A stretch of DNA of 42,174 nucleotides from Acidobacteriota bacterium (GTDB lineage Bacteria; Acidobacteriota; Terriglobia; Acidiferrales; UBA7541), in contig QHYK01000090.1 of the NCBI GenBank assembly GCA_003224085.1, positions 1-42,174 on the forward strand, read 5' to 3'. Made by a program: the position numbers and the translations under genes. Below, one piece after another: positions 1 through 42,174 of the stretch (its first letter is position 1; each line of letters starts with the position of its first letter). Under the pieces are notes generated by a model, which did not search any database, was not told where the DNA came from, and saw only the letters and a program-made list of their open reading frames with translations.

Positions 1-158
1 TCGGGTCTCCCTACATCCCTACCCAGGATCGACCGCCTGCCGGGTCTCGGCGAGAGCCTTTCCCGAACCCGTGTCCGCTCTCCTTCATTAGACACCGAAG
101 GAAGCGGGTTTGTTTCCCAGTACTTGGCTCCGGTAAGGAGCCATGAACAACGTTCCCG

Positions 159-491
159 CTAAGGGGCCGCAATAACTTCGACGCGTAGGATGTCAATTGT
201 GGCACCGCTCGTTGGCCAATGCAATGGAACCATTGGGCGGTTTTGGGCAGTTGACCGTTTGCCGTGAAGGGAGCAAAGGTACGCAGCTGACAGCCGACAG
301 CTCATAGGTGACAGTGGGCCGAAGATGGAGATTTTTTCGCCCGTTTCTTGGTCGGAGATGAGGTATTCACGGGGCGAGAATGCGGCGAGCCTTTTGACGC
401 GCGTCTTGGCGCGTTCCAGATTGTCCGCTTGTTCGAGCAAGCGAGGAGTGCCGTCGCTTTCCACCCTGGAGATGTGGAATGGCTGGGACAT
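159..491 (-). CDS. small conserved hypothetical protein
   Basis: A reading frame of about 110 codons. The N-terminal half (MSQPFHISRVESDGTPR, followed by a helix rich in Glu, Arg and Lys and then EYLISDQETGEKISIF) reads like a compact soluble domain. Similar short proteins are, from memory, common in Acidobacteriota, but their function is unknown. I chose the ATG at 491 because the conserved-looking part begins there; the frame is open upstream to 569. No clear ribosome binding site is visible. The last ~45 residues after ISIF are low in character, so the ancestral stop may have been lost. It is divergent from the aldolase gene that follows. Confidence 0.5.
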   Translation of the reverse strand: MSQPFHISRVESDGTPRLLEQADNLERAKTRVKRLAAFSPREYLISDQETGEKISIFGPLSPMSCRLSAAYLCSLHGKRSTAQNRPMVPLHWPTSGATIDILRVEVIAAP

Positions 492-561
492 GGCTTTTAG
501 CAACCAGCAACGAAACGGGTCCGACAGGGAAGATTGAATCATAGGCTTGGCTCCGTGTCTA

Positions 562-702
562 CCGCCCAAAATGGGCGGATTTATACATTTCTATACGGTC
601 ATTTTCGTTGCTTGGGCGCAAACTATGCGGATGCGAGGCTGTGGAAAGCTCGCTCTGAGAACGCGAAGAATGCCGGCGGCACGAAAGCGGCGGCAAGCCG
701 CC
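562..702. repeat. two short inverted repeats in the 492-797 intergenic region
   Basis: The gap between the divergent genes at 491 and 798 holds two perfect hairpins: CCGCCCA-AAA-TGGGCGG at 562-578 and GGCGGC-AA-GCCGCC at 689-702. The first lies just upstream of the minus-strand gene and is followed by an AT-rich stretch. They could be operators or transcript hairpins. Nothing else in the gap is recognisable. Confidence 0.4.
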
Positions 703-797
703 ATTCGGGGCTCACGGTAAACCGCTCCCCAAAGGAAAGCGGAGTAGTATCATTGCGCCGATCCGAAGCGATTGCCTTCCCACAAGGAGAAACGCCG

Positions 798-1667
798 ATG
801 AAAGCGCGGTATTCCCTCTCACTGACTACGGTTTGTGTGGCGGTGTCCTGGATTGCCTTCGGAGGAGCGCAGGCGCAGCAGCAGAAGGCGCCGGTGCGGA
901 TGTTCAACACGGCGAAGCAAAAGCTTCGCGAAGGAAAGACGATTGTCGGCGCCACGGTGTTCTCTCCCGACCCGAACATTTATTGCGCCATTGCCAACGC
1001 GGGATACGACTATCTGTGGATCGAGATGCAGCACAGTCCATTGATGTTTGAGGATGTGGCCAAAATGATTTGGGCGTGCCGAGGAGCTTCAGCGATGCCA
1101 TTTATTCGCGTGCCGGACGCGACCGAGGGCGATATCCAGAAGGCGACCGACATCGGCGCGGTGGGCATTATCGTTCCCACGGTGGACACCGTGGAGAAGG
1201 CGCAGGCGGCGGTGAAATGGTCGAAGTATCCGCCCGAGGGCCGGCGCAGCCAGGGCAACGGGCAATACGGGGCGCTGTGGGGAAGCGACTACCGGCAAAT
1301 CGCCAATGAAAACATGGTGGTGGTGATTATGATTGAGACGCCCATCGGGGTGGAAAACGCGGAAAAGATTGCGTCGGTTCCGGGGATTGACGTGATTTTC
1401 GCGGCGAGCACCGACCTGGGGAATTTTTCCGGGCATCGGCAGGGCGAGAAGGAGTACGAAGCGCTGGTTACGCGAATCCACGACGTGACGCTGCAGCATG
1501 GGATCCGGTTAGGCGGGCCGCAGGCGTGGAAAGGCCGTCCGGGATTCACATTTTTTCAGGGGCCGGGAGAGACGCAACTTATCGAAGCGGGAGCGAAGGT
1601 AGACCTTTCAGCCAAGCCCGAGGCAAAGCCGGGAGTCCCACTGTTGGAAGGCGGGAAGCCACAATAG
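798..1667 (+). CDS. secreted HpcH/HpaI-type aldolase
   Basis: A 289-residue protein of the HpcH/HpaI aldolase/citrate lyase family, whose members cleave or form 2-keto-3-deoxy acids by a metal-dependent aldol reaction. After a Sec-type signal peptide (residues 1-22, ending AQAQ) come the family landmarks: the MQHSP segment carrying the active-site His, IRVPDA with the substrate Arg, IIVPTVDTVEKA, YPPEGRRS, and the metal-binding IETPIG and STDLGN blocks. The ATG at 798 follows AAGGAGA at 784-790 and begins the signal peptide; the open frame upstream to 534 is unlikely to be coding. Export is unusual, since characterised HpaI enzymes are cytoplasmic. The usual ...TEH... is MQH and the usual GPADLS is ASTDLG, so the substrate may differ. 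Confidence 0.85.
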   Translation: MKARYSLSLTTVCVAVSWIAFGGAQAQQQKAPVRMFNTAKQKLREGKTIVGATVFSPDPNIYCAIANAGYDYLWIEMQHSPLMFEDVAKMIWACRGASAMPFIRVPDATEGDIQKATDIGAVGIIVPTVDTVEKAQAAVKWSKYPPEGRRSQGNGQYGALWGSDYRQIANENMVVVIMIETPIGVENAEKIASVPGIDVIFAASTDLGNFSGHRQGEKEYEALVTRIHDVTLQHGIRLGGPQAWKGRPGFTFFQGPGETQLIEAGAKVDLSAKPEAKPGVPLLEGGKPQ

Positions 1668-1705
1668 AGGAAAATAGAAAAGGAAAATGGAAAATCGTAT
1701 TCGTT

Positions 1706-1876
1706 GCCATTCCGAGCGCAGCGAGCAAGCCCCCTTTGCAAGGGGTCAAGAAAGAGAGATTCCTCGTGGCTGCGCTCCTCGGAATGACAATTTTGTGAGC
1801 GCTTTGCGGGTGGCGGCTGCAAACGGGGGCGCAGCATTTCCTCGGGCTCGGGATAAAGCTGCGCCCCTACAGAAAG
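1706..1876. repeat. interspersed inverted-repeat elements
   Basis: The 1668-1933 gap holds two REP-like units. The first pairs CATTCCGAGCGCAGCGAG (near 1709-1726) with a matching arm near 1768-1788 that ends TCGGAATGAC. The second has GGGGGCGCAGC at about 1825-1835 opposed by GCTGCGCCCCTAC near 1859-1871. A related GGGGCGCG...GTGCCCCTACGA unit sits near 41943-41998. They look like dispersed genomic repeats between convergent genes and may also act as weak terminators. Confidence 0.55.
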
Positions 1877-1933
1877 AAACACAAATAGGGTGACGAGGCT
1901 CGGCTACCGGCTGGCCGGGCTGTTGGAGCTGGC

Positions 1934-2365
1934 TCAGCTTGCCGCCGGTGTTGGCGAGGCGCTGCAGGAGCCAAGATCCTTTACCAGCTTCTGAGCCGTG
2001 AACGTCTGGGTGCCACCGACGCCCCTGGAGGTCTTACCCTTAAGCAGCACGCGCTGGCCGGGCTTGAGATATACATCGCCAAGGACAAGAGCGTAGGTCT
2101 TGTTGTTCTTTTCGTCGAGCAGACGCAGACCATCATCGCCTGGTTGGACGCAACCGGTCATGCGGCCGTGGTAGTGAAGCGCAAGAAAGAGCGTACCCAC
2201 GCCGGCGGCCGCGCCCGCTCCAATGGCGGCTCCTTTCGAGGAGCTGTAACCGCCCGTGCCCCCGCCGCCAGTCCCGCCTCCGCCGCCGTATTGGGCGGCA
2301 GCCTGGCCGGCCGCGACGAGCGCAAGCGAACAAACCAGAACGAGCCGGACGAGATTCCTGCTCAA
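1934..2365 (-). CDS. glycine-rich secreted protein of unknown function
   Basis: A product of about 143 residues: signal peptide (SRNLVRLVLVCSLALVAAG, cut after AAAQ), a YGGGGGTGGGGTGGYSSSKG linker, a small Gly/Ala hydrophobic stretch (AAIGAGAAAGVGTLFLAL), then a folded-looking C-terminal part with one Cys before GDDGLRLLD, a YALVLGDVYLKPGQRVLLKGK segment, and a second Cys near the end. The C-terminal part resembles a small OB- or SH3-like barrel, but I do not recognise the family. A TTG start at 2365 is proposed because GGGGAGG lies immediately upstream at 2376-2370 and the signal peptide begins there; the frame is open upstream to 2692. It is divergent from the XRE gene. Confidence 0.6.
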   Translation of the reverse strand: MSRNLVRLVLVCSLALVAAGQAAAQYGGGGGTGGGGTGGYSSSKGAAIGAGAAAGVGTLFLALHYHGRMTGCVQPGDDGLRLLDEKNNKTYALVLGDVYLKPGQRVLLKGKTSRGVGGTQTFTAQKLVKDLGSCSASPTPAAS

Positions 2366-2589
2366 CAAACCTCCCCGTTGCAAAGAAGAAACTATACAGA
2401 CCTTATTCACAGACCTTTCAAACAAAATTGCACCTTTTGTCGGGTTTGAACAGAAAGCGCTTTCCATATCGACAGGAGAACCGCATAAAAAATTCCAAGC
2501 CTTTGGGTAAAGATTTGAAGGCCGGAAACAGGCTCCCTGGGGCGACGGGATGTTCCTTTGAGAGATAACTTTGCCCTTAAGACCATTTC

Positions 2590-2617
2590 TTGACTTTCTT
2601 TTTACCTGGGTTAGACA
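2590..2617 (+). promoter_or_regulatory. possible promoter for the XRE gene
   Basis: TTGACT at 2590-2595 and TAGACA at 2612-2617 are separated by 16 bp, about 100 bp upstream of the XRE start. The -35 is good and the -10 is weak, so this is tentative. The rest of the 2366-2716 intergenic stretch shows no other recognisable element. Confidence 0.3.
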
Positions 2618-2716
2618 TCTGCGGGAGACGGATGCCCAAGGAGTTAGCTCGGCATTAATGGCATCGGGGAGATTACCTAATTTACTATGCATACCGGGAT
2701 GTTGTACGCTGCGGTT

Positions 2717-3115
2717 ATGCTGATCGGCCAGAAGTTAAGGGAAATTCGCGAAGCCAAAAACATGAGCCAGGTTGAAATCTCGGAGGCCACCGGGCTGGTG
2801 CAACCTTACGTATCTCGCGTGGAGAACGGTCACACCGTCCCGGGTGTGGAAACTCTGGAGAAATGGGCCAGCGCTCTGAAGGTTCCTCTTTATCAGATTC
2901 TGTACGACGGTGAAGAGCCGCCGAAGCCGTTGAAACTTTCCGGGAACAACAACCGCGAGCTGTGGGGAAACTCGGGCCGGCACTCGCACGATCTCAAGCG
3001 GTTGCGGCAATATTTGTCGCGGATGAAGGAAGAAGAGCGAGAGCTGCTCATGTCGCTGGCTGGACGGATGGCGTCGCGGTCGCGGCGAAATTCCAGTGAA
3101 TCGGAAGAATCTTAG
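2717..3115 (+). CDS. XRE-family helix-turn-helix regulator
   Basis: A 132-residue DNA-binding protein. The N-terminal HTH_3 domain covers roughly residues 1-65 (LIGQKLREIREAKNMSQVE ... PYVSRVENGHTVPGVETLE), with the typical SQ-x-ISEATG and SRVENG helices. The C-terminal part is charged and helical (RLRQYLSRMKEEERELLMSL) and ends in a Ser/Glu tail. It has no partner toxin next to it, so a chromosomal regulator is more likely than an antitoxin. The ATG at 2717 matches the usual N-terminus of the family; an upstream ATG at 2687 in the same frame is possible. It is convergent with the thioredoxin gene, leaving an 10-bp gap. Confidence 0.85.
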   Translation: MLIGQKLREIREAKNMSQVEISEATGLVQPYVSRVENGHTVPGVETLEKWASALKVPLYQILYDGEEPPKPLKLSGNNNRELWGNSGRHSHDLKRLRQYLSRMKEEERELLMSLAGRMASRSRRNSSESEES

Positions 3116-3125
3116 CGCCGTCGCG

Positions 3126-3656
3126 CTATGGAGAATCGGCGTCGGAGTCGTCTGAGGATTCGATGCCAGCGCGGGAGATGAGCTGGCGCAGAGCAGCTTC
3201 GCCGGCGGCGCCTCGCTGCGTGCCAGCGATGAAGCCGTCGCGGTCAATCACCACATAAATGGGATACACGTTGGCCTGGTACATCGCCGCGAGATTGGTG
3301 TCTTCCATCATGACAATTTTGCAATTGCGGGGATGCTGCTCCAGATATTTCTTGACGGTTTTCTTGGATTCGCCGACGTTGATGGCGAGAAGAATGAGGC
3401 CTTGGGGGCCAAGTTCCTTACCGATTTTGTCCACGAAGGCGGCTTCGTCAGCGCAAAAGCCGCACCAGGTGGTCCAGAATTCGAAGAGAGCCACTTTGCC
3501 TTTGATGGAGTCGTTCGTGAATTTCTCGCCTGCGGTGGTTGTGGCGGAAAAGTGCGGAGCGGGTTCTTTGTCCTTGGAGCCGGCGGCAAGACCGAAAGCG
3601 CTGAGGAGCAATGCTCCGGAGAGTGCACCGCGGAGGAAAATGATTCGAACGCGCAT
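3126..3656 (-). CDS. TlpA-like periplasmic thioredoxin
   Basis: A 176-residue protein with an N-terminal signal or anchor (residues 1-25), then a TlpA/AhpC-TSA thioredoxin fold. The redox motif is WCGFC (C65, C68), preceded by ALFEFWTTW and followed by the cis-Pro in VYP (P132) and IYVVIDRDG. The family carries out disulfide reduction or thiol-disulfide exchange outside the cytoplasm, often for cytochrome c or copper-protein maturation. The C-terminus is an acidic tail (SSDDSDADSP). The start ATG at 3656 opens the signal peptide. Nothing next to it suggests a dedicated partner, so the client is unknown. Confidence 0.85.
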   Translation of the reverse strand: MRVRIIFLRGALSGALLLSAFGLAAGSKDKEPAPHFSATTTAGEKFTNDSIKGKVALFEFWTTWCGFCADEAAFVDKIGKELGPQGLILLAINVGESKKTVKKYLEQHPRNCKIVMMEDTNLAAMYQANVYPIYVVIDRDGFIAGTQRGAAGEAALRQLISRAGIESSDDSDADSP

Positions 3657-3853
3657 GCGGGGAAGTTAGCACAGAAAACGGAAGTTGGAGGTTAGAGATT
3701 GGAGGTTAGAGAAGAAACAAGACACCAAACCGACCGGCATTTTCCGTTCATGATCAAAACCACAGTTCCAACAACACACGTCCGAAAAATCCGCGGGAGT
3801 AGTATTCGAGCCGAGGGTGTGCTAAAGAGGGCGCGGAAGTGGCCGGAGGGAAC

Positions 3854-4768
3854 ATGCGGAGAGAGCGAAGGCGTGGGTTCATTCTGCGTAGGTTTGTCCT
3901 TCTTCTGACGATTGACGTAACCGCAGTAAACGTGGCTCCCGCTTACGGCCAGACAACTGGGGCGGCGGCGGACAAAACTATCGCGGTGTTTGGACAAGCG
4001 ATCCATTACTGGGACGTCGGGTCGGGGCCGGTGGTGGTGCTGGTGCATGGACTCGGAAGCCGCAAAGAAGATTGGCTGCCGGTGCTGGAGCCTCTGGGGC
4101 AAAAATACCGATTGCTGGTGCCTGACCAAATCGGGTTCGGAAAATCGGACAAGCCGCTGCTGGACTACAGCGTGCAGACGTACGTGGATTTTCTAAATGA
4201 ATTCCTGCGCCAGCTGAAAGTGGAAAAGGTGAGCCTGGTGGGCGAGTCGCTGGGCGGATGGATTTCCGCGTTGTACGCCGTGGAATTGGGCGACGGCGCG
4301 CATTTGATCCCCGCGGAGAAGCTGGTTCTCGTGGACGCGGCGGGGCTAAAACAAGATGCGCCGATTCCGAATCTGAACCCAAGTTCGCTGGCGACGATGC
4401 GCGGGTTGATGGAAGCGGTGTTTTATGACACGAGTTGGCTCAATGATGATGCGCTGCGGAAGATTTTCACCGACAAGTTATCAGCGCATGACGGGTACAC
4501 CGTGAGGAGTCTAATGGTCAATCCTGCGCTGGCGACGGAAAGATTGGATGACCGCTTGGGAAAGATCAAGATGCCGACACTGGTGGTGTGGGGCAGGCAG
4601 GACAAGTTGCTGCCGATCACCTCGGGAGAACGGTACGCGGCAGGAATCGCGGGAGCAAAGCTCGTGAGCTTCGACAAGTGCGGGCACGTGCCGCCGATAG
4701 AAAAAACAGAGGAATTTGTAGCGGCGGTGACGGCGTTCCTGGGTGGAGGAACCGCGGCAACGCGTTGA
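3854..4768 (+). CDS. secreted alpha/beta hydrolase
   Basis: A 304-residue alpha/beta-hydrolase-fold enzyme with an Arg-rich N-terminus and signal peptide (about residues 1-32). The oxyanion-hole motif is VHGLGSR (64-70), the nucleophile elbow GESLGG places Ser at 132, the acid is probably D250 in WGRQDKLLP, and the base is H278 in CGHVPP, so the triad is complete. The family hydrolyses esters, epoxides, haloalkanes or C-C bonds, and the substrate cannot be told. I chose the ATG at 3854 because GGAGGG lies at 3845-3850; a GTG at 3839 in the same frame is an alternative. It stands alone, followed by a decayed region. Confidence 0.8.
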   Translation: MRRERRRGFILRRFVLLLTIDVTAVNVAPAYGQTTGAAADKTIAVFGQAIHYWDVGSGPVVVLVHGLGSRKEDWLPVLEPLGQKYRLLVPDQIGFGKSDKPLLDYSVQTYVDFLNEFLRQLKVEKVSLVGESLGGWISALYAVELGDGAHLIPAEKLVLVDAAGLKQDAPIPNLNPSSLATMRGLMEAVFYDTSWLNDDALRKIFTDKLSAHDGYTVRSLMVNPALATERLDDRLGKIKMPTLVVWGRQDKLLPITSGERYAAGIAGAKLVSFDKCGHVPPIEKTEEFVAAVTAFLGGGTAATR

Positions 4769-4865
4769 TCGAAGCCTTCCTATTTCATACTTGAGAAAAT
4801 CAAATTAGTCGGCACCTAGGGAAACGAGGGCTATAGGTGTGGGCACTCTCCCGCAGGGGGATTCC

Positions 4866-5515
4866 ATGAGAACCGAGAAGAATCGATTCGCCGAGGTAGT
4901 GTGCGCCGCGGCCCTGACCTTGCTTGGCGCGGTCACCGCGCACGGGCAGGGCCCCAACTTCAATCCAGGTTGCGCGTTGCCGTTTGCCCAAGATTGCAAC
5001 AACCCCTGATCCTTTCGTGAGCTGCGGCAATTGCGGCGTAGGTTCCGATCACAGCGGCGGAGATTGCTGCAAAGTCCGCCGAAAGCAAGGCGAAGAATAA
5101 TCTTTGCGGGGACATAACCCACAAAACCGTGGTGGCCTTCAACACCCTGACCCAAATGCAAGCACTAATAAAGCCTCCGAAGTTCAACAAGAATGCATTG
5201 GGCGATCGCCACCCGGTTAAGAACATTTTTCCGGTGGGCAACCAAAAGATTGGCGAGGGCAGCGTGGTGCAGATCAAGGCTTTTGTCAAAGAGGCGCACA
5301 TTTCCGACTGCAACGGCGGCGAGGAAGTGAATTGCAAGAAGACCGGATCTGAGGTGAACGACATCCACATTCCGTTAATAGACCCTACTTCGCCCAACCC
5401 GCAGACCGTAGACGAGTGCAACAGCGTGACGGCGGAGATGATTCCGCACTTCCGGCCCGCCACATGGTCAGAATTCGACATGAAAACGCCGGTGAGCAAT
5501 CCGGTGCGCGTCATG
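4866..5515 (+). pseudogene. frameshifted, truncated secreted protein gene
   Basis: The ATG at 4866 opens a 47-codon frame with a signal peptide (EVVCAAALTLLGAVTAHGQ) and GPNFNPGCALPF, stopping at 5009. From about 5043 a different frame continues with AAEIAAKSAESKAKNNLCGD, then ALIKPPKFN, GEGSVVQIKAFVKEAHISDC, and a segment ending ATWSEFDMK and SNPVRV. Together they read as one secreted protein of unknown function with a frameshift between about 4985 and 5043. Recognisable sequence stops near 5515, where a different gene fragment begins, so the 3' end was probably lost in a deletion. A sequencing error could explain the frameshift but not the missing end. Confidence 0.55.
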
Positions 5516-6424
5516 ATACCCATTGCTGTTCCAACAAGGCGAAACCACTTTCGGAGTTCCGATTGCGGACGGTCAACATCCGCACGATTTCATCATGGAG
5601 GTGGCTGGTCTTTGCGATCTGAAGCTCGGCGAGAAGAGCGTTCTCTCCTTCTACTTCGCGCCCGTGGGTGATCCGGCGATCGGGCCGACGGCTTACGCGC
5701 ATCGGGCCTCTGCCTCTGAAAATCCAGTCGGCGCGCTCGGTCACCACCAGGAGGATTCGACGCACATCGCAGACGATGTTGTCACCGTCGGATTTACACA
5801 CCGCATGGCGCGAATCGAAGCCTCGGGCTTCCACGGCCGCGAGCCGGACGAGTTCCGGTGGGACATCATCAAGGAAAGATCGATTCGTGGTCTACGCGGT
5901 TGACCATCGAACCAGGCAAGAATTGGAGCGGGCAGTATTCCTACGCACGGATTACCAGTATCGAAGCACTTTATCCAAGCGAAAACCAAGAGCGCATGAC
6001 GGCTTCCGTCACGTACAACCGCCCGTTCTATGACGGAAACTGGGCCAATACGCTGCTTTGGGGGCTTACTCGCTCACTGCGAGACAACGTGATTTTTAAC
6101 AGCCATCTCTTGGAATCAACTGTGCGTTTTCGCATGAGGAATTACGCTTGGGCGCGAATTGAAAGCGCGGAACGATCTAATGAACTGATCCACGGAGAAA
6201 GTCCATTGCCTCCCGGATTTCCGGAGCAGCCCATCGGACAGGTTCAAGCTTACACGGTCGCGTATGACAGCGACATTGCTCTGGTTCCCCACTTGTCTTC
6301 AGCGATCGGCGCGCAGTTTACAACTTACGGAGTGCCAGAGCGTCTGAAACCTATCTACGGCGCCCACCCGGTGGGAGTTGCCGTGTTCCTGCGACTGCGT
6401 CCGTTCTCTGGCCGAGCGAAATAG
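5516..6424 (+). pseudogene. truncated, frameshifted outer-membrane-like protein gene
   Basis: The first part (about 5523-5870) reads QQGETTFGVPIADGQHPHD, LGEKSVLSFYFAPVGDPAIGP, LGHHQEDSTHIADDVVTVGF and ends in EFRWDI. The reading then jumps frame near 5865-5872 to GKIDSWSTRLTIEPGKNWSG and runs to VGVAVFLRLRPFSGRAK at 6424. Alternating hydrophobic/polar strands with aromatic residues suggest a beta-barrel or outer-membrane protein. From memory, a full-length family in Acidobacteriota matches both halves, but the N-terminus (signal peptide) is absent here. The gene is therefore cut at its 5' end and frameshifted. It is joined directly to the unrelated fragment on its left. Confidence 0.6.
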
Positions 6425-6462
6425 CAACCAGTTATTGTGTGATTCCTGTTTGATCGCCTCGC

Positions 6463-7122
6463 TTAAGGTCGATGGAATAAGACGCGAAAGCGGCGAACGT
6501 CCGGTTCACTGACGTCAGGGAGAATGTCAAACAAGACTTCTTTGAGACCGTGAGCGGTGAAAGCCGAGATCTCGGCGCGGGTGAGGGGCCACGGCATCTG
6601 CCCTTCCGGATCCGAAGGTTCGCGGTGGCGGGCAATCACGAGCAAGAGACCGCCCGGACGAAGAAACGCAGCGATATTTTTGGTCGCCTGAGGGCGAAGC
6701 GCGGCCGGCAAGACTTGGAGCGTATTGGCTTCGAAAACGAAATCGAACCGGCCGCACCAGGACGCCGGAGGGTTGAGTAAATCCGCGGCGTGGTAGGCCA
6801 CCTTGGAGTTTGGAAAGCGTTTGCGCGTGCCGCGAATCGCGGTTTCGGAAATGTCGAAAGCGGTAGTCCGAAAACCGTAAGCGGCAAGTTGCTCGGCGTC
6901 GTCTCCCAGGCCGCTGCCGACGACCAAAGCGGACTTTCCCGCGGTTTGCTGCGGATGTTGAATCCAGAAACCGACGAGATGTGGAGTGGGGTGGTAGTCC
7001 GCCCAAGGAATAGTGCTCTTCCCTTCCTCGGCTTCGCGGTAGAGTGCTTCAAACCAGCCCGTCGGGTCGCCCCGGCGATGGAATTCGGCGGCGAGTTCGC
7101 GAGCGCGCCTGCGGTCCCTCAT
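6463..7122 (-). CDS. SAM-dependent class I methyltransferase (TPMT-like)
   Basis: A 219-residue Rossmann-fold methyltransferase. The SAM-binding motif I is ALVVGSGLGDDAEQLAAYG (about residues 65-83), followed by the acidic post-I residue in TTAFDISETAI, then YHAADLLNPP and FDFVFEANTLQVLP, and a motif III-like FLRPGGLLLVIAR. The arrangement, including WIQHP before motif I, recalls thiopurine S-methyltransferase-like enzymes, which methylate small thiols, halides or metalloids. The substrate is unknown. The start ATG at 7122 is followed by a basic helix (RDRRRARELAAEFHRRGDP). It ends about 40 bp from the pseudogene and is divergent from the PilZ gene. Confidence 0.8.
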   Translation of the reverse strand: MRDRRRARELAAEFHRRGDPTGWFEALYREAEEGKSTIPWADYHPTPHLVGFWIQHPQQTAGKSALVVGSGLGDDAEQLAAYGFRTTAFDISETAIRGTRKRFPNSKVAYHAADLLNPPASWCGRFDFVFEANTLQVLPAALRPQATKNIAAFLRPGGLLLVIARHREPSDPEGQMPWPLTRAEISAFTAHGLKEVLFDILPDVSEPDVRRFRVLFHRP

Positions 7123-7178
7123 GCCACGAAATTATAGCGCGGCAGGTTAGTGGAGACCGCCCGGGGAGATAAGCAGCG

Positions 7179-7652
7179 ATGGCCCTCGCAAGCCAGTGGA
7201 CCTATTGCCGCTTGGTGAACGGAGGACTCGGTAAAACCGAGCTTTCGGGCAAATCGGCGTACTCTGGAGAAAAGGGGATGTGGCCTCGAACGCCGGTTGT
7301 TCAGCGGAGGAAAAAATTGGAGTTCAAAGAAAGACGCCGTGGGCCCAGGTACGCGTTTATCGCAAGCGCGGAACTGATCGAGCAGAAAGCGGACGTGCGC
7401 ATCGCTTCGCGTGTAAGCGAGTTGAGCATGAATGGCTGTTATCTGGACATGATGAATCCGTTCCCTACTGGCACAATGGTTCTGGTGAAAATTTCAGCGG
7501 GGGAGAACTCTTTCCAGTCCAAAGGAAAAGTCGTTTATTCCCAGATGAACATGGGCGCGGGGGTGGGATTCCTGGAGTACGACCAAGCCGCGCGTGTCGT
7601 GCTGGAGCGCTGGATGGATGAGGCCGGGAAGGAAGCGTTGAAGCAAAACTGA
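7179..7652 (+). CDS. PilZ-domain protein
   Basis: A single-domain PilZ protein, 157 residues from the ATG at 7179. The c-di-GMP-binding signature is visible: an Arg-rich ERRRGPRY stretch, then LSMNGCYL about 30 residues on, corresponding to RxxxR and (D/N)xSxxG; here the acidic residue before Ser is replaced, as SELSMNG. GKVVYSQMNMGAGVGFLEY completes the barrel. The start at 7179 has GGGGAGAT at 7163-7170. The ATG at 7278 (MWPRTPVVQRRKK) matches the usual PilZ N-terminus better, in which case 7179-7277 is leader sequence with a hairpin. It probably acts as a c-di-GMP receptor. Confidence 0.8.
   Translation: MALASQWTYCRLVNGGLGKTELSGKSAYSGEKGMWPRTPVVQRRKKLEFKERRRGPRYAFIASAELIEQKADVRIASRVSELSMNGCYLDMMNPFPTGTMVLVKISAGENSFQSKGKVVYSQMNMGAGVGFLEYDQAARVVLERWMDEAGKEALKQN
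7227..7241 (+). other. hairpin at the 5' end of the PilZ gene
   Basis: CTCGGT-AAA-ACCGAG is a perfect 6-bp stem. It lies inside the PilZ gene if translation starts at 7179, or in the 5' leader if it starts at 7278. It could influence which start is used. I could not match the region to a known riboswitch. Confidence 0.35.
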
Positions 7653-7811
7653 CCCCCCCGAGCCGGAAAAGCAAGACGACGCAGTTTCCTCGGTAATTCG
7701 CTCGCTATTCTTGAGCGCAGAGTTCTCCAATCAAAACAGCTGAGAGTCAACCATGCAGGTCTTGCTCGAGAAGCTTCGTCTCTTCAGAAATGCTTCCCGG
7801 TTTTTCTGTTC

Positions 7812-9500
7812 TCACAAGTTGTTTCGCTTGAATTCGGACATGAGGTAATCGCACGAGCGCACACAAAGAGCCATGATGGTCAACGTGGGATTCTGGCAGG
7901 GATTGGAAGTAAAGCCGGAAGCGTCCATCACAAAAAGATTCTTGATTTCGTGGGTTTGCTGAAATTGATTGAGAACGGATTTCTTGGGGTCGGGGCCCAT
8001 GCGGGCGATTCCTGCCTCGTGCACCGCCCACCGCGGCGCGGAAGGATGCGCGTAGGTGCGAATGTTCTTCGCGCCTGCCGCTTCGAGCAATTCGCCCGCA
8101 GAATCACCCATGTCCTGAATCATGGCGCGTTCGTTTTCGCCGTCGGACATGTGAATCTTTAGAACGGGAATCCCGTAGACATCTTTCACCTCAGGGTCGA
8201 GTTCGACGAAATTGTCCCAGCGGGGCAAAACCTCGCCGAACCCAGTAATCTCCATCCTGGTACGCGGCTCCAGGAGGTTTTTCTTGTAAGCCTCGCCGAA
8301 ACCGGGAGCGCCCCAGTTGAAATCGGTGCTGGACTCGCCTTCGCAGCCGTAGCCGCGAAGAAACTTCTTGTACGGCGGCGCGTTAGGAATGTTGCGGAAC
8401 CGCGCGACGTACACGCCCATGGGCTTGTGCGGACCGCCGCCTTCCACGGAAGGCTTCACGCTGAAGGAGGGAAACTCACCGCTGCCGCCGCCGCTGCGGA
8501 CGTGTGCGGTGAGGTAATGGCCGAGCACGCCACGCGAATTTGCCAGTCCGTTCGGATACTCGCGCGTCGCGGAATTCAGAAGAATACGAACAGACTCCTG
8601 GGCTTGCGCGCACAGAATGACCGCGCGGGAAAAGAGTTCTCGGGGTTGGCGCGTGTTTCGATCAATGTACAGAACGCCCTTCGCGCGATTATGGTCATGG
8701 TCCAGCAAGACTTTGTAGACCATGGCGTTTGAAATGAGCGTGCCGTTTCCGGACGCTAAAGCATCGGCCACCGTGGTGAACGCCGAATTGAAATAGGAAT
8801 GGGTCATGCAGCCGCGTTCGCAGGGACCGCAATAGTGGCAGGGGCCGCGGCTATTGAGAGGCTGCGTAAGATTTGCAACGCGCGCAGGCGTAACCGTGCG
8901 GCCGAGTTTTTCGCGGACGCGTTCGCGAAAGAGCGTTTCCTGGCAAGTGAGCGGAACCGGCGGCTGAAAAAAACTGTCGGGAAGATGTTCGATAGTTTCT
9001 TTGCTGCCGCTGATGCCAACGTATCGTTCGACGAGGGTGTAATAAGGCTCTAGATCTTTGTAGCTGAGCGGCCAATCCTCTCCGTACCCGTCGTGGGACG
9101 CCGCCTTGAAATCCCAATCGCTGAAGCGCAGGCAAAGGCGCCCCCAAACGATGGTGCGGCCACCCGTGATTCGCAGGCGGCCCATCCACAGGAAAGGCTT
9201 GTCGGCGGGAGTGGTGTAAGGCTCCTCGAGATCGTTGACAAACCAGTCGGCGTTGTATTCGCTGCACGCAAATCTGGATTGAATCGGCCGCGTCTTGTGC
9301 AGAACTTCGGGAGCCATGTTGCGGTATTTCAATTCGAAGGCGGGTTTGTGCTCCGTGAAATTCTCGTCGGACTGCGGCTTTCCGGCTTCGAGGAGCGCAA
9401 CTTTCAATCCCGCTTCCGCCAGACGCTTGCACGCCCAGCCGCCGGAAGCGCCGGAACCCACAACAATGACATCGTAGGCGTGATGTTGTTTTTGTGGCAT
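7812..9500 (-). CDS. GMC-type FAD oxidoreductase with Cys cluster
   Basis: A 562-residue flavoprotein of the glucose-methanol-choline family. The FAD dinucleotide motif is VGSGASGG (about residues 14-21), with LLEAGK after strand 2. The C-terminal GMC_oxred_C domain carries the conserved His in WAVHEAG and Asn in CQNPTLTIM. Residues 221-231 hold four Cys in C-x2-C-x2-C-x3-C, as in bacterial FAD-glucose and gluconate dehydrogenases, whose Cys group binds an Fe-S cluster. There is no signal peptide. The divergent gene to the right encodes a Tat-signal subunit 3-like protein that may carry this subunit across the membrane. The likely role is oxidation of a sugar, sugar acid or alcohol; no cytochrome c subunit is present. 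Confidence 0.88.
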   Translation of the reverse strand: MPQKQHHAYDVIVVGSGASGGWACKRLAEAGLKVALLEAGKPQSDENFTEHKPAFELKYRNMAPEVLHKTRPIQSRFACSEYNADWFVNDLEEPYTTPADKPFLWMGRLRITGGRTIVWGRLCLRFSDWDFKAASHDGYGEDWPLSYKDLEPYYTLVERYVGISGSKETIEHLPDSFFQPPVPLTCQETLFRERVREKLGRTVTPARVANLTQPLNSRGPCHYCGPCERGCMTHSYFNSAFTTVADALASGNGTLISNAMVYKVLLDHDHNRAKGVLYIDRNTRQPRELFSRAVILCAQAQESVRILLNSATREYPNGLANSRGVLGHYLTAHVRSGGGSGEFPSFSVKPSVEGGGPHKPMGVYVARFRNIPNAPPYKKFLRGYGCEGESSTDFNWGAPGFGEAYKKNLLEPRTRMEITGFGEVLPRWDNFVELDPEVKDVYGIPVLKIHMSDGENERAMIQDMGDSAGELLEAAGAKNIRTYAHPSAPRWAVHEAGIARMGPDPKKSVLNQFQQTHEIKNLFVMDASGFTSNPCQNPTLTIMALCVRSCDYLMSEFKRNNL

Positions 9501-9641
9501 CGGTCTTCGCGCGAACGGATGCTAGCAAGGGGTGTCTCGCCGGGTCAATTGAGACGCGCTAGAGAGATTGTTTGGTTGTTGTGAACAACTGGAATTTCGA
9601 TAATCGTGATACCATCGGCGCGGAGTGAAAGAAAAACCGCG

Positions 9642-10301
9642 ATGGCTAAGGAGAGCAATCTCGTCGTGATCGGCGGCGGAGCTGCAGAGAATGCCCGCCT
9701 GACGCGACGGAAGATAGTGCAGCGGCTGCTCGCCGGAGCCGGCGCCGGGGCGGCGTGGCCGCTAGTAACGACTTCTCATCCCATCAACGAGCTGTTTCGG
9801 AACAACGATGCGGTTTTTGATGAAGCGGAGAAGCTCAGCCAAGAAAACTGGAAGCCTGTTTTTTTGAGTTCGCAACAAAACGAATCTTTGACCGCAATTG
9901 GTGAAAGCATCGTTCCGGGCTCGACCAAAGCGCAGGTGACCCGCTTCATTGATCTTTTGCTCAGCGTGGACAAGCCCCAAAACCAGCACAAATTCGTGGC
10001 ATCCCTGGCGGAGTTCGACGCCGAGACGCAGAAGCGATTCGGAAAGCGCTTCCCTGCCCTCGCTGAAGAACAGAAGAACGCGTTCTTGACGGACGCTTCT
10101 GCGAAACCCGAGAACCCGGAGCCTTCGACAGCAGGCGCGGGGCAGAAGCAAAGTGCGCTTTACGCCCACTTCGAAAATCTCAAAGGCTGGATCAGCGGAG
10201 CGTATTATTCTTCCGAAGCGGGCATGCGCGAACTGGGCTGGACGGGAGACTATGTGTTTGAGAAATTCCCCGGCTGCACGCATCCCGAAGGCCACCACTG
10301 A
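9642..10301 (+). CDS. gluconate 2-dehydrogenase subunit 3 family protein
   Basis: A 219-residue protein with a twin-arginine signal (TRRKIVQRLLAGAGAGAAW) near residues 20-40, followed by a helical domain with the family-type features SLTAIGESIVPGS, a LLLSVD segment and GWISGAYYSSEAGMRELGW near the C-terminus. Subunit 3 proteins are small partners of GMC flavoproteins and are thought to serve as Tat export escorts. The gene is divergent from the GMC gene, 141 bp apart, so a shared control region is likely. The ATG at 9642 is preferred over an upstream GTG at 9606 because the Tat motif sits at normal distance. It ends 10 bp before the ThuA gene, which suggests an operon. Confidence 0.82.
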   Translation: MAKESNLVVIGGGAAENARLTRRKIVQRLLAGAGAGAAWPLVTTSHPINELFRNNDAVFDEAEKLSQENWKPVFLSSQQNESLTAIGESIVPGSTKAQVTRFIDLLLSVDKPQNQHKFVASLAEFDAETQKRFGKRFPALAEEQKNAFLTDASAKPENPEPSTAGAGQKQSALYAHFENLKGWISGAYYSSEAGMRELGWTGDYVFEKFPGCTHPEGHH

Positions 10302-10311
10302 GGACAAATTC

Positions 10312-11259
10312 ATGAGCACAACCAACCATAAAACGGCAGGACGCAGAGAGTTTCTTCGAGTCGCAGCGGTAACGGGCGCGGGCCTGGCGCTCTCGCAACG
10401 ACTTCCCGCCGCGCCGAAAAAGTCCGTGTTGGTGTTTACGAAGTCCTCCGGCTTCGAACATGAAGTGGTGAAAAGAGTCGAGGGCAAGCCCAGCATTGTG
10501 GACGATGCCGTGACCGCTCTGGGCGACAAGAACGGCTTTCACGTCGGCGTGACCAAAGACGGACGGATTTTCGACGACAAGCAATTCCACGACTACTCTG
10601 CCATAGTTTTCTACACCACCGGCGACCTGACGACGCTGGGGACGGACGGCAAGCCTCCAATGTCCCCTGAAGGCAAGCAAAAATTGCTGGACGCAATTCA
10701 CAACGGCTTGGGCTTTGTGGGCATACACGCCGCGGCCGATACGTTTCATCCGCAGCCAGACCCCAAGGACCTTTCGAACCGCTACATCGCCCATGGCGAC
10801 CAGCAGGATCCTTATCTGAAAATGTTGGGCGGCGAGTTCATCATCCACGGAAGCACGCCGCGTTTGCAGGACACCCATCTCATCGTGGACGATCCGAAGT
10901 TTCCCGGCCTCGAAGGCGTGACCTCGCCGGTCACCTTCAACGACGAATGGTATTCGTTGAAAGACTTTGCACCGGATATGCACGTGATTCTGACCCTGGA
11001 CACGCACGGCATGACGGGTGCGTGCTACCAGCGCTCGACCTATCCCGCAACCTGGGCGCGCATGCATGGCAAGGGACGCGTCTTTTACACCGCCATCGGC
11101 GACCGCCCGGAAAATTGGAAGAACGAGTTCTTCCTGAACCTGCTCGGCGGAGGAATCCGCTGGGCGATTGGCGACGCGAATGCCAGCGCCGAACCCAACC
11201 TGAAAGAAGCCGCGCCAGGCTCCGCGGAAATCCCTCCCAGGGAACCAGCAAAAAAGTAA
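10312..11259 (+). CDS. Tat-exported ThuA-domain protein
   Basis: A 315-residue ThuA/trehalose-utilisation-like protein with a glutamine-amidotransferase-like fold. The N-terminus carries a Tat signal (GRREFLRVAAVTGAGLALSQ), then VLVFTKSSGFEHEVV, the YSAIVFYTTGDLT strand, GLGFVGIHAAADTFHP and a late block GRVFYTAIGDRPENW. ThuA proteins take part in disaccharide or sugar-derivative metabolism, but the chemistry of this group is poorly defined. The start at 10312 has GAGG at 10300-10303 overlapping the upstream stop region. The short 10-bp gap to the subunit 3-like gene argues for co-transcription and for a joint role in periplasmic sugar oxidation. Confidence 0.85.
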   Translation: MSTTNHKTAGRREFLRVAAVTGAGLALSQRLPAAPKKSVLVFTKSSGFEHEVVKRVEGKPSIVDDAVTALGDKNGFHVGVTKDGRIFDDKQFHDYSAIVFYTTGDLTTLGTDGKPPMSPEGKQKLLDAIHNGLGFVGIHAAADTFHPQPDPKDLSNRYIAHGDQQDPYLKMLGGEFIIHGSTPRLQDTHLIVDDPKFPGLEGVTSPVTFNDEWYSLKDFAPDMHVILTLDTHGMTGACYQRSTYPATWARMHGKGRVFYTAIGDRPENWKNEFFLNLLGGGIRWAIGDANASAEPNLKEAAPGSAEIPPREPAKK

Positions 11260-11531
11260 TGTCTTGGTCTGAGCCAGCCTGCCAAGTTTGAGTGGAAACA
11301 CGCACGCGCGGGGGTAATCGCGCAGGATTTTCAGCCTTGTGTCTTCCGTCACAAGGTTATTCCTTATCTCTGAATCTTTTGCCGTGACATAGAGTCTTCC
11401 GCTTCGGCCAATCACGTGCTCCCTACAAAGGTGTCTCGGTCTAAGTGTGGGTTTGCAGCATGCTTCAGAAACGACCGAGCCCGTCCCTCAGAAACCCTCC
11501 TCAGACCGCAGACGCATCCAGGGGGGAAACC
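11260..11531. other. intergenic stretch without recognisable features
   Basis: About 270 bp between the ThuA gene and the broken CBS gene. I see no plausible reading frame, RNA gene or convincing terminator, only short GC-rich palindromic patches such as CGCGCGGGGGTAATCGCGC. Confidence 0.4.
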
Positions 11532-11944
11532 ATGAAAGTGAAAGAAATCATGATGGGCACGCCGTACACGTGCCATAAGGGAAGCCAACCTGGGCGAAGC
11601 TGCGGAATTGATGTGGAAAGGAAACTGCGGCTTTCTGCCCATCACCGGGGGGGGCGGACGAAAAAGTGTGCGGAGTCATCACTGACCGGGATATCTGCAT
11701 GGCGCTCGCTACGCACAACAAGCCGGTGAGCGAAATCACCGCAGGCGAGGTCTCGCCGAATCTCAAGCTCTTTGCCTGCTCTGCCGATGAGGAAATCCAC
11801 GTGGCTTTGCTGACGATGCGGGACGCCAAAGTGCGCCGCTTGCCGGTGATTGATGCGAACGGCAAAGCGGTAGGCGTACTGTCCATGGACGATGTGCTGC
11901 TGCACGCGGAGCCATGTGCCTCCGGCAAAACCGCGGCAACATGA
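11532..11944 (+). pseudogene. CBS-domain protein gene with two frameshifts
   Basis: The ATG at 11532 (with a G6 run upstream) begins MKVKEIMMGTPYTCHKGS. The coding sense then continues one frame over as NLGEAAELMWKGNCGFLPIT, and again in a third frame from about 11655 as ADEKVCGVITDRDICMAL through to the stop at 11944. The joined product would be a typical small protein of two CBS domains (second one IHVALLTMRDAKVRRLPVID...VGVLSMDDVL), a family that binds adenine nucleotides as energy sensors. One shift lies near 11586-11590, the other at a run of eight G at 11647-11654. Slippage or assembly error at the homopolymer is possible; two errors so close together also fit true decay. Confidence 0.7.
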
Positions 11945-12121
11945 AACGCACCGCGAGAACCTGAACCAAGGCTGCGTCAGCGACAACCATGCAATCTGGC
12001 ATCCCGACACTCAGGCTGCGGTCCTCCGCAGCTTGAGGTTGAGGGATCTCTCTTCAATTTCCGAATTCAGAACCGTGTGCGCCGAGCGAGCACGGCTTGA
12101 GCCTTTTGCTAGTGTGGACTT

Positions 12122-12439
12122 CTACATCGGAATCGGCTGATTCAGCCGCGGCTTGACGTACCAGCACGGCGAATAGCCCCCGTGCGGAAACCATGAGTGC
12201 ACGCAGGTAACAGTTTGTTCCGGGTTTTGCTGATCAATTTCGTAGCTGGTCTTGCCGCCCTTCTCCGGAATAGCCAGCACGCGCGGTCCGGTGACCGTTT
12301 CCAGCGGGTCGCGTGGCTTCGGATGGATCAGCCGCACGCGAAACCTCAGGTAGTCGCCAGCATAAAGCAGCGCACTCGCCACCAGTGCGGTGATGAGAAC
12401 ACGTTTTGCCACAACGCGAGGCGAAACGGGTGGCATCAT
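12122..12439 (-). CDS. small membrane-anchored hypothetical protein
   Basis: A 105-residue protein: short basic N-terminus, one membrane segment (VLITALVASALLYAGDYL), then an extracytoplasmic domain with ETVTGPRVLAIPEKGGKTSY and two Cys (VTCVHSWFPHGGYSPCWYV) that could form a disulfide. From memory, similar short anchored proteins with CVHS-x-FPH-x-GY-x-PCWY occur widely in Acidobacteriota and have no known function. Two adjacent ATG codons (12439 and 12436) could start it. It is transcribed away from the tRNA gene. Confidence 0.7.
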   Translation of the reverse strand: MMPPVSPRVVAKRVLITALVASALLYAGDYLRFRVRLIHPKPRDPLETVTGPRVLAIPEKGGKTSYEIDQQNPEQTVTCVHSWFPHGGYSPCWYVKPRLNQPIPM

Positions 12440-12567
12440 TCGCTCCCCAAACCCTTGGCAAGCCTAGCTGGAAAAGTCACCATAGAAAACGAAAAGTTTG
12501 GAAGTCGAATGCGGAAGAAATAAGCCCGCCTTAGCCGACTGTGATAAGCTCTAATCATTCCTTCGGT

Positions 12568-12643
<76 letters not shown>

Positions 12644-12681
12644 ACTTTGCTTTTTCTTTTCAACTACTTACAACAAGTTCC

Positions 12682-12701
12682 AAGGGGCACTAAGGGGCAC
12701 T
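12682..12701. repeat. tandem 10-bp direct repeat beside the integrase
   Basis: AAGGGGCACT occurs twice in perfect tandem at 12682-12691 and 12692-12701, between the tRNA and the integrase, overlapping the integrase stop codon. Its position suggests recombinase or excisionase arm sites of a former attachment site. Confidence 0.45.
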
Positions 12702-13356
12702 AAGCCACTTTCGCGGCCAAAACGAGGCGCACGACTTTGCCGTGCGCCTCGCGTTTGCTTGCGTCCATAGCTTTGCCGTAGACGTTCATCGTGGTGCGGA
12801 TGTCGGCGTGGCGCATGAGTTCCTGCTGCATTTTCATCGGAGTTCCGGTTTCATCCAAGAGTGTCCGGAAGGTGTGCCTGAAGCTGTGCCAGCCGATGCG
12901 TCCGATACCACAACGAATGGTTGCTGGAATAATATGGCGTCGTTCCACGCTCCCAGGCTCCCAGGGGTTCCTGCCGGCCCTGAACGGGCTCGCGAACACC
13001 CAATCCTCGGGATTCTTGAAATGCGTCTTACGTTGCCACTTACGCAGCACCTCGGCCAATGCCGGATCAAGCGGCATCCCTGCATTGGAGTATTTGGTTT
13101 TCACATCACTCACGACGCCGGTCACGATCGCTCTCCGCACGAGAAGCATGCACTCATCCCAGAGCACATCACGCCACTGCAAGGCGAATAGTTCGCTGCA
13201 GCGGAGGCCCGTGGCGAGATCGAGAATGACCATCGTGCGGAAAGGATCGTCGAGTTCCTTGAGCAAGAGAGGGAATTGAGCGACGCCGAGCACAACCGGT
13301 TCGCGGCGGCGTTTGCTCGCGCCCCGGACGCGCACGAGCTTCATGGGGACGCGCAA
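12700..13356 (-). pseudogene. tyrosine recombinase (integrase), N-terminally truncated
   Basis: About 218 residues covering the whole catalytic domain of a phage-type integrase. The residues are R52 in ATGLRCSEL, a Lys near 87, H157 and R160 in HSFRHTF, H183 in LMRHAD, and the nucleophile Y193 in NVYGKA. The N-terminal arm and SAM-like core-binding domains (usually about 150 residues) are missing: in the same frame a stop occurs about 20 bp beyond 13356, and no integrase-like sequence follows. The visible product begins just before MKLVRVRGASKRRREP, normally an interdomain position. The gene lies 57 bp from tRNA-Ala and faces it, the usual layout of a tRNA-integrated island. It is probably an inactive remnant. 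Confidence 0.8.
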
Positions 13357-13596
13357 TACCGAAAACTAGGCATTACCCAGTGCGAAATTTTCGTCCCTTT
13401 TCTTCAGACAAATGTTCCCGTTCGGTATGTAGCCAGTGGCAGCCCTCGGTATCGGAGCATGCTGCGAAGCATGCACGGTTGATATCGCAGATCGGCTGTG
13501 AATCGCAACGGTGTATATTGTTGAAATCACAGGCCGCCAGAATTATGGCGAAGAACAGGGGAACTCTCCATACGGATATTTTCAGGAGGAGCTGGC

Positions 13597-14526
13597 GTGT
13601 CCACACCAAGGAGAACTCATCGCAGAGAATTTCTGAGAACTGCTGGACCGGCCGTCATCGTGGGTACGGAACTTGCCCGCGCAGCTCGTGCATGGAATTC
13701 CGTGCCAAGCACGGAACCGGGATCTGAAGCAAAGCCCCGGCTCCTTACGGGCTGCTGCGCCTATTCTTACAGCAAACTCTTGAAAGCCGGCAAGATGACC
13801 ATGGAAGACGTCATCCGAAAGGCCGTCGATCTCGGCATTGATGCCGTGGACATGACGGCTTACTGGTTCAAATCGACCGAACCAGCCTATTTGGCTTCCT
13901 TGCGACATTTGGCTTACAAGAACGGTGTATGTTTTTCCGGTGCAGCCACGGGAGCCAGCACGGTGCAAGCTGATGCGGGCAGGCGCACGCAGGTTTTGGA
14001 GGAGATCAAGAAATGGATCGATGTCACCGAGTCTCTGGGAGCCCCGCATCTGCGCGTCTTCGCGGGCAAGCTTCCTCCCGGGGCGACCGTGCAACAGGGC
14101 ATCCATTGGACCATTGAGACGCTCAAAGTGGCATGCGAGTACGCGGGGAAAAAAGGAATTACTCTCGGCGTTGAAAATCACGAAGGTATCACCCAGAATG
14201 CGGATGTGTGCATCGAGCTCGTTCAGCGCATTGATTCACCCTATTTTGGGATCAATCTGGACATCACGAACTTCATTGCCACGCCTCAGGCCGACGCTTA
14301 CGCGCAAATCGAAGCCACTCTCCCTTACGCGACCCACTCCCACGTCCGAGACGTCTTCGAAAATGGGCAAGCTGTCGATCTCAACCGCGTGTGGCCGCTT
14401 TTCGCGCGCGCGAATTATAAGGGATTTATGTCCGCGGAATATGAAGGTGAAGAGGATCCCTTGATCGGAGTTCCCAAACTCGTCGAGAAAATCAAAACGC
14501 TTTGCCGGAAGTATTCTTCAGTCTAG
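13597..14526 (+). CDS. Tat-exported sugar phosphate isomerase/epimerase-like TIM barrel
   Basis: A 309-residue xylose-isomerase-like (AP endonuclease 2 fold) protein. The Tat signal HRREFLRTAGPAVIVGTE lies at residues 8-25. The barrel shows TGCCAYSY, DAVDMTAYW, APHLRVFAGK, then metal-site candidates in GVENHEG (Glu), NLDITNF (Asp), HSHVRD (His) and SAEYEGEED (Glu). The family isomerises or epimerises sugars and inositols. A GTG start at 13597 is well supported by AGGAGGA at 13584-13590. The Gfo/Idh/MocA gene follows 17 bp downstream with its own Tat signal, so the two likely act in succession on an exported or periplasmic sugar. Confidence 0.85.
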   Translation: MSTPRRTHRREFLRTAGPAVIVGTELARAARAWNSVPSTEPGSEAKPRLLTGCCAYSYSKLLKAGKMTMEDVIRKAVDLGIDAVDMTAYWFKSTEPAYLASLRHLAYKNGVCFSGAATGASTVQADAGRRTQVLEEIKKWIDVTESLGAPHLRVFAGKLPPGATVQQGIHWTIETLKVACEYAGKKGITLGVENHEGITQNADVCIELVQRIDSPYFGINLDITNFIATPQADAYAQIEATLPYATHSHVRDVFENGQAVDLNRVWPLFARANYKGFMSAEYEGEEDPLIGVPKLVEKIKTLCRKYSSV

Positions 14527-14543
14527 CCAAAGGAGTTGCCATC

Positions 14544-15782
14544 GTGCTCAATCGAAGAAGGTTCATTCATCAGGTTAGCGGAGGTGCGGCCGCGCTTGCA
14601 GGTTCATCGGTTCTTCTGCCGGCGAGTATCCTCGGCGCGAATGACCGTGTCCGCTTCGGGCTGATCGGCGCCGGCGGGCGCGGACTGGACATTTTCAAGC
14701 ACGCGCTCCGTGCGCCCAATACCCAGGCCGTCGCGGTTGCCGACGTTTACACTCGCCGCCTGGAGGAAGCCAAGCAACTCGCCCCCACGATTCGGACATT
14801 TACCGATTTTCGCCGCCTGCTCGACGACAAATCCATTAACGCCGTACTGATTGCCACTCCCCAACACCAGCACGCTCTCAATTTCGTTCCCGCCATCCAA
14901 GCAGGCAAGGATGTCTACCAGGAAAAAACCATGGCTTTTAATCCTGACCACGCGCGACGCATGCGTCGTGCCGTGGAAGGTTCGAACCGCGTGGTCCAGG
15001 TGGGTGTGCAATCCGTGAGCGGGAAGACCTTCGCGCGTGCACGTGAACTCGCTGCGCCAGATCGCATGGGAACCATCACGGCAATTCATACCCACCATTA
15101 TCGCAACAGACCTTACGGAGGATGGAAGAGGCCCATTCCCCCCGACTGCAATCTCGACCATGTAGCTTGGAAGGAGTTCGAAGGTGAAGCTGCGCCCCAT
15201 GAATTTGATCCGCAACGTTTTATCAATTGGCGATTTTTCTGGGATTATTCGGGTGGAAACGTTTTCGAGAACATGATCCACCAAATAGCGTTTTGGTACA
15301 AAGCGCTCGGCCTCACAATACCCCGCCGCGTCACGATGGCCGGCTATAACTACATTTCACCCGGCATGGAGGTTCCGGACACGATGGACGTCTCCATGGA
15401 CCAGCCGGAAAATCTCTTGTTCACTTGGAACTCGTCGTTTGGCAACAATTACTTTGGCGAGGACGGATACGACTTCGCGCTGGGAAACAAGGGCACTGTG
15501 ATTCGCGTTGTGGACAAGGTGACATTCCAACCGCAGGACCACGCTGTACAGAAGACTGGAACTCCGGCGTCGGTTGGCGGCGAACCGGATATTGTCGGCA
15601 GTGATGATGACGACACCCGGGCTCACATGCGTAATTTCTTCGAATGCGTGCGAAACCGCCAAGAGCCCAATTGTCCTTTCGAACTGGGCTACAACTCAGC
15701 CATAGCTTGCCAAATGGCCATTGCCTCGCTGCGCCAGGGTCGTACGGTTCAATGGGACCAGCTGAGGAGCGACATTGTTTGA
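14544..15782 (+). CDS. Tat-exported Gfo/Idh/MocA oxidoreductase
   Basis: A 412-residue NAD(P)-dependent oxidoreductase. The Tat signal NRRRFIHQVSGGAAALAG precedes the Rossmann motif FGLIGAGGRG, then NAVLIATPQHQHAL and the catalytic-lysine region, which here reads GKDVYQEKTM (family usually EKP). The C-terminal alpha/beta domain includes DYSGGNVFENMIHQIAFW, with the conserved Asp/His pattern shifted to N-x-x-H. The GTG at 14544 follows AGGAG at 14531-14535. The family oxidises or epimerises sugars, and some exported members act as NAD-containing glycosidases. It forms an operon with the isomerase-like gene before it. Confidence 0.87.
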   Translation: MLNRRRFIHQVSGGAAALAGSSVLLPASILGANDRVRFGLIGAGGRGLDIFKHALRAPNTQAVAVADVYTRRLEEAKQLAPTIRTFTDFRRLLDDKSINAVLIATPQHQHALNFVPAIQAGKDVYQEKTMAFNPDHARRMRRAVEGSNRVVQVGVQSVSGKTFARARELAAPDRMGTITAIHTHHYRNRPYGGWKRPIPPDCNLDHVAWKEFEGEAAPHEFDPQRFINWRFFWDYSGGNVFENMIHQIAFWYKALGLTIPRRVTMAGYNYISPGMEVPDTMDVSMDQPENLLFTWNSSFGNNYFGEDGYDFALGNKGTVIRVVDKVTFQPQDHAVQKTGTPASVGGEPDIVGSDDDDTRAHMRNFFECVRNRQEPNCPFELGYNSAIACQMAIASLRQGRTVQWDQLRSDIV

Positions 15783-15808
15783 GTTAGCCGCTCCGCCAAA
15801 TCCCGGAG

Positions 15809-16326
15809 ATGGAGCCTGGCTGTAGAATTGGCAAAGTAATAGGCCAGAAGCCGCCGCCGCGCTTTGATGTGTTCAACGTTCGGGTGTTGGTCGGTCTCGA
15901 TAAATTGTTTCGCAAGAAGCGCCGGTACCAGGGAGATTTGTCGGCCTCGATCAACGACGCGCTGCTCGCCGTCAACCTCAACACCGTCAAGCTGGCAACT
16001 CTCGAGGGCAAAAAGAAGCAGACCGCGGGAGAAACGCAGGTCGTCATTCTGCGCCGTCTCATCCGCAGGATTCAAAAGTCGCAGAGGCGGGTGGCTGCTC
16101 GATGAATCAGCTCGTCAACAGTGGGCTGTTGGCCTATTACTCGAAGGGGCGGAGAGGAAAGGTCGACGGTTTGGCGAGATCGGCGCGAGGTCCGGCCGTG
16201 GCAACCTACGACAAAATGAGCACCGAGGAGCGGCAGCAGTTAATGGAGGTTCTTGGGAGTCTCACCGGGTTGCAGAAGGTCAACCAGGGTGGCGGAGAAA
16301 GGCGGATTCGAACGCTACTAGCCTAA
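15809..16326 (+). pseudogene. ribbon-helix-helix-like small protein, split across two frames
   Basis: Two frames overlap at ATGA (16102-16105). The first (98 codons from 15809) contains RYQGDLSASINDALLAVNLN, then VKLATLEGKKKQTAGETQVV and ends RIQKSQRRVAAR. The second (74 codons from 16102) starts MNQLVNSGLLAYYSKGRR. The end of the first and the start of the second together look like one ribbon-helix-helix style segment with a one-base frameshift, so a single broken gene is my preferred reading. Two translationally coupled genes are the alternative. The 3' portion after about 16170 is not recognisable. Start site and function are uncertain. Confidence 0.4.
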
Positions 16327-16330
16327 GAAA

Positions 16331-16870
16331 TTTCCATCGATATTGGCAAATCGTAAGCCTCTTTGTGGTCAACAACGAAAACGGACGCAGGATGCAGAAT
16401 GGAGGTTGTCCCATCAACGATGGAAAATTTGCTATCTCGAACTTTGGTCAAAGTCTTAGAAAGGCTTTTCCATAAGCCAACCGCCTCTTGGCTCGACTCT
16501 TTGAGGAAACAAAGCGCTTCCAGAGTTCGTTCCGGTACTCGACTCATAAACGTACTTACGTTTACAGCTTCTCAACATCTCTTTAGATGTGTCATGATTT
16601 GGGAAGCAAGGCTGACTTCCTGGGCAGGTTCGTGCTAGTTCAGCACCTTTGGATTAACATACCAATCCGATAGCAACCAGGAGGTTTGCAGTCTCGCCAA
16701 ACGATAGAAGCCATTTACCGAGAGCCGTGGGTGGCTAGCAGAATGCAATGGATGTCTTCGCACAATACGCCTCAAATCCGAGAGGTATGTAGTTGCTTGG
16801 CCGCGCGAGGGTCCTGATGCGAGCTTCGGCCGAAGTCAAGAACGGGACAGGGGAAAGAGATGCTGTCCGA
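16331..16870. other. 540-bp stretch upstream of the sensor kinase
   Basis: No gene is convincing here. A 74-codon minus-strand frame (16323-16547; contains FSIVDGTTSILHPASVFVVD) has protein-like composition but no ribosome binding site, and it overlaps the end of the split gene. A 91-codon plus-strand frame (16363-16638) overlaps it and is no better. The rest should hold the promoter of the kinase-regulator pair, but I cannot point to one. Confidence 0.3.
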
Positions 16871-18790
16871 ATGTCGTCGGTATTTCGCATAGCTGTTTTG
16901 TCGGGCATGGCACTCCTGTGGGCGATCGTTGCAGTTCTGCAATACAAGTGGGCCACACAGCTGAGTGCCGCGGCGGAAGTGCGCATTGGCAGCAACCTGC
17001 AGTCCCTGATGACGAGATGGCAGCGGGATCTTTACGACGAGTTGTCGGCTGTCTGCGTTGCCCTACAGGTCGGACCAGATTCGGGTGCGCATGATGCTTG
17101 GTATGATTATCTTCAGCGGTACGGCGAATGGACGCGGAATGGCATAAACAGCGAGGTTGCCGAGAGTGCTTATCCAAATCCAGACCTTGTTCGGGAGGTT
17201 TACGATTGGCATACGAGTGCGCCCGGAAAGCCGGAACTTCTGCGTCTCGATCCAAACGCAAAGACTCTGGACAGTATAGGCGCGCCTCAGGGACTTGAAA
17301 CGCTACTGGCTCGACTCAAGGCGAATTCGTCTAACCTAACTGTGGCGAAGCGGGCTTGGGAATATGGATCTTCATCGGAAAACGAGAGCGCGTCTGGAAG
17401 CAATCAAGTACGGACTCTCGGCTCGCGCACCGACGCCCTCGCCGGCTGGCAGCTTGACGAAGGAATCCCTGCACTGGTTCATCCCGTAGTCCACCACGCC
17501 AATCCGTTCAACTCTCAGACTCCCATCGATCGCGCGGCGGTGGATTGGCTTGTGGTCGTTCTGAACCTCCGCGTGATCCAGGACCGGATCCTGCCGGAGT
17601 TGGCGAACCGGTATTTTGGAGGTCCAGACGGCCTGGAGTATAAACTGGCGGTTTTGGCTACCGACGATAAGCCGAGAATCATCTATTCTTCTGATTCGGC
17701 GCTTAAGATCGAAGATGTTGGCAGCTTCGACTCAATCATGAACATCTTCGGCTCGTCTTCTAACAATGTTAAAGCCGGGTTTTGGGAAGCGCTGAAACAC
17801 AGCCCGAATTCAACGGACCAGGATTGGCGCAGCTTCGCAGGGCCCATCTGGTTTCCAGTCTTCCGATACTCATCCGACGACAAACCGTGGCTATTGATCC
17901 TCCAGCACCGGACAGGGCCGGTGGGAAAAATTGCCAAGAGCGTCTTGTATCGGAATCTCGTAATCGGCGGCGTTGTGTTGTCACTCCTTGCGGTGAACAT
18001 GGGGCTCTTGGTTTTTTCGAGTCACCGGGCACACAAGCTCGCAAAAGTGCAAATGGAGTTCGTGGCCTCGGTTTCGCACGAACTGCGCACGCCGTTGGCT
18101 GCCATCTTTTCGGCAAGCGAGAACATCAAGGACGGCTACGTGGAAGGAAGGAAGAATCTAAAGTTTTACGGTTCCATTCTAACGAGCCAGACACGCCGGC
18201 TGATCGATCTCGTAGACCGTATCTTGCTGTTTGCTTCTACTCGAGCCGGAAAAACAAGGTATTCAGTGGTTCCCCTCGCGGTATCTGAAATCCTTGCAGC
18301 CATTAGAAAAAGTGTGACAGAGGAAATCGAAGAAGAGGGATGCACACTCGAGGAGCATATTGAACCGGGGCTGCCGCCCGTTTTAGGCGATTTGTCCGCG
18401 GTATGTGCCTGTTTGCGCAACCTGATTGCCAATGCGCTCAAGTACGGCGGGGCGGAACGCTGGATCGGCCTATCTGCCACGTGTCATGAAGTAGAGGGTC
18501 ATGGTAAAGAAATTAGGTTCAGCGTCGAGGATCACGGGGAAGGTATCAGCGCTTCGGAAATGCCACATATTTTTGAACCCTTCTACCGCAGCCCCAAGGT
18601 TGTGGTGGCTCAAATTCATGGCACAGGCTTGGGGCTGGCATTGGCAAAGCGCATTGCTGAAGCCCTAGGAGGAAGAATCTCCGTTGTCAGCGAACTTGGT
18701 GTCGGAAGCACGTTCACCCTGCACCTGCCGGCAGCGAGCGCGCAGGAACTCGTCAACGAGACACCCTTGCAAGAGACGACAGGACAATGA
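16871..18790 (+). CDS. membrane sensor histidine kinase
   Basis: About 639 residues. TM1 (VFRIAVLSGMALLWAIVAVL) is followed by a ~330-residue extracytoplasmic sensor domain I do not recognise, then TM2 (NLVIGGVVLSLLAVNMGLLV). The HisKA domain has the H box SHELRTPL (His about 403). The HATPase domain has the N box NLIANALKYG, G1 VEDHGEGI, F FEPFYR and G2 HGTGLGLALAK, so it should be active. ATG 16871 is chosen because TM1 follows directly; in-frame ATG 16817 and TTG 16793 are possible. The response regulator begins 3 bp after the stop. With the multicopper oxidase genes next in line, a metal, redox or copper signal is plausible, but this is inference. Confidence 0.9.
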   Translation: MSSVFRIAVLSGMALLWAIVAVLQYKWATQLSAAAEVRIGSNLQSLMTRWQRDLYDELSAVCVALQVGPDSGAHDAWYDYLQRYGEWTRNGINSEVAESAYPNPDLVREVYDWHTSAPGKPELLRLDPNAKTLDSIGAPQGLETLLARLKANSSNLTVAKRAWEYGSSSENESASGSNQVRTLGSRTDALAGWQLDEGIPALVHPVVHHANPFNSQTPIDRAAVDWLVVVLNLRVIQDRILPELANRYFGGPDGLEYKLAVLATDDKPRIIYSSDSALKIEDVGSFDSIMNIFGSSSNNVKAGFWEALKHSPNSTDQDWRSFAGPIWFPVFRYSSDDKPWLLILQHRTGPVGKIAKSVLYRNLVIGGVVLSLLAVNMGLLVFSSHRAHKLAKVQMEFVASVSHELRTPLAAIFSASENIKDGYVEGRKNLKFYGSILTSQTRRLIDLVDRILLFASTRAGKTRYSVVPLAVSEILAAIRKSVTEEIEEEGCTLEEHIEPGLPPVLGDLSAVCACLRNLIANALKYGGAERWIGLSATCHEVEGHGKEIRFSVEDHGEGISASEMPHIFEPFYRSPKVVVAQIHGTGLGLALAKRIAEALGGRISVVSELGVGSTFTLHLPAASAQELVNETPLQETTGQ

Positions 18791-18793
18791 AAC

Positions 18794-19486
18794 ATGTTTG
18801 AGAGCATTCTTTTGGTGGAAGATGAAGCCGCATTAAGGGCGACCCTGGGCGACCGGCTTCGGGGAGAGGGTTACGTCGTTGACACAGCCGTGGACGGGTT
18901 TGAGGCAGTTGACAAAGCCGCCAATCTGCCCTTTGACTTAATTATTCTCGATCTTATGTTACCGTCGCGAAGCGGATTTGATGTCTGTCGCGACATCCGC
19001 CAAGCGGGAATGGCCACTCCCATTCTGATCCTGACTGCTCGCGACCAAACCACGGATAAGGTGGTAGGACTAAAGCTTGGTGCGGACGACTATGTGACCA
19101 AGCCGTTTGAAGCCGCTGAACTCATCGCTCGGATCGAAGTTTTGTTGCGCCGCGTGCCCATACGAACGGGCCAAGCAATCCACGAATTTGGCTCGATCAT
19201 TGTCGACGTGAAGCAATCCAAAGTTACAAGAGCTGGGAAGCCAGTCTATGTTACGGGTCGCGAATTTCAGCTTCTCCGATACTTCATTGAACGTCCGGGA
19301 ACAACCATCCCGCGTAAGGAACTGCTACAGGCAGTTTGGGGTTATGTGGCGGATTCTCTCACGCGAACTGTTGATGCTCATGTTGCAAGCCTTCGCCAAA
19401 AGTTGGAAGAGAATCCGAAGCGGCCTGAACTGATCGTTACGGTTTCGGGTACCGGCTACAAATTCGTCGGAGACAAGCGAAGCTAG
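18794..19486 (+). CDS. OmpR-family response regulator
   Basis: A 230-residue DNA-binding regulator. The receiver domain has the acidic pocket LLVEDEA (E9, D10), phospho-acceptor D53 in IILDLMLP, T81 in LTARD and K103 in VTKPF. The C-terminal winged helix (about 125-227) has VTGREFQLLRYFIERPG, RKELLQAVWGY and TVDAHVASLRQKLE. It starts 3 bp after the kinase stop, so the two are co-transcribed and form a cognate pair. The oxidase genes follow after a 381-bp gap and are the most likely targets. Confidence 0.93.
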   Translation: MFESILLVEDEAALRATLGDRLRGEGYVVDTAVDGFEAVDKAANLPFDLIILDLMLPSRSGFDVCRDIRQAGMATPILILTARDQTTDKVVGLKLGADDYVTKPFEAAELIARIEVLLRRVPIRTGQAIHEFGSIIVDVKQSKVTRAGKPVYVTGREFQLLRYFIERPGTTIPRKELLQAVWGYVADSLTRTVDAHVASLRQKLEENPKRPELIVTVSGTGYKFVGDKRS

Positions 19487-19620
19487 TTCGAACCGGAGGC
19501 ACGCCACGCATAACAGACCGCGAGATTCTGGACCTGGTCTTCTAACACGCATCGCGTTCCACTTCACAGATTCTTAAAGTTGGGCCCTTCGGAACTGACA
19601 CTTGTTTTTCGCGGTGTGTC

Positions 19621-19806
19621 TCCTCACACGAAGAAAGACTCCTCACAACACGCCCAAGGGATGGCTGAGCGCAGGGTTGGTTTGCAAAAGCGACGACGTG
19701 GTGGCGATTTGTAAAAATTGTCAAATCTTCCGAATTGCGTTCCTTAGCGGGCGTAAGTTTGCGACGCGTCAAGAACTTGTTTTCTCTTGGCCCTAAACTC
19801 CTCACA
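19621..19806 (+). promoter_or_regulatory. repeated TCCTCACA motif upstream of the oxidase operon
   Basis: In the 381-bp gap between the regulator and the first oxidase gene, TCCTCACA occurs at 19621-19628, 19640-19647 and 19799-19806. The first two are 19 bp apart, close to two helical turns, as response-regulator half-sites often are, and the third lies about 60 bp before the start codon. They are candidate binding sites. I do not see a clear -35/-10 pair. Confidence 0.35.
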
Positions 19807-19867
19807 CTGCGCCGGGTAACTCCCGGCTGGGGAAGCTTCGAATAACGTGCAAACACGCGAGGCCACT

Positions 19868-21520
19868 ATGAAAAAGTTGTACCAAGCTGTCTTGTTCCTA
19901 CTCCTATGCTGTCTGGCGCCGCTGGTTGCGAACGCTCAGTCGTTCCGCGTGCAGTGTCCAACCAGCACCATCACGCACCCCTCAAGCCTGCACGATAACA
20001 ATTCTGAACCTGCGTACACTGCCCCGACGACATTCACAACGGGCTCCGCCGGATACCTAACTCCGACTGCGAATGTCAATGGGGCGATCAAGTGCCAGCA
20101 AATCGGTGGCGGCGACGGCCTATCGACAATGGGGGACGGCACACAGATCTACATGTTTTCTTTCGGGCCGTTGTCTGGGCTTGCGGACATCGCAAACGGC
20201 TTGCCCGGTACGGAGTCCCCGAACGCCTTCAATAGCGTGTATCCGGGCACGTTCTTGCCCGGCGACCCAGCCACGACCGTTAATGCGGGCAGCGGTCCAA
20301 ACCCGGTTCCGATAGCGTTTACCTACAACGGCGCCGTGGGCTTGGTTCCTGATCCGAACGCACTACCTATCGACCCTGTCACCGGCAATCCCTGCGTTGT
20401 CTCCAACCCTAACTCTGCGCCGGCGGGTTGCTTCACGGGACATGTGGACCCTCGGGCGATCATTGACGTCGGGGTGATGAACGGCAACATCCCCGCGCCG
20501 CTGGTCGCGATCGACGAAGATGATGAACTCTTTTACACCCTTACCAACGTCGGCATGATCATGCGGCCGGACTTGTTCGAGCAGCACACCGTCCACTTCC
20601 ATGGTTATCCCAACGCTTCGACGTTCTACGACGGCGTGCCGGACGCCTCGGTGGCGATTAACATCGGCGGTAGCTTCACCTACTACTACTTGGCGCCGGA
20701 TGCCGGAACTTACTTTTGGCACTGCCACATAACCCCTCCTGAGCACTTGCAGATGGGAATGGTCGGTCAACTTTATGTGCGGCCACGGCAGAATCGGGTG
20801 CCGGCCGGTGCCAGTCTATATGATGCACTCGTAGCGCAGCAGGGGGATAACCGCACGAAATGCGATTCCACTCAAGACATCCTATGCAGCAATCCATTGC
20901 CGTTCGGAGCATCCGCCGCTTCAGCGCCTCGGGCTGCAACTGGCAATTACGCTTACAACGACGGCGATGGCTCCACCCACTACGACGTCGAGTATCCCCT
21001 CCAGATTCACGGCTTCGATCCCAACTTCCACTTTGTCGGCATGACCTTCAACCCCGAAGAATTTAGTGACATGAAGGACAAATATTTCCTACTCAATGGG
21101 CGGAGCTACCCCGACACGGTCACGCCAGGTCCTTTGGCCACACAAGCGACAGATGGCAAGATGCATTTTGCCCAGCCCCTGCCCTCCATCATCAACATCC
21201 CGGCCGGCGGGAGGGCGCTCCTGCGCATTTCTGACCTGGATGTTACGGAATATCAAACGCTGGCCTCGCTCGGAATTCCGATGACGGTGATCGGCTTCAA
21301 TGCCAAGCTCCTGCGCGATCAGGCGGGAAACAACCTGTACTTCAACACCAATTCGGTCACGCTGGGCGGCGGCGAGTCACTCGACGTCATTCTGGATGCC
21401 AGCGACACAACGAAGTATCCGTCGGGCAGCGTGTTCTATCTCTATACCCCGAATCTCGACCATTTGTCCAACGACGCAGAGAATTTTGGCGGGCTCATGA
21501 CCGAGGTCCACATCAATTAG
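19868..21520 (+). CDS. secreted multicopper oxidase-like subunit with type-1 copper site
   Basis: About 550 residues with a Sec signal (MKKLYQAVLFLLLCCL... to ANAQS). HTVHFH at 240-245 fits the HxxHxH motif. HCH at 285-287 followed by H293 and M298 (HCHITPPEHLQMGM) fits the type-1/trinuclear motif, with two extra residues compared with the common HCHxxxHxxxxM. This protein therefore has a full type-1 copper site (H240, C286, H293, M298) and only two of the four HxH pairs needed for the trinuclear cluster. The C-terminal half (HGFDPNFHFVGM, LLNGRSYPD, LLRISDLDVTEYQTL) is cupredoxin-like without HxH. ATG 19868 has GAGG upstream. It is first of three co-directional genes, 10 bp before the next. 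Confidence 0.85.
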   Translation: MKKLYQAVLFLLLCCLAPLVANAQSFRVQCPTSTITHPSSLHDNNSEPAYTAPTTFTTGSAGYLTPTANVNGAIKCQQIGGGDGLSTMGDGTQIYMFSFGPLSGLADIANGLPGTESPNAFNSVYPGTFLPGDPATTVNAGSGPNPVPIAFTYNGAVGLVPDPNALPIDPVTGNPCVVSNPNSAPAGCFTGHVDPRAIIDVGVMNGNIPAPLVAIDEDDELFYTLTNVGMIMRPDLFEQHTVHFHGYPNASTFYDGVPDASVAINIGGSFTYYYLAPDAGTYFWHCHITPPEHLQMGMVGQLYVRPRQNRVPAGASLYDALVAQQGDNRTKCDSTQDILCSNPLPFGASAASAPRAATGNYAYNDGDGSTHYDVEYPLQIHGFDPNFHFVGMTFNPEEFSDMKDKYFLLNGRSYPDTVTPGPLATQATDGKMHFAQPLPSIINIPAGGRALLRISDLDVTEYQTLASLGIPMTVIGFNAKLLRDQAGNNLYFNTNSVTLGGGESLDVILDASDTTKYPSGSVFYLYTPNLDHLSNDAENFGGLMTEVHIN

Positions 21521-21530
21521 GAGAGCGGCG

Positions 21531-23195
21531 ATGAAAGCGATGAAAATGAACACTACGATTTCTAAAACTCGGCTACTTCTTTTGCTGGTGCTGGCGTTGC
21601 TGCTCACAGCCACGACTCACGCCGCTGCCCCAGGCATCACCGGGCCGATCTTCAACTTGACGGCACAAGCTGCTTTTATTAGCCAGCCGGACGGGGCCGC
21701 GGTGTACTCTTGGGGATACGGTTGCGATCTGAGCGCGCCGCAGCCCGTCTTTGCCCCCCAGCTCACAGCCACTCCTTTCTGCTATGCCATGCAAGTCCCC
21801 GGGCCTACGCTGATCGTTCACGAAAACGATGTGGTCACCGTGAAGCTGCTGAATGGTCTCCCTGCCGCGGCGGGCAACACCTCGATCCTTTTTCCCGGCT
21901 TTAACGTTAACGCGACCGGTGGCGTTGCGGGGCTGCTGACCCAGGAGGCGGCGCCTGGCGGCACGGTAACCTATACGTTTACCGCCTCCTCCCCGGGAAC
22001 GCGCGCCTATTACAGCGGAACCCAGGGCGATCTTCAGGTCGAGATGGGCCTCTATGGCGCCATCATCGTGCTTCCGGCCAGCGTCCCGGCCAACTGCACC
22101 TCAGGGCTGCATGCAGCAAACCTCGCCGCAGAAGCGCACTGGAGCGAGAGTGACTTCCGGCTTGCACCGGCCGCATACGACCATCCCGATACCTGCTACG
22201 ACCGGGAGTACCTGTTCCAATTCTCCGAGATGGACCCCAAAATACACACGGCGGCGCTCGCGCAGATTACGGATATCGCGACTTGCGTGCCCACTCAAAG
22301 CAGGCTAACTTGCCCAACGACTTTGGAGGTCCCGACCGAGCCCTATCAACCCGCCTATTTCCTGATCAACGGTCGCTCGATGCCCGACGACATGGACCCC
22401 AACTACGCGGCGCAGTATCCGCATCAGCCCTACAACGGCAACCCGCACATGCATCCGGGGGAATTGACTCTGATCCGCGTAATCGGCCAGGGAAGGTGGC
22501 AACATCCTTTCCACGAGCATGGCAACCACGTGCGTATTCTAGCGCGCGACGGGAATTTGATTCTCAGCGGTTCAACGATCACCTATCCGGGTGCGGCAGC
22601 GCAAGCGCTTGCCGGACGCCTGGAGTTCACCACGGACACGACGCCGGGACAGGCGTTTGACGGAATTTTCTACTGGAGCGGCAAGGGTCTGAACTGGGAT
22701 CCCTATGGTCACCATCCCGGCTCGAGCGACGCCTCCGCCAAGCTTTCATGCACTCCGGATGCGAACGGCTACAACACGGCCGCGCCTACCGCGATCAACT
22801 TCTGGGAGTGGTGCCAGGACCATAACAAGCCCATGCAGGTGGCTCCGTTCGGCGATGTCGCCGGCGGCGGCCCTGCTACGCTGCCCGACGCGAACATTCT
22901 GACGAATGGTGCGTGGTACGGCGGGAGTCCCTATCTCGGTCCAAATGCAACACTTCGGGCAACTGGATGCATGCCCAGTGGCGCTACTCAAACCAACGCG
23001 CCCAACTGCGGTGCCACGGGCTCAACTCCGCCTTCCGGCACCATAGCAAACCCGCCATCGAGCGAAGCTGGCTTTGCTTTCATGTGGCACTCGCACAACG
23101 AGCGCGAGATTACCACCAACAACATTTTCCCCGGGGGCATGCTGATGATGATGCTCGTTGATTCCCGGGAATTCGTCATTGACGAATCCAACTAA
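21531..23195 (+). CDS. secreted multicopper oxidase-like subunit lacking type-1 Cys
   Basis: A 554-residue secreted protein (signal LLLLLVLALLLTATTHAAA). The first cupredoxin domain (QVPGPTLIVHENDVVTVKLLN ... YGAIIVLP, split here) has lost the usual His pairs: NTSILFPG and YYSGTQ stand where HxH is expected. The copper ligands present are HPFHEH at 325-330, with H333 next to it, and HSH at 520-522 in FMWHSHNERE. In the second motif Ser replaces the type-1 Cys, and FPGGM follows. Alone it has two HxH pairs and no type-1 centre; with its upstream neighbour it would complete the eight-His trinuclear site. AGGAGAG precedes ATG 21531. Its TAA overlaps an ATG for the giant gene (TAATG). Confidence 0.85.
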   Translation: MKAMKMNTTISKTRLLLLLVLALLLTATTHAAAPGITGPIFNLTAQAAFISQPDGAAVYSWGYGCDLSAPQPVFAPQLTATPFCYAMQVPGPTLIVHENDVVTVKLLNGLPAAAGNTSILFPGFNVNATGGVAGLLTQEAAPGGTVTYTFTASSPGTRAYYSGTQGDLQVEMGLYGAIIVLPASVPANCTSGLHAANLAAEAHWSESDFRLAPAAYDHPDTCYDREYLFQFSEMDPKIHTAALAQITDIATCVPTQSRLTCPTTLEVPTEPYQPAYFLINGRSMPDDMDPNYAAQYPHQPYNGNPHMHPGELTLIRVIGQGRWQHPFHEHGNHVRILARDGNLILSGSTITYPGAAAQALAGRLEFTTDTTPGQAFDGIFYWSGKGLNWDPYGHHPGSSDASAKLSCTPDANGYNTAAPTAINFWEWCQDHNKPMQVAPFGDVAGGGPATLPDANILTNGAWYGGSPYLGPNATLRATGCMPSGATQTNAPNCGATGSTPPSGTIANPPSSEAGFAFMWHSHNEREITTNNIFPGGMLMMMLVDSREFVIDESN

Positions 23196-23212
23196 TGAAC
23201 AGGAGAAGAGCG

Positions 23213-26200
23213 ATGCGATCGAACGATCTGAGAACTTGTCTGAAGACGGCAGTACTCCTCACGGCTGTTCTCCTGCTCGGAGCGGGCCGCGTCATTGCCC
23301 AGCAGCAGGTCAATCTGACCGCGGGACCGACCACCATAACCTTGCCGGACGGTTCCACGGTGCCGATGTGGGGCTATAGTTGCGGCACAGCCGTAACTGG
23401 CTCCACGGCGACGTGCGCCAAATTGAATCCGTTAGCGACCGCGTGGTCTCCCGTCGCCATTACAGTTCCCACGGGACAAAGCCTGACCATCAATCTCACT
23501 AATAATCTCTCGTTTTTACCGGCAGGGAGCTCGTCTGCCAATGGTGTGCCGACGTCATTGGTGATCGTCGGTCAGTTGGGCGCGGGTCTCGGAACGACGG
23601 CGACATCCGCGCCGAGCCCGGATCACTCCAAGGCCCAGCCGCTTACCTGGCCCATCGCCGGTGATGCGCCCGGTGCGGGGCTAACTGGCGTGGGCGTTGC
23701 CCCAACGCAGGGGAACCGTGTGCAGTCGTTCTCCACGGAAGTGGCTGCGGGAGCAACAACGTCGCTGACTTGGACAGCACCTCGGCCCGGCACGTACTTG
23801 CTTGAATCTGGCACACACCCATCCATCCAGGGCCCCATGGGGCTTTACGGCATGGTAGTGGTAACGACGGCGCCCGGGGCTACGGCTGGCACTGCGTATC
23901 CTGCTGTGGGTTCGATTCCCGCTGTGACCTACAATGCAGAGGCCAACCTCCTGTTTAGCGAAATCGACTCCGTGCAAAACGCCGCGGTGAACGGGGCTGT
24001 AAATTCTCCGGGTTTCAAGGAAATGACGATGAGAACCTTCGGAGGCCAGGTCGGTTCGATCTCAGTTACGAACGGAGGATCGGGCTATACGTCGAATCCC
24101 GCCGTCACCATTTCGGGAGGTGGGAGCTCGTCGAGTGCCACCGCGACTGCGACTGTGGGGGCCGTTATCACTGGCATCACCGTGACTGGTGGTGGCTCCG
24201 GGTATTCGACTGCTCCGGCAGTCACAATTAATGATACCGGCACCCCGATCACGAACGCTAGTGCAGTGGCCGTTGTGTCGTTTGCCGTTAGCAGTGTCGG
24301 AGTGACATCGGCAGGCACCGGCTATCTTGCAGGCGATGTCATCAATTTGACGGGCGGCGGTGGCTCGGGTGCGGCCGCTTCGGTGGCCACAGTGGATGCC
24401 AGCGGTGGCATCGTGACCGTCACTGTTACGAATGGTGGCTCAGGCTACACTTCAGCCCCCACAGTAAGCAGTATCACCAGCGTAGCGGGAACGGGTGCTG
24501 TGCTTGCCCCAGCGTTGGCCGCGACAGGAGTTGTCAGCGCAATTAATGTGACCAACGGCGGCAGCGGCTATACTTCTCCATCCGTCACCATTGCCTCCCC
24601 TAGCTCAGGTACGACTGCCACTGCGACCGCGTCGTTTGCCGGCACACCGGGTGTCGTCTATGCCGTTACTGTTACTAGCGGTGGCTCGGGGTACCACGGC
24701 GCACCTACGGTCACGATTGCTGCTCCCGGGGGCACGGGGACCGCGGCCACGGCTATTGCAAGTGTCGGCCAATCCTGCTTCAACGGACTACCGTGCTATC
24801 CCTCTGCCGTAAACTACACGCCAATGTATTACCTGATTAACGGTGCTGCGTTCAACAAGACGAATGCAGCAGCCTCCGTGTTTAACGCGACGGCGGGCAC
24901 GGCCACTACCGGGATTTCTGGAACTGTTTTAGTGCGCATGGTGAATGCGGGCTTGCGCATGCACGTGCCGTCAATCGTCGGATCGCAAACCGGTGTGGCA
25001 GCGACCACGGGTGGGCAGCCACCTGCGGGCTTCTCTCTAATCGCAGAGGACGGCAACCCCTTGCCAGGTATTCCGCGTATACAGAGCGAAGTATTCATGG
25101 CCGCAGGCAAGACTTACGATGTGATGATTAATGCGCCTGCCGCTGGCGCCTCGGCCGTTCCGGTGTACGATCGTGAGTTAAGTTTGTCGGGCAACGCCAC
25201 CGCGCGTGACGCCGGCATGCTCGCCTACATTGGCATTAATGGGTCCGGACTCCCGGTCGCGAACGGCACCGGCGTGTTTGCCAGTGCGATGGCGCGCGAC
25301 GATAGCTACCATTCTCTTGTTGCAGGCCAGAAATTCACGGTTTCGGATCCCGGCAAGGGCGTAATCGCCAACGACACGAACGTCTACGGCGTTCACCTCC
25401 TGGCGCCTGCTGCTAATGGTACAGTGACCCTCAACGCCAATGGTACCTTCACGTATGTTCCCAATTCGGGCAGTACTGCTACCTCGGATTCCTTCACCTA
25501 TTGCGCGAACGGTTCGATAACGGCGGGTGTGTGCTCTTCTGGTTTGACCGCTGCAGTGACACTGGGTGCGGGTGATACAAGCAGCACAGTCGTCTGCAGC
25601 AGCACCTCTTATACCGCGAACACGGCCGCATACCTGGCCATCAAGACCCCGGGAGTCCTTGCATCTTGTACAGACTCGAAGGGCTTTCCTCTCACCGCTA
25701 CAGCGTTTACAGGAGCGGGAGTTGTGGGGGATGCGAGCGGCGGTTTCACCGTTTCGCTGGCCACGCCTTGTACTACCTCGACCGGTTGCCCGACGTCTTT
25801 CACCTTCCAAGCGAAGAATTCGCAGGGAATCCTCAGCTCGGCTACGACTGTGAACGTTACCTTCCCGGCTGCCAGCAATCTGCTGGTCAAGGTTTTGGAC
25901 GGTGCTGACAAGACCACTGAGATTACCGACTATCGCTGGATTATCGAGGAAGACCGCACCTTCTACATTGACCCCAAATGCACAACGAATTCCTCCACGG
26001 CGATTCCGGGCTGTCCTCCACCTCCGGCTCCAGGGAGCACTACAGGGACCACGGTTCCGCCAACCTTTGGTGTGAATTTCCACACCAGCTACATGCCGGT
26101 GGTGGCGGCGGGCTGCACTGGGCAGCTTTCCTGTGAAGGTGGCCAGACCATGGTGGATCCGGCGACCGGTTCGCATGTTCCTGCGGTGTGCGACGTGGGC

Positions 26201-29200
26201 AACGGCGTCTGCCGGCCCGATCCCACAGGAAATGGATTCACGCCTCTGAATCCCAGCCAAGTTCATCTGGATCCGACCAAGCGCTACTATATTTCTGTAC
26301 TGCCGGGTGACGCGGCTAACCCATTTGGTGCCGCATATGGCGGGGCGCCTGACTGTTCTGCAGCAGGAGCCGCGGCTGGAAGCTGTGGCCACGGCATGGG
26401 TGGAGTTCCCATTCCCGCACTGCCTGCGGGCGCTACTAGTTATCCGACGACGCCATATACGATCCTGACGCAGCCCACTCCGTTCCCGCCTGCGAACGTG
26501 TCGGTATTCATCTTCGAGGACGATTTCCCGCTCAACGGCGAGCAGGATGCCGGTGGTGGAATTCCGGGCGCACTAAATACCGTCAACGAGCCCGGTCTAA
26601 GTGGCTTTGAAATCACCCTCTTTGACGATGCTGGCGGCACCGGCGATGCTACCGGACAATTGACGCACGACATGTTCAACCAACCACTTTCGAACAGCTT
26701 GGCGGGAACCATCGACCCCCTCAGTGGTCTCGACGCCTGCCCGATTACGAAGGATCCCCTGCATGGTATGGACACATCGAACGGCAATGCGCCAGGTTCT
26801 TTGGGTACGCTGGGGATTACAGGCAGAATCGTTACCTGCCCAGCGTTCGAAGCTGACGGTGTAACTCCGTCTCCATTGGTTGGCCAAGCCCTCATTCCCA
26901 ACATGATGCAGGGAAGATACGGCGTTGTGGCCAACCCAGCGGCAGACCGCATCGCCAGAGGTGAAGAGTGGCTGCAAACCAACACCTTGGACGGGCAGAA
27001 GGCCCACGATTCGTTCGTGCGCATCGGTGAACCCAGCTACTTCCAGGAGTACGGTCCGGCCGGCTACCACGTTTCGATCGGCTTCGCCAATCCGCAAATC
27101 ATCAACAGTCGCTTGGCAGGAGTCTGCGCAGGTGCCGATCCGAGCATCACAGGCACGAATTGCCACAACACCTTAACCGGCACCGTCACAACCGAACGGA
27201 TGAGCCGCACCCCGGATGAAAGACTCTACAGCAGCGGCGATAACAGCAGCTTCGCCTTCACTCAGTGCTACGTGAGCTTTGGCGATCCCGACGGCGAGGA
27301 CTTCGCCTTCACCAAGTGCGGCCCCGATGGCTCCTTCACCCTCTCTGGTCTTCCCGACGGCGAATGGCGGTTAACCGTCTTTGACCAATGGAATGATATG
27401 TTGGTGGACGGCCTTTCTACGCCCGTAAGGCTTGCTGGCGGGACAACGGTCAATATGGGCAATATCGCCATGAACCAGTGGCAGGCCAATATCTACACTT
27501 CGACTTTCTTCGACGCCAACGGGAACGGCGTTCGCGATCCCAACGAATCCGGGCTCACCTTGGTGTCTACGAATATTCGCTTCCGCGATGGCAGCTACTC
27601 CAACTTCAACAACACCGACCTGAGCGGCAACGCCGGCTTTAACGAAGTGTTCCCGCTGTTCAGTTGGTACGTGATTGAATCGGACTCGACGCGTTACAAG
27701 AGCACCGGGACGCACGTGGTCTACGACGCCGGCGGGCCCGCCGACGGCTCTCCATCCTGCGGCGCAACCGGCTACCCGGCGTGCGGAACCTCAGCCATCG
27801 GCAATATGATGGCGAACACGAACGAACCGGCCGCCGTCGCTCTGCCGACTGCCCTGCGGGTACCCGGCGCGTACTATTGCGCCACTGCCGATTGCACCGA
27901 TGCCCCTGCTGCTCCGTCTAGGACAGCCACAACCAGCGGATCGGGCGGCTCCACAGGACGAGTCGATCCGCCGTGGCTTGCTTGGCCAGGTACCGAAGGC
28001 TGGCAGGGTTTTTCGGGACAGAACAGTTTCCTCGAATTCGGCAAGAAGCCGTTCGTAGTCGGCGAGACGGGCGGCATCCATGGTGAAGTGAACTACGCCT
28101 CGACCCGCCCCTTCGACGATCCAGAGCTCGTGCTGCACGTGAGCTGGACGCCGGACGTGCCAAACGTAACCGTTAATCTCTACCAAGAGAACGTTGCAGC
28201 TGATGGCGTGACCACAACCCTCAAACTGATCGACAGTACCAAGACCACCAGTTGGGACGATTGGGCGCAGGGCTTCCGGTCCGATGGTAATCCCAACATG
28301 AGCTGCCCTGGGCAGTCCACTACCGATCTCTTCTACTTCTCGCTGTTTAACCAGCCTGATTACCTGGACGTGTACAACAACCAACATAACGGCACTGCGC
28401 TCCACACGATTCCGAATAATTCCCAGTTCAAATGCTATGACGGCATGCACAACTGGAATCAGCTCCAACCGACGCCTTACGATGGCATGTACCAGTTCCC
28501 CAGTGTTATCGGCATCAACCCAACAACCGGAAGACCGGCGACCCCAGCCGGAGTTACTGCTGGCGTCGGTGTACCCGGCACGGCTTCCTTTGTGGCCGCG
28601 AGCTTGCCTGGGACAAACTGCACGATCTGCGTCCCGAACCCCGACACAGCGGACTCCTACAGGGTTGGCACGGCCATGCTCCCCGCCGGCAAGTATGTAG
28701 TCGAAGTGGTTGTTCCACCGGGTTACGAACTAGTTAAGGAAGAAGACAAGAACATCCTGATCGGCGACAATTACATCGCGCCGGTCACGCAGCAGTTCGG
28801 TGGACTGGGTTCCATCTATATTCTCCCCGACCAGGCCGCGGTCGGCGCGAGCTACAACGCCAACAACGCTCAGAACCAGACCGCGGATTTGGGTACTTTG
28901 AACCTGCCCCGCGGCGAAGGCGACACGGGAAGCGTGGAACAGTTCTGGCCCTGTGTGGGCGAGGCGCGCATCGTGCCTGACTTCATGAGCATCTTCCCGC
29001 AGGCCCACGAAGTAGCGGCCTTTGCCGGAGCTACGCGCAATCTGTGCGACCGCAAGGAAATCACGCTGCAAGACCAGGCATCGGCGCTGGCGAAGTTCTA
29101 CATCTTCAGCTCGACGCACGTCGCCGCCCACTTCACCGGCATAATCACGGACGACTTCACTTCCGAATTCGATCCTTTCTCTCCGGTTTTTGGTGAGAAG

Positions 29201-32200
29201 TTCTCGCCTCCAGACATGCCGGTCAGCATCAAGGATTGGGCCGGAAACGAAATTTCTCGCGTGTACAGCGACCATTGGGGGGTCTACGATGGCTTGACCT
29301 ACTCGACCTGGGAAGTCAACCCCCCCAACCCGACCGGGTATGGGCCAACGATGATGGTCACTTGCATGAACGACCCAGGACCGGTCCTGGACACGAATCC
29401 GGCTTCGCCCACCTACAACCAGATGATTACGGATCCGTTGTTCAGCCCGCAATACAGCCAGTTCTGCTATGAGATCCCGTTCATGCCGGGACAGACGCAG
29501 TACATGGATACGCCTGTCGTGCCTACATCCGCTTTCGCGGGTGCGGGCTACAACAATGTGGACTGCTCCTATCCCGATGCCACACCCGCGGTCAAGGAAG
29601 TGGATGGCGACGGACTCGGACCTTGGGTGAGCGCGGCGGGTCACACCCTCACGATTACTGCATTGGGTGACCAGATGGTGCCCAACAACGCCTACGCCGG
29701 GCCTCAGGCTACGACTGCTCCCTACAACCAGAAGTTTGTTAAGCGGCACTTCGGCTTTGGTGCCAGCCCCACAGTAACCATCGGTGGTGTTCAAGCCTCA
29801 TGTACTGGCGGCGACCTCTCGCTGACTTGCACCGTTCCGACAGGCGTGCAACCGTGCCTCGTTCAGCAACAGGCGCAGTACGGCGGCTCGACAGCCTATT
29901 GCGGCGAACTGGTCATCACCTCCGCCCCTGTGACCACGGGGACCGGTGGTGTCACCGGAGTGACGGTCACCAACGCAGGCAATGGTTATACTGCCAGGCC
30001 CACGGTGACGTTCAACAACACCGGGACCGGTGGTAGCGGTGCAGCCGCGTCTACATTCCTGGGGGTAACCCGCGTGACAGTACCCGCTGCCGGCATCGGC
30101 CGTGGTTACACCAGCCAGCCGGCTGTAACGTTCACTGCATCCCCGGCAGGTGCAGCCGCCACGGCGACTGGAACAGCCATCCTCGGGTCAGGCACGACGG
30201 CAGGGAGAGTAGTCGGCGTCACCGTAACCAGCCCAGGTTCGGGGTATACCAGCAGGCCGACGGTGACTTTCGCCCCGCCGTCTTGCACCATTAACGGAAC
30301 GACATGCGTACAGGCAACCCTGACCAACTCTTCCACAACGGGTGTCTTCATGGACGTAGTCTCGGTGACCGTTACCGCTGCCGGAACTGGTTATACCAGC
30401 AACCCCACAGTGACTTTCACCGTGCCGTCTTGCACCATTAACACAACCACGTGCGTACGGACCACCGGAACAGCCGCGGCTTCGCCCATCCAGCACTTTG
30501 CTGGCAAGCAATCAATTGATTCGGTGACGGTCACCATCGGTGGCAAAGCTCCGACTCACGTCCCCGCCACCGCGTCGATCCAGAGTGCGATTGACGCCGC
30601 CGCTCCGGGCGACTTGATCATCGTTGACCCGGGCTTTACGCCATCAGCAACTGCCGCAGCTGGAACTTCGTGCGCCGGGGTAACTGCGCCGACCACCACC
30701 TGTGTCGAAACGGCTGGTACCCACAACGAAATATTGCTTATGTGGAAGCCGGTCCGACTGCAAGGCGTCGGGGCTGCCAGTAGCGTCATCAACGCCAATA
30801 CCCATCCGGCGGGCCAGACCAAGATGGACGCCTGGCACCAGCGGATCGTTTGTCTCTTTGGCCTGGGGTTGAATGGTTCACCAGTCAACACCAGCCCGCA
30901 TACGGGTGATGTCAACACGCTTAAGAACGTATTTGATCCCACCGGGAAGGTCTCTTGCCCTGGAACGGGATGGAACTACTTTACAGCGTTCGACGAGAGT
31001 GGTGCGACGACCGGCTCCTCCGCTACCAATGCGCAAGTAGATCGTTTGCCGCTGGAGTCGGTTGTTGGATGGAGTGCCGAACTCAATGGCAACCTCGCCG
31101 AGCAGTTGCAAGAGCCATCCTTGATGGGCGCTCTGGAAGGCGCGGGCATTACCGTGCTTGCTAAGGGCGTGAACTTCCCCTCCGATCCTTATGACTCGAC
31201 TCTACTCGCAGGGTTCCCGACCGGCACGACACTGCTCATCGGAACCGATGCCGGCGGTGGCGGTAACTTCCCTGTGGGTGACGCCAATGCCTTCTGCCAC
31301 ACCAGCGCCGCCAGTGCGGCTAACCCGTTCCCGAGCAACTATTCGTGCAACCCCTCAAGCATCGACGGCTTGGGCATCACGAATAGCTCCCAGGGCGGCG
31401 GCGGCATCTTCGTCCACGGCTGGGCACATAACCTGCAAATCGCCAACAACCGCATTTACAGCAACGCCGGAACGCTTTCGGGCGGCATCAACATTGGCCA
31501 GGGTGAATTTGCTCCGCCCTACACCCAAGGCGGGGGCGCCCTAAATGCCCCTCCGGGCTCGTGCGAGGACAGCCCTGTACCGAACGCTATTCTGCCATAC
31601 TGCGAAAATGTCAATGTGAATATCCATCACAACTACGTCGCATGGAACTCTTCCACCGGCGATGAATTGTTCTCGGCCAGTCCGGCGGGTGCGGGCGGTG
31701 TCAGCATCTGTACCGGCGCCGACTATTACAAGTTCAACTACAACTGGGTATGCGGCAATCTGAGCAGTGGAGATGGCGGCGGCGTCGGCCATATCGGGTT
31801 CACCTTCAATGGCGACATCGAGCACAATACCATCCTCTTCAACCAGAGCACCAACCCCACAATCCCGACCAACGGTGGCGGTCTCATCGTCATGGGCGCT
31901 CCGGATCAGGACCTTGTTTGCAATACGATCATTCCCCTACTCGACCTAGATTGTGCACCTACCGCAGCAGTTGGTGGGGCTGCCAGTGTTACGCCGAGCG
32001 ACGGCGTCGGTCCGGGCCTGGTCATCAACGCCAACCTGATCATGGGGAACGCTGCTGAGAGCGGCACTGGGGCGGGCATCGCCTTCAATGCTGTCAACGG
32101 CACGGACATGGTTAACTTCCCCACCGATCCAGGACAGTGGAATCTGGTGACCGTGACCAACAACATCATCGTGGACAACGTGGGCGGTTGGGATGGCGCC

Positions 32201-34024
32201 GGAATCTCGCTGGCCGATTCTCCCAACGTGAACATCATCAACAACACCATCGCTTACAACGCCAGCACGGCTTCGGCAGGAATCCTCTTCAACACCCTTG
32301 GGGCTCCTCTTGCCAGCCAGGGCGGAAGCAGCTGCTCGAGCACGGCGACAACCACATGTCCTCGGCCCGCTGGGCTGGTGGCCATCCAGCATAGCGCAGT
32401 TTTGGCGGCGAATCTGCCGTCGAGCACTGGTGGCGTCAATGTCGTCTGCCCGCCAGGCCATTTCCAGACCACGGCAACCAACGGATCTTGCAAGACCGTC
32501 TCGTATCCGAAGCTGGAGAACAACATCTTCTGGCACAACAGCTCGTACTACATTGGCGTGGGCCCCCTCAGCCCGCAATTCCAGCAGAATGTGGTGTCGC
32601 TGTTTAACGCTTTCACCCACACTGCGGTTGCGAATCAGCCGGCGGCGGACAGCTCGACGACGACGGCTGGCAGCACGACCATCACCGGAGGCACCGGCGC
32701 TTGCGTCAGCGGTACCCAATACTGGGATATCGGCGTGCGCGGTGACACTGGCCCGACCAACCATGGTTCCGGGGTCACACTCCGAGCAACGGATTCAGTG
32801 CTAACAGCCGGTGGATCTAGTGTTTTGAGTTCGGGTAACTCAACGGGTGCCCCGAACTTCATCAGCCAGTACTGCGACGGATCACGCGTGTCCCCGGAAA
32901 CGCCGGGACTTCTAGCCGCGGGCTGGCAGGTGCCTCCGGGTATTTCGGACGCAACCGTGCCGAACCCCATCTTCAACTTGACTCCGACGGCTACGGTGGA
33001 CGAAGGCAACAACTGGGTCAACATGAGCTGGGGCCCCCTCACGATGACCAATCCAACAGTTGCGGCCGGACCTAACGGAAATTACGGTGGCGGCCTCCCG
33101 CTCGGTAATTACGGCATTGCCGCAGCATCCTCGGCGGCAGGGAGGGTCCCAGGTGGCTCGGCGAACTACGTCGACGCTCCTAATTTCGACTTCTACAACA
33201 ATCCAAGGAAACCTGGTCCAATCGATGCTGGGGCGGTTCAACGGACCGGGACTGGCACAAACAGAGACTTCACTGTTTCACCCGCGTTGGTGGACTTTGG
33301 TCTTGTACCTGTCCATAGCCCGACAACCTTGGATCAGGACATCCAAGTCATTAACACGGGTGGCGTGCCGCTCTCGTTCAACGCAGCCAGCTTCGCGATT
33401 TCGTGCGCGAATGTGACGACTGGATGCAGTACAGCAAGCTACACCATCGTGTCCAATACGTGCTTCGTCGGTGGGGGCACATCGACCCTTGCTCCGGGAG
33501 CAAGCTGCGTAATCAACGTGGTCTTCAACCCCATCAGCACGTCGCAAGCAGCGAGGAATGCAACTCTAAGCGTGAACCCGGTTGGTAACGGCGGCGCGGA
33601 GTTCGTCTCGCTCACCGGCCACGACACGATTGCGACGGTAACTGTCTCCCCACTCACCCCGGCGTTGACCACAACTCCGGCAAGCACCGTCGCGCACACC
33701 GGGACGATCACAATCACCAACACTACCAACCCGAACACAAATCTCGATGCTGGCCCGTTTATCCCAACCGCCATAACGCTCACACCGCTGGCTGGCACGG
33801 GCACGTTCACGCGCGGCGGCACTTGCGCGGTGGGCACGCCGATCAACGCGGGAGGGACTTTGGTACCGCCCGCGGCCGGCTCGAGTTGCACGATCACGAT
33901 CACCTACACGCCACCGGCAGGCGCAACAGGAGCGGCGCTGAACGGTCGGGCCAACCTCACGGTAACGGGGAACGGCAGGGCCTCCACGGCACCGCTCATC
34001 AACCTAAACTTTAACGCGAACTGA
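23213..34024 (+). CDS. giant secreted multidomain protein with degenerate cupredoxin domains
   Basis: About 3,603 residues with a Sec signal (to VIAQQQ). Approximate order: cupredoxin-like domain 33-220; a second one, 241-280 and 521-676, interrupted by six GGSGYT repeats (280-520); cadherin/VCBS-like segment 711-786 (GTFTYVPNSG); conserved KVLDGADK...ITDYRWIIEEDRTFYID 886-925; SdrD-B/Cna-B-like and carboxypeptidase-regulatory-like domains about 1,093-2,180 (NGNGVRDPNESG); IPT-like 2,181-2,238; four more repeats 2,241-2,426; beta-helix about 2,440-3,340; two ASH-like domains 3,351-3,603. No HxH pair is seen in the N-terminal 700 residues (LRMHVPS has one His). ATG 23213 with AGGAGAAGAG is preferred; ATG 23195 overlaps the previous stop. 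No LPXTG or PEP-CTERM anchor is seen. Confidence 0.85.
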   Translation: MRSNDLRTCLKTAVLLTAVLLLGAGRVIAQQQVNLTAGPTTITLPDGSTVPMWGYSCGTAVTGSTATCAKLNPLATAWSPVAITVPTGQSLTINLTNNLSFLPAGSSSANGVPTSLVIVGQLGAGLGTTATSAPSPDHSKAQPLTWPIAGDAPGAGLTGVGVAPTQGNRVQSFSTEVAAGATTSLTWTAPRPGTYLLESGTHPSIQGPMGLYGMVVVTTAPGATAGTAYPAVGSIPAVTYNAEANLLFSEIDSVQNAAVNGAVNSPGFKEMTMRTFGGQVGSISVTNGGSGYTSNPAVTISGGGSSSSATATATVGAVITGITVTGGGSGYSTAPAVTINDTGTPITNASAVAVVSFAVSSVGVTSAGTGYLAGDVINLTGGGGSGAAASVATVDASGGIVTVTVTNGGSGYTSAPTVSSITSVAGTGAVLAPALAATGVVSAINVTNGGSGYTSPSVTIASPSSGTTATATASFAGTPGVVYAVTVTSGGSGYHGAPTVTIAAPGGTGTAATAIASVGQSCFNGLPCYPSAVNYTPMYYLINGAAFNKTNAAASVFNATAGTATTGISGTVLVRMVNAGLRMHVPSIVGSQTGVAATTGGQPPAGFSLIAEDGNPLPGIPRIQSEVFMAAGKTYDVMINAPAAGASAVPVYDRELSLSGNATARDAGMLAYIGINGSGLPVANGTGVFASAMARDDSYHSLVAGQKFTVSDPGKGVIANDTNVYGVHLLAPAANGTVTLNANGTFTYVPNSGSTATSDSFTYCANGSITAGVCSSGLTAAVTLGAGDTSSTVVCSSTSYTANTAAYLAIKTPGVLASCTDSKGFPLTATAFTGAGVVGDASGGFTVSLATPCTTSTGCPTSFTFQAKNSQGILSSATTVNVTFPAASNLLVKVLDGADKTTEITDYRWIIEEDRTFYIDPKCTTNSSTAIPGCPPPPAPGSTTGTTVPPTFGVNFHTSYMPVVAAGCTGQLSCEGGQTMVDPATGSHVPAVCDVGNGVCRPDPTGNGFTPLNPSQVHLDPTKRYYISVLPGDAANPFGAAYGGAPDCSAAGAAAGSCGHGMGGVPIPALPAGATSYPTTPYTILTQPTPFPPANVSVFIFEDDFPLNGEQDAGGGIPGALNTVNEPGLSGFEITLFDDAGGTGDATGQLTHDMFNQPLSNSLAGTIDPLSGLDACPITKDPLHGMDTSNGNAPGSLGTLGITGRIVTCPAFEADGVTPSPLVGQALIPNMMQGRYGVVANPAADRIARGEEWLQTNTLDGQKAHDSFVRIGEPSYFQEYGPAGYHVSIGFANPQIINSRLAGVCAGADPSITGTNCHNTLTGTVTTERMSRTPDERLYSSGDNSSFAFTQCYVSFGDPDGEDFAFTKCGPDGSFTLSGLPDGEWRLTVFDQWNDMLVDGLSTPVRLAGGTTVNMGNIAMNQWQANIYTSTFFDANGNGVRDPNESGLTLVSTNIRFRDGSYSNFNNTDLSGNAGFNEVFPLFSWYVIESDSTRYKSTGTHVVYDAGGPADGSPSCGATGYPACGTSAIGNMMANTNEPAAVALPTALRVPGAYYCATADCTDAPAAPSRTATTSGSGGSTGRVDPPWLAWPGTEGWQGFSGQNSFLEFGKKPFVVGETGGIHGEVNYASTRPFDDPELVLHVSWTPDVPNVTVNLYQENVAADGVTTTLKLIDSTKTTSWDDWAQGFRSDGNPNMSCPGQSTTDLFYFSLFNQPDYLDVYNNQHNGTALHTIPNNSQFKCYDGMHNWNQLQPTPYDGMYQFPSVIGINPTTGRPATPAGVTAGVGVPGTASFVAASLPGTNCTICVPNPDTADSYRVGTAMLPAGKYVVEVVVPPGYELVKEEDKNILIGDNYIAPVTQQFGGLGSIYILPDQAAVGASYNANNAQNQTADLGTLNLPRGEGDTGSVEQFWPCVGEARIVPDFMSIFPQAHEVAAFAGATRNLCDRKEITLQDQASALAKFYIFSSTHVAAHFTGIITDDFTSEFDPFSPVFGEKFSPPDMPVSIKDWAGNEISRVYSDHWGVYDGLTYSTWEVNPPNPTGYGPTMMVTCMNDPGPVLDTNPASPTYNQMITDPLFSPQYSQFCYEIPFMPGQTQYMDTPVVPTSAFAGAGYNNVDCSYPDATPAVKEVDGDGLGPWVSAAGHTLTITALGDQMVPNNAYAGPQATTAPYNQKFVKRHFGFGASPTVTIGGVQASCTGGDLSLTCTVPTGVQPCLVQQQAQYGGSTAYCGELVITSAPVTTGTGGVTGVTVTNAGNGYTARPTVTFNNTGTGGSGAAASTFLGVTRVTVPAAGIGRGYTSQPAVTFTASPAGAAATATGTAILGSGTTAGRVVGVTVTSPGSGYTSRPTVTFAPPSCTINGTTCVQATLTNSSTTGVFMDVVSVTVTAAGTGYTSNPTVTFTVPSCTINTTTCVRTTGTAAASPIQHFAGKQSIDSVTVTIGGKAPTHVPATASIQSAIDAAAPGDLIIVDPGFTPSATAAAGTSCAGVTAPTTTCVETAGTHNEILLMWKPVRLQGVGAASSVINANTHPAGQTKMDAWHQRIVCLFGLGLNGSPVNTSPHTGDVNTLKNVFDPTGKVSCPGTGWNYFTAFDESGATTGSSATNAQVDRLPLESVVGWSAELNGNLAEQLQEPSLMGALEGAGITVLAKGVNFPSDPYDSTLLAGFPTGTTLLIGTDAGGGGNFPVGDANAFCHTSAASAANPFPSNYSCNPSSIDGLGITNSSQGGGGIFVHGWAHNLQIANNRIYSNAGTLSGGINIGQGEFAPPYTQGGGALNAPPGSCEDSPVPNAILPYCENVNVNIHHNYVAWNSSTGDELFSASPAGAGGVSICTGADYYKFNYNWVCGNLSSGDGGGVGHIGFTFNGDIEHNTILFNQSTNPTIPTNGGGLIVMGAPDQDLVCNTIIPLLDLDCAPTAAVGGAASVTPSDGVGPGLVINANLIMGNAAESGTGAGIAFNAVNGTDMVNFPTDPGQWNLVTVTNNIIVDNVGGWDGAGISLADSPNVNIINNTIAYNASTASAGILFNTLGAPLASQGGSSCSSTATTTCPRPAGLVAIQHSAVLAANLPSSTGGVNVVCPPGHFQTTATNGSCKTVSYPKLENNIFWHNSSYYIGVGPLSPQFQQNVVSLFNAFTHTAVANQPAADSSTTTAGSTTITGGTGACVSGTQYWDIGVRGDTGPTNHGSGVTLRATDSVLTAGGSSVLSSGNSTGAPNFISQYCDGSRVSPETPGLLAAGWQVPPGISDATVPNPIFNLTPTATVDEGNNWVNMSWGPLTMTNPTVAAGPNGNYGGGLPLGNYGIAAASSAAGRVPGGSANYVDAPNFDFYNNPRKPGPIDAGAVQRTGTGTNRDFTVSPALVDFGLVPVHSPTTLDQDIQVINTGGVPLSFNAASFAISCANVTTGCSTASYTIVSNTCFVGGGTSTLAPGASCVINVVFNPISTSQAARNATLSVNPVGNGGAEFVSLTGHDTIATVTVSPLTPALTTTPASTVAHTGTITITNTTNPNTNLDAGPFIPTAITLTPLAGTGTFTRGGTCAVGTPINAGGTLVPPAAGSSCTITITYTPPAGATGAALNGRANLTVTGNGRASTAPLINLNFNAN
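24051..24770 (+). repeat. GGSGYT repeat array 1 (six units) within the giant gene
   Basis: Six units of about 36-45 residues share the pattern V-x-V-T-N-G-G-S-G-Y-T-S-x-P-x-V-T-I followed by a Gly/Ala/Ser/Thr-rich strand pair. Units start near VGSISVTNGG, ITGITVTGGG, VSSVGVTSAG, GIVTVTVTNGG, VSAINVTNGG and VYAVTVTSGG. The array lies between two parts of what reads as one cupredoxin domain. Confidence 0.75.
29935..30490 (+). repeat. GGSGYT repeat array 2 (four units) within the giant gene
   Basis: Four units of the same family: VTGVTVTNAGNGYTARP, VTVPAAGIGRGYTSQP, VVGVTVTSPGSGYTSRP and VVSVTVTAAGTGYTSNP. The last two carry an insert with two Cys (SCTIN-x-TTCV). The array separates an IPT-like stretch (STAYCGELVIT) from KQSIDSVTVTIGGKAP. 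Confidence 0.75.
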
Positions 34025-34038
34025 GCAAAAATCAGCTG

Positions 34039-34070
34039 GGCGGGCATCTACGGATGCCCGCCTTGTTTTC
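34039..34070 (+). terminator. strong intrinsic terminator after the giant gene
   Basis: GGCGGGCATC at 34039-34048 and GATGCCCGCC at 34053-34062 form a perfect 10-bp stem with a TACG tetraloop, followed by TTGTTTTC. It lies 15 bp after the giant gene's stop and 36 bp before the next start codon. Confidence 0.85.
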
Positions 34071-34105
34071 TAATAAAAGACCTTTTGGAAAGAGGACAAA
34101 CAAAA

Positions 34106-34615
34106 ATGCCAGAAAGCAATGCCATCAGGAAAACAATGTCCATGCTGCTGGCCGGAGTTTTCGGCAGCAGCATCTCGGTTTTCCAGGCTGGAGCGCAAAC
34201 CTCTTCTCAGCCCACGAATCCGAAGCGATCTGCAGCTCCGATGCACTACCGCCCCGATCGCTTCGCTGGACGCGCCGGAAAGTTCTACGCGCTGATATGG
34301 GGTATCGACTCGCTCAGCGTAAAGTATGCCGAGTCTGGCGAGGTCATTCGATTCAGCTACCGCGTACTGGATCCCAACAAGGCGCGGACCTTGAACGACA
34401 AGAAGCTCGCGCCCAGCTTGATCGACCCGGAAGCTGGAGTGAAATTGGTGGTTCCGTCCCTGGAAAAAGTGGGGCAGTTGCGTCAGAGCAGCACACCTGA
34501 GGCAGGCAAGTCCTACTGGATGGCCTTCTCGAACAAGGGCCGATTGGTCAAGCGCGGAGACCGCGTCGATGTCGTGATCGGGCCGTTCCACGCTCAAGGA
34601 CTGGTGGTCGATTAG
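34106..34615 (+). CDS. small secreted protein of the oxidase cluster
   Basis: About 169 residues. The N-terminus SNAIRKTMSMLLAGVFGSSI with cleavage near QAGAQ is a signal peptide. The mature domain contains RFAGRAGKFYALIWGIDSL, GEVIRFSYRVLDPNKARTL, EAGVKLVVPSLEKVGQL, GKSYWMAFSNKGRLVKRGD and VDVVIGPFHAQGLVVD, a beta-rich pattern. There are no Cys or His clusters for metal binding. I do not know the family; from memory, similar proteins occur in Acidobacteriota. The ATG at 34106 is chosen for its position before the signal peptide and a GAGG 13 bp upstream. It follows the terminator, so it is either transcribed by read-through or from its own promoter. Confidence 0.7.
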   Translation: MPESNAIRKTMSMLLAGVFGSSISVFQAGAQTSSQPTNPKRSAAPMHYRPDRFAGRAGKFYALIWGIDSLSVKYAESGEVIRFSYRVLDPNKARTLNDKKLAPSLIDPEAGVKLVVPSLEKVGQLRQSSTPEAGKSYWMAFSNKGRLVKRGDRVDVVIGPFHAQGLVVD

Positions 34616-34924
34616 CTTGGCCTCCGAACCGGAACCGAGAGAAGGGCCAACCAACTTGAGGCGGCTTTTATCAGCCGACTAGCCGTGGCGCCGGAATACC
34701 CAGCCCGGGAACTGCCTGCGCGAAAAAATATTGATTCTGCCGATCAGCGTGAGCCTCTCAATCGAGCCTCATCTCAGCTAAAAGGGCGCCGCGCGCTTCT
34801 AGGCTCCGGCCCGGGACAAGCCCGCAGTTTTCCTCGGAGGCGCATGGATTGAGAGCCCAGAGCAAACAAGCAGCTAAAGCGAATTGATTTCCCATCTCAC
34901 CCTTCCCTCCGGCACCGCCGCTCG
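34616..34924. other. intergenic stretch without recognisable features
   Basis: About 309 bp between the small secreted protein and the GH42 remnant. No convincing reading frame, RNA or promoter is visible. Confidence 0.4.
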
Positions 34925-35310
34925 TTATTTTTCTGCAATGATGGCGGCATCCCGAGGGTAATGCTTTGGCCGTGCGAGACCGCGGTTTGCCGGAGAATTT
35001 CCGAGCCCGCCCCGTACTCGTAGACAAAAGTCTGAGAGTTGCTTGAGTAATTCAAGTAGTAGTGCAGCGTTTTGTTTTTGCGGTTGACTCCGTGCTTCAC
35101 GCGCACGGGAGCAGGCAGATTCTGGTCCGCTCCCGTTAGTCCTGCCCTCTGAAGCACCGCGAGGAGCACGTCGCTTTGAGTTTGTCGCTCCGCACCGTGC
35201 CTTCGTAGGTCAGCGTGCCCTTGCCGAACGTGTTTTGCGCGATGGCGGCGTACTTTCCAAAGAACGTGTGATCGTAATACGCCAACGGTTCGGCTACCGT
35301 GAGAGCATGC
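34925..35310 (-). pseudogene. GH42 beta-galactosidase, C-terminal remnant
   Basis: On the minus strand the sequence reads EPLAYYDHTFFGKYAAIAQN, TFGKGTLTYEGT, then in another frame VLLAVLQRAGLTGADQNLPA, PVRVKHGVNRKNKTLHYYLN and EYGAGSEIL, and in a further frame DAAIIAEK followed by TAA (34925-34927). This is the C-terminal end of a GH42-type beta-galactosidase as I remember it, with frameshifts near 35170 and near 34950. The catalytic barrel is missing: upstream sequence switches abruptly near 35305 to a plus-strand fragment of the giant gene. Confidence 0.65.
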
Positions 35311-35780
35311 TCTTCCGGTCTGACGGCCACGGTTCACCTGGGCGCCCAAGCCGACAAGGACGGCATCACATGCACTCCTCTGACCTATACCGCCAACACC
35401 GGCCACCTACTTGGCCATCAAGACTCCCGGCGTCCTGTCAGGCTGCAAAGATGCTTCGGGCCACTTTCTGTCAGCACGACAACGCCCGAGCGAACCCGAT
35501 AGCCCCGAGGGGCGGTCGAACGGTCTCTTGGATGCCAACAGCGGGTTCACCGCGTCGGTCAGCGGGGCGGGCAGCTACTCCTTTAGCTTCACGTAGCTTC
35601 ACCGGCAAAGAACTCTCAGGGTGCGACCGCCAGCGGAAACGTGACACTCACTTTCCCGGCGGGCAGCGGTTTGCTGGTCAAGGTTTTGGACGGCTCCGAC
35701 AAGAAACCTGAGATCACTGACTACCGCTGGATCATCGAGGAAGACCGCACCTTCTACATCGACCCCAACTGCACAATAGC
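35308..35780 (+). pseudogene. decayed fragment of a second giant-gene copy
   Basis: In several frames the plus strand repeats a segment of the giant protein: CSSGLTATVHLGAQ, then TYTANTGHL, AIKTPGVLSGCKDASGHF, DANSGFTASVSGAGSYSFSF, TLTFPAGSGLLVKVLDGSDK and ITDYRWIIEEDRTFYIDPNC. The same order occurs in the intact gene at about 25530-25985 (CSSGLTAAVTLGAG ... KVLDGADK ... FYIDPKC). Similarity ends near 35775. It carries frameshifts and stops, and differs by many substitutions, so it is an old paralogous fragment and not a recent duplication. Confidence 0.75.
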
Positions 35781-36059
35781 GCGACTTGCACTCCCTCACA
35801 ATTCCCCATTAGGAGCCGCAGACGCCTTTGATCAGGCGCGATGGAGCAGAATTATAATTCCACGGTCAATCATGCAAAGACCCGATCGATGTTCGGGTTC
35901 ACCCTGGCGTTAAATCGGCCCGGATGGATATTCCGAGAGACTGGCAGCTCACAAGACGCTTTCGGTGCCGACATGTGGCAAGTGTTGCGCCGTCGTGGAG
36001 TGGAAGCACGATTCCAAATGTCGGCAGTCGGGAGACTCGCTTCGCACTGAGGCGCACCC

Positions 36060-36692
36060 TCAGCTCTCGGCTGGAGGCCGGTGCTTGAGTACCGCTCTCG
36101 AAAGGGCATAGCTCAGGAGCGCCGCAAGGATGACCGCGAGGGACACTTGCCAGATATGCTGCTTCAGGAACGGCAGTGCTTGGTGGCCGTAGCGTATGGC
36201 CAGGTATCCAATCCCGAAATAGCGCATCGCTCGCGCCAGCGTGATCGCTGAAGCAAAGCTCACCACCGGCACCTCGAACACTCCCGCCGCCACCACAAAT
36301 ATCTTGAACGGCGTTGGCGGCGGCAAAAGGGCAGCGATTAACATGCCGCCGAATCCGTTCTTCACCACCCAATTGTGTATGGCCTGCGCGCGCTTGCCCG
36401 CGTGCCTGTGAAACAGCGCTTCCCCGCCCTTCTCTGCCAGGTAGAACAGCAGCACACAACCCAGGACCGATCCCAGCATTGCCAGGAACGCGTACAGCGG
36501 CATCCTCGCCGGATGCTGAATGGAAAGCTCAACCAGGAGGAGGTCGTTGATTACGGGAAACGTCAGCACGGAGGAGTCGAGGAACGAAATCAGAAACAGC
36601 CCCGGCGCGCCCAGCCCTCCAGCGAACGCCACGATGTTCTCTTTCCACCCGCTCAATCCCGTCGCCAAAAAATTCCTCCACGTGGTAGCCAT
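36060..36692 (-). CDS. VTT-domain (YqaA/DedA-like) membrane protein
   Basis: A 210-residue integral membrane protein with several hydrophobic helices. The landmarks are APGLFLISFLDSSVLTFPVI near residues 28-47, the LGSVLGCVLLFYLAEKGG helix, and ALLPPPTPFKIFVVAAGV with the re-entrant Pro-rich loop of the VTT domain (part of the DedA superfamily). Such proteins are linked to lipid scrambling or flipping and membrane homeostasis. The N-terminus has no signal peptide, and ATG 36692 gives a normal start. It is downstream of bioD on the same strand with a 272-bp gap that holds a repeat hairpin, so co-transcription is doubtful. Confidence 0.82.
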   Translation of the reverse strand: MATTWRNFLATGLSGWKENIVAFAGGLGAPGLFLISFLDSSVLTFPVINDLLLVELSIQHPARMPLYAFLAMLGSVLGCVLLFYLAEKGGEALFHRHAGKRAQAIHNWVVKNGFGGMLIAALLPPPTPFKIFVVAAGVFEVPVVSFASAITLARAMRYFGIGYLAIRYGHQALPFLKQHIWQVSLAVILAALLSYALSRAVLKHRPPAES

Positions 36693-36730
36693 TTCCCGCG
36701 TTTTTGCTTGCGCCGCGGCGTCCGCGGAAC

Positions 36731-36760
36731 TTGTAGAGGCCGGGCTTTAGCCCGGCTTTT
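36731..36760. repeat. interspersed GCCGGGC hairpin between bioD and the VTT gene
   Basis: GCCGGGC-TTTA-GCCCGGC at 36739-36756, preceded by TTGTAGAG and followed by TTTT on the plus strand. The same GTAGAGGCCGGGC-type unit is, from memory, a dispersed repeat in Acidobacteriota. It has a T tract only on the plus strand, so it is not a good terminator for the minus-strand genes. Confidence 0.55.
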
Positions 36761-36964
36761 CCTCTCCTGGCGCGACTTCGCCTATGGGTTCGCCGCTAGC
36801 CGTTCTCCGTTAGGGCAACGTCGAACTCCAGCAAAACTCTTGCCATCCTCAGTCCAGCAAGGTAATGCTGCGAACCGCTGTTACTTGGCAGTCGTTTTGG
36901 GCAACTGGAATAACTGACACCCGGAATGATGACTCAGAACCCGTGGGCCTTTTGATCCGCCAGT

Positions 36965-37624
36965 CTATTGCGCAAACGCCGCCCGGTCGAAATGATTCAT
37001 GAACACCTGCATCAACGCGGTGCGATGCAGGTTTGGCAGCTTGGGAATCTCGCCGATGACGCGCACGTGCCCGAACCGCTCGATGGTCTCCCGGTTCTCG
37101 CGGTTCTGGTCGCCAATCAGCACCACGCCGTGCACCGGCAGCTCCGCCGCATGCAGCGCCGCCAGCGTCAGCAGCGTGTGATTCACAGTGCCCAGCCCGC
37201 TCCGCGCCGCCACCAGCACGGGCAATTTGAATTTCACCATCAAGTCCAGCATGAATTGCTTCTGATTGACCGGCACCAGCACGCCTCCCGCGCCTTCCAC
37301 AATGAGCCAGTCGTTGATCAGGCTCGTGGGCATGTTGATCTTTCCGATGTCGATTTCCACACCCGCCCAACGCGCCGCCAGGTCCGGCGAGACCGGCGGA
37401 ACAAATTTGTACACCTCGTCCAGCGTGCGGTCCGTGCCGATGCCCGCCAGCCGCATCACCGTCACGCGGTCCGAGCCTTCGAGCGTTCCCGTCTGGATCG
37501 GTTTCCAATACACGGCGTCCAGCGCGGCGCAAAGGAGCGAGGAAAGCACCGTTTTGCCGACCCCTGTATCGGTTCCAGTGATAAAAAAATGATGTCTCAA
37601 GCGCGGTCCACCGCGTCGCACCAA
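36965..37624 (-). CDS. bioD: dethiobiotin synthetase
   Basis: A 219-residue ATP-dependent synthase that closes the ureido ring of dethiobiotin from 7,8-diaminopelargonate and CO2, the penultimate step of biotin synthesis, in the cytoplasm. Walker A is GTDTGVGKT (17-25), the substrate Lys is in YWKPIQTG (K41), EGAGGVLVPV is the family loop, and GLGTVNHTLLTL and GVVLIGDQ complete the P-loop fold. The frame opens at a TTG (37624); a second TTG at 37600 gives MRHHFFITGT, a more usual N-terminus. No intact biotin gene lies beside it, but decayed sequence upstream may be the end of bioF. Confidence 0.88.
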   Translation of the reverse strand: MVRRGGPRLRHHFFITGTDTGVGKTVLSSLLCAALDAVYWKPIQTGTLEGSDRVTVMRLAGIGTDRTLDEVYKFVPPVSPDLAARWAGVEIDIGKINMPTSLINDWLIVEGAGGVLVPVNQKQFMLDLMVKFKLPVLVAARSGLGTVNHTLLTLAALHAAELPVHGVVLIGDQNRENRETIERFGHVRVIGEIPKLPNLHRTALMQVFMNHFDRAAFAQ

Positions 37625-37644
37625 TATTTAAGTTCGCGCCGCCT

Positions 37645-37805
37645 ATTCAACGTATTCTCCGGCGCACCAGTTCATCATTGGCGCTTCCGCTCGTCAAGAA
37701 AAACTCCAGCCGCCCGCTTCCATGAGGTACTGCCGCTGCCCGTACCGTCCGTGGGGCGAATACTTTCGCGGCGAGCTTCTGCTTCTCGGCATCCTTAAGC
37801 CGTCT
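37645..37805 (-). pseudogene. possible bioF C-terminal remnant
   Basis: Upstream of bioD on the same strand, DAEKQKLAAKVFAPRTVRAA followed by VPHGSGRLEFFLTSGSANDE resembles the end of 8-amino-7-oxononanoate synthases (GDAEK...GVFAPAIRPPTVPxGxxRLRxxLTA). The match is imperfect, with residues missing before FAP, and nothing of the catalytic domain is visible further upstream. If correct, a biotin gene was lost by deletion. The call is weak. Confidence 0.25.
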
Positions 37806-38147
37806 GCCGGAAGGTATTATTCCCCATGCCCCCATCGACCTGGACTTCGCCCAATACAGGGTTCTCTTTGTGGGGTGCGGCGGCTTGGGGCTTTCTTTTG
37901 CACCGTTCTTCGTCCTATATTCTGCCAGCCCTGGCCAGACTGGATCATTCAAGCTGAACCCCGCATCTTACCATCAGCTGTCACCTTGGCAAAAACGCCT
38001 CGCCCTGTGCGTAAAGAAACGCCTGCGTGATCTCGTTGTCGCGAGGGATAGATTTGAAAAGGCAATTCCGAGCGTGCGGCTTACCAATTCACTCGCAGAG
38101 CCAAGGTCTGAAACGGAAATGAAACGGAGTTGTCTAGCCAATCCAGC
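37806..38147. other. intergenic stretch without recognisable features
   Basis: About 340 bp between the possible bioF remnant and the broken Tat-protein gene. A long plus-strand open frame crosses it, but the frame looks like an antisense shadow. No RNA, promoter or terminator is evident. Confidence 0.35.
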
Positions 38148-38751
38148 TCAACTGAAAAAGACCCCGTTCTCTTCGCGTCCCAGCACGGAAATTAAGTTTG
38201 CCGCAGGGTCGGGCGGCGTGTCCGACTGGAATTGGAAGCCTGGCTGCTCAGCGGACCAGACAATCGAAGACGTCCATGCCGAGCACGCGAAGGCGGGCCC
38301 GTTGGCTGTCAAAGTCCACTTGGACCGCATCGTGCCTCACTGGGATCATCCAGAATACATCGTTCCGGTCAACGTGGACGTTGTAATCATGGATCTGTTT
38401 ATAGACGCTGGCCGATCCAACCGCACCGGTGTAAAGGTCCAGTCAAACAAAGGCGAATGTGCCTCTATGTTGTTGGCCGTCGGTAGCAATAAACTTCCCT
38501 TGGCTGAACCCCATGTCCGCCTGAAACGCAAGACCCGTCATGGCTCCACTGGTAGTGTCCGTTCCCATCCCGCCGCCGCGTATGTGCGTGAGGCCCACAA
38601 ACCCGTCGAAATCTGTGATCTGCGACGGATCGCTGATGTCGGCCAGCGCCTTGGCAGGAAACATTGTTCCTGCCGCGCCACGGATGAGGCCACGGCGGCT
38701 TAGCCACTTCTCCTGAAATTGATCCCATAGACTGAAACCTCGATTGTTCAT
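38148..38751 (-). pseudogene. broken Tat-secreted hypothetical protein gene
   Basis: The start ATG at 38751 has AGGAGA 6 bp upstream and encodes a Tat signal (KWLSRRGLIRGAAGTMFPAK), then ITDFDGFVGLTHIRGGGMGT, GLAFQADMGFSQGKFIATDG and HRGTFAFV, ending at a stop at 38443. Coding sense resumes in another frame (VRLDRPASINRSM ... GTMYSG), runs into two in-frame TGA codons near 38338-38348, and ends with KWTLTANGPAFACSAWTS and PAANLISVLGREENGVFF at 38148. Its N-terminal part recalls a Tat-secreted family of unknown function in Acidobacteriota. With one frameshift and two stops it is unlikely to be functional. Confidence 0.6.
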
Positions 38752-39437
38752 TGTCGTTCTCCTTGAACACACCGACGAACACCAAACGAACGCGTTCATC
38801 TGCGTGCGATTGCCGGTGGCACCGAAAATAGCCACTGATAAGCCATGGGGAAATCCAAGGGAAAGAAAATCGGAATAATTGCGGAAACTTTGCTCTGCTT
38901 GGACAGGAGTCGTCAAGTCCAAAAGTTGCCAACGAAGGCCCATCCCCAGAAGCCAAAGAGGAACGCAACATCAGTTCCTGACGCCGATGAACGCGGAAAC
39001 CAGTGCGCATGGCTGCCACACGGCGAGGCTGTTTGACCCATCACCCCCAAAATGTTATAAAACTGCGATTTGAGCTTGCCCTGGCGTCCAGTCTTGCAGG
39101 TGCCTCGCCGGCGGTATCGAGGGGTAACTTGGGCCGGCGCGCGGCGAGTTTACCCTGTTCGAAGATCCCTTTTCCATCGGGACTCCGGTCGGGGCCTCTT
39201 GCCGGTGGAATGAGAGAAAATTACTGAGGCTCGCATACGATTGAGACAGGTCATTGGGAGTGCGGCAGCCTTGCTGCCGCTTTTCTTCCTCGCTCCCAAG
39301 CCTCTGCGTTTGCGAGAGCTCAAGAATTCGCGCCGCAATGCGAGTGGCGGCAGAACTGTGCGGGAAACAACTGTTCAGGGAACTGTCCACAGATCAATCG
39401 CACCTCAAGCTTGGCAATAGGTTAGGGAGGATTCTGA
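38752..39437. other. 686-bp gap before the pyrophosphatase gene
   Basis: Short open frames exist on both strands (for example 38845-39036 and 39254-39478), but none has a ribosome binding site or family-like sequence. The promoter for the pyrophosphatase should lie here, but I cannot identify it. Confidence 0.35.
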
Positions 39438-41915
39438 ATGCGCACCTGGCTGACGAATGCCTGGTCTCATTGCTGTAGATTCACGAATCATTTGAAATTA
39501 GCGAAGTTTGGCGCCGGAGCCGCCGCTCTGCTCTCGGCTGCCTCCGCCCGCGCCGACGAAGCCGGCGGCGAAGCCAATTTGAAGCTGCCCGATCTTTCGC
39601 AAGTCAGCTTCCTCGGCATGGACGGCCACAAGCTTCTTCTCTTCGGCATCCTCTTCTGCCTCTTCGGCCTCGCTTTCGGACTCGTCATTTACACGCGCCT
39701 GAAAAACCTCCCCGTCCACAAGTCCATGCGCGACATCTCCGAGCTCATCTATGAAACCTGCAAAACGTATCTTCAAACGCAAGGCAAATTCCTCTTGCTG
39801 CTTTGGGCTTTTATCGCCGTCGTCATCGTGCTTTATTTTGGCGTCCTCGCCCCCGTTCCCGGCAAGCCCCCCGCCACCACGCTCCCAATCATTTTGTTTT
39901 TCAGCCTCGTCGGCATGGCCGGCAGCTACTCTGTAGCCTGGTTCGGCATTCGCGTAAACACTTTTGCAAACTCGCGCACCGCCTTCGCAGGCCTTCGCGG
40001 CAAGCCCTACCCCATCAATAAAATTCCTCTCGAAGCGGGCATGAGCGTGGGCATGATGCTCATTAGCGTTGAACTTTTGATGATGTTAATTATTTTGTTA
40101 TTCATACCGGGTGATTATGCCGGGCCGTGCTTCATCGGTTTCGCCATCGGCGAATCTCTGGGCGCCGCCGCGCTACGCATCGCCGGCGGCATTTTCACCA
40201 AAATCGCCGACATCGGCTCCGACCTCATGAAAATCGTCTTCAAAATCAAGGAAGACGACGCGCGCAACCCCGGTGTGATCGCCGATTGCACCGGCGACAA
40301 CGCAGGGGATTCGGTGGGGCCGACCGCGGACGGATTTGAAACTTATGGCGTGACCGGCGTCGCGCTCATCACTTTTATTTTGCTTGCGGTAAAAAATCCT
40401 GTCGTTCAAGTTCAACTGCTCGTGTGGATCTTCGTGATGCGCATCATTATGTTGGTCGCGAGCGCGGCCGCGTATTTTATCAACGGCTTCATCGCCAAAG
40501 CGAAGTACGGGAACGCGGACAACATGAATTTCGAAGCGCCGCTGACTTCGCTGGTGTGGATCACTTCGTTCGTTTCCATCGGGCTGACGTATCTTACTTC
40601 GTGGCTCATCATTCCGGAACTCGGCGGCGACACATCACAGTGGTGGAAGCTCGGAACAATCATCACCTGCGGGACGCTGGCGGGCGCCATCATTCCGGAA
40701 CTGGTGAAAGCTTTCACTTCCGTCGAATCGCGTCACACCAAAGAAATTGTCACTTCGGCGCAGGAAGGCGGTGCATCGCTCGGAATTTTGTCTGGCTTCG
40801 TCGCAGGAAATTATTCCGCCTATTACCTGGGCCTTTCGATGGTGCTGTTGATGTCCATCGGCTACTTGTTTTCGCAGCAGGGGCTGCACAACTTGATGGT
40901 CGCCGAGCCGGTGTTCGCGTTTGGCTTGGTGGCATTCGGTTTTCTCGGCATGGGTCCAGTGACGATCGCAGTCGATTCCTACGGTCCGGTGACCGACAAC
41001 GCGCAATCTGTTTTCGAGCTTTCGCTCATCGAGCAGCTTCCCGGCATCAAGCAGGAACTCAAGAAGGATTTTAATGTCGACGTGAACTTCGAGCGCGCCA
41101 AGCACTTGCTCGAAGCCAACGACGGCGCGGGCAACACGTTCAAAGCAACCGCGAAACCGGTCTTGATCGGCACCGCGGTTGTCGGCGCCACCACCATGAT
41201 TTTTTCTATCATCATGGCGCTTACCAACGGTCTCGCCGCCAACGTGGACAAACTTTCGCTGCTCCACGCGCCATTTGTGCTCGGGCTCATCACCGGCGGA
41301 GCGGTGATTTACTGGTTCACCGGCGCGAGCACGCAAGCCGTCACCACGGGCGCGTATCGCGCGGTGGAATTCATCAAGGCCAACATCAAGCTCGAAGGAG
41401 TGGAAAAAGCGAGCATCACCGATAGCAAAAAAGTTGTGGAAATCTGCACGCGTTACGCGCAAAAAGGCATGCTCAACATTTTCATCGCCGTGTTTTTTTC
41501 AACGCTGGCATTTGCCTTCGTCGAGCCATTCTTTTTCATTGGTTATCTCATTTCCATCGCCACGTTCGGCCTGTATCAAGCGATTTTCATGGCCAACGCC
41601 GGCGGCGCGTGGGACAACGCCAAAAAGATTGTGGAAGTCGAACTAAAGCAAAAAGGCACTCCGCTGCACGATGCCACGGTTGTCGGCGACACGGTGGGCG
41701 ATCCGTTCAAAGATACTGCGTCGGTCGCGCTGAATCCGGTGATCAAGTTCACCACGCTGTTTGGCCTGCTCGCCGTCGAGCTCGCCGTGAGCCTGGTCAA
41801 CAGCCAGCACAGCACGACCTTGGCGCACATTCTCGCGACAGCTTTCTTCCTCGTCGCGCTCTCCTTCGTCTACCGCTCGTTCTACGGCATGCGCATCAAA
41901 GGCTCCGCCGCGTAG
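39438..41915 (+). CDS. hppA: membrane-bound proton/sodium-pumping pyrophosphatase
   Basis: An 825-residue integral membrane enzyme that hydrolyses PPi and pumps H+ or Na+. About 16 hydrophobic segments are expected. The catalytic blocks are visible: KIADIGSDLMKIV, EDDARNPGVIADCTGDNAGD, SVGPTADGFETYG near residues 255-305, GAGNTFKATAKPV (Lys about 569), and AGGAWDNAKK and VVGDTVGDPFKDTAS near the C-terminus. Several blocks are diverged from the common ADNVGDNVGDCAGMAADLF type. Lys at the position where K+-dependent enzymes have Ala (GNTTAA) suggests a K+-independent enzyme. The N-terminal ~65 residues are an extra segment ending in a signal-like stretch (AKFGAGAAALLSAASARADE). ATG 39438 has GGGAGG at 39425-39430. 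Confidence 0.9.
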   Translation: MRTWLTNAWSHCCRFTNHLKLAKFGAGAAALLSAASARADEAGGEANLKLPDLSQVSFLGMDGHKLLLFGILFCLFGLAFGLVIYTRLKNLPVHKSMRDISELIYETCKTYLQTQGKFLLLLWAFIAVVIVLYFGVLAPVPGKPPATTLPIILFFSLVGMAGSYSVAWFGIRVNTFANSRTAFAGLRGKPYPINKIPLEAGMSVGMMLISVELLMMLIILLFIPGDYAGPCFIGFAIGESLGAAALRIAGGIFTKIADIGSDLMKIVFKIKEDDARNPGVIADCTGDNAGDSVGPTADGFETYGVTGVALITFILLAVKNPVVQVQLLVWIFVMRIIMLVASAAAYFINGFIAKAKYGNADNMNFEAPLTSLVWITSFVSIGLTYLTSWLIIPELGGDTSQWWKLGTIITCGTLAGAIIPELVKAFTSVESRHTKEIVTSAQEGGASLGILSGFVAGNYSAYYLGLSMVLLMSIGYLFSQQGLHNLMVAEPVFAFGLVAFGFLGMGPVTIAVDSYGPVTDNAQSVFELSLIEQLPGIKQELKKDFNVDVNFERAKHLLEANDGAGNTFKATAKPVLIGTAVVGATTMIFSIIMALTNGLAANVDKLSLLHAPFVLGLITGGAVIYWFTGASTQAVTTGAYRAVEFIKANIKLEGVEKASITDSKKVVEICTRYAQKGMLNIFIAVFFSTLAFAFVEPFFFIGYLISIATFGLYQAIFMANAGGAWDNAKKIVEVELKQKGTPLHDATVVGDTVGDPFKDTASVALNPVIKFTTLFGLLAVELAVSLVNSQHSTTLAHILATAFFLVALSFVYRSFYGMRIKGSAA

Positions 41916-41942
41916 CGGAGATTCTCCCTCTGGGTTTTCATA

Positions 41943-41998
41943 GGGGCGCGCTTTCGTGCGTCCCTAAGACGGGCGCGACATGTCGTGCCCCTACGACT
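41943..41998. repeat. interspersed inverted repeat after the pyrophosphatase gene
   Basis: TAGGGGCGCGCTTTCGTGCG followed by a matching arm ending GTGCCCCTACGA, an imperfect palindrome related to the one at 1825-1871. It lies between the pyrophosphatase stop and the insertion sequence end. Confidence 0.5.
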
Positions 41999-42045
41999 GC
42001 AACGCAGCTTCCGCTACCGCGCTAGTGTCCCGTCCCATTTAAATA

Positions 42046-42074
42046 TTGACAGTACGCTTGGGGTGCTCTATTAT
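42046..42074 (+). promoter_or_regulatory. near-consensus sigma-70 promoter in the IS element
   Basis: TTGACA (42046-42051) and TATTAT (42069-42074) are separated by exactly 17 bp. The transcription start is expected about 7 nt after the -10, at the GTG of the transposase. Confidence 0.75.
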
Positions 42075-42081
42075 TGTAGGC

Positions 42082-42174
42082 GTGTTCCCCAGTGCACCAG
42101 CCTTGGCGGTCGACGGAGCCCAGAAGCGAGAGTTGGAATCCCTGGCTCGTGCCGGCACCACTCCGCAAAAGCTG
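42082..42174 (+). CDS. IS630-family transposase, N-terminal fragment
   Basis: 31 codons run to the window edge: a GTG start, then ALAVDGAQKRELESLARAGT and TPQKL. The pattern D-x-x-x-R-x-ELE-x-LAR-x-x-x-TPQKL is that of the N-terminal helix-turn-helix region of IS630-type transposases. No Shine-Dalgarno fits before GTG 42082. The catalytic DDE domain lies outside the window. Confidence 0.6.
   Translation, partial: MFPSAPALAVDGAQKRELESLARAGTTPQKL

Follow-up and report, generated by a model that had tools for sequence, protein, structure and literature searches.

A predicted heteromeric variant of two-domain multicopper oxidases, with its trinuclear cluster divided between two gene products and a paralogous third subunit free of ligands

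In three-domain laccases and CueO, the type-1 copper site lies in the last domain. To our knowledge, the trinuclear cluster of multicopper oxidases is built either inside one chain or between identical subunits. Two-domain oxidases are described, in the available part of one account, as trimers whose cluster is lined by residues of two protomers, and those of type C as having the type-1 site in the N-terminal domain (PMC13151041). Six-domain oxidases, as outlined in the accessible portion of another source, have the cluster either between domain 1 and domain 6 or between domain 2 and domain 3, with type-1 sites in domains 2, 4 and 6 or only in domain 2 (PMC3600357). OmpB and MofA are introduced, in an extract of the work devoted to them, as large secreted oxidases of the outer surface, OmpB with a fibronectin domain, and their gene clusters as including a MofC-like cytochrome c/periplasmic-binding protein and SCO1-type copper chaperones (PMC5566968). 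Finally, the POXA3-type fungal laccases are presented, in the part of their description at hand, as heterodimers with a second, different subunit (PMC10741624).

The locus described here is predicted to encode a variant of a known oxidase type, in which the trinuclear cluster is split over two gene products and a third subunit is free of ligands. It lies in a window (the whole stretch of DNA that was analysed) of 42,174 nucleotides from an Acidobacteriota bacterium (assembly GCA_003224085.1, contig QHYK01000090.1), and involves the following features.

16793..18790, plus strand: sensor histidine kinase, upstream of A; start codon uncertain
18794..19486, plus strand: response regulator with a Trans_reg_C domain, upstream of A
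19868..21520, plus strand: subunit A, 550 aa, from the ATG at 19868 to the stop at 21520, start and end exact
20585..20602, plus strand: motif HTVHFH of A (aa 240-245), invariant in 13/13
20720..20761, plus strand: motif HCHITPPEHLQMGM of A (aa 285-298), invariant in 13/13
21531..23195, plus strand: subunit B, 554 aa, a signal peptide and two cupredoxin domains, start and end exact
22503..22520, plus strand: motif HPFHEH of B (aa 325-330), invariant in 13/13
23088..23096, plus strand: motif HSH of B (aa 520-522), kept in 116/117 B relatives, none of which has HCH
23213..34024, plus strand: giant protein with subunit C at its N-terminus; 3603 aa counted from the ATG at 23213, the ATG at 23195 being another possible start
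34085..34615, plus strand: gene D, a small secreted protein, 176 aa frame, which follows C in other cassettes too

Judged by their position, the histidine kinase and response regulator are possible regulators of the cassette. Gene D is found after C in 27 of 52 loci, a count that includes many stretches that stop short of the D position. SCO1/SenC copper-chaperone genes occur near three other cassettes, and close to the L216 cassette is a gene for a cytochrome c protein, whose match to a periplasmic-binding family stays below threshold.

A and B each begin with a Sec-type signal peptide, recognized by eye from the sequence, in line with what a preliminary description of this DNA had proposed. 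In A, it is followed by an N-terminal extension and two cupredoxin domains, with ligands in domain 1 and none in domain 2. Read from its motifs, domain 1 carries a complete type-1 site together with four His, half of the trinuclear-cluster set of eight; by analogy, His 240 of HTVHFH would bind the type-1 copper and His 243 and His 245 the cluster, and in HCHITPPEHLQMGM Cys 286, His 293 and a Met would be type-1 ligands, with His 285 and 287 facing the cluster. A strict pattern for this set matches 114 of 116 distinct relatives, the exceptions being L144, with Leu replacing the axial Met, and L067, with Ser replacing one cluster His. The first cupredoxin domain of B (Pfam Cu-oxidase_3, aa 83-182) has no HxH, and the second carries the other four cluster His without a type-1 Cys. 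The B set (HPxHxH with G or A, plus HSHxE) is present in 116 of 117 relatives, the sole miss (L085) being cut by the contig end, and a narrower pattern demanding HPFHxHG finds 85 of the 117. The Ser of HSH is less odd than it appears, since domain 2 of the type-C oxidases 3g5w and 2zwn has Asp at the matching place (HDH), with Cys in neither case. The preliminary reading of the motifs, namely a full type-1 site and two HxH pairs in A, HPFHEH and HSH with Ser for the type-1 Cys in B, no His pairs in the first domain of B, and half of the cluster on each protein with eight His together, is borne out by these complementary and conserved halves. It had overlooked a further HxH in B, HMH at aa 306-308, whose absence from eight distant B sequences (L137-L144) and position outside the ligand columns of aligned two-domain oxidases suggest that a role as cluster ligand is improbable. 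In three relatives (L056, L075 and L085) B is spread over two frames. The idea that A and B are decayed pseudogenes was rejected, since more than 100 relatives keep both frames and ligands.

A pattern of this kind could also arise if there were no common cluster at all, A carrying electrons by its type-1 copper and B binding or storing copper, with their likeness to oxidase halves a leftover of ancestry. The type-1 site of A is indeed complete on its own, and both activity and copper content are predicted; however, leftovers should decay independently, yet the two halves are kept in nearly every relative, ligands are gone from the other four domains of the three subunits, and the co-fold discussed below sets A domain 1 and B domain 2 in a laccase-like arrangement. 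Such an absence of a common cluster is considered highly improbable, and a cluster shared by A and B is the preferred reading.

The evidence for a third partner comes from the giant protein, whose first ~690 aa form another two-cupredoxin unit, without HxH and broken up by repeats; 104 of 120 relatives of C lack HxH within the first 900 residues. The remainder of the protein is adhesin-like, with weak cadherin, SdrD-B, beta-helix and Ig matches that all fall below Pfam cut-offs. Profile-profile comparison relates the three subunits to one another (A-B, E 3e-35; B-C, E 3.9e-59; A-C, E 2.6e-25), and within the PDB the A and B profiles match best to two oxidases of the two-domain kind, 3g5w and 2zwn. 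The A profile aligns with the type-1-bearing domain 1 of these structures, and HPxHxH and HSH of B land on HAIHTH/HAMHSH and HDH of their domain 2, in pieces that are colinear and singly weak (i-E 0.03 and 57 on 3g5w). In a FastTree phylogeny of 98 sequences and 301 columns, support is 1.0 for A, 0.994 for B, 0.733 for C and 0.998 for B+C. A second one, of 106 sequences and 298 columns, splits A, B, C and the proteins of a two-gene form (see below) from complete two-domain oxidases (0.979), and groups B+C (0.95) and one two-gene half, X, with B+C (0.948), the placement of the other half, Y, receiving 0.373. Both trees stem from one method, with supports taken from bipartition tables rather than from the re-rooted drawing of the 106-sequence tree, and they are used as a lead only. 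What the sequences themselves show is that the ligands are complementary and conserved, that the three units are homologous and that the A-B-C order is kept, this order being seen in 25 of 25 loci read, as three separate genes each time.

A and B occur together. Seven of 25 genomes of the genus carry A at E < 1e-100, and the same seven carry B at that threshold; B comes after A in 79 of 80 loci kept from a search of genome contigs, the remaining locus ending at a contig edge. Distances are correlated over 109 loci (r 0.96-0.97, against a maximum of 0.22 in 200 permutations), as would be the case for any genes that stay together. The cassette is present in Acidobacteriota and in Burkholderia, Paraburkholderia, Collimonas, Trinickia, Pandoraea and Cupriavidus records, and in the one annotated record read A, B and C are all labelled hypothetical. 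A two-gene form with complementary cluster halves was also found (L242, L243, L246, L247), with no third matching frame seen alongside.

The preliminary description had called for a search for single-chain homologues that contain both parts, and none was encountered in the material searched: no single chain with both halves was flagged in the 80 kept contig-search loci or in 25 longer loci, no frame exceeded 150 bits with both A and B profiles in 72 further loci, and no long fused frame appeared among the candidates scored, up to 4 or 5 per genome, in B-profile searches of 398 and 299 phylum genomes (Cupriavidus/Proteobacteria records, in overlapping draws). Weaker matches in the latter searches were frames of 461-834 aa, among them the motif-checked L219 and L220. 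Two long frames, in L137 (1220 aa) and in L138 (2290 aa), were considered as A+B fusions and rejected, A being present and the B unit absent, with only weak A/B cross-matches. The family of L058 (a Sideroxydans record) gave a strong B match in 5 of 80 genomes, all in frames of 445-544 aa.

Structural modelling was performed on relatives of the window proteins. The AlphaFold2 co-fold of A+B from L139, submitted as a single chain via stop-codon read-through and 45% and 46% identical to window A and B, respectively, reached pLDDT 89.3 and pTM 0.90; since AlphaFold2 knows laccases, this model may lean on laccase architecture. In VIA-align superpositions, where spans denote only the first and last aligned residues, A alone (residues 5-387) matches 3g5w (Z 28.9, 1.7 A, 277 aligned), and residues 3-825, running from A to B, match the three-domain laccase 2xu9 (Z 27.7, 2.9 A, 384 aligned), CueO 3od3 (Z 25.6, 3.1 A, 384 aligned) and fungal 3pxl (Z 25.4, 3.0 A, 403 aligned). 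Full-chain Foldseek alignments of A+B give TM only 0.25-0.30 by query length. The model supports a placement in which A domain 1 and B domain 2 would sit like laccase domains 1 and 3. The co-fold of A+B+C has a pTM of only 0.56, pLDDT below 50 at the first ligand loop of A, and a packing that is not trimer-like (Foldseek TM ~0.2); within it, the B unit aligns with 2zwn (274 aligned, 2.6 A).

These models bear on whether C belongs to the enzyme. An A:B complex alone, be it a heterodimer or a mixed A2B or AB2 trimer, could share the cluster, C being a separate surface protein that keeps its cupredoxin fold for other reasons, and both the confident L139 co-fold without C, compared with the poorer one that includes it, and the two-gene form would fit such an arrangement. 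However, C is nearer B than A and follows B in every locus where the order was read, its unit folds like a two-domain oxidase in the A+B+C model (3g5w, Z 26.1, 2.4 A, 263 aligned), and two-domain oxidases are trimers according to the available part of PMC13151041; an enzyme without C is thus regarded as unlikely. The preferred explanation, which we consider quite likely, is that A, B and C are paralogues of two cupredoxin domains each, which descend from a type-C oxidase and assemble into a single heteromeric enzyme, with an A:B:C ring tethered by C as its most likely form. The preliminary proposal of a heteromeric oxidase with an interface cluster therefore stands with regard to sharing between A and B, in view of their complementary halves, co-occurrence, the L139 co-fold and the lack of a fused chain in the loci and genomes searched; it had missed C, and a six-domain heterotrimer is likelier than a dimer because a homologous subunit opens the next gene.

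The enzyme is probably obligately heteromeric, and heterotrimeric with a single active site rather than three. The subunits would be exported separately and then assembled, most likely into a six-cupredoxin ring that, we infer, is loaded with copper. The type-1 copper of A domain 1 would receive electrons from the substrate, and B domain 2 would provide, over the A/B interface, the four His that complete those of A, forming the site at which O2 would be converted to water. C, as a presumed member of the complex, would close the ring and anchor the oxidase to the giant surface-type protein. As C is joined to adhesin-like parts, one may guess that the oxidase works on metals or phenolics at the surface. 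If this scheme is correct, assembly and copper loading would constitute an obligate multi-protein process, and the cassette would bridge the gap that separates two-domain homotrimers from six-domain oxidases like ceruloplasmin. A more tentative proposal, which we doubt slightly more than we believe, is that of a living evolutionary series that leads from homotrimeric type-C enzymes to a two-gene split site, as in the two-gene form above, followed by duplication of the cluster-half subunit to give the ligand-free C, and by fusion of C to a giant protein of adhesin-like character; today's enzyme would be an obligate heterotrimer with one site in place of the ancestral three, and a widespread, unrecognized surface oxidase.

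Among known systems, copper nitrite reductase (NirK) was rejected as an identity for A and B, which score 31.6 and 44.1 bits against the TIGR02376 NCBIfam cut-off of 296.3. No report of a heterotrimeric multicopper oxidase was found in the open-access library searched, and reports elsewhere are possible. The small subunit of POXA3 is said, in the portion of PMC10741624 at hand, to make the catalytic chain more stable and more active, with no statement there that it gives copper ligands. OmpB and MofA, compared by description alone, are single chains in the extract of PMC5566968, unlike A-B-C, and the SCO1/SenC genes and the L216 cytochrome c protein at other cassettes resemble their neighbours. 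Three-domain laccases and CueO are also single chains, and the superposition of the A+B model on them extends from the first domain of A to the last of B, but A and B together are two chains with four domains, the first of which carries the type-1 site. Compared with the enzymes named in the preliminary description, in which the first and last domains of one chain form the site, a type-C two-domain oxidase is the better parallel, its cluster being already shared between subunits.

Six-domain oxidases (ceruloplasmin, MnxG) have six cupredoxin domains, one trinuclear cluster and otherwise decayed sites, as would A+B+C, and Foldseek relates the A+B+C chain to ceruloplasmin 1kcw (E 1.8e-40) and MnxG 9bxa_A (E 1.5e-35), yet with TM ~0.2. 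They consist of one chain, whereas A, B and C are three, and their type-1 sites occupy even-numbered domains according to the accessible part of PMC3600357, whereas that of A is in the first. The type-C oxidases (3g5w from Nitrosomonas europaea and 2zwn, a metagenome laccase), as top PDB matches, have in common with A, B and C the two cupredoxin domains per subunit, modelled here on relatives, and their cluster ligands are distributed between domain 1 (HxH, HCH) and domain 2 (HxxHxH, HxH) as they are in A plus B. The order of the pieces, which had been described as opposite to that of most single-chain oxidases, is that of type C, where the type-1 site is already in the first domain; A follows this arrangement, and B and C have no type-1 site. 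In type-C enzymes, identical subunits each carry both halves of the cluster, whereas here one gene provides the domain-1 half (A), another the domain-2 half (B), and the homologous C neither.

Two neighbouring genes of the window, A and B, each encode a protein of two cupredoxin domains, with ligand motifs distributed as follows:

19868-21520, gene A, intact, signal peptide at the start (by eye)
A residues 240-245, HTVHFH, first cupredoxin domain of A
A residues 285-298, HCHITPPEHLQMGM, first cupredoxin domain of A
21531-23195, gene B, intact, signal peptide at the start (by eye)
B residues 325-330, HPFHEH, second cupredoxin domain of B
B residues 520-522, HSH, second cupredoxin domain of B

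The preliminary description, which had the copper ligands of a multicopper oxidase split between A and B and a signal peptide on each, is correct in both observations; the Pfam family Cu-oxidase_3 covers A 201-308 and B 83-182. The gene after B is a giant of 3603 residues, the first ~690 of which can be aligned to two-domain proteins that stand alone in relatives; in the window this unit, C, holds five His and no HxH.

The division of ligands is strongly conserved. All motif residues are kept in the 13 A and 13 B sequences of the genus (those of the window plus 12 further cassettes; seven genomes in all, the window's own among them). At the loci that carry relatives of the cassette (L numbers), a strict A pattern is matched by 114 of 116 distinct A sequences, the exceptions being L144, in which the axial Met is Leu, and L067, in which one cluster His is Ser; HPxHxH and HSHxE occur in 116 of 117 B sequences, the remaining B being cut by its contig. 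The first 900 residues lack HxH in 104 of 120 C frames; of the 16 that do have it, half carry it where a single vestigial His sits (HMHVP, HSHIP or HTHIP) and half elsewhere.

Profile comparison relates all three units (A-B, E 3e-35; B-C, 3.9e-59; A-C, 2.6e-25). In these alignments the columns of the A first-domain ligands hold other residues in B and C, and those of HPFHEH hold no His in A and one in C; neither the A-B nor the B-C alignment extends to the HSH columns. Among solved structures, the A and B profiles best match the type-C two-domain oxidases 3g5w (Nitrosomonas europaea) and 2zwn (a metagenome laccase), nitrite reductases ranking first when the single B sequence was the query. The B motifs map, in weak but colinear pieces, to HAIHTH/HAMHSH and HDH of domain 2 of 3g5w/2zwn, so that the Ser of B stands for the Asp of the nearest known domain. 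A type-C ancestry is proposed in addition to the first reading.

Modelling A and B as a complex, as had been put forward, was carried out on relatives. The A+B co-fold of L139 (71 alignment rows, 25 paired) reached pLDDT 89.3 and pTM 0.90, and its A alone superposes on 3g5w over residues 5-387 (Z 28.9, 1.7 A, 277 aligned). Three-domain enzymes superpose on residues 3-830, from the first domain of A to the last of B: 6vow (Z 29.3, 3.7 A, 385 aligned), Thermus laccase 2xu9 (Z 27.7, 2.9 A, 384), CueO 3od3 (Z 25.6, 3.1 A, 384) and fungal 3pxl (Z 25.4, 3.0 A, 403), these superpositions giving the alignment ends rather than the middle, and domain placement rather than His-His distances. The laccase cluster sits between domains 1 and 3, and the model therefore appears to set the ligand domain of A against that of B. 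The alternative contact, between the second domain of A and the first of B, was also open to the model and was not taken; the query was a relative of the window proteins, the chain an artificial read-through, and the network knows laccases. Foldseek alignments in chain order gave TM 0.25-0.30, a low value expected if the ring order is B then A, and one that lends that order no support. A heteromeric oxidase with a cluster shared by A and B is supported as the main reading by the complementary conserved ligands and this predicted fold. For A+B+C, L193 was folded as one chain (26 alignment rows; pLDDT 75.5, pTM 0.56, first ligand loop of A below 50). Its unit B matches 2zwn (Z 29.9, 2.6 A, 274 aligned) and its unit C 3g5w (Z 26.1, 2.4 A, 263 aligned), in a packing unlike that of a trimer (Foldseek TM about 0.2).

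In the probable mechanism, electrons would enter at the type-1 site of A and pass via His-Cys-His to a cluster at the A/B interface, where O2 would be reduced, while C would close the ring and tie the enzyme to a surface-type protein. C is likely a third subunit, an addition to the first reading. Its tail in the window is adhesin-like, with weak cadherin, SdrD-B, beta-helix and Ig matches, all below Pfam cut-offs; that of L190 has six Big_9 stretches well above the cut-off, and cadherin repeats (L190:8119-10818). Tails vary, from repeats (L137:3953-5878) and giants of 2500-3900 residues (L145-L147) to little or nothing (L138, L141). Long frames opposite the giant gene, including 25178-26392 (minus strand), probably arise from the repeats and base composition of that gene.

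The genes travel together. Within the genus, A and B are found at E < 1e-100 in the same 7 of 25 genomes; some match at 1e-3 occurs in 26 of 41, mostly weak and to one domain of other oxidases. Three diverged cassettes occur in the window's genome, the A proteins of the other two (contigs C17 and C35) being 76% and 63% identical to that of the window (C81). The phylum sample of 297 genomes includes 14 with A at 1e-20; 13 of 399 pass in the order of L058's genome (7 strongly) and 18 of 395 in the phylum of L114's (17 strongly). Among the best 80 of 240 genome_contigs stretches encoding a relative, B follows A in 79, while L115 stops at the edge of its contig; further loci with a strong A have B in all except L129 and L136, which are the same contig edge, and L155, where the L153 gene appears with a short flank. 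The order A, B, C holds in all 25 loci read at length. Plasmid records gave eight matches (six Paraburkholderia, two Cupriavidus), and AP028202.1 annotates the three genes as 'hypothetical protein'. Over 109 loci the pairwise distances computed for the three units correlate (r 0.96-0.97; at most 0.22 when permuted), which is evidence of joint inheritance rather than of contact.

The remaining features of the surroundings are:

34085-34615, gene D, small secreted protein, after C in cassette order
7812-9500, minus strand, GMC oxidoreductase, ordinary neighbour
36060-36692, minus strand, VTT-domain protein, ordinary neighbour
36965-37624, minus strand, AAA_26 (BioD-like) protein, ordinary neighbour
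39438-41915, plus strand, H+ pyrophosphatase, ordinary neighbour

In the window C is followed by D, and so it is in 27 of 52 loci, a set in which many stretches stop short of that position; D matched nothing in Pfam or NCBIfam, and might serve in assembly or in the handling of copper. Other cassettes have nearby genes for SCO1/SenC (L137, L198, L199), LolA-like proteins (L028 above the cut-off; L215 and L216 below), cytochrome c (L216) and a GspD secretin (L215). Several cassettes of the genus have a Crp-family regulator nearby (L025:17049-17798 and six other loci); in the window, where a sensor kinase and response regulator precede the cassette, and in some relatives a two-component system is present instead, and regulation thus seems to vary.

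The order to which L058's genome belongs also has a second split oxidase, of two genes, at four loci in three genomes:

L242:4369-6473, two-gene split oxidase
L243:5167-7284, two-gene split oxidase
L246:3626-5582, two-gene split oxidase
L247:4809-6849, two-gene split oxidase

In one of the two proteins the cluster ligands are those of domain 2 alone and the Cys is replaced by Leu or Asn (the L242 protein has a weak twin-arginine signal match); its neighbour holds the type-1 site and domain-1 ligands: the division is that of A and B, in reversed gene order. One tree joins the cluster-half protein to B and C (0.948) and separates all split proteins from complete two-domain oxidases (0.979). This form and its grouping point to a stepwise scenario, to which we give slightly less than even weight, in which a homotrimeric type-C enzyme split into two genes, gained a ligand-free C, and had C fused to the giant protein. 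Elsewhere (L239:4656-7827, L240, L241, L244 and L245) a further cupredoxin protein, of 320-332 residues and devoid of HxH, is encoded ~1 kb away from a complete two-domain oxidase.

Ceruloplasmin and MnxG share their domain number with A-B-C, but differ in being single chains and in type-1 position (PMC3600357). The two-domain oxidase trimer has both halves on one chain, a feature absent from A-B-C; in its predicted working, however, A-B-C may be likened to that trimer.
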